A stretch of 27,565 nucleotides of DNA, from IMG/VR virus record IMGVR_UViG_3300035698_023141, positions 1 through 27,565 of that record, one strand, 5' to 3'. The position numbers were made by a program, and so were the translations under genes. The notes beneath the pieces are model-generated. The model ran no database searches. It saw only the letters and a program-made list of their open reading frames with translations, and was not told the origin of the DNA. The DNA is from a virus. The stretch's first letter is position 1, and each line of letters begins with the position of its first letter. This document shows, in pieces, positions 1 through 27,565 of this stretch.

Positions 1-19
1 GTTTAGGGAGGGACAGACC

Positions 20-61
20 GTAGTGATATTTCTCCCCTTCCCAGCCCTCATAGATCACTAC
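20..61. repeat. 8-bp inverted repeat beyond the HNH gene
   Basis: GTAGTGAT at 20-27 and ATCACTAC at 54-61 are perfect inverted repeats just past the stop codon of the leftward HNH gene. The transcript could form a hairpin with a 26-nt loop. No T-tract follows in the leftward direction, so this is not a standard intrinsic terminator. It could also be an operator or chance. Confidence 0.3.
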
Positions 62-64
62 TAA

Positions 65-463
65 TCATGGGTTACCACCTTTCACTGGTCTTCTGTTACC
101 AGTGATCTTTGGTTTGATTTTGTTCATTTCATTTCTCGTCTGTTTGCTATGACAAGATTTGCAATTTGATTCCCAAAGGCTCTTGTCCCAGAAAATACTG
201 GGATCGTTACCCTTCGTGTGATGCACTTCAGTTGCAATAGTGGTTCGTCCTTCCTTTAGGCAGGGGAGGCATAACGGAAATGCCCCCAGGTGTCTTTTTC
301 GTGCCCCCTGCCATTTATAAGTGTACCCCCTCCGATTTGATGACTCCCTCCTGTGTTTCTCGTGTATTCCCTGGTGTTTATCACAATACTGTGCTCCGTC
401 TTCAGCACGAATCAACTCTTCACAATGATACACGTTACACTTTTTGTATGCTACTATTGGCAC
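65..463 (-). CDS. Phage HNH endonuclease
   Basis: A 132-residue HNH nuclease of the type found beside phage terminase genes, where such proteins nick DNA and assist packaging. An N-terminal metal-binding knuckle (C9, C14, C27, H30) and a basic stretch (residues 38-58) are followed by C65-x2-C68, the HH pair at 81-82 and the terminal N100-C101-x2-C104-H105, giving the usual beta-beta-alpha metal fold. The start is GTG at 463, with a modest AAGGGA site upstream on the minus strand; this is the full length of the family. It lies 525 bp downstream of the repA-like gene in the same direction. A terminase gene would be expected beyond the left edge but cannot be seen. The family is clear; the packaging role is inferred from known relatives. 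Confidence 0.85.
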   Translation of the reverse strand: MPIVAYKKCNVYHCEELIRAEDGAQYCDKHQGIHEKHRRESSNRRGYTYKWQGARKRHLGAFPLCLPCLKEGRTTIATEVHHTKGNDPSIFWDKSLWESNCKSCHSKQTRNEMNKIKPKITGNRRPVKGGNP

Positions 464-483
464 GGTCTATCCCTTCTGTTCCC

Positions 484-790
484 AGCACCCACAATCATTT
501 CAAAGCACCCCCATTTGCTACAAGCAGCACCCATCATTTTTAAAATACCCCCATAAATATTTATTGATGCGCCTGCCTCTTTTGTTCCTTTATTAGCAAT
601 CTTACCTGCGTAAATTACAGGGTTCCCTAATGATTACAACCGTTTATGCAGACTCTAAAAATTCTCAAAAAAACGACACTTTTAAGTCTCTGAAATCATG
701 ACGTTTTTTATTTGTGCCAACACCCCCCAGGGTTTATGAACAAGCACCCCCATTTTTTTCAGTGACCCCTGTAATTTATGTGCTTCCCCT
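484..790. repeat. Phased C-rich 20-22-bp repeat array
   Basis: A degenerate unit, roughly AGCACCCCCAT followed by a T-rich half, recurs near 484, 504, 526 and 546, then near 720, 743, 763 and 782. Spacing inside each group is 20-22 bp, close to two helical turns, which puts all copies on one face of the DNA. Such arrays usually bind a protein cooperatively (iterons, operators). The copies are imperfect; AGCACCC plus CAT is the best-kept part. Function is inferred from geometry only. Confidence 0.5.
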
Positions 791-804
791 GCCTCAACTT
801 CAGG

Positions 805-966
805 TAGAACCCGACGGGTTCTAAAGGTTTTTAGAACCCACTGGGTTCCGACGGGTTCTAAATAGGTCATAAAGCGTTGTGATAACTGAGGAACCCGACG
901 GGTTCTGAACCCTAAGAATCCCATAAGAACCCGGATCCCCTCCCCTAGGAGGGGATCTCGGGTTCT
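805..966. repeat. Cluster of GAACCC/GGGTTC palindromes
   Basis: The 19-bp palindrome TAGAACCCGACGGGTTCTA (805-823) recurs in varied form at 832-860, where two right arms share one left arm, and at 891-912, where an extra GAACCC follows. A fourth, extended version fills 926-966. The GAC centre is conserved in three. The cluster lies immediately downstream of the leftward repA-like gene. It could be protein-binding sites, resolution or recombination sites, or RNA hairpins at the 3' end of that transcript. No T-tract follows. Confidence 0.6.
926..966. repeat. Long hairpin past the repA-like stop
   Basis: The arms AGAACCCG plus ATCCCCTCC (926-943) and their complement (948-966) pair over 17 bp, with a 1-versus-2-base internal bulge and a CCTA loop. 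It sits 23 bp past the stop codon of the leftward repA-like gene, so it would form the 3' end of that mRNA. The absence of a U-run argues against simple intrinsic termination; 3'-end protection or factor-dependent termination are alternatives. Confidence 0.6.
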
Positions 967-988
967 GGCGAGGTATAAAAAAGTTTCC

Positions 989-2920
989 TTAACTATTAAA
1001 TGGAATAGAAAGTACATTGTTTTTCTCCACAATTTTGCCTTTGCCAATTAATTTATTAATGGCAGTTTGACAAGTCTTCTGGTTGGTATAACCGAAGTCT
1101 TCCCATTGTTCTTTGATATCAGCTTTCTTGGTACCTGGATTGTCGTCAATGAAAGCAATCACTTTCTGGAAGGTGGGCACCTTGCTTCCACCATCTTTAG
1201 ACATTTCCAGAACAACACTCGTTTCAGCCACTGCTTCTGGTATGTCAATGACAACAACCTTAGGCTTCATATACATCTCTTCAAGCAAGGCAGAATCCTT
1301 CATCTTAAGATTAGAGAGCCTGACAGTATCTTCACCTTCTTGATTTTGAAACACATTTACACTGTACTCAGAATCAACGGCTGCAGTAAGTGAGTAAGAC
1401 CCTCTTGCCTGATCCTGATTCTTCTTGCCAGGATGGTGTACAATTTGAATAAAGTCTTCCTTGCCTATGTGAGCATCTATGTTGTTTAGAAATTTGCCTA
1501 TGTCCTCAGAACTGTTCTCATTTCCACCTAAATTCCTGTGCAGAGTGTCTATAAACACAGCCATCGGTGTGTCCTTGGGGAATTTGGTTCTTATCTCAGC
1601 TATTTTATCACCGCAGATCCTTGCTGACTCTTCATTCAAAAGCAGAATAGACGTATTTGAAACATAAAAACCACTTTTGAACGACTCTTTTTCAAGGTTT
1701 ATCTCATTCTCGTCAGCCCAAGCCTTGATCCGCTTGGCATAACCCTGATGACCTTCACCAATGATCATAAAAACAACACCCTTTTTCACTTGGTGGCCTT
1801 TCCACGGTATGCCAGTTGCAATGCAGAGTCCCCAGTCTAAAGCAAGGAACGATTTGTAACAACCATACGGGCCGTGAAGAATAGATAGAGCCTGTTTTTC
1901 AAGTACATCATCAATAATCCACTCCGTAGGCTTCAAATTCAGCCCCATTGCATAGCCTTCTAAGAATTTGATTTTTTCAGGTGCGGCAAGGATGTTCTCA
2001 GAAGCACGCTGTTCAGAGATCCAGCTTAAAATTGAATCAACTTCAAACTCAACATTGGAATACCTTGATTCATCCCTGTTCCCGGCATCCTCGCTCTCCC
2101 GATAAAGCCCTAAAATAAACTGTCTGACAACCGGAGCACTAAGTCCACGGCTCAAAAGGCTTCCGGATAGGGCAATGGTTGAAGGATGCATTCCGTCACC
2201 GGAGACAATGTTTGCTGCCGCATCGTCAGGTGAAATTGATACAATGGAGTGCCCATCACGGATCTGGCCTTCGGTCGGCATGTTATTGCGGCCATAGACT
2301 GTATGACGGACTTCTGTTAGTGGCTTTTTCGGAAGAACGTAATCAACACCGGTATCAAACAGATAAAAATAATCGTCAGTATGGAAAACCGAATCAGTCT
2401 CTGGTTTTGTGATGTACCATGCCTGAGAGAGGACATAATTTTCACGAGCAGGGTTTATTGGGATACTTTCTTTTTGTAGCTCTACTGTGATGTCCGTTGT
2501 GGCCAATTCCAATTCATCCTTAGTTTCGATCCCTTCACAGGGAATAACGGTGCGCCAACGGGTTTTTTCAGCGGAATTGGAAAAGGAAGGGTAAATCAGA
2601 TGGTTCAGATTCAATTTTAAGAGGACATCGTGAATAAGCTTGGGCTCAGGTGCTGATTTGGGGTTTGTTAGGGAAGAGTCCCCATCAAGGGTGATCAATT
2701 CAATGCTTTTGATAGATGCATCGTTGCGGTAATCCGCTTCACCCCGAACAAAATAGGCTCCGAATTTTGGGGAGCCATTGTGTTTCCTGATTTTGAGACC
2801 TAATTCTTTTAGGGTGAATGATTCTACGTCCAGGTTTGGTTGGGCTGTTCCAGCGTGTGTGATGCCTAATTTGAACCGTTTTTGAGCACTTGGAAGAGGC
2901 ACTACTTTTTTGTTCGCCAT
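989..2920 (-). CDS. RepA-like primase/helicase (AAA_25)
   Basis: A 643-residue replication protein. The N-terminal third resembles a primase-polymerase-like domain: a hydrophobic strand ending in the acidic D79-G-D81, then a PSFS...RWRTVIP segment (111-127) typical of phage and plasmid replication primases. The C-terminal half is a RecA-fold RepA-type helicase, with a P-loop around 350-358 (GPYGCYKSF; Tyr replaces the usual last Gly, as in part of this family), Walker B VFIDTLHRN (455-463) and a VHHPGK sensor (494-499). The last 70 residues look like a winged helix. The ATG at 2920 is chosen because AGGAGG lies five bases before it; an ATG 48 bases upstream lies in a large inverted repeat and has no site. 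It is the only large leftward gene and abuts the putative origin. Confidence 0.85.
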   Translation of the reverse strand: MANKKVVPLPSAQKRFKLGITHAGTAQPNLDVESFTLKELGLKIRKHNGSPKFGAYFVRGEADYRNDASIKSIELITLDGDSSLTNPKSAPEPKLIHDVLLKLNLNHLIYPSFSNSAEKTRWRTVIPCEGIETKDELELATTDITVELQKESIPINPARENYVLSQAWYITKPETDSVFHTDDYFYLFDTGVDYVLPKKPLTEVRHTVYGRNNMPTEGQIRDGHSIVSISPDDAAANIVSGDGMHPSTIALSGSLLSRGLSAPVVRQFILGLYRESEDAGNRDESRYSNVEFEVDSILSWISEQRASENILAAPEKIKFLEGYAMGLNLKPTEWIIDDVLEKQALSILHGPYGCYKSFLALDWGLCIATGIPWKGHQVKKGVVFMIIGEGHQGYAKRIKAWADENEINLEKESFKSGFYVSNTSILLLNEESARICGDKIAEIRTKFPKDTPMAVFIDTLHRNLGGNENSSEDIGKFLNNIDAHIGKEDFIQIVHHPGKKNQDQARGSYSLTAAVDSEYSVNVFQNQEGEDTVRLSNLKMKDSALLEEMYMKPKVVVIDIPEAVAETSVVLEMSKDGGSKVPTFQKVIAFIDDNPGTKKADIKEQWEDFGYTNQKTCQTAINKLIGKGKIVEKNNVLSIPFNS

Positions 2921-2948
2921 TTGTTCCTCCTGTGGCCTGAAAGGAAAT

Positions 2949-3009
2949 GATCGGTGGGTCGGGGCCACACGAGCCCAGTGGCCTACTGGGTCGACCGACC
3001 CACACGATC
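2949..3009. promoter_or_regulatory. Large inverted repeat upstream of repA-like gene
   Basis: GATCGGTGGGTCGG (2949-2962) pairs with CCGACCCACACGATC (2995-3009) over 14 bp with one bulged base. Inside, GGCCAC (2963-2968) pairs with GTGGCC (2978-2983), leaving a bulge with a third copy of the GGGTCG motif. It is GC-rich in AT-rich surroundings and lies 29-89 bp before the leftward start codon, in its leader or promoter. Likely roles are an autoregulatory Rep or repressor site, or a structured mRNA leader. A TATAAA-like -10 (complement of 3022-3027) lies just outside, but no good -35 is seen. Confidence 0.6.
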
Positions 3010-3050
3010 CGAAAGGACAACTTTATACGACTTTTTACGAAAACGAAAGG

Positions 3051-3529
3051 CTTTTTTCAAAAAAGATTCTGTTATCATTGAACAAATCAGAAAAATTAGG
3101 AAGAAACCAAAAAGTAAAGTAAAATAAAAAACGACCCCAAAGCCCCGTATGGTGAATGCTGAGGATTAGGAGTCGGTTGGCTAATGTTCATGTCAGTACA
3201 AGCTAAAACGCAGCGACCCCTAAGTCTTTGAAACCGTAAAAAACGACCAAAATCACCTTTTTTTTAAAAAAAAGTAAAAAAATAAGTACTCAATATCATT
3301 ACGTTTTCCAAAAAACGGAGCAACTCGAACCAGCCTCATTTTGGCTGTAAAACTAACTAAAACAATGAAATCATTGCTCTTTTATTGAGTAAATAGTTTT
3401 TTTTGGAAATTTCAACTTTTTTTAAAAAAAGTAAATAAAAAAAGACGCTCGTAAAAGCTTGATCTCATTGCTCTTTTTCAAAACCGCACTTACGTGGTCA
3501 GTTTTCGAACCATCTTTTTTTAAAAAAAG
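3051..3529. other. Putative replication origin, AT palindromes
   Basis: Four T-tract/A-tract palindromes occur here: 3051-3065 (C, six T, C, six A, G), 3257-3274 (C, eight T, eight A, G), and identical 16-bp copies at 3416-3431 and 3514-3529. The second and third are followed by GTAAA. A 13-bp direct repeat TCATTGCTCTTTT lies 45-49 bp before the last two (3371-3383, 3465-3477), making a duplicated unit of about 96 bp. Such rigid A-tracts with a central TpA step suit DNA unwinding or bending. The place, beside a primase/helicase gene and at the divergence point of transcription, fits an origin. No gene is seen here. Confidence 0.45.
3167..3222. repeat. Long imperfect stem-loop in the origin-like region
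   Basis: TTAGGAGTCG (3167-3176) pairs with CGACCCCTAA (3213-3222), 9 of 10 positions. Just inside, TTGGCT (3177-3182) can pair with AGCTAA, extending the stem with one G-U pair. Copies of AAAAAACGACC flank it (3126-3136 and 3238-3248). It may be an RNA hairpin, a single-strand initiation structure or a protein site; the strand used is unknown. Confidence 0.45.
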
Positions 3530-3559
3530 ACTTTACTTTTACCCCTGAAACCACAATAT

Positions 3560-4115
3560 TTAGGCTACCGGAGCTAAAAACCTCCGGGCAAAACCCAAAA
3601 AACCAAGGAGAACACAAAAACATAGCAGCCAAGCATCCCAGTCAGCCAATAGGGGGATTAAAAAGGCAACAACACCGGCTTGGCAGCCCAAAAGCAGCGA
3701 GATACAGCTCAGCAAAAATAAAAGCCTTTATTCAAGTCACCACAACCGAGTAGCGACCGGCCGAAAAAAGGATTTTCCAAGGCTTAGAACGATGAGCCAA
3801 GAAAAGCTTGCAACAACAAGGCGCAGGGCAGGGGCATCAGGAAACAGACAAGGGTCACAGGACCCGAGGCACCCCGGACAAAAACCAAGACCCGCACTTT
3901 CAGGAACCGAGTACTGAAACAGCCAACAAAAGCAAAATCATCAGATAGTGAGTCCCCCGAGCGAGGGGAACAATAGCGGACATTAGCAGGTGCTAACAAC
4001 ACAGGCGGTGCCAAGGCTATCAATACAAAAATCAACCCCATTATTTTCGGTGGTTGATATCTGCATTGGCTGGTGCCGGAAGGCAAGGGTCCGAATCCTT
4101 TGCATGCGGATATGA
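3560..4115 (+). ncRNA. Candidate large structured non-coding RNA
   Basis: About 550 bases with no convincing gene but dense consecutive pairing. Stems visible: 3568-3573 with 3582-3587 (CCGGAG); 3625-3634 with 3678-3687 (GCAGCCAAGC, one mismatch) enclosing 3635-3639 with 3654-3658; 3717-3722 with 3727-3732; GGGTC 3852-3856 with GACCC 3861-3865; TTTCAG 3898-3903 with 3914-3919; a CCCC/GGGG hairpin at 3951-3971; ATAGC 3973-3977 with 4016-4020 closing a junction that holds 3983-3987/3992-3996 and 4004-4006/4010-4012; 4031-4037 with 4052-4058; then a terminal three-way junction at 4059-4111. It ends just before the leader of the first rightward gene. Size and phage location recall GOLLD and ROOL RNAs, but no match to either could be tested. 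Ends are approximate; the rightward strand is inferred from neighbouring genes. Confidence 0.5.
4059..4111 (+). ncRNA. tRNA-like three-way junction with T-loop
   Basis: ATCTGCAT (4059-4066) pairs with ATGCGGAT (4104-4111). Inside are a small GGC/GCC hairpin (4068-4077) and a 7-bp stem GCAAGGG/CCTTTGC (4083-4103) closed by the seven-base loop TCCGAAT, which fits the T-loop pattern (U first, A fifth). There is no anticodon arm and the T-stem has seven pairs, so it is not a tRNA. It forms the 3' end of the proposed large RNA. Confidence 0.5.
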
Positions 4116-4151
4116 ATCACTGAAACAAAAACCACAAACAAGGAGAGAAAA

Positions 4152-4475
4152 ATGACAGACCAGGAAAAAATTGAAAATGCAGCATCTGAATTAGGACAAT
4201 GGATTCAGTGCGCGGTCGGTGACATGGCTGCAGGCCAAACTGGTACATACGATTTAAAAACAGATATTCTTGCCGATGAAATGTACAACGATGTTGGCAC
4301 GCTGGCTGACATGCTGGGTGACCGTATTCACGATGAAGGAGCACAGATAACCGGTAACAAGGCTGACCCTGAAACGCAGAAAATCACCAAGTATTGCATC
4401 GCTGAAGAGCTCAAAAAGGGTGCCCACACAGCAATGATCCAAGCACTTGAAAATCTTCAAAAAAATTGGAAGTAA
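4152..4475 (+). CDS. Small acidic early protein, unknown
   Basis: A 107-residue acidic, largely helical protein that I do not recognise. It has no signal peptide, membrane segment or metal motif; only two cysteines (19 and 82). The start ATG follows ACAAGGAGAGAAAA, the leader type used by most genes up to 9924. It is the first rightward gene, beginning about 35 bp after the proposed structured RNA, so RNA and gene may share a transcript. Being first in the early block makes a role in host takeover or regulation possible, but the protein itself does not show this. Confidence 0.75.
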   Translation: MTDQEKIENAASELGQWIQCAVGDMAAGQTGTYDLKTDILADEMYNDVGTLADMLGDRIHDEGAQITGNKADPETQKITKYCIAEELKKGAHTAMIQALENLQKNWK

Positions 4476-4501
4476 ACCAACCACAAACAAGGAGCTTAAA
4501 A

Positions 4502-4798
4502 ATGTTAAATTTTGCCTTAGTAAAAACCAACCTGAATGAGCTGAACAATGGGCACTGCGGCAACGCAAACAACTGCAGGTACACAGGAGCCAGCGTCTGT
4601 TGGGCAATTCAAGACCACACTGGTCTTACTTACATCGCACTCAACAGAAAATACGTTGCGGAAGCTGTTTTGGATTACGCAAACAATCACTGGTCTGGTC
4701 GCACTGACGGCAAAGGCGATATCGGGCAAGGCTTCATAAACGACTTCAAATATCTCAATCTCGACTGGAGCATTCTGGAAAACTTCAAAGAAGTTTAA
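4502..4798 (+). CDS. Small early protein, unknown
   Basis: A 98-residue protein of unknown function. The middle (residues 15-75) has a short Cys-containing part (HCGNANNC...C) and many aromatic residues, suggesting a compact globular fold; no known motif is evident. The start at 4502 is chosen over an in-frame ATG 36 bases upstream because AACAAGGAG with a seven-base spacer precedes it, and the upstream ATG lies inside the end of the previous gene. Spacing to the previous stop is 26 bp, filled entirely by the standard leader. Confidence 0.75.
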   Translation: MLNFALVKTNLNELNNGHCGNANNCRYTGASVCWAIQDHTGLTYIALNRKYVAEAVLDYANNHWSGRTDGKGDIGQGFINDFKYLNLDWSILENFKEV

Positions 4799-4822
4799 AG
4801 CCAAAAAGCAAGGAGATTAAAA

Positions 4823-4996
4823 ATGGCTACAGCAACTTTCAAGATCGTGCACAAGCATGCGCACCAAGAGTTTCAGGTAGAAGTTTACGAAAATGGCATA
4901 CGCAATGAAGCACGAACCTACTACACCGAATGGAGAGATGACGCAGAGCAGACAATGGCTGCAATGATTCTTGAGGAAGCCAACAACGCAGTTTAA
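4823..4996 (+). CDS. 57-residue early protein, unknown
   Basis: A short gene with a clear ribosome site (GCAAGGAGATTAAAA before the ATG). The product alternates hydrophobic and charged residues, predicting a beta-hairpin (residues 4-22) followed by a helix (36-55): the shape of a small alpha/beta miniprotein. No family recognised. It carries the same leader as its neighbours and fits exactly between the previous gene and the hairpin at 5007, supporting real coding despite its length. Confidence 0.7.
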   Translation: MATATFKIVHKHAHQEFQVEVYENGIRNEARTYYTEWRDDAEQTMAAMILEEANNAV

Positions 4997-5006
4997 CTTT
5001 TAGTGT

Positions 5007-5028
5007 CAGCCCTCAGCAATGAGGGTTG
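5007..5028 (+). other. Intergenic hairpin with GCAA tetraloop
   Basis: CAGCCCTCA (5007-5015) pairs with TGAGGGTTG (5020-5028), nine pairs including one G-U, closed by a GNRA-type GCAA loop. No T-run follows, so it is more likely an RNA-processing, stability or translation element than a terminator. It lies 11 bp after one gene and 46 bp before the next. Confidence 0.6.
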
Positions 5029-5073
5029 AGATATGAAGTTAAGCAAGAAAAATACAAACAAGGAGAAAAAACC

Positions 5074-5412
5074 ATGTGTAACAATGCTAACAATGGCTCA
5101 AAATGGATAACCAGAAAGCGTAGGTTTGCCATTTATGAGAGAGACGATCACCGTTGTGTCTATTGCGGGATTGGGATGGAAGACGCCAAAGAACCCTTCA
5201 CCCTTGACCATCTCGTGGCGCAGGAGCTTGGCGGCACAAACGCTTCAACTAACCTCGTAACTGCCTGTAAAACCTGCAACTGCAGCAAAGGCTCAAAATC
5301 AAACAGAAGTTTTTTCAAATTCCTCGAGAATAAAGATGTAGATGTTGCAAAAATTAAGCATAGAATCAGGCGCAACGTGCGACGTGCCCTCAAAGGTAAA
5401 TTTAGAATTTAA
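5074..5412 (+). CDS. HNH endonuclease (McrA/5-Cys type)
   Basis: A 112-residue HNH nuclease. C28-x2-C31 and C65-x2-C68 form the structural zinc site, and L-D45-H46 is the catalytic strand, followed by N60 and the terminal N69, giving a complete active site. The C-terminus (residues 85-112) is strongly basic and probably binds DNA. The start at 5074 is set by ACAAGGAG; an in-frame ATG 48 bases upstream would begin before this site. Free-standing phage HNH genes can be homing endonucleases or act in DNA processing. It differs from the HNH at 65-463 in architecture and is not a duplicate. Confidence 0.85.
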   Translation: MCNNANNGSKWITRKRRFAIYERDDHRCVYCGIGMEDAKEPFTLDHLVAQELGGTNASTNLVTACKTCNCSKGSKSNRSFFKFLENKDVDVAKIKHRIRRNVRRALKGKFRI

Positions 5413-5436
5413 AAAGGCCACAAAAAGGAGACCAAA

Positions 5437-5655
5437 ATGTCAGAAAACCAAATCAAAGAAGCTTTACGTGAACTTTTGGAAGGGATTGCAGCAGACTCTG
5501 AAACCAATGAAGACTTTATCAACGATGAAGCCTTGATAGACTGCTCGACAACTGATTATCATGACTCTGGTCTTTTGACTGGAGACACAGGACTGGTTCT
5601 TCAGCTTACTAATGGCGAAAATTACCACATAACAATTCAACAGAATGCCAACTAA
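5437..5655 (+). CDS. Small acidic early protein, unknown
   Basis: A 72-residue, very acidic protein: an N-terminal helix (residues 3-19) then a beta-rich second half ending in LVLQLTNGENYHITIQ. No family recognised. The strongly negative charge is a feature of DNA mimics and small phage inhibitors, but nothing more specific supports that. A good AAAAGGAG site precedes the ATG, and the gene lies 24 bp after the HNH gene and 32 bp before the GHKL ATPase gene. Confidence 0.7.
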   Translation: MSENQIKEALRELLEGIAADSETNEDFINDEALIDCSTTDYHDSGLLTGDTGLVLQLTNGENYHITIQQNAN

Positions 5656-5687
5656 AAACGTAAAAGCCCAAAAAACAAGGAGCAAAA

Positions 5688-12604: not shown

Positions 12605-12981
12605 TGGCCCTCAACGAGAAAAAGATTACTTCCTGGTTGGAAACAAAGGCAAAGCTGGGTGAATACAAGGCATTAGAGCTGGAGTTGCGGAAAGAACTTG
12701 TAGAAGCAGTATCAACACCCATCCCAGGAACATATCACAGTGAAACAGCCAAAGGCAAGCTCACTGCAACCGTCAAGCACAATTTCAAGGTTGATCCTAT
12801 CTCCTTAACACACATCTGGGGCACCTTATCACGTGAAGAAAAGGATTGTGTTAAACAAAAGCCAGAGCTCATTCTCAAACCATTTAAACTGCTGCCAAAG
12901 GACAGCCAGCTAAACAAGGCTATAATCGAAACCGATGCAACACCAACCCTCGCATTCAAGGAGGTAAAAGATGGCAATTAA
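12604..12981 (+). CDS. Phage protein next to Sak4, unknown
   Basis: A 125-residue protein. An N-terminal helix pair (residues 8-35) precedes a beta-rich centre (GTYHSETAKGKLTATVKHNF) and a helical end. Proteins of this shape often lie next to phage RecB-like exonuclease or single-strand annealing genes, but I cannot assign a function. It is coupled to both neighbours: TAATG at the start, and an 11-bp overlap with the Sak4-like gene, whose GGAGG site lies in its final codons. Confidence 0.65.
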   Translation: MALNEKKITSWLETKAKLGEYKALELELRKELVEAVSTPIPGTYHSETAKGKLTATVKHNFKVDPISLTHIWGTLSREEKDCVKQKPELILKPFKLLPKDSQLNKAIIETDATPTLAFKEVKDGN

Positions 12982-13687
12982 ACTGACAACCACAAAGCAG
13001 CAGGCAGGTGTTGTAAAAGCACTTGTCTATGGTGCTGCTGGTGTTGGCAAGACTGTGCTTTGTGATACAGCGCCAACACCTATTATTATTAGTGCAGAAG
13101 CTGGTTTATTGAGCCTTGCCAGCAAAGACATACCAGTCATTGAGGTTCATTCTTTAGGCGACCTAAACGAGGCATTCCTGTTTCTTGAGGAGTCAAAAGA
13201 AAGCAAGCACTTTGAAACGATCTGCCTTGATTCAGTCACAGATATAGCTGAGGTTTTACTGACTGAATTGAAGAAGAGCAACAAAGACCCAAGGGCAGCA
13301 TACGGTGACTTGGCAGACAAAATGGGTGAAATCATTCGCTCATTTCGTGATCTGCCAAACAGACATGTCTACTTTACGGCCAAGGTCAAGCGTATAGCCG
13401 ATGAAGTTGGTGTCAACCACTATGTCCCATCTATGCCAGGACAAATGCTCATCACAAACCTTCCGTATTGGTTCGATGAAGTGCTGGCTATGAGAATCGG
13501 TATGACCGATGATCAGGTGCAGTACAGGTATCTACAAACACAAGCTGACCTATTTTGGGAAGCCAAAGACAGATCAGGAAAGTTGGAGGCAATTGAAGAG
13601 CCTGATTTGAGCAAATTGTTTGCTAAAATTCAAGGAAAAAAGTCAACCACAAAACCAAAGACAAAAACAACAAAAAAGGAGAAGTAA
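12971..13687 (+). CDS. Sak4-like RecA-fold recombination ATPase
   Basis: A 238-residue phage nucleotide-binding protein of the AAA_24/Sak4 type. The P-loop G21-A-A-G-V-G-K-T28 is intact; the Walker B strand is TICLDSVTD (around residues 78-86), with the characteristic YGDLADKM helix following. Sak4 proteins are minimal RecA-core ATPases that promote single-strand annealing together with a phage SSB. The next gene, one base downstream, is a DUF669 SSB-like protein, the expected partner. The last 25 residues are a Lys/Thr-rich tail, probably disordered. GAGGTAAAAG before the ATG provides the ribosome site inside the previous gene. Confidence 0.8.
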   Translation: MAIKLTTTKQQAGVVKALVYGAAGVGKTVLCDTAPTPIIISAEAGLLSLASKDIPVIEVHSLGDLNEAFLFLEESKESKHFETICLDSVTDIAEVLLTELKKSNKDPRAAYGDLADKMGEIIRSFRDLPNRHVYFTAKVKRIADEVGVNHYVPSMPGQMLITNLPYWFDEVLAMRIGMTDDQVQYRYLQTQADLFWEAKDRSGKLEAIEEPDLSKLFAKIQGKKSTTKPKTKTTKKEK

Positions 13688-13688
13688 A

Positions 13689-14186
13689 ATGGCCGAATTA
13701 AATGGTGTTTTCGATTCAAGTCAGCATGACGACCTTGGTGGTGCCTTTGACCCAATCCCTGCTGGAGAGTACATGATGCAAATCGTTGAATCTTCAATCA
13801 ACGAAACAAAAACCAAAACAGGCAAATACATCAAGCTGACCCTGAAGGTCATTGATGGTGAGTACAAAGGCCGACAGATCTGGACGAACCTCAACATCGT
13901 CAACCCTAATCCGATTGCGGTTGAAATCGCCACAAAGGAGCTTGCAACAATCTGCCGTGCAGTAGGCAAATTGCAAATCGTTGACACAGCCGAACTTCAC
14001 GGCATCCCATTTCTGGGCCGTGTGAAAATCAGGGCAGCTTCCGGAGATTATCCGCCAAGCAATGATATGGTCGGATACAAAGCCACTGGAGCCACTGCAA
14101 CGGCACCTGCTTTTGTTGGTAGTAGCAATCCAGCACCGGTCGCTGAGACCACAGACCCAGACAAGGGCAAAGTCCCCTGGGCATAA
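13689..14186 (+). CDS. DUF669 SSB-like protein
   Basis: A 165-residue DUF669 protein. The conserved core runs from IPAGEYMMQIVES (residues 23-35) through KTKTGKYIKLTLKVIDGEYKG to the LGRVKI strand near residue 108, an OB-fold-like arrangement. DUF669 proteins replace SSB in many phages that carry annealing ATPases. The C-terminus, after a Pro/Ala-rich linker, ends in KVPWA, recalling the short hydrophobic tips through which SSBs recruit partners. The start at 13689 is one base after the previous stop, with AAGGAGAAG upstream. A strong hairpin (14197-14222) follows the gene. Confidence 0.8.
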   Translation: MAELNGVFDSSQHDDLGGAFDPIPAGEYMMQIVESSINETKTKTGKYIKLTLKVIDGEYKGRQIWTNLNIVNPNPIAVEIATKELATICRAVGKLQIVDTAELHGIPFLGRVKIRAASGDYPPSNDMVGYKATGATATAPAFVGSSNPAPVAETTDPDKGKVPWA

Positions 14187-14196
14187 ACCTTTAGCT

Positions 14197-14222
14197 GTGG
14201 CTCTCCTTCCGGGGAGAGCCAC
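14197..14222 (+). other. Strong hairpin after DUF669 gene
   Basis: GTGGCTCTCC (14197-14206) pairs perfectly with GGAGAGCCAC (14213-14222) around a TTCCGG loop. It lies 10 bp past the stop codon. No T-run follows and transcription must continue into the adjacent genes, so partial termination or mRNA 3'-end stabilisation of an abundant SSB message is more likely. Confidence 0.65.
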
Positions 14223-14233
14223 TTGGAGGCAAA

Positions 14234-14392
14234 ATGGGTTTATATGACAAGCCAATTTACATTGAAGAGAAAATCGATTTTGAATGTCTTGAATGTGGGC
14301 TAAAGATAACAGTTGTTGTTGAGCCTGAAGCAAAGGACAGGACATTCAAGTGTCTCGAGTGTGGAGGCACACTAACAAAGGAGCCAAAATGA
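14234..14392 (+). CDS. 52-residue zinc-ribbon miniprotein
   Basis: A short gene with TTGGAGGC before its ATG. The product has C18-x2-C21 and C40-x2-C43 in the two LEC knuckles (FECLECG and FKCLECGG), a classic zinc ribbon with a beta-hairpin between. Its stop overlaps the start of the exonuclease gene in ATGA, indicating coupling. Likely a small nucleic-acid or protein-binding accessory to the recombination enzymes; the symmetrical Cys pairs make it convincing despite its size. Confidence 0.7.
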   Translation: MGLYDKPIYIEEKIDFECLECGLKITVVVEPEAKDRTFKCLECGGTLTKEPK

Positions 14393-15213
14393 CAATAATT
14401 CCTCAAAGCATTATCAGGTTGAAAACAGAAATGCTGATAGAAGACCCACCTATCAAGCAGGTGACCAGGCCTTACATTGGCATTTCTGGCATTGGAAATG
14501 AATGCCCCAGAGCCTTGTGGTACGGCTTTCGTTGGGTAGCCATGCGTGAATTTGTGCCAAGGGTGCAAAGGCTTTTGACAAGAGGGCACCGTGAGGAGCC
14601 AATTATCATAGCCGATCTAAAGGCCATAGGTTGCGTTGTATCAGGTCGCCAGAAGACAATCATCACAGGCGAAGGCCACATCAAAGGCCATACTGATGGC
14701 ATTATCGAAAATGTCCCAGATGCCCCCAAGACCCCGCACCTGTTGGAACTCAAGACAGCCAATGACTCGAATTTCAAAAAGATCGTCAAACAAGGTGTCG
14801 AAAAAGCCAAACCAGAATACTATGCTCAGTGCCAGTGTTACATGGACAAACTGAACCTAAAGAGAGCATTGTTCATTGTGGTTAACAAGAATACTGATGC
14901 CAGGTATTATGAGCGCATCCACCTTAATAAAAAGGTGGCACAATTCTACTTCGACAGAGCCATGGATATCATCACTACAGAGATACCGCCTGATAAGATA
15001 GGTGCTTCTACGTGGTTTGCATGCAAGTGGTGTGATTATTATGATGTCTGTCAATTTGATGGGCCAATCAGTAAAAATTGCAGAACCTGTAAAAGTTTGG
15101 ATCTGCACCCAAAAGGCAGATGGCGCTGTTCTTTGCGAAAAGAGCCAAGAGGTGTAAAGAGACAGCGGGAAGGCTGTTCTATGTGGGAAAAAATGGAAGG
15201 ACTCAAAAGGTAG
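14389..15213 (+). CDS. Cas4/RecB-like PD-(D/E)XK exonuclease
   Basis: A 274-residue nuclease. Core motifs: H101-T-D103-G, L-E120-L-K122 and the downstream YYAQCQCYM helix (145-152), matching the RecB/Cas4-type PD-(D/E)XK fold. C212-x2-C215-x5-C221, plus a possible N-terminal C39, could hold the iron-sulphur cluster typical of this group. A further set, C231-x2-C234, C247 and C263, is an extra probable zinc finger at the C-terminus. In phages such enzymes produce single-stranded tails for annealing, matching the nearby Sak4-like and DUF669 genes. The ATG at 14389 overlaps the previous stop, with AAAGGAG upstream. Confidence 0.8.
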   Translation: MTIIPQSIIRLKTEMLIEDPPIKQVTRPYIGISGIGNECPRALWYGFRWVAMREFVPRVQRLLTRGHREEPIIIADLKAIGCVVSGRQKTIITGEGHIKGHTDGIIENVPDAPKTPHLLELKTANDSNFKKIVKQGVEKAKPEYYAQCQCYMDKLNLKRALFIVVNKNTDARYYERIHLNKKVAQFYFDRAMDIITTEIPPDKIGASTWFACKWCDYYDVCQFDGPISKNCRTCKSLDLHPKGRWRCSLRKEPRGVKRQREGCSMWEKMEGLKR

Positions 15214-15237
15214 GAGAGTAGCATAAGGAGAACAAAA

Positions 15238-16788
15238 ATGTTAAAACTAAGACCATACCAACAAGAAGCACTTGATGCAGTATGGCTTTACTATCGGGCT
15301 GGTAAAAAAGGCAACCCATTAGTAGTAGCCCCGACTGGGTCTGGCAAGTCTATCATTATTGCAGGTTTTTGCGAACAGGTCAGAAAACTATGGCCTGAAC
15401 AGAGAATTTTGATACTAAGCCATGTGAAAGAAATTCTAACCCAAAACTTGGCAACAATTCAGAAGCTGTTGCCCGACGAAGAAATTGGCATTTATGCAGC
15501 TGGTCTTAAGCGGAAGGAAATAAAGACCATTACACTGGCGTCTATCCAGTCTGCGTACAATCAAATGAAGCTGTTTGAAGAGAATTATGATGTTGTTCTT
15601 GTAGATGAAGTTCATTTGGTACCTCACAAGGGTGAAGGCAGATACAGAACAATGATGAAGGCCATTGACAAGCCAATCATAGGCTTCACAGCCACACCGT
15701 TTAGGCTTGGCACTGGGTACTTGCACATTGGTGAAGGTGCCATGTTTGATGAGATCGTATACAACATAACCATCAAGCTGTTGCAAAAAGAAGGACACCT
15801 TTGTCAGATTGCTGCCAAAGGCACACGTGAAACACTTGACCCAACTACTATTCAAAAGACTGGTGGCGATTACATTGTGAGAGACTTGGCTGAACGGTTT
15901 GACAAGTTTGCTGTCACCAGCAAAATCATTGATGAGTTGATCCTATACAAAGACCTTAGAAAAAAATGGCTTGTGTTTTGCATTGATATTAGCCATGCTG
16001 AGCACGTGACAGAAGAGCTTGTAGGGAAAGGTATCAATGCCAAATGTGTCCATAGCAAGTCACACGACAGATCCAGAACCATTTGGGAATTCAAAACTGA
16101 CCAGAATCTTCAAGCATTGGTGAGTGTTGCTGTTCTGACAACCGGCTTCGATGCACCCAATGTTGACATGGTGGCCTTGCTCAGACCCACAGCATCGCCA
16201 GTTTTGCACATTCAAACAATCGGTAGAGGACTCAGACCATTCCCAGGCAAGAAAGACTGCCTGGTGCTTGACTTCGCCGGCAATTTGATTAGAAATGGGC
16301 CAATTGATAACCCTGACATAAGGGTTGCAAAAACAGGCGGTGACCCAATAATGAAAATGTGTCCTGATTGTTTTGAATTGTTGTACTCGGCTGTGAGACG
16401 TTGCCCAGTGTGTGATTATGAGTTCCTATTCCAGCATCACCTGTCTTCAACTGCTGGTGATGGCAATGTGTTGCAAACTGTGGAATGGCACCACGTTGAT
16501 AAGGTTACATACGATGAATATTTGACAAGAACAAACATGTTCATGCTCAAAGTCAACTATTTCTGTGGTCTTAGGACATTCTCGGAGTATGTAGGCATTG
16601 AACATGGCGGTTACCCAAGGCACAAAGCAACCTTCTGGTGGAAAAGGAGACATCATAAATCTTTGCCGGACACAGTTGCAGCAGCATTAGAAATGGCACA
16701 TGACCTAAAGGAGCCAGTGGAGATTTACGTTGATGAAGCTGGACAATATCCAAACATTAAAGAAATGAAATTTGAGGAGGGAGCATGA
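15238..16788 (+). CDS. SF2 DEVH-box DNA helicase
   Basis: A 516-residue superfamily 2 helicase of the XPB/RadD-like type. Q-like RPYQQEA (5-11), Walker A A-P-T-G-S-G-K-S (31-38), D123-E-V-H126, T151-A-T, and the C-terminal domain with TTGFDAPN and QTIGRGLRPF are all present. After the motor comes a zinc ribbon (CPDC...CPVC, about residues 380-400), then a domain rich in aromatic and basic residues (FWWKRRHH) found in phage relatives. It likely unwinds DNA in replication or recombination. AAGGAG precedes the ATG; the stop overlaps the next ATG by four bases. Confidence 0.85.
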   Translation: MLKLRPYQQEALDAVWLYYRAGKKGNPLVVAPTGSGKSIIIAGFCEQVRKLWPEQRILILSHVKEILTQNLATIQKLLPDEEIGIYAAGLKRKEIKTITLASIQSAYNQMKLFEENYDVVLVDEVHLVPHKGEGRYRTMMKAIDKPIIGFTATPFRLGTGYLHIGEGAMFDEIVYNITIKLLQKEGHLCQIAAKGTRETLDPTTIQKTGGDYIVRDLAERFDKFAVTSKIIDELILYKDLRKKWLVFCIDISHAEHVTEELVGKGINAKCVHSKSHDRSRTIWEFKTDQNLQALVSVAVLTTGFDAPNVDMVALLRPTASPVLHIQTIGRGLRPFPGKKDCLVLDFAGNLIRNGPIDNPDIRVAKTGGDPIMKMCPDCFELLYSAVRRCPVCDYEFLFQHHLSSTAGDGNVLQTVEWHHVDKVTYDEYLTRTNMFMLKVNYFCGLRTFSEYVGIEHGGYPRHKATFWWKRRHHKSLPDTVAAALEMAHDLKEPVEIYVDEAGQYPNIKEMKFEEGA

Positions 16789-17756
16789 TAATCATAGGAA
16801 GCGGAATGGCAGGGCTTTTAGCAGGTGCTGTCAACCAAACCGCAATCATTTTCGAAGCTGGTGAGAATTTGCCAGACAATCACAAGGCTGTTTTCAGGTT
16901 GAGAACAGACGCCATAAGCCGTTTTACTGGCATCAAAATGAAAGAAGTGACAGTGCATAAGGCTATATGGTTTGAAGGCCAGGAGAGGCAAATAACACCA
17001 CGTCTGGCTAATTATTACTCAATGAAGGTCATAGGTTGTATTCAGCAAAGATCCATCTTGAATGTAGCCCCTGCCAAAAGGTTTATTCCACCAAGAAATT
17101 TCGTTGATCAGCTTGCTAAAAAGTGTGAAGGCAGAATCAGATTTGAATTCAAGGTGGAGCGAATAAACAAGAGCTTCATTGAGTTCTATAAACAGCCATT
17201 ATGCAGCAAGTGCACTGACAGAAAAGACACACCTGTTATAAGCACCATGCCTATGCCTGTTTTGTGCGATGCCATTGGGCATGTCATATCACGTGACAAA
17301 GATGGCCTTAAACCAATCAAATTCAAAACAGGCCCAATAGTCATAAATCAATACACAATACACAACTGTGATTCTTATGCCACAATCTATTATCCAGATC
17401 CTAAAATGAGTGCATACCGTGCCACACTTGATGGCAACAGACTCATTGTTGAAGGTGTAGAGTATTTGACATCTGCTGAAGTTCATGAAGTTATGCAAAG
17501 CTTTGGCATCAAAGATGCAACAGGAACTGTTATAAATCAGAGACACAAAGCCGGCAAAATGTCGCCGTTGGATCCAGATGTTAGGCAGGCATTCATATAC
17601 AACGTCACCAAGGATCTCAATGTTTACAGCCTGGGCAGGTATGCCACCTGGAGACCCAGTGTAATGCTCGATGATGTCTTTGAGGACATCTTTATGATCA
17701 CAAAATTGATCCAACAGAATGATTATGAGAAATTTAAATACATACAAGGAGAGTGA
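16785..17756 (+). CDS. FAD/NAD(P)-binding oxidoreductase
   Basis: A 323-residue flavoprotein-like enzyme. It opens directly with a Rossmann dinucleotide fold, M-I-I-I-G-S-G-M-A-G (G5, G7, G10), followed at residue 24 by the acidic end of the second strand (FEAGE). Near the C-terminus SLGRYATWRPSVMLDDVFEDI recalls UDP-galactopyranose-mutase-type and amine-oxidase-type flavoproteins, where this part completes the FAD pocket. A CSKC pair lies mid-protein. Substrate unknown. The gene overlaps the helicase by four bases (ATGA) and its GAGGAGGGA site lies in the helicase end. It is the first enzyme of a metabolic cassette running to 23502. Confidence 0.7.
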   Translation: MIIIGSGMAGLLAGAVNQTAIIFEAGENLPDNHKAVFRLRTDAISRFTGIKMKEVTVHKAIWFEGQERQITPRLANYYSMKVIGCIQQRSILNVAPAKRFIPPRNFVDQLAKKCEGRIRFEFKVERINKSFIEFYKQPLCSKCTDRKDTPVISTMPMPVLCDAIGHVISRDKDGLKPIKFKTGPIVINQYTIHNCDSYATIYYPDPKMSAYRATLDGNRLIVEGVEYLTSAEVHEVMQSFGIKDATGTVINQRHKAGKMSPLDPDVRQAFIYNVTKDLNVYSLGRYATWRPSVMLDDVFEDIFMITKLIQQNDYEKFKYIQGE

Positions 17757-17757
17757 A

Positions 17758-17964
17758 ATGGACATCAAAGACCTAAAAATGTCTATCGCATTAACATCAA
17801 AATCAATCAAGAAACAATTGACAGATCTTGAAACTATCTTGGAATCAGAAGGGTTGAAGATTCGATCTGTTGATATTAAAATGACGGACTGGGACATATC
17901 AACATACAGAGGGAGTGAGACACTTAAAGAGATACAGCTCGTCAAAATTGAAGTGGTGTTTTAA
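17758..17964 (+). CDS. 68-residue protein before thyX, unknown
   Basis: A small protein: an N-terminal amphipathic helix (residues 3-31) followed by two probable beta strands ending LVKIEVVF. The start at 17758 lies one base after the previous stop, with ACAAGGAG upstream. No family recognised; the size and fold order suggest a small partner or regulator. It is sandwiched between the flavoprotein and ThyX genes and shares their transcription. Confidence 0.65.
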   Translation: MDIKDLKMSIALTSKSIKKQLTDLETILESEGLKIRSVDIKMTDWDISTYRGSETLKEIQLVKIEVVF

Positions 17965-17988
17965 CCCATAATTTACAAGGAGGAGCAA

Positions 17989-18738
17989 ATGCAAGAATCA
18001 GTCAAATTGATCAGCTACACGAAAGATGCCCTGGAGTTGTTGCTTTACACCAAAAACACAAGGTTAGAAGGAGGAGAAACGATAAACAACATAAAAGCAT
18101 GGCCCATGGAGAAGAAGCTGGAGCACCTTGAGTACATGCGCAATACAATCAAATCCAGCTGGGAAATGGTCGATTTTATTTTCGAAATCAAAGGTGTTGA
18201 TAAAAACTTCACCCATCAACTGGTCAGAACCAGAACAGGATCGTATGCCCAGCAAGCCCAAAGGGTTGTGGATGCAAGGGAGTATCCTTATAGCCATCTT
18301 GTTCCTGAAGAAGATTATGATGAGGCAATTCAACACTGCCAGCAGGTTTACGGAGACCTAATCGACAAAGGCTACCAGGTTCAGGATTGCAGAGGTGTTC
18401 TGCCTGGGTCAATCCACACAGAAATCATCGCCAAATTCAATCTGCGCACCCTTCACGACACTGGCCTGGTAAGGCTATGCAAACGTGCTGAAGGCAGTTA
18501 TCAGAGAGTGTTTGCACTCATGAAACAAGCAGTTGTTGATGTTTACCCGTGGGCCGAAGACTTCATCAAGGTTGCTTGCGCCTGGAACGGTGTTTGTATT
18601 TTTCCGCTTTATGAAGCATGCCCTGTAAAATGTTGGACAATCAAAGCAACCCAGTATCAGCTTGACAGGATACAAAAAACATGGTCTGAAACAGTGCACG
18701 TAGCAAACCCTAAAGCCAAAGCAGGGAGGACAATGTAA
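17989..18738 (+). CDS. thyX: Flavin-dependent thymidylate synthase
   Basis: A 249-residue ThyX, which makes dTMP from dUMP using FAD, NADPH and methylenetetrahydrofolate. The ThyX signature is at residues 80-92, R-T-R-T-G-S-Y-A-Q-Q-A-Q-R; the usual second His is Thr and the late Ser is Ala. The preceding FTHQLV and later NLRTLHDTGLVRLCKRA segments also match. AAGGAGGAG precedes the ATG. Phages use ThyX to secure thymidylate or, through altered relatives, to make modified pyrimidine nucleotides. The neighbouring methyltransferases, SDR and radical SAM genes raise the second possibility. Its stop overlaps the next start in TAATG. Confidence 0.85.
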   Translation: MQESVKLISYTKDALELLLYTKNTRLEGGETINNIKAWPMEKKLEHLEYMRNTIKSSWEMVDFIFEIKGVDKNFTHQLVRTRTGSYAQQAQRVVDAREYPYSHLVPEEDYDEAIQHCQQVYGDLIDKGYQVQDCRGVLPGSIHTEIIAKFNLRTLHDTGLVRLCKRAEGSYQRVFALMKQAVVDVYPWAEDFIKVACAWNGVCIFPLYEACPVKCWTIKATQYQLDRIQKTWSETVHVANPKAKAGRTM

Positions 18739-19184
18739 TGGATGCAGTCATATTTGACATCGACGGAACCCTTTCCATCATAACGGAAGAGAGACAAGAA
18801 CTCATCAAAAAGCGCAGTTGGGACAAGTTCCATCGGCTCAGCATTTGTGCACCTGTGAATGAGGCAATCAAAGCCAAACTGTTGCATTATTGGGCAAGAC
18901 GCAACACAGAACTCGTTCTTCTAACAGCCAGAGCAGAAAGGTGGAGAGAATCAACAATCCACTGGCTTGAGAAGAACGATATACCTTTCGACAGGCTGTT
19001 GATGCGTATAAATGGAGACAGAAGGCAAAGTTTCCATAGTAAAAAAGAACACGTTGAAACACTCGTAAATTTTGAAGCACGCAATGTCATTGTGGCCTAT
19101 GACGACCGCCAACAGGACATTGATCTATTTGAGTCAATGGGAATCAAAGCAATCAAAGTGGAGGGACAGAATGAGCATTTTTGA
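18738..19184 (+). CDS. HAD phosphatase, PNKP 3'-phosphatase-like
   Basis: A 148-residue HAD-superfamily phosphatase. Motif I is F-D7-I-D9-G-T11; motif II LLTAR (61-65); then a WL...IPFDRLLMR-x-N-GD-R segment closely resembling the phosphatase half of T4-type polynucleotide kinase, and the acidic YDDRQQDID for motif IV. No kinase half is present. It could remove 3'-phosphates from DNA or RNA ends or dephosphorylate a nucleotide; within a cassette of nucleotide enzymes the latter is attractive. The start overlaps the thyX stop and the end overlaps the next gene by 14 bp. Confidence 0.75.
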   Translation: MDAVIFDIDGTLSIITEERQELIKKRSWDKFHRLSICAPVNEAIKAKLLHYWARRNTELVLLTARAERWRESTIHWLEKNDIPFDRLLMRINGDRRQSFHSKKEHVETLVNFEARNVIVAYDDRQQDIDLFESMGIKAIKVEGQNEHF

Positions 19185-20052
19185 TACAGTGAAGGCACTG
19201 CCTATAGACAAGAATAGCATCTACATACAGCATGAAGATCGTGATCCCAAGGCAAGCAGCCTTGATGGCTTCGATAAGAACCAACGGATACTGATGGGCC
19301 AAGATACCAGAAACTGGCTTCACCTGTATCGTATGCTCACACTGTTTAAATTTGTAACGGATCATACCAAGCAGCACAAAGGTGTGGTGGCTGACATTGG
19401 TGCTGCTTATTGTGAGCTGCCCACTTTGTGCCAAACATCTGGCATAAAGTATAATTACTACTGCTTTGAATTTGATTACAAAAAGTTGAAAACAGTTTCA
19501 AAGCGAACAATAGGCAAATTCAATAGAGTGCTGGTTAGGACTGATCTCAGCCGTGGTATTCTGCCTTTGCCAGATGAATCAGTAGACACAATGGTTTGTG
19601 CTGAGTTTGCTGAACACATCAAAAAAAGTAGTTGGATAAGGCTTTTGAAGGAGCTAAATCGTGTTTGCAAGCAAGGTGCATATGCCATTCTAACCACCCC
19701 TAATATAATAGCCGGTGGCACTCCGCAAGTAGACCACATATATGAGTATGCCCAAACAGAATTTGGTGAGCTGCTTGATGCAGCTGGCTTTTCTGTGTAT
19801 CGCAAATTCGGAATGGGAAGCAAAACAAATATTTTGAAATTCGACAAAACCATGCTGTCAAACAGCCTATACAAGCATGCCAGAGAAAATCTACCGACTG
19901 GTTTTGTGAAACCATTGATTGGCACTGAAGATATGGACAATTGCAAATTGTCCATATGGTATTGTAAAAAGGACAAGGAGTATGATATAGATGCAATCAA
20001 TTCAATTGACTTTAGTGAGTCTGCAAAAAGGCAATGGAGGGAAGCAAAATGA
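19171..20052 (+). CDS. Class I SAM methyltransferase, copy 1
   Basis: A 293-residue methyltransferase of the type 11 (UbiE-like) group. SAM-binding motif I is VVADIGAAYCELP (72-84), followed by the acidic FEFD (99-102), and ESVDTMVCAEFAEHI as motif IV. The absence of a DPPY/NPPY motif argues against direct N-methylation of DNA bases; small-molecule or nucleotide substrates, or a protein, are more likely. The start at 19171 (GTGGAGGGACAG upstream) overlaps the HAD gene by 14 bp. The next gene is a paralogue, about two thirds identical by eye, with a 38-base identical DNA stretch. Confidence 0.75.
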   Translation: MSIFDTVKALPIDKNSIYIQHEDRDPKASSLDGFDKNQRILMGQDTRNWLHLYRMLTLFKFVTDHTKQHKGVVADIGAAYCELPTLCQTSGIKYNYYCFEFDYKKLKTVSKRTIGKFNRVLVRTDLSRGILPLPDESVDTMVCAEFAEHIKKSSWIRLLKELNRVCKQGAYAILTTPNIIAGGTPQVDHIYEYAQTEFGELLDAAGFSVYRKFGMGSKTNILKFDKTMLSNSLYKHARENLPTGFVKPLIGTEDMDNCKLSIWYCKKDKEYDIDAINSIDFSESAKRQWREAK

Positions 20053-20497
20053 GCATAGTAAAATTCGATAAAGTCAAATTGGCCGAGATCTTGCGTAACC
20101 AGCTTGGCGACAAAGTAGTTAGCATTGACATTGATGAATCAAAAAGCAATGTAAATGTTACCTTTGACAATAATGACATATTTGATACAGTCAAAGCACT
20201 GCCGATGGATGCATATGGTGTGTACACAAAGAACAAACGATGTGACACCAAAACAAATCACCTTGAAGGAAGCGACAAAGTGCAAAAAATATTTTCGGGG
20301 TTGGATACTAAAAATTGGTTGCACATGTACAGAATACTCATAAATTTTAAATTCTTGTTAGACAATGCCAACCCACAGTCTGTAGTAGCTGATGTTGGGG
20401 CTGGGTATTGTGAACTGCCAATGATGTGTCAAACATCTGGTAAACGGTATAATTATTATTGCTTTGAATTTGATTACAAAAAGTTGAAAACAGTTTC
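19462..20497 (+). repeat. 38-bp identical direct repeat in duplicated genes
   Basis: Bases 19462-19499 and 20460-20497 are identical over 38 bp, encoding the same segment (CFEFDYKKLKTVS) of the two methyltransferases, 998 bp apart. It marks a tandem duplication and a potential recombination point that could delete or fuse the copies. Confidence 0.9.
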
Positions 20498-21065
20498 CAA
20501 ACGCAAAATAGGTAAATTCAACAGGATCCTTGTCAGAATCGACCTTAGTAGGTCTGCTTTGCCGATGCCAGATGGATCAGTGGATACATTGGTATGCACA
20601 GAATTTGCTGAACACATCAAGAAAAACAATTGGATCAAATTATTGAAAGAGTTAAATCGCATTTGCAAACAAGGTGCACATGCCATATTTAGCACCCCAA
20701 ATATAGGCGGTGGCGGTATCCCACAAGCAGACCATATATATGAGTATACTCACACAGAGTTCTCAGAACTTGTTGATGCTGCTGGCTTTTCTGTGTATCG
20801 TAAATTTGGTATGGCGCCAAGGAAAAACATTGTAAAATTCGACAAAGAGTTATCATCAAACACCATATACAAACATGCTAGAGAAAACTTGCCAACTCAA
20901 TTTGTCAAACCATTGATAGGCACCGATGATATAGACAACTGTAAAATGGGAGTTTGGTTTTGCAAGAAAACCAAAGAATATAATGCAAATGCAATCAAAG
21001 CAATTGATTTTAGTGAATCTATGAAGTGCAGAGAAGCAATAGAATCAGCAGGAGGAGCCAGATGA
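20049..21065 (+). CDS. Class I SAM methyltransferase, copy 2
   Basis: A 338-residue paralogue of the preceding gene. Residues 1-43 are an extra N-terminal segment (probable beta-hairpin, helical start) absent from copy 1; from IFDTVKALP on the two align without major gaps. Motif I reads VVADVGAGYCELP, and GSVDTLVCTEFAEHI keeps the active-site region. Copy 1 has A where copy 2 has the canonical second Gly of motif I, a possible functional difference. The four-base overlap at 20049-20052 couples them. Two copies suggest two successive methylations or two substrates, or a heterodimer. Confidence 0.75.
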   Translation: MSIVKFDKVKLAEILRNQLGDKVVSIDIDESKSNVNVTFDNNDIFDTVKALPMDAYGVYTKNKRCDTKTNHLEGSDKVQKIFSGLDTKNWLHMYRILINFKFLLDNANPQSVVADVGAGYCELPMMCQTSGKRYNYYCFEFDYKKLKTVSKRKIGKFNRILVRIDLSRSALPMPDGSVDTLVCTEFAEHIKKNNWIKLLKELNRICKQGAHAIFSTPNIGGGGIPQADHIYEYTHTEFSELVDAAGFSVYRKFGMAPRKNIVKFDKELSSNTIYKHARENLPTQFVKPLIGTDDIDNCKMGVWFCKKTKEYNANAIKAIDFSESMKCREAIESAGGAR

Positions 21066-21352
21066 AACCAGATGAAATTCTCGAAAAATGGGCCAAATTT
21101 TTCAAAAAGCGCAACGAAGAATATGGGTCGTCATACTTACGCCACGGGGAAATAATGAAGCTGCTTTTCCCCAACGGCATCACACTTGAAACAGCCGACC
21201 ATTTTTATTACTTCCACATTTTCGTATTAGAACTTGTCAAGATCATTCGCATTGCAAACTCAATGCAGGCTGGCACTTCAAGCCTTGACTCATGGAAAGA
21301 CCTTGCAGTTTACGCAGCTATGTTTGTTGAAAAGGAGGAAGAGAATGACTAA
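21062..21352 (+). CDS. DUF1599/MazG-like nucleotide-linked protein
   Basis: A 96-residue all-helical protein. W-x4-F-x2-R-N-E-E-Y-G at residues 9-22, a central helix ELVKIIRIAN (60-69) and the closing DSWKDLAVYAAMF resemble DUF1599 and MazG-type all-alpha pyrophosphatases, where the E-E-Y-G/K-x2-R/D-x3-D residues hold metal and nucleotide. DUF1599 has been described as a nucleotide-modification-associated domain in phage DNA-modification operons. The match is by pattern, hence moderate. It starts in ATGA with the methyltransferase stop and overlaps the SDR start by eight bases. Confidence 0.6.
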   Translation: MKPDEILEKWAKFFKKRNEEYGSSYLRHGEIMKLLFPNGITLETADHFYYFHIFVLELVKIIRIANSMQAGTSSLDSWKDLAVYAAMFVEKEEEND

Positions 21353-22058
21353 AATCGTTATAACTGGAGCAGCATCAGGACTTGGATATGCTATGGCCTT
21401 ATCATTGGGATATGAGAGTGACACACTGATATTTGGACTTGACATAGAAACTGTTTCATCACCGGTCATCGATTTCAAAATATGTAATATCAGTCAGGAG
21501 CATGATACACTGAGAGCAGCCGAAATGATAGGCGATGTTGACATTCTTATCAATTGTGCTGGAGTAAATTTTATTGACTGGATCGAAAACACAACCGGCC
21601 ATGATTGGGATCGTATCATGGGCACAAATGCCAAAGGCATATTCAACACCGCCAAGGCTTTTATGCCAGCCTTGCTCAAGTCACAAGGAACCATTTTGAA
21701 CATCGTCAGTAACGCATCTCACATGCCTATGACAAACTCCATAGCATACAACGCAAGCAAGGGTGCTGCTCACATTATGACCCTGCAAATGGCCAGGGAA
21801 CTGGGCCCAAAGGGCATCACTGTATTTGGGATCTCACCGAATAAACTGGCCGGCACCGGTATGTCAAGATACATAGAGAATACGGTGTGTGGATTAAGGG
21901 GTTGGACACCTGAAGAAGCAGCAAAGTACCAGCTAAGCTCACTGCCGGCAGGTGAAGAAACAAATCCTGCTGTGTTGGCTGAGTTTATTACTTTTATATT
22001 GTCAACCAAGGAACGTCATAAATTTTTGGCTGGGACAATCCTGCCATACGGAAAATAG
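21345..22058 (+). CDS. Short-chain dehydrogenase/reductase
   Basis: A 237-residue SDR oxidoreductase. It has the cofactor motif T7-G-A-A-S-G-L-G14, the NCAG variant of NNAG (70-73), the active-site Y135-x3-K139 with Ser in the preceding VSNAS, and the usual length for the classical SDR group. Residue D33 at the end of the second strand (GLDI) suggests preference for NAD(H). Substrate unknown. AAAGGAGGAAGAG lies before the start at 21345, inside the end of the previous gene. An SDR between methyltransferases and a radical SAM enzyme is unusual in phages and points to a small-molecule pathway. Confidence 0.85.
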   Translation: MTKIVITGAASGLGYAMALSLGYESDTLIFGLDIETVSSPVIDFKICNISQEHDTLRAAEMIGDVDILINCAGVNFIDWIENTTGHDWDRIMGTNAKGIFNTAKAFMPALLKSQGTILNIVSNASHMPMTNSIAYNASKGAAHIMTLQMARELGPKGITVFGISPNKLAGTGMSRYIENTVCGLRGWTPEEAAKYQLSSLPAGEETNPAVLAEFITFILSTKERHKFLAGTILPYGK

Positions 22059-22067
22059 GAGAGACAA

Positions 22068-22553
22068 ATGAAAATTGATCAAATTGCAATAGGTACGGAT
22101 GCACCGAATACTATCATAGCTGTCCTCAACAGCATATTCGGATTGAATGAATGGGCTCACGATGTTGTCGTTGCGAAAGGCACTGTTTTCAATCTCTCAG
22201 CAACGAATGAAGCTGAATTGCACTTCAATTATCAACTCGGCATTGAAGTAGAAGTGCTTCGTTATAAACAAGGAGCCAATTGGCATCAAAACAGGAACCA
22301 CAATAATGCCATTGCCTTTCTGAGCCATGTAGGCATGCATTGCACAGAAGAAGATGTTGATGTTATGAAAAAATCGATGGCAGAAATGGGCATTGGGATA
22401 GCGCAGGAAGTCAACACGCTGTCACATACGAACCCATTTATAGATGGCAAACGGCTTTACCACTATGTTGTGTTTGACTCGAAAGCGAAATTAGGTGTTG
22501 ATGTCAAATGCATTGTGAGAAACATGCTCACGGAAGGAGAAAACAATGACTGA
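22068..22553 (+). CDS. VOC-fold (glyoxalase-like) protein
   Basis: A 161-residue protein resembling the vicinal oxygen chelate superfamily: paired beta-alpha-beta-beta modules, with E of IEVEVLRYK (about 62) and the His residues of HVGMH (91-95) in positions suited to metal binding, and a final YHYVVFDS...GVDVK strand pair. VOC enzymes isomerise, cleave or epimerise small molecules using a divalent metal. GGAGAG precedes the ATG. The stop overlaps the radical SAM start by eight bases. Specificity cannot be predicted; the fold call is moderate. Confidence 0.6.
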   Translation: MKIDQIAIGTDAPNTIIAVLNSIFGLNEWAHDVVVAKGTVFNLSATNEAELHFNYQLGIEVEVLRYKQGANWHQNRNHNNAIAFLSHVGMHCTEEDVDVMKKSMAEMGIGIAQEVNTLSHTNPFIDGKRLYHYVVFDSKAKLGVDVKCIVRNMLTEGENND

Positions 22554-23502
22554 CAAACACAAAAAAATAATGAGGTATATGAGATACGTGGACAGCTCAC
22601 TTGCACCTGTGTCTTTACAGGTTGGCATCACTGACCACTGCATAAACAAGTGCTACATGTGTGGGCATCCGGACAGAAAAGACAAGACTGAATTGGATTT
22701 GCATGATTGGCTGTTCTTCTTGTCCAGCCACCCGGAGATAGAATCTGTGTGCTATTCAGGAGGTGATCCTGTTTTATATTCAGGCATCAATGAAGTGATG
22801 GCTTTTCACATCAGACACAACATCAAATTCGGATTGATCACAGCTGGATACTTTCCAAATGCTGATCTTGGTCTATTGGCAGAAGCCAGATGGGTGCGTG
22901 TCAGCCTTGATTCAGTCACACCAAGCATTTATGACGAATGTAGAGGTGGCATCAGTGTCAACAAGGTTATAGACAGCATTTTGCAGGCGAAAGTTCAAAG
23001 TGTCAACATAGAATTGAACATAACAGTCAGCGAAAAAACAGTCCCAGGCCTAAACAGGCTATTCGAATTTGCGTTGATAAACCAATTGAATTTGGAGCTT
23101 CACCCTATATATGGTGGATCGATACGTAAATTGGGGATAGACGATCTGCTGCACGAATACGCAAATGCATTTTCTAAAAAAGGCATCCCATTTGATGTGA
23201 TATGCTACAACGATTCACAGCCAACCAACAAATGCAAAGCTGTTTATTACCAGTCTTTCATTGATGCGAAAGGAGACATTTACCCTTGCTGTATGATGGC
23301 TGGTGACACAACTGATTCGCCACAAGGGCCAAAGGTTGGCAACATTTTCCATTGGGGTGAATATCTGGAAGCAAGGGAAATATTCTCAAATTTGACAGCA
23401 GAAGAGCTTCCAAAGATGTGTAGTACTTGTCCAGAAAGGCTACGCCTGATAAACAACACCATTGGCAGTGACTCAAGGCACTACACGAAATCTTTTTTCT
23501 AA
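22546..23502 (+). CDS. Radical SAM enzyme with SPASM-like tail
   Basis: A 318-residue radical SAM protein. C32-x3-C36-x2-C39 binds the 4Fe-4S cluster; S-G-G-D-P (71-75) is the GGE-type SAM motif. The C-terminus has C230, C248, C249, C292 and C295 in the SPASM-like auxiliary-cluster layout (DAKGDIYPCC, then MCSTCPERL). Such enzymes use a 5'-deoxyadenosyl radical to modify peptides, tRNA or small molecules. GGAAGGAG lies before the start. It ends the metabolic cassette, nine bases before the exonuclease gene. No precursor peptide gene is visible, so a nucleotide or small-molecule substrate is favoured. Confidence 0.85.
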   Translation: MTDKHKKIMRYMRYVDSSLAPVSLQVGITDHCINKCYMCGHPDRKDKTELDLHDWLFFLSSHPEIESVCYSGGDPVLYSGINEVMAFHIRHNIKFGLITAGYFPNADLGLLAEARWVRVSLDSVTPSIYDECRGGISVNKVIDSILQAKVQSVNIELNITVSEKTVPGLNRLFEFALINQLNLELHPIYGGSIRKLGIDDLLHEYANAFSKKGIPFDVICYNDSQPTNKCKAVYYQSFIDAKGDIYPCCMMAGDTTDSPQGPKVGNIFHWGEYLEAREIFSNLTAEELPKMCSTCPERLRLINNTIGSDSRHYTKSFF

Positions 23503-23511
23503 GGAGGCAGC

Positions 23512-24072
23512 ATGTCAATAATTTTTGTCGACACAGAAACCACTGGATTGATTGAGACCGAAGGCAACGACATCATGAATCAGCCTTACATAATAGAAAT
23601 ATTCGCACTTAGAACCAATGAACAGTGTGAGGAAGAGGATCGTTTCCATGCTTTGGTGAAGCCACCCAAGCCGTTGCCAAAAATAATAACAAAGATCACA
23701 GGGCTTACTGATGAAAAGCTGAAAAATGAAAAACCATTTGCCTCTATTTACAGGCCACTGGTAAACATATTTTTCGGTGTCCATACATTCGTGGCCCACA
23801 ATGCTGTTTTTGACTTAGGCATGTTGACCAATGAATTAACAAGGATAGAAAGGCAATACATGTTTCCATATCCGCCAATCCATTTTTGTACAGTTGAACA
23901 GTCTATGTTCGTAAAAGGGCACCGGCTCAAGCTTGTAGAGCTGCACAAACTTGCCACAGGCAAACCAGAAATAGAGAATGCCCATAGGGCTGAATCCGAT
24001 GTCATGGCTATGGTTGCCTGTTATAAATGGCTCAAACAACTAAAGGAGAATAAAGGAAATGACCTGGCTTAA
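23512..24072 (+). CDS. DnaQ-like 3'-5' exonuclease
   Basis: A 186-residue DEDDh exonuclease of the DNA polymerase III epsilon type. Catalytic residues: D7-x-E9 (VDTETTG), D101 in VAHNAVFD, and H158-x4-D163 (AHRAESD). The AAGGAGG site lies eight bases before the ATG. The gene overlaps the polymerase gene by 14 bp, so the proofreading subunit and polymerase are translationally coupled, as for a two-protein phage replicase. Confidence 0.85.
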   Translation: MSIIFVDTETTGLIETEGNDIMNQPYIIEIFALRTNEQCEEEDRFHALVKPPKPLPKIITKITGLTDEKLKNEKPFASIYRPLVNIFFGVHTFVAHNAVFDLGMLTNELTRIERQYMFPYPPIHFCTVEQSMFVKGHRLKLVELHKLATGKPEIENAHRAESDVMAMVACYKWLKQLKENKGNDLA

Positions 24073-26872
24073 TTTGCATACAGAATTCAGTTTCGGCTCC
24101 GTTTTTGGCCACATAGAAAAAGTGGCTGAACATGTTGAAGGGCAAGCATTTGCAGGCATTGCAGACTACTGTTCAACATGGGGCCACGTCAAATGGAGGA
24201 AGTTTTGTCAGAAAAATAACGTCAAACCGGTCTATGGAGTCAAGTTACCTGTGGTGGATCAACTTCAAAGGGAGGTGAGAAGGTATCCATACAATGACAT
24301 GACGTTCATTGCTATAACAACAAAAGGTCTGCAGGCCATATATCAGCTTGTAGATTTTGCCCATCAACAGTTTTATTACCGTCCCAGATTGACTTACGAC
24401 CAGGTCAATGACCTACCGGCTGAACATATTGCCGTTTTTTCAGGGATAGCGCCAAGAACAGACCTTTTGAAGAGGCATTTTTACTTGGAGCTAACCCCTG
24501 CTACGCCTGATCATTTGAGGCAGGTCACAGATATCCCAATTATTGCTGGGTGTGACAACTCATATATCAACCCGGAAGACAAAATTGTGTATGAGCCGTT
24601 TGCGCATGAGCGAAAAATTGAGCGCAAAACCTCATCACAATACATCATTAGTTGGAATGACTGGTGGGAAATGTATCCTGGCTGCAAAGAAGGCATAAAA
24701 AACCTTATTGAGCTTGGAGAAAAGTGCAATGCCGAGCTTACCAATGCGGACATGGTCAAATTTTACAAGAAAGCAGACATACACAAGCTATGTTTGGCTG
24801 GTGCCAAGCGTAGAAAAATTGATTTAACAGACCCAGTTTACAAGGATCGGTACGATTTTGAAATGAAACTCATAAAAGACAAGGGTTATATTGATTATTT
24901 TCTTGTAGTTGCTGACGTTATCAAGTACGCCAAGACAAAAATGGTTGTAGGCCCAGCACGAGGAAGTAGTGCCGGCAGTTTAGTGTGTTATCTCATGGAC
25001 ATCACAGAGGTAGATCCAATACCTTACGGGCTTTATTTTGAACGATTCATTGACATCAACCGTTTTGACTTGCCTGATATTGACGTTGATTTTCAAGACG
25101 ACAGAAGGGATCTGATAATCAAGTATTTGCAAAGAAAGTATGGCAAAGAAAACGTGTCCCAGATGGGTAATGTCAATAGGATGAAGCCGAAGTCAGCAAT
25201 CACAAGGTTTTCCAAAACACTAAACATACCGATTGAAGATGTGATTGAAATGAAAGATGCCATCTTGAAACGATCTGGCGGTGATTCAAGAGCTGCTTTG
25301 TGTATAGAGGATACAATCAATGAAACTGATGTAGGCAAACGGTTCATCGAGAAGTATCCAAGCATGAAGATCCTGTCAAAAATAGAATCACATGTGAGCC
25401 ACGCTGGAATTCACGCAGCCGGCATTCTTGTTTGCAACAAGCCTATCACAAATTATTGTGGCATCAACAGCCGTGATAATAAACGCATTGGCATGCTGGA
25501 TAAAAAGGATGCGGAAGCTATTAATTTGCTAAAAATAGACGCATTAGGACTCAGGACATTGACGATCTTTGCCAAGGTATGCGATTCTATTGGCAAACCT
25601 TATCCATGGCTCTACACAATTCCTTTAGATGATCCTGATGCATATAAAGTGTTCAATGATCAACGGTTGACTGGCATCTTTCAATTTGAAGGCCACGTTT
25701 CAAGGTCTTTGAATAAACAAATGCCAATAGAAAACATGGAAGATATATCAGCATTAGTTGCTATCGCTCGGCCTGGTCCTATTGTATCAGGCGGTGCCAC
25801 TGCTTATATTGAAGCCAGAACAGGCAAACACAAAGTTGAGTACATAAGCAAACATCCAACCGTGATAAAGGCAACCAAAGATACATTTGGTGTTGTCATC
25901 TATCAGGAACAGGTACTGAACATTGGCAGAAATTACGGTGGGCTCAGTTGGGCAGACACCAGTGAACTAAGGAAGGCAATGAGTAAATCTTTAGGTGAAG
26001 AATTTTTCGATCAATATAAGAAAAAGTTTGTTGATGGCGCTATCAAGAAAGGAGAAACAGAAGAAGATGCTATAAAAGTTTGGAAGTACATAAATACCTT
26101 TGGTTCATGGGGGATGAATAAGAGTCACACCATTAGTTACTCTATTATCAGTTATCTGTGCGCATACCTCAAGGCTCATTACCCAATGGAATTTGCTGTG
26201 GCTTGCCTCAATCATGCCAAAGACGATCCATCTGCGCTGAAACTGTTGAGGGACTTGTATGAAACTGAAGGCATTGAGTATGTGCCTTATGACGTCAAAC
26301 TCAGCGAAGTTAAATGGTCAGTGAAGAAGGGCAAGCTATATGGTGGCCTGACAACCATCCATGGCATTGGCCCAGCTAATGCCAGGAAAATAATCAAGTT
26401 GAGAAAGGAAAAGAAAAAATTCCCACCTGGCATTCAGAAAAAACTCAAAGAGGGTATCACTCCTTTTGAGTTTCTGTACCCAGCCACTGAAAAGTATGGG
26501 GAATATTACAAGACCCCGAAAGAATTTGGTGTCAAAGGCAAAATCAAAACAGTCAGCCAAGTCACCAAAAATGGCAAGTATACTATCATTGGTTGTTTGA
26601 TCCACAAGAATCTAAGGGATTCAAACGAGATTATGAATGTGTCAAAAAGAGGTGGCAAGTATTTGGATGGGCCAACGTCTTGGCTCAACTTGACGTTAGA
26701 AGATGACACTGACAATATAATTTGCACCATAGGCAGGTTCGATTACGAACGTGTAGGCATACATATAGCTGAAACAGGCAAAGAGAACAAGGACTGGTAC
26801 ATGGTATATGGCGTAATGAAGAGTGATTGGAGAAAATTATATGTACAAAACATAAGGAGGATCACAAAGTGA
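24059..26872 (+). CDS. dnaE: DNA polymerase III alpha-type replicase
   Basis: A 937-residue C-family polymerase. The N-terminal PHP domain is degenerate (N5-L-H7-T, where the active HxH has lost its first His), so it probably lacks metal-dependent nuclease activity. The palm has G-P-A-R-G-S-S-A-G (298-306), the catalytic pair D340-x-D342 in LPDIDVDF and the third carboxylate D494 in LLKIDALGL; the fingers and KSHTISYSI loop follow. After residue 830 an OB-like strand set (YTIIGCLIHK, SWLNLTLED) remains, shorter than in bacterial DnaE. It overlaps the DnaQ-like gene at its start and the next gene at its stop. It is the phage's replicative polymerase, expected to meet whatever modified nucleotide is made upstream. 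Confidence 0.9.
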   Translation: MTWLNLHTEFSFGSVFGHIEKVAEHVEGQAFAGIADYCSTWGHVKWRKFCQKNNVKPVYGVKLPVVDQLQREVRRYPYNDMTFIAITTKGLQAIYQLVDFAHQQFYYRPRLTYDQVNDLPAEHIAVFSGIAPRTDLLKRHFYLELTPATPDHLRQVTDIPIIAGCDNSYINPEDKIVYEPFAHERKIERKTSSQYIISWNDWWEMYPGCKEGIKNLIELGEKCNAELTNADMVKFYKKADIHKLCLAGAKRRKIDLTDPVYKDRYDFEMKLIKDKGYIDYFLVVADVIKYAKTKMVVGPARGSSAGSLVCYLMDITEVDPIPYGLYFERFIDINRFDLPDIDVDFQDDRRDLIIKYLQRKYGKENVSQMGNVNRMKPKSAITRFSKTLNIPIEDVIEMKDAILKRSGGDSRAALCIEDTINETDVGKRFIEKYPSMKILSKIESHVSHAGIHAAGILVCNKPITNYCGINSRDNKRIGMLDKKDAEAINLLKIDALGLRTLTIFAKVCDSIGKPYPWLYTIPLDDPDAYKVFNDQRLTGIFQFEGHVSRSLNKQMPIENMEDISALVAIARPGPIVSGGATAYIEARTGKHKVEYISKHPTVIKATKDTFGVVIYQEQVLNIGRNYGGLSWADTSELRKAMSKSLGEEFFDQYKKKFVDGAIKKGETEEDAIKVWKYINTFGSWGMNKSHTISYSIISYLCAYLKAHYPMEFAVACLNHAKDDPSALKLLRDLYETEGIEYVPYDVKLSEVKWSVKKGKLYGGLTTIHGIGPANARKIIKLRKEKKKFPPGIQKKLKEGITPFEFLYPATEKYGEYYKTPKEFGVKGKIKTVSQVTKNGKYTIIGCLIHKNLRDSNEIMNVSKRGGKYLDGPTSWLNLTLEDDTDNIICTIGRFDYERVGIHIAETGKENKDWYMVYGVMKSDWRKLYVQNIRRITK

Positions 26873-27102
26873 AACATAAAAGCAAGCTTGTTCAGTCGTT
26901 TGGCATAAATAGCCACGATGACTTTGAGGCTTTTAGAAAGGCCATCAACCCCAACCCTACATGGACTGCCATTTACTATAATGTTATTATGTTGGGGACG
27001 ACTTATGAGAAAGCCGGTGAGCCGTTTGCAATGACTAAAATGGCAGTTTATTTTCGTTTAAGAAAGGCAAAACATGATTACGACAAAAGAACTGCCAAGT
27101 GA
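26869..27102 (+). CDS. 77-residue HTH-like protein, unknown
   Basis: A small basic protein. The GTG at 26869 overlaps the polymerase stop in GTGA, with ATAAGGAGG upstream; an in-frame ATG 42 bases earlier lies inside the polymerase gene and before this site, so it is rejected. Residues 42-75 (GTTYEKAGEPFAMTKMAVYFRLRKAK) read as a helix-turn-helix pair with a basic recognition helix. The final 29 bases overlap the nuclease gene. DNA binding is inferred; no family recognised. Confidence 0.6.
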   Translation: MKHKSKLVQSFGINSHDDFEAFRKAINPNPTWTAIYYNVIMLGTTYEKAGEPFAMTKMAVYFRLRKAKHDYDKRTAK

Positions 27103-27436
27103 GCACATAGAGCAAGTGCTGTTTATCCAATGGGCATACAGGAAAGAATTGCCTGTGTTTGCAATACCAAACGGTGGGCTCAGAAATAAAATTGTAGCAG
27201 GAAGATTAAAGCTTGAAGGCACAAGATCCGGTATACCAGATCTATTTTTGCCTGTTGCCATTAAACCATATCACGGATTGTTCATTGAAATGAAAAGGCA
27301 GAAAGGAGGATCACTAAGCCCAAACCAAAAAGACTGGATAAAGAAACTAATTGAGCAAGGATATAAAGTCATTGTCGGCAAAGGAGCAAGTTCAGCCATC
27401 GCTCAAACGGCTGAATATTTATCAATAAAAATTTAA
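27074..27436 (+). CDS. VRR-NUC domain nuclease
   Basis: A 120-residue stand-alone VRR-NUC nuclease, a PD-(D/E)XK subgroup common in phages and acting on branched or flapped DNA. Motifs: E10 near the N-terminus, AIPNGGLRNK (30-39), G-I-P-D56-L-F-L-P, I-E72-M-K74 and the downstream SPNQKDW helix. The length is that of complete single-domain members. It overlaps the preceding small gene by 29 bp. Junction or flap processing during replication or packaging is the likely role. Confidence 0.85.
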   Translation: MITTKELPSEHIEQVLFIQWAYRKELPVFAIPNGGLRNKIVAGRLKLEGTRSGIPDLFLPVAIKPYHGLFIEMKRQKGGSLSPNQKDWIKKLIEQGYKVIVGKGASSAIAQTAEYLSIKI

Positions 27437-27565
27437 TCCGGTTCCATCGCTCTTATCGCCACTTGGTAATTTGTTTGTCCATCAATTACACCCATCCATT
27501 GTGCTGGTTCGTCTTACCAGATCTGGATCATTGGAAGAGCCAAGTATGTTTGCTATGTAATTGAA
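27437..27565. other. Right-edge segment, no confident gene
   Basis: No complete gene is seen. On the minus strand a frame open from the edge to 27482, and another protein-like stretch ending at 27433 (MGVIDGQTNYQVAIRAMEPD), could be pieces of a convergent gene broken by a frameshift, but 129 bases are too few to judge. Confidence 0.3.

Follow-up and report, generated by a model that had tools for sequence, protein, structure and literature searches.

A ThyX and flavoprotein gene cassette next to the DNA polymerase of many phages probably makes a modified DNA building block

What is the product of a run of ten closely coupled genes, mostly enzyme genes, that ends directly at the DNA polymerase of an uncultured phage? 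The window, by which we mean the whole stretch of DNA analysed, is an uncultured viral contig of 27,565 bases (a 27.6 kb fragment). At positions 16785-23502 it carries ten ORFs on one strand, separated by only -14 to +24 bases and mostly preceded by ribosome-binding sites, and the genes of a DnaQ-like exonuclease and a DnaE-type polymerase follow at once (Table 1). The start positions are likely to be 17758 for the small ORF, 19171 and 20049 for the two methyltransferases, and 21062 and 21345 for the two genes after them. The first-pass annotation had described ten coupled genes leading into DnaQ and polymerase genes, and the ORFs, their spacing and their family matches all bear out this description. 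Our answer is that the cassette probably makes a chemically changed DNA precursor, by which the phage genome escapes bacterial restriction enzymes. The main reading, to which we give a probability of about 0.65, is an apparently undescribed route, through a ThyX-like enzyme and a flavoprotein, by which phage DNA comes to contain a modified deoxypyrimidine and is protected from restriction.

Table 1. Genes of the cassette and its neighbours in the window
Feature	Position	Strand	Basis or remark
DEAD/ResIII helicase	15238..16788	+	left-hand neighbour, likewise in nearest relatives
FAD flavoprotein, core gene	16785..17756	+	phrog_4828, GR2 fold (model)
Small ORF, 68 aa	17758..17964	+	weak PHROG match only
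ThyX-like enzyme, core gene	17989..18738	+	PF02511, non-canonical RTRTGSYAQQAQR signature
HAD phosphatase, PNKP type, core gene	18738..19184	+	DIDGT motif
SAM-dependent methyltransferase, copy 1	19171..20052	+	Methyltransf_11
SAM-dependent methyltransferase, copy 2	20049..21065	+	Methyltransf_11, paralogue of copy 1
DUF6378-like protein, core gene	21062..21352	+	family-level DUF6378 match
Short-chain dehydrogenase/reductase (SDR), optional	21345..22058	+	YxxxK
VOC-fold protein (glyoxalase / methylmalonyl-CoA epimerase fold), optional	22068..22553	+	fold model
Radical SAM/SPASM enzyme, optional	22546..23502	+	CX3CX2C, SPASM cysteines, C-terminal FF
DnaQ-like 3'-5' exonuclease	23512..24072	+	conserved right-hand neighbour
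DnaE-type DNA polymerase III alpha subunit	24059..26872	+	conserved right-hand neighbour

The strongest evidence comes from the distribution of these genes. In an unbiased set of 46 loci, retrieved with no profile other than that of the flavoprotein, dereplicated at 80% and extending at least 6 kb downstream, ThyX is present in all 46, DnaE in 44, DnaQ in 43, the DUF6378-like domain in 41 and the HAD phosphatase in 39, while the optional SDR, VOC and radical SAM genes occur in 16, 15 and 9, respectively. The SDR gene is nearly always accompanied by the VOC gene: both are found in 46 of 82 dereplicated loci, a set that includes loci found through VOC and requires a polymerase-module gene, and SDR stands without VOC in only 2 of the 82. 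The annotated order of flavoprotein, ThyX, HAD phosphatase (with the DUF6378-like domain), SDR, VOC, DnaQ and DnaE recurs in Aeromonas phage Gekk3-15, E. coli phage Bas99, Xanthomonas phage FoX7, Luteibacter phage Pluto, Serratia phage MTx and Pantoea phage Kyle. Pseudomonas phage PB1 has the core without SDR and VOC, and in Microbacterium phage Sparcetus an oxidoreductase, HAD, SDR and VOC genes adjoin DnaE, with ThyX at a greater distance. A search for the same gene order in other phages, as had been suggested for this locus, thus finds the genes linked rather than scattered, and this linkage is kept in phages of Xanthomonas, Aeromonas, E. coli, Serratia, Pantoea, Luteibacter, Pseudomonas, Vibrio, Cronobacter and uncultured hosts. 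The linkage goes far beyond chance, with dozens of divergent phages sharing the gene order, and we regard the ten-gene cassette as confirmed: it is real and shows synteny with many other phages. Its enzyme combination is likewise not confined to the window phage, apart from the methyltransferase pair, which has no relative in the collections of phages, viral contigs and genomes scanned. The two methyltransferases are paralogues of each other, with 68% amino acid and about 76% DNA identity.

The flavoprotein that defines this set has no match in a Pfam search, and an AlphaFold2 model (pLDDT 92) presents it as an FAD protein of the GR2 type. The structures nearest to the model are eukaryotic-type UDP-galactopyranose mutase, p-hydroxybenzoate hydroxylase and amine oxidases. 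UDP-galactopyranose mutase is the top fold match (E 1e-11, query TM about 0.67), but identity to it is only 12%, the phage protein is much shorter, and there is no sign of a sugar-nucleotide activity. The flavoprotein is found in 359 of 50,697 phage records, of which 291 are Pseudomonas phages; a scan of bacterial genomes with a narrow DNA pattern gave no match.

The constant partner of the flavoprotein is a ThyX-like enzyme. The window copy matches Pfam PF02511 (Thy1) at E 2e-27 and 96.7 bits, against a curated cut-off of 24.8, and a profile built from 60 cassette ThyX proteins recovers solved ThyX structures at E 1e-18. The NCBI thyX model matches all 60 copies (top E-value 8e-31); on NCBIfam TIGR02170 the window copy scores 64.4 bits, which is under the equivalog cut-off of 87.9, and certain relatives score higher. 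The cassette enzymes share with bacterial ThyX, such as Thermotoga maritima TM0449 and that of Mycobacterium tuberculosis, the Thy1 domain, an aligned core and both arginines of the RHR motif, but differ from it at key positions. The position of His53 in TM0449 is Ile in 60 of 60 copies (Ile54 in the window), and the middle residue of RHR, His79 in T. maritima, is Thr in 48, Ser in 7, His in only 3 and Asn in 2, the window copy reading R-T-R. The S88 position of the bacterial enzymes is Ala in the window phage. In T. maritima ThyX, His53 contacts folate and the RHR region binds flavin and dUMP, so the cassette enzymes may differ in their chemistry or carbon donor. The actinophage ThyX proteins that were compared likewise do not have RHR, which suggests that such motif changes may be a general trait of phages.

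The other two core proteins are the phosphatase, which matches HAD_PNKP in Pfam at E 5e-16, and the small protein at 21062..21352. These are separate genes in the window and one fused protein in many relatives. The small protein had been labelled as DUF1599-like, a family tied to nucleotide modification, and this label is incorrect: DUF6378 (PF19905) is matched by 30 of 37 family members at E<0.05, weakly by the window copy, whereas DUF1599/Nmad1 is matched by none of the 37. Since the domain is DUF6378-like, the argument for nucleotide modification that was drawn from DUF1599 falls away. A profile search of the PDB with this domain gave chance matches only. We also considered a role of the PNKP-like protein in RNA or DNA end repair, and rejected it because the phosphatase stands alone and the cassette contains no kinase or ligase; in the HAD fusions of relatives Pfam finds no kinase domain, the fused part being the DUF6378-like domain.

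Of the optional enzymes of the window, the SDR is a firm family member (E 5e-33). The VOC protein, which occurs in 54 phage records, has a weak sequence match to the glyoxalase/VOC family and a VOC-fold model (pLDDT 94) nearest to a putative methylmalonyl-CoA epimerase, 3gm5 being matched at E 2e-8. Its conserved His87, His91, His120, Glu60 and Glu62 are putative metal ligands of the VOC fold, which the model supports with high confidence. For the radical SAM enzyme, a search with the single sequence found no relatives in viral contigs and two remote phage matches, and its relatives were recovered only by a profile search, the matches of which include cytosylglucuronate decarboxylase. All 16 newly fetched relatives with at least 31% identity adjoin cassette genes, and two further scan matches (L105 and L125) are cassette loci already in the set; close relatives of this enzyme are found only within this cassette type. 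Some of these loci resemble the window in layout, with SDR, VOC and an FkbM-type methyltransferase in the variable span.

In other loci the same span holds different genes: a 165-aa methyltransferase family (12 loci), carbamoyltransferases (PF02543/PF16861; 4), sulfotransferases (PF00685; 3) and, in one locus (L189), a family-2 glycosyltransferase. Of the 30 cassettes without SDR/VOC, 15 have a 165-aa methyltransferase, a carbamoyltransferase or a sulfotransferase, as against 0 of the 16 with SDR/VOC (Fisher p=6e-4, rerun with an accessory family of about 280 aa omitted), so that SDR/VOC and these transferases are mutually exclusive. The omitted family, found in loci L101, L097, L152, L144 and L113, had been considered as glycosyltransferases, for which neither Pfam nor the PDB gives support.

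A fixed core with swappable group-transfer enzymes beside a polymerase has the look of base hypermodification. There is precedent for such a scheme: elsewhere a relative of thymidylate synthase produces a pyrimidine nucleotide substituted at C5, and a further enzyme, for instance a carbamoyltransferase, decorates it (PMC8670742). In the pathway that we propose, the ThyX-like enzyme and the flavoprotein would attach a group, either an altered one-carbon unit or another, to C5 of dUMP (or dCMP), the HAD phosphatase and the DUF6378-like protein would manage the competing nucleotide pool, and DnaE would polymerise the modified nucleotide. In the window phage, SDR, VOC, radical SAM and the two methyltransferases would elaborate the side group, and in other phages carbamoyl-, sulfo- or other methyltransferases would take their place. 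A more specific version, which we put forward tentatively and at slightly less than even odds, is an undescribed class of phage DNA hypermodification. Here a ThyX-derived enzyme, with its obligate flavoprotein, would make a novel deoxypyrimidine substituted at C5, using flavin chemistry that thymidylate synthesis is not known to involve, and each phage would diversify the product with its own choice of exchangeable tailoring genes (for SDR/VOC, radical SAM/SPASM or methyl-, carbamoyl-, sulfo- and glycosyltransferases).

Published restriction phenotypes of phages that carry the core fit this proposal. It counts against the proposal that Wifcevirus phages, which have the core and SDR/VOC, and Pbunavirus phages, which have the core, are both without the radical SAM enzyme and methyltransferases of the window phage. 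The Wifcevirus phages Bas98-101, including Bas99, whose genome carries the cassette, are insensitive to every restriction-modification (RM) system tested except EcoP1_I, and no mechanism of protection is known for them (PMC11990801). DNA of Pbunavirus JG024 is not cut by ScaI, NdeI or BsaI although sites are present, a result that its authors attribute to methylation, and is cut by XbaI (PMC10913387); the 60 kb genome of the related phage PB1 has 2, 7 and 8 sites for the three enzymes, respectively. JG024 DNA made in yeast could be rebooted only in hosts lacking RM systems, and the unrelated phage DMS3 likewise gained from RM removal (PMC10913387). Of 16 enzymes, 10 fail to cut DNA of Pbunavirus AA20 and 7 that of Pbunavirus AC20, and an unrelated phage in the same study was cut by only 11 of the 16 (PMC11945000). 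Pbunavirus DNA is still open to XbaI and SacII in published digests, and HindIII, EcoRI or XbaI served to map a PB1-like phage (PMC6521218), so any modification is either partial or does not block every enzyme. We infer that the cassette accounts for the restriction resistance of its carriers, a link that we did not see drawn in the publications consulted on these phages. No nucleoside analysis of cassette-bearing phages was found in the literature. Avoidance of palindromic sites was also tried as a marker of modified DNA and gave no clear signal: the observed/expected ratio of palindromic 6-mers is 0.63-0.85 in cassette phages versus 0.48-0.67 in T7, lambda, phiKMV and LUZ24. The measure is not diagnostic, because the hypermodified phage M6 shows the strongest avoidance of all compared (0.47). 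The modified-nucleotide pathway of the first-pass annotation is partly supported: it has lost its DUF1599 argument, while the conserved linkage and the resistance of the carriers speak for it.

An ordinary nucleotide supply would be one main alternative, with ThyX making plain dTMP and the HAD, DUF6378-like and oxidoreductase proteins tuning or recycling nucleotide and folate pools for fast replication, and no unusual base. ThyX, phosphatases and NTP pyrophosphatases are indeed common pool enzymes of phages, and the strong Pfam match and the 60 of 60 matches to the thyX model agree with it. We nevertheless consider it unlikely, since it leaves unexplained the obligate flavoprotein, the SDR/VOC, radical SAM/SPASM, sulfo- and carbamoyltransferase genes in the same span and the restriction resistance of the carriers, and the window ThyX falls under the equivalog cut-off.

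The product may instead be a modified free nucleotide or cofactor that never enters DNA, for example a decoy or inhibitor of a nucleotide-signalling defence. Tailoring enzymes of these kinds are also employed in the synthesis of nucleoside natural products, as the match to cytosylglucuronate decarboxylase recalls, but the near-constant adjacency of DnaQ and DnaE (43-44 of 46 loci) and the resistance of the carriers point to DNA, which makes a soluble product improbable. A variant of our own proposal places the tailoring after replication: the core would make a base that is either ordinary or carries a simple substituent, and the accessory enzymes would act on polymerised DNA. Known hydroxymethyl bases are decorated in this way, once polymerised. 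A glucosyl case is described in PMC8670742. Here the accessory enzymes have no DNA-binding domain recognised by Pfam, and we consider this variant improbable. A modified deoxypyrimidine that is made before polymerisation is the reading we prefer.

If this reading is true, an unrecognised modification pathway is present in very common phages, including the 291 Pseudomonas phage records, which are mostly Pbunavirus, and culturable E. coli phages. Pbunavirus phages are widely used in phage therapy. It would also provide a mechanism for the unexplained restriction resistance reported in Wifcevirus and Pbunavirus, new nucleotide chemistry in the form of a ThyX/flavoprotein pair and a SPASM enzyme in nucleotide modification, and a repertoire of tailoring enzymes that could serve to produce modified DNA. 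We found no paper naming this cassette in the open literature, which was the extent of the search.

Compared with known systems, the cassette resembles several and differs from each of those considered here. The 7-deazaguanine modification is likewise a phage cassette with a radical SAM enzyme that gives restriction resistance; its FolE, QueD, QueC, QueE and DpdA genes are absent from the cassette proteins, and the radical SAM enzyme of the cassette, unlike that system, is SPASM-type. In the thymidine hypermodification of SP10, M6, ViI and PhiW-14, a ThyA-type dUMP hydroxymethylase acts first, followed by a DNA kinase and pyrophosphorylase-like transferases. These pathways share with the cassette type a thymidylate-synthase relative, flavin and radical SAM enzymes, group-transfer enzymes and restriction-resistant DNA. 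Among the ten cassette proteins of the window there is only the ThyX-type enzyme and no ThyA-type hydroxymethylase, Pfam and PHROGs recognise no 5-hmdU DNA kinase or pyrophosphorylase-like transferase, and the flavoprotein that obligately accompanies the ThyX-type enzyme is a different one. A further comparison is with the MetaGPA work (PMC8670742), where a TobZ-type carbamoyltransferase beside a thymidylate-synthase homologue in modified-DNA contigs carbamoylates 5-hydroxymethylcytosine. In our cassette family a carbamoyltransferase, absent from the window, is one of several alternative tailoring genes. The MetaGPA thymidylate-synthase homologue is of the ThyA type (PF00303), with no flavoprotein core described in the text consulted (PMC8670742), whereas the cassette described here is built on a ThyX-type enzyme together with a flavoprotein.

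In two of the compared viral loci, L186 and L191, the flavoprotein-ThyX-radical SAM cassette is present among neighbouring genes that look unlike those of the window, suggesting that this cassette has been transferred between phage lineages. In many cassettes the radical SAM gene is adjoined by a protein family of about 260 amino acids, for which comparison with Pfam gave no match. A second accessory family, of about 280 amino acids, found no match in either Pfam or PDB; because of its acidic motif, it is possibly a GT-A-like transferase. Several cassettes also carry, between the ThyX and HAD genes, a recurrent pyrimidine-dimer glycosylase (PF03013) resembling DenV of phage T4.

Outside the cassette, the window encodes two nucleases, a pentapeptide-repeat protein that is a possible DNA mimic, and a protein with two weak domain matches, to a histidine-kinase/HSP90-like ATPase and to a SprT-like metalloprotease. 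A sequence resembling the N-terminus of the last protein occurs inside the cassette region of locus L144.

Accessory and other features in the window and in compared phage or viral-contig loci (L-numbers)
Feature	Locus	Coordinates	Further loci
ATPase/metalloprotease-like protein	window	5688-7250	
Similar N-terminal sequence	L144	18951-20057	
HNH endonuclease	window	5074-5412	
Pentapeptide-repeat protein, C-terminal DUF5758	window	10595-11368	
VRR-NUC nuclease	window	27074-27436	
~260-aa family	L112	8039-8830	L114, L125, L149, L186, L191, L192
~280-aa family	L101	10918-11757	L097, L152, L144, L113
DenV-like glycosylase	L073	8187-8549	L032, L042, L119, L158, L071
DenV-like glycosylase	L093	8161-8526	

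Comparison of ThyX sequences reveals that RSR or RQR replaces the RHR signature in four actinophages with DnaE-type polymerases (L172, L173, L174 and L176). This suggests that the group of non-canonical phage ThyX proteins is wider than the cassette copies.

Follow-up and report, generated by a model that had tools for sequence, protein, structure and literature searches.

What is made by ten closely packed genes that lie directly upstream of a viral DNA polymerase gene? The window analyzed here, that is, the whole stretch of 27,565 nucleotides, is a linear IMG/VR virus sequence (27.6 kb) covering an early/replication region. All ten genes that the initial annotation had described as coupled and mostly overlapping were present at 16785-23502 on the + strand, between a DEAD-type helicase gene (15238-16788) and genes for a DnaQ-like 3'-5' exonuclease (23512-24072, + strand; phrog_192, 1.2e-38) and a DnaE-type DNA polymerase III alpha subunit (PolIII-alpha; 24059-26872, + strand; phrog_405, 2.5e-240). 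Neighboring open reading frames (ORFs) of this cassette mostly overlap or abut: the helicase and flavoprotein genes overlap at 16785, the HAD phosphatase gene starts at the final base of thyX (18738), and the radical SAM gene starts inside the ORF of the VOC protein. Our analysis indicated that the cassette probably supplies phage DNA with a modified deoxynucleotide, in a route in which a ThyX variant and a flavoprotein would yield a 5-substituted deoxyuridine (dU) that add-on enzymes decorate, with shielding from nucleases as the outcome. We infer the substrates, product chemistry, and step order from gene content, linkage, gene fusion, add-on swaps, the ThyX motif, and predicted fold.

To place the locus among relatives, 80 viral contigs were fetched with the flavoprotein and 80 with the VOC protein, and their ORFs were labeled with profiles of the window proteins, each seed protein serving as an independent test for the remaining cassette genes. 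Among 120 loci with flavoprotein and polymerase, ThyX was found in 120, DnaQ in 118, a DUF6378-like protein in 106, the HAD protein in 98, the SDR in 74, and the VOC protein in 71, on a single strand throughout and with the gene order preserved in 111 of 119 scorable loci. The polymerase was an invariant neighbor and DnaQ a near-invariant one. ThyX and polymerase accompanied the flavoprotein in 54/54 flavoprotein-seeded contigs. In VOC-seeded contigs, the flavoprotein, ThyX, HAD, DUF6378-like protein, and SDR all occurred wherever at least 5.5 kb of upstream sequence was available (36/36), and DnaQ and polymerase followed downstream in 61/61; the linkage is therefore far beyond chance. The initial annotation had proposed looking for the same gene order in other phages, and this comparison revealed tight linkage, scattered and unlinked relatives not being the pattern. 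The cassette is a widespread phage module, carried with near-constant order by more than 100 other phage contigs, and is no one-off. Its conserved core consists of the flavoprotein, a divergent ThyX, a PNKP-type HAD phosphatase, and a DUF6378-like protein, followed by DnaQ and PolIII-alpha, and the rest are variable add-ons. In four minimal loci (L018, L019, L021, and L058), the flavoprotein, ThyX, DnaQ, and polymerase were the only genes recognized. A small protein of uncharacterized function (17719-17964, + strand; possible alternative start, 17758) was absent from all other loci compared.

The core was present in PB1, JG024, Wifcevirus, Myosmarvirus, and Carpasinavirus. Serratia phage MTx, Escherichia coli Wifcevirus WFC, and Xanthomonas phage Carpasina share the order flavoprotein, ThyX, HAD-DUF6378 fusion, SDR, VOC protein, DnaQ, and PolIII, and the Pbunavirus phages PB1 and JG024 carry the flavoprotein, ThyX, the fusion, DnaQ, and polymerase without SDR or VOC genes. 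In Vibrio phage VA-RY-3, the flavoprotein and ThyX are followed by a weakly HAD-like protein, a sulfotransferase, and then DnaQ. Counts of flavoprotein and cassette-type ThyX in the phage collection were equal within the main groups (291 Pseudomonas, 27 Escherichia, 9 Serratia, and 6 Xanthomonas phages), and the carriers include Pseudomonas phages used in therapy.

The flavoprotein (16785-17756, + strand), already named as such by the initial annotation, matched phrog_4828 (3.7e-73), passed no Pfam cut-off (best match, E 0.15), and reached only E 0.033 as its best profile score against the UDP-galactopyranose mutase (UGM) family at the sequence level. Its AF2 model (pLDDT 92) was closest to eukaryotic UGM (4dsh/4dsg; VIA Z 23.9 over 299 residues, 3.1 Å), with protoporphyrinogen oxidases (PPOX) as the next structural matches, and the residues G5, G7, and G10 of the FAD-binding GxGxxG motif were invariant. 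The protein thus models as a UGM/PPOX-fold FAD protein, sharing the whole-length fold with UGM but differing from it in its low identity (17%), a length shorter by approximately 150 residues, and its phage cassette context. A pattern scan of 84,980 genomes, which was not fully sensitive, retrieved a single cellular relative, on a MAG contig, so the flavoprotein looks phage-restricted from its sequence distribution. An "oxidoreductase" of Microbacterium phage Sparcetus matched the flavoprotein profile locally over 31 columns, leaving kinship unproven.

The ThyX-like enzyme (17989-18738, + strand) contains a Thy1 domain (PF02511, 1.9e-27; 96.7 bits against a cut-off of 24.8) and can be aligned to the ThyX structure 3gwc, features by which the cassette enzymes resemble FAD-dependent thymidylate synthases. 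They differ from standard ThyX in a changed RHRx7S signature, a score below the cut-off of the NCBIfam equivalog TIGR02170 (64.4 against 87.9 bits for the window enzyme), and the constant presence of the flavoprotein partner. The signature position reads RTRTGSYAQQA in the window, and the histidine is lost to R[T/N/S]R in approximately 141 of 147 cassette ThyX proteins; the six that retain it have an extra residue ahead of the downstream polar position. Three of four unrelated viral ThyX controls kept RHR, and the histidine was lost in the one from phage Lizz, so its loss is neither universal among cassette enzymes nor exclusive to them. The cassette protein appears to be a divergent ThyX variant. 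UGM forms a covalent flavin-N5 adduct and ThyX mediates flavin-dependent one-carbon transfer to dUMP, and by analogy joint flavin-based C5 chemistry of the flavoprotein and ThyX is plausible.

The HAD phosphatase (18738-19184, + strand; PF25109, 4.5e-16; phrog_415, 6.7e-30) belongs to the PNKP family and retains an intact DxDGT motif. It is fused to the DUF6378-like protein in 20 loci and also in PB1 and JG024; in MTx, WFC, and Carpasina the fusion is annotated as "polynucleotide kinase/phosphorylase". In the window, the DUF6378-like protein is a separate four-helix protein (21062-21352, + strand) that the initial annotation had called DUF1599-like, a label that has to be withdrawn: no DUF1599 match was found in Pfam, and the best match was DUF6378 at E 0.0071, below the cut-off (17 of 27.1 bits), together with the C-terminal part of phrog_4889 (2.3e-16). 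Its AF2 model of four helices (pLDDT 94.5) had no match in the PDB, and a test for the MazG fold gave a best Foldseek E of 2.8, so neither profile nor fold comparison supports a MazG/DUF1599 identity. Residues Y22, K61, R64, D77, and D81 were invariant.

Between the core genes lie interchangeable enzymes, comprising the SDR and VOC proteins, small class I methyltransferases, an FkbM methyltransferase, a sulfotransferase, and a NodU/CmcH-type carbamoyltransferase. In the window, these positions are taken by two class I SAM methyltransferases (19171-20052, likely ATG at 19171, PF08241 [Methyltransf_11] 1e-8; and 20034-21065, PF08241 [Methyltransf_11] 4e-10), an SDR oxidoreductase (21345-22058, likely ATG at 21345; PF00106 [adh_short] 9e-33; phrog_3142, 2.4e-40) with intact TGxxxGxG and YxxxK motifs, a VOC/glyoxalase-superfamily protein (22068-22553), and a radical SAM/SPASM enzyme (22546-23502; PF04055, 2.7e-10; PF13186, 1.9e-5) with an intact CxxxCxxC motif, all on the + strand. 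Pfam matches thus bore out the names first given to ThyX, the PNKP-like HAD protein, both methyltransferases, the SDR, and the radical SAM/SPASM enzyme. The VOC name fared less clearly, its Pfam match being weak (PF13669, 0.0025) but its relatives being conserved in one syntenic place; comparison of the VOC profile with the PDB was weak and uninformative. The methyltransferases are tandem paralogues (68% identical), and neither single-protein nor paired alignment found relatives of the pair in phage records or viral contigs. The radical SAM-seeded search returned 12 contigs, all viral contigs with no relatives in phage records, and all 12 carried the gene inside the cassette upstream of the polymerase; in one of them (L177), SDR and VOC were seen and the flavoprotein and ThyX were absent from the available part.

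On a flavoprotein tree of 91 contigs, left after de-replication because many were near copies, the add-ons required 15-17 changes for the VOC protein (by counting of mixed loci), 10 for the methyltransferase, 4 for radical SAM, 3 for the sulfotransferase, and 2 for the carbamoyltransferase, counts that are approximate since the tree came from a quick search and has many open forks; its starred branches alone required at least 5 changes for the VOC group. The core has thus stayed fixed while tailoring modules were exchanged by repeated gain and loss. Such variation of SDR, VOC, radical SAM, and methyltransferase genes between relatives would also suit ordinary nucleotide supply and repair, in which dTMP comes from ThyX (a common phage enzyme, as are nucleotide hydrolases), the HAD/DUF6378-like pair trims either nucleotides or the ends of DNA, and the remaining genes are unrelated passengers at a permissive site. 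We nevertheless regard this as unlikely, given the flavoprotein beside ThyX in 120/120 loci, the almost constant pairing of SDR and VOC, the confinement of the radical SAM family to the cassette (12/12), the altered ThyX signature, and the restriction resistance of cassette phages described below.

Instead of a DNA component, the cassette could likewise yield a signaling molecule, a modified sugar nucleotide, or a soluble cofactor if the UGM-like flavoprotein, SDR, and sulfo-, carbamoyl-, and methyltransferases acted on a nucleotide sugar. UGM has UDP-galactose as its substrate, eukaryotic UGM is the closest structural match of the flavoprotein, and sugars or antibiotics are frequent targets of carbamoyltransferases, sulfotransferases, and FkbM methyltransferases. 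This reading is improbable, however, in view of the near-invariant adjacency to and packing with DnaQ and PolIII, ThyX as an obligate partner, the restriction phenotypes, and the lack of a glycosyltransferase common to the cassette in the loci compared, where one glycosyltransferase-like cluster picked out by eye had no Pfam match. Collectively, the exchange of tailoring enzymes between loci, the divergence of ThyX, and the restriction resistance of cassette phages favor nucleotide or DNA modification.

That resistance has been reported for two of the named phage groups. JG024 virion DNA was left uncut by ScaI (AGTACT), NdeI (CATATG), and BsaI (GGTCTC), despite predicted NdeI and BsaI sites, and gave a full pattern with XbaI (TCTAGA), from which its authors inferred methylation (PMC10913387); SacII (CCGCGG) also cuts this DNA (PMC3008698). 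Wifcevirus resisted nearly all restriction systems tested (PMC11990801). Cleavage at GC-only SacII sites argues against complete replacement of C or G, leaving A or T, of which T is favored because the cassette contains ThyX; cutting by XbaI indicates that replacement is incomplete or context-dependent. Resistance conferred by another gene, such as one of the DNA methyltransferases frequent in phages and assumed for JG024 (PMC10913387), with DNA modification real and the cassette serving a different role, is likewise improbable, as it leaves the conserved tailoring cassette unexplained and, for Wifcevirus, the BASEL study recognized none of the known means of protection (PMC11990801). A 2025 END-nuclease preprint may already describe hypermodified Pbunavirus DNA, which would lower the novelty and raise the probability of our preferred explanation.

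In the DNA modification route that we prefer, the ThyX variant and the ever-present UGM-like flavoprotein would draw on flavin and on a one-carbon unit carried by folate to form a 5-substituted-methyl dU nucleotide (e.g., hydroxymethyl- or other CH2-X-dUMP), replacing or alongside plain dTMP. The HAD/DUF6378-like pair could trim or channel nucleotides, for example by removing a canonical competitor. Decorating enzymes of this sort usually target hydroxyl or amino groups, and the handle may be decorated by SDR and VOC proteins, the radical SAM enzyme, and two methyltransferases in the window phage, and sulfated, carbamoylated, or otherwise methylated in others. The product would be taken up by the co-encoded PolIII/DnaQ, or completed on DNA, and the modified DNA would be shielded from host nucleases. 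The pathway for a modified nucleotide first proposed for this locus is thus favored in its nucleotide or DNA modification part, but not as ten genes forming one unusual pathway, since the core comprises approximately four genes, SDR plus VOC and radical SAM are optional, and the methyltransferase pair was found only in the window.

The M6, ViI, and SP10 pathway combines a ThyA-type hydroxymethylase with a DNA-level kinase and a pyrophosphorylase. The cassette differs in its ThyX variant and UGM-like flavoprotein: ThyA (PF00303) was found in none of 7 complete relatives, in a search that detected its positive controls, and the 5-hmdU DNA kinase (PF18723) in 0/7, in a search without a positive control. 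As far as tested, the cassette thus appears to lie outside that pathway. MnmG, a flavoprotein of tRNA modification, offers a further comparison. Together with MnmE it attaches a carboxymethylaminomethyl group at uridine C5 in tRNA (PMC9626948), a chemical precedent only for a larger group at this position. With the 5-hmdU-derived thymidine hypermodification of M6, ViI, and SP10, described in part by two reports (PMC9599517, PMC6449724), the cassette shares a thymidylate-synthase relative near a DNA polymerase, the proposed decoration of a pyrimidine, accessory enzymes of the flavin and radical SAM types, and restriction protection. Tentatively, the cassette could represent an uncharacterized hypermodification class, in which the ThyX variant and UGM-like flavoprotein jointly make a 5-substituted-methyl dU nucleotide before replication and plug-in sulfo-, carbamoyl-, methyl-, SDR/VOC, or radical SAM enzymes give a lineage-specific final base, therapeutic Pbunaviruses included. 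If true, a conserved core with exchangeable tailoring genes would explain the restriction resistance of Pbunaviruses, predict new DNA bases of several kinds (sulfated, carbamoylated, and methylated), and set beside the known ThyA-based route a parallel one that relies on ThyX.

Around the cassette, the region encodes a Sak4-like annealing protein, SSB, a Cas4-type exonuclease, the helicase, DnaQ, PolIII-alpha, and a resolvase-like protein, and a helicase/primase-like gene lies on the minus strand; neither RNA families nor tRNAs were detected in the window. At the DNA level, the SDR gene alone matched relatives, at 66-67%, in Serratia phages.

The gene order Sak4, SSB, Cas4-type exonuclease and helicase, which lies upstream of the cassette, was common to the window, Vibrio phage VA-RY-3 and approximately 12 viral contigs. 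By this gene order, the window may belong to the same broad lineage as VA-RY-3 and these contigs, although DNA similarity was undetectable. These genes occupied 12971-16788 in the window, compared with 3420-7166 in locus L005. A further stretch of the window (3000-5690; approximately 2.6 kb) contained only short ORFs; repeated leader elements of the ACAAACAAGGAG type directly 5′ of several small ORFs, together with AT-rich palindromes (CTTTTTTTAAAAAAAG), suggest a putative control region for early genes.

Among the cassette contigs, a Pyr_excise-like gene was often placed between ThyX and HAD. Its representative (L117:2484-3032), with approximately 30 related ORFs, matched Pyr_excise, the pyrimidine dimer glycosylase family, below the cut-off (E = 0.004). 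A conserved protein of 250-290 aa (L083:10172-11017 and relatives), present inside the cassette in five contigs, looks glycosyltransferase-like by eye; the group had no Pfam match.

The actinophage locus at 5779-14105 of Microbacterium phage Sparcetus (L167) is perhaps a diverged version of the same cassette, with phosphatase, SDR, VOC and DUF6378-like genes adjoining split PolIII genes. This locus also carried a glycosyltransferase, and the Sparcetus ThyX was distant, with the motif RQR.
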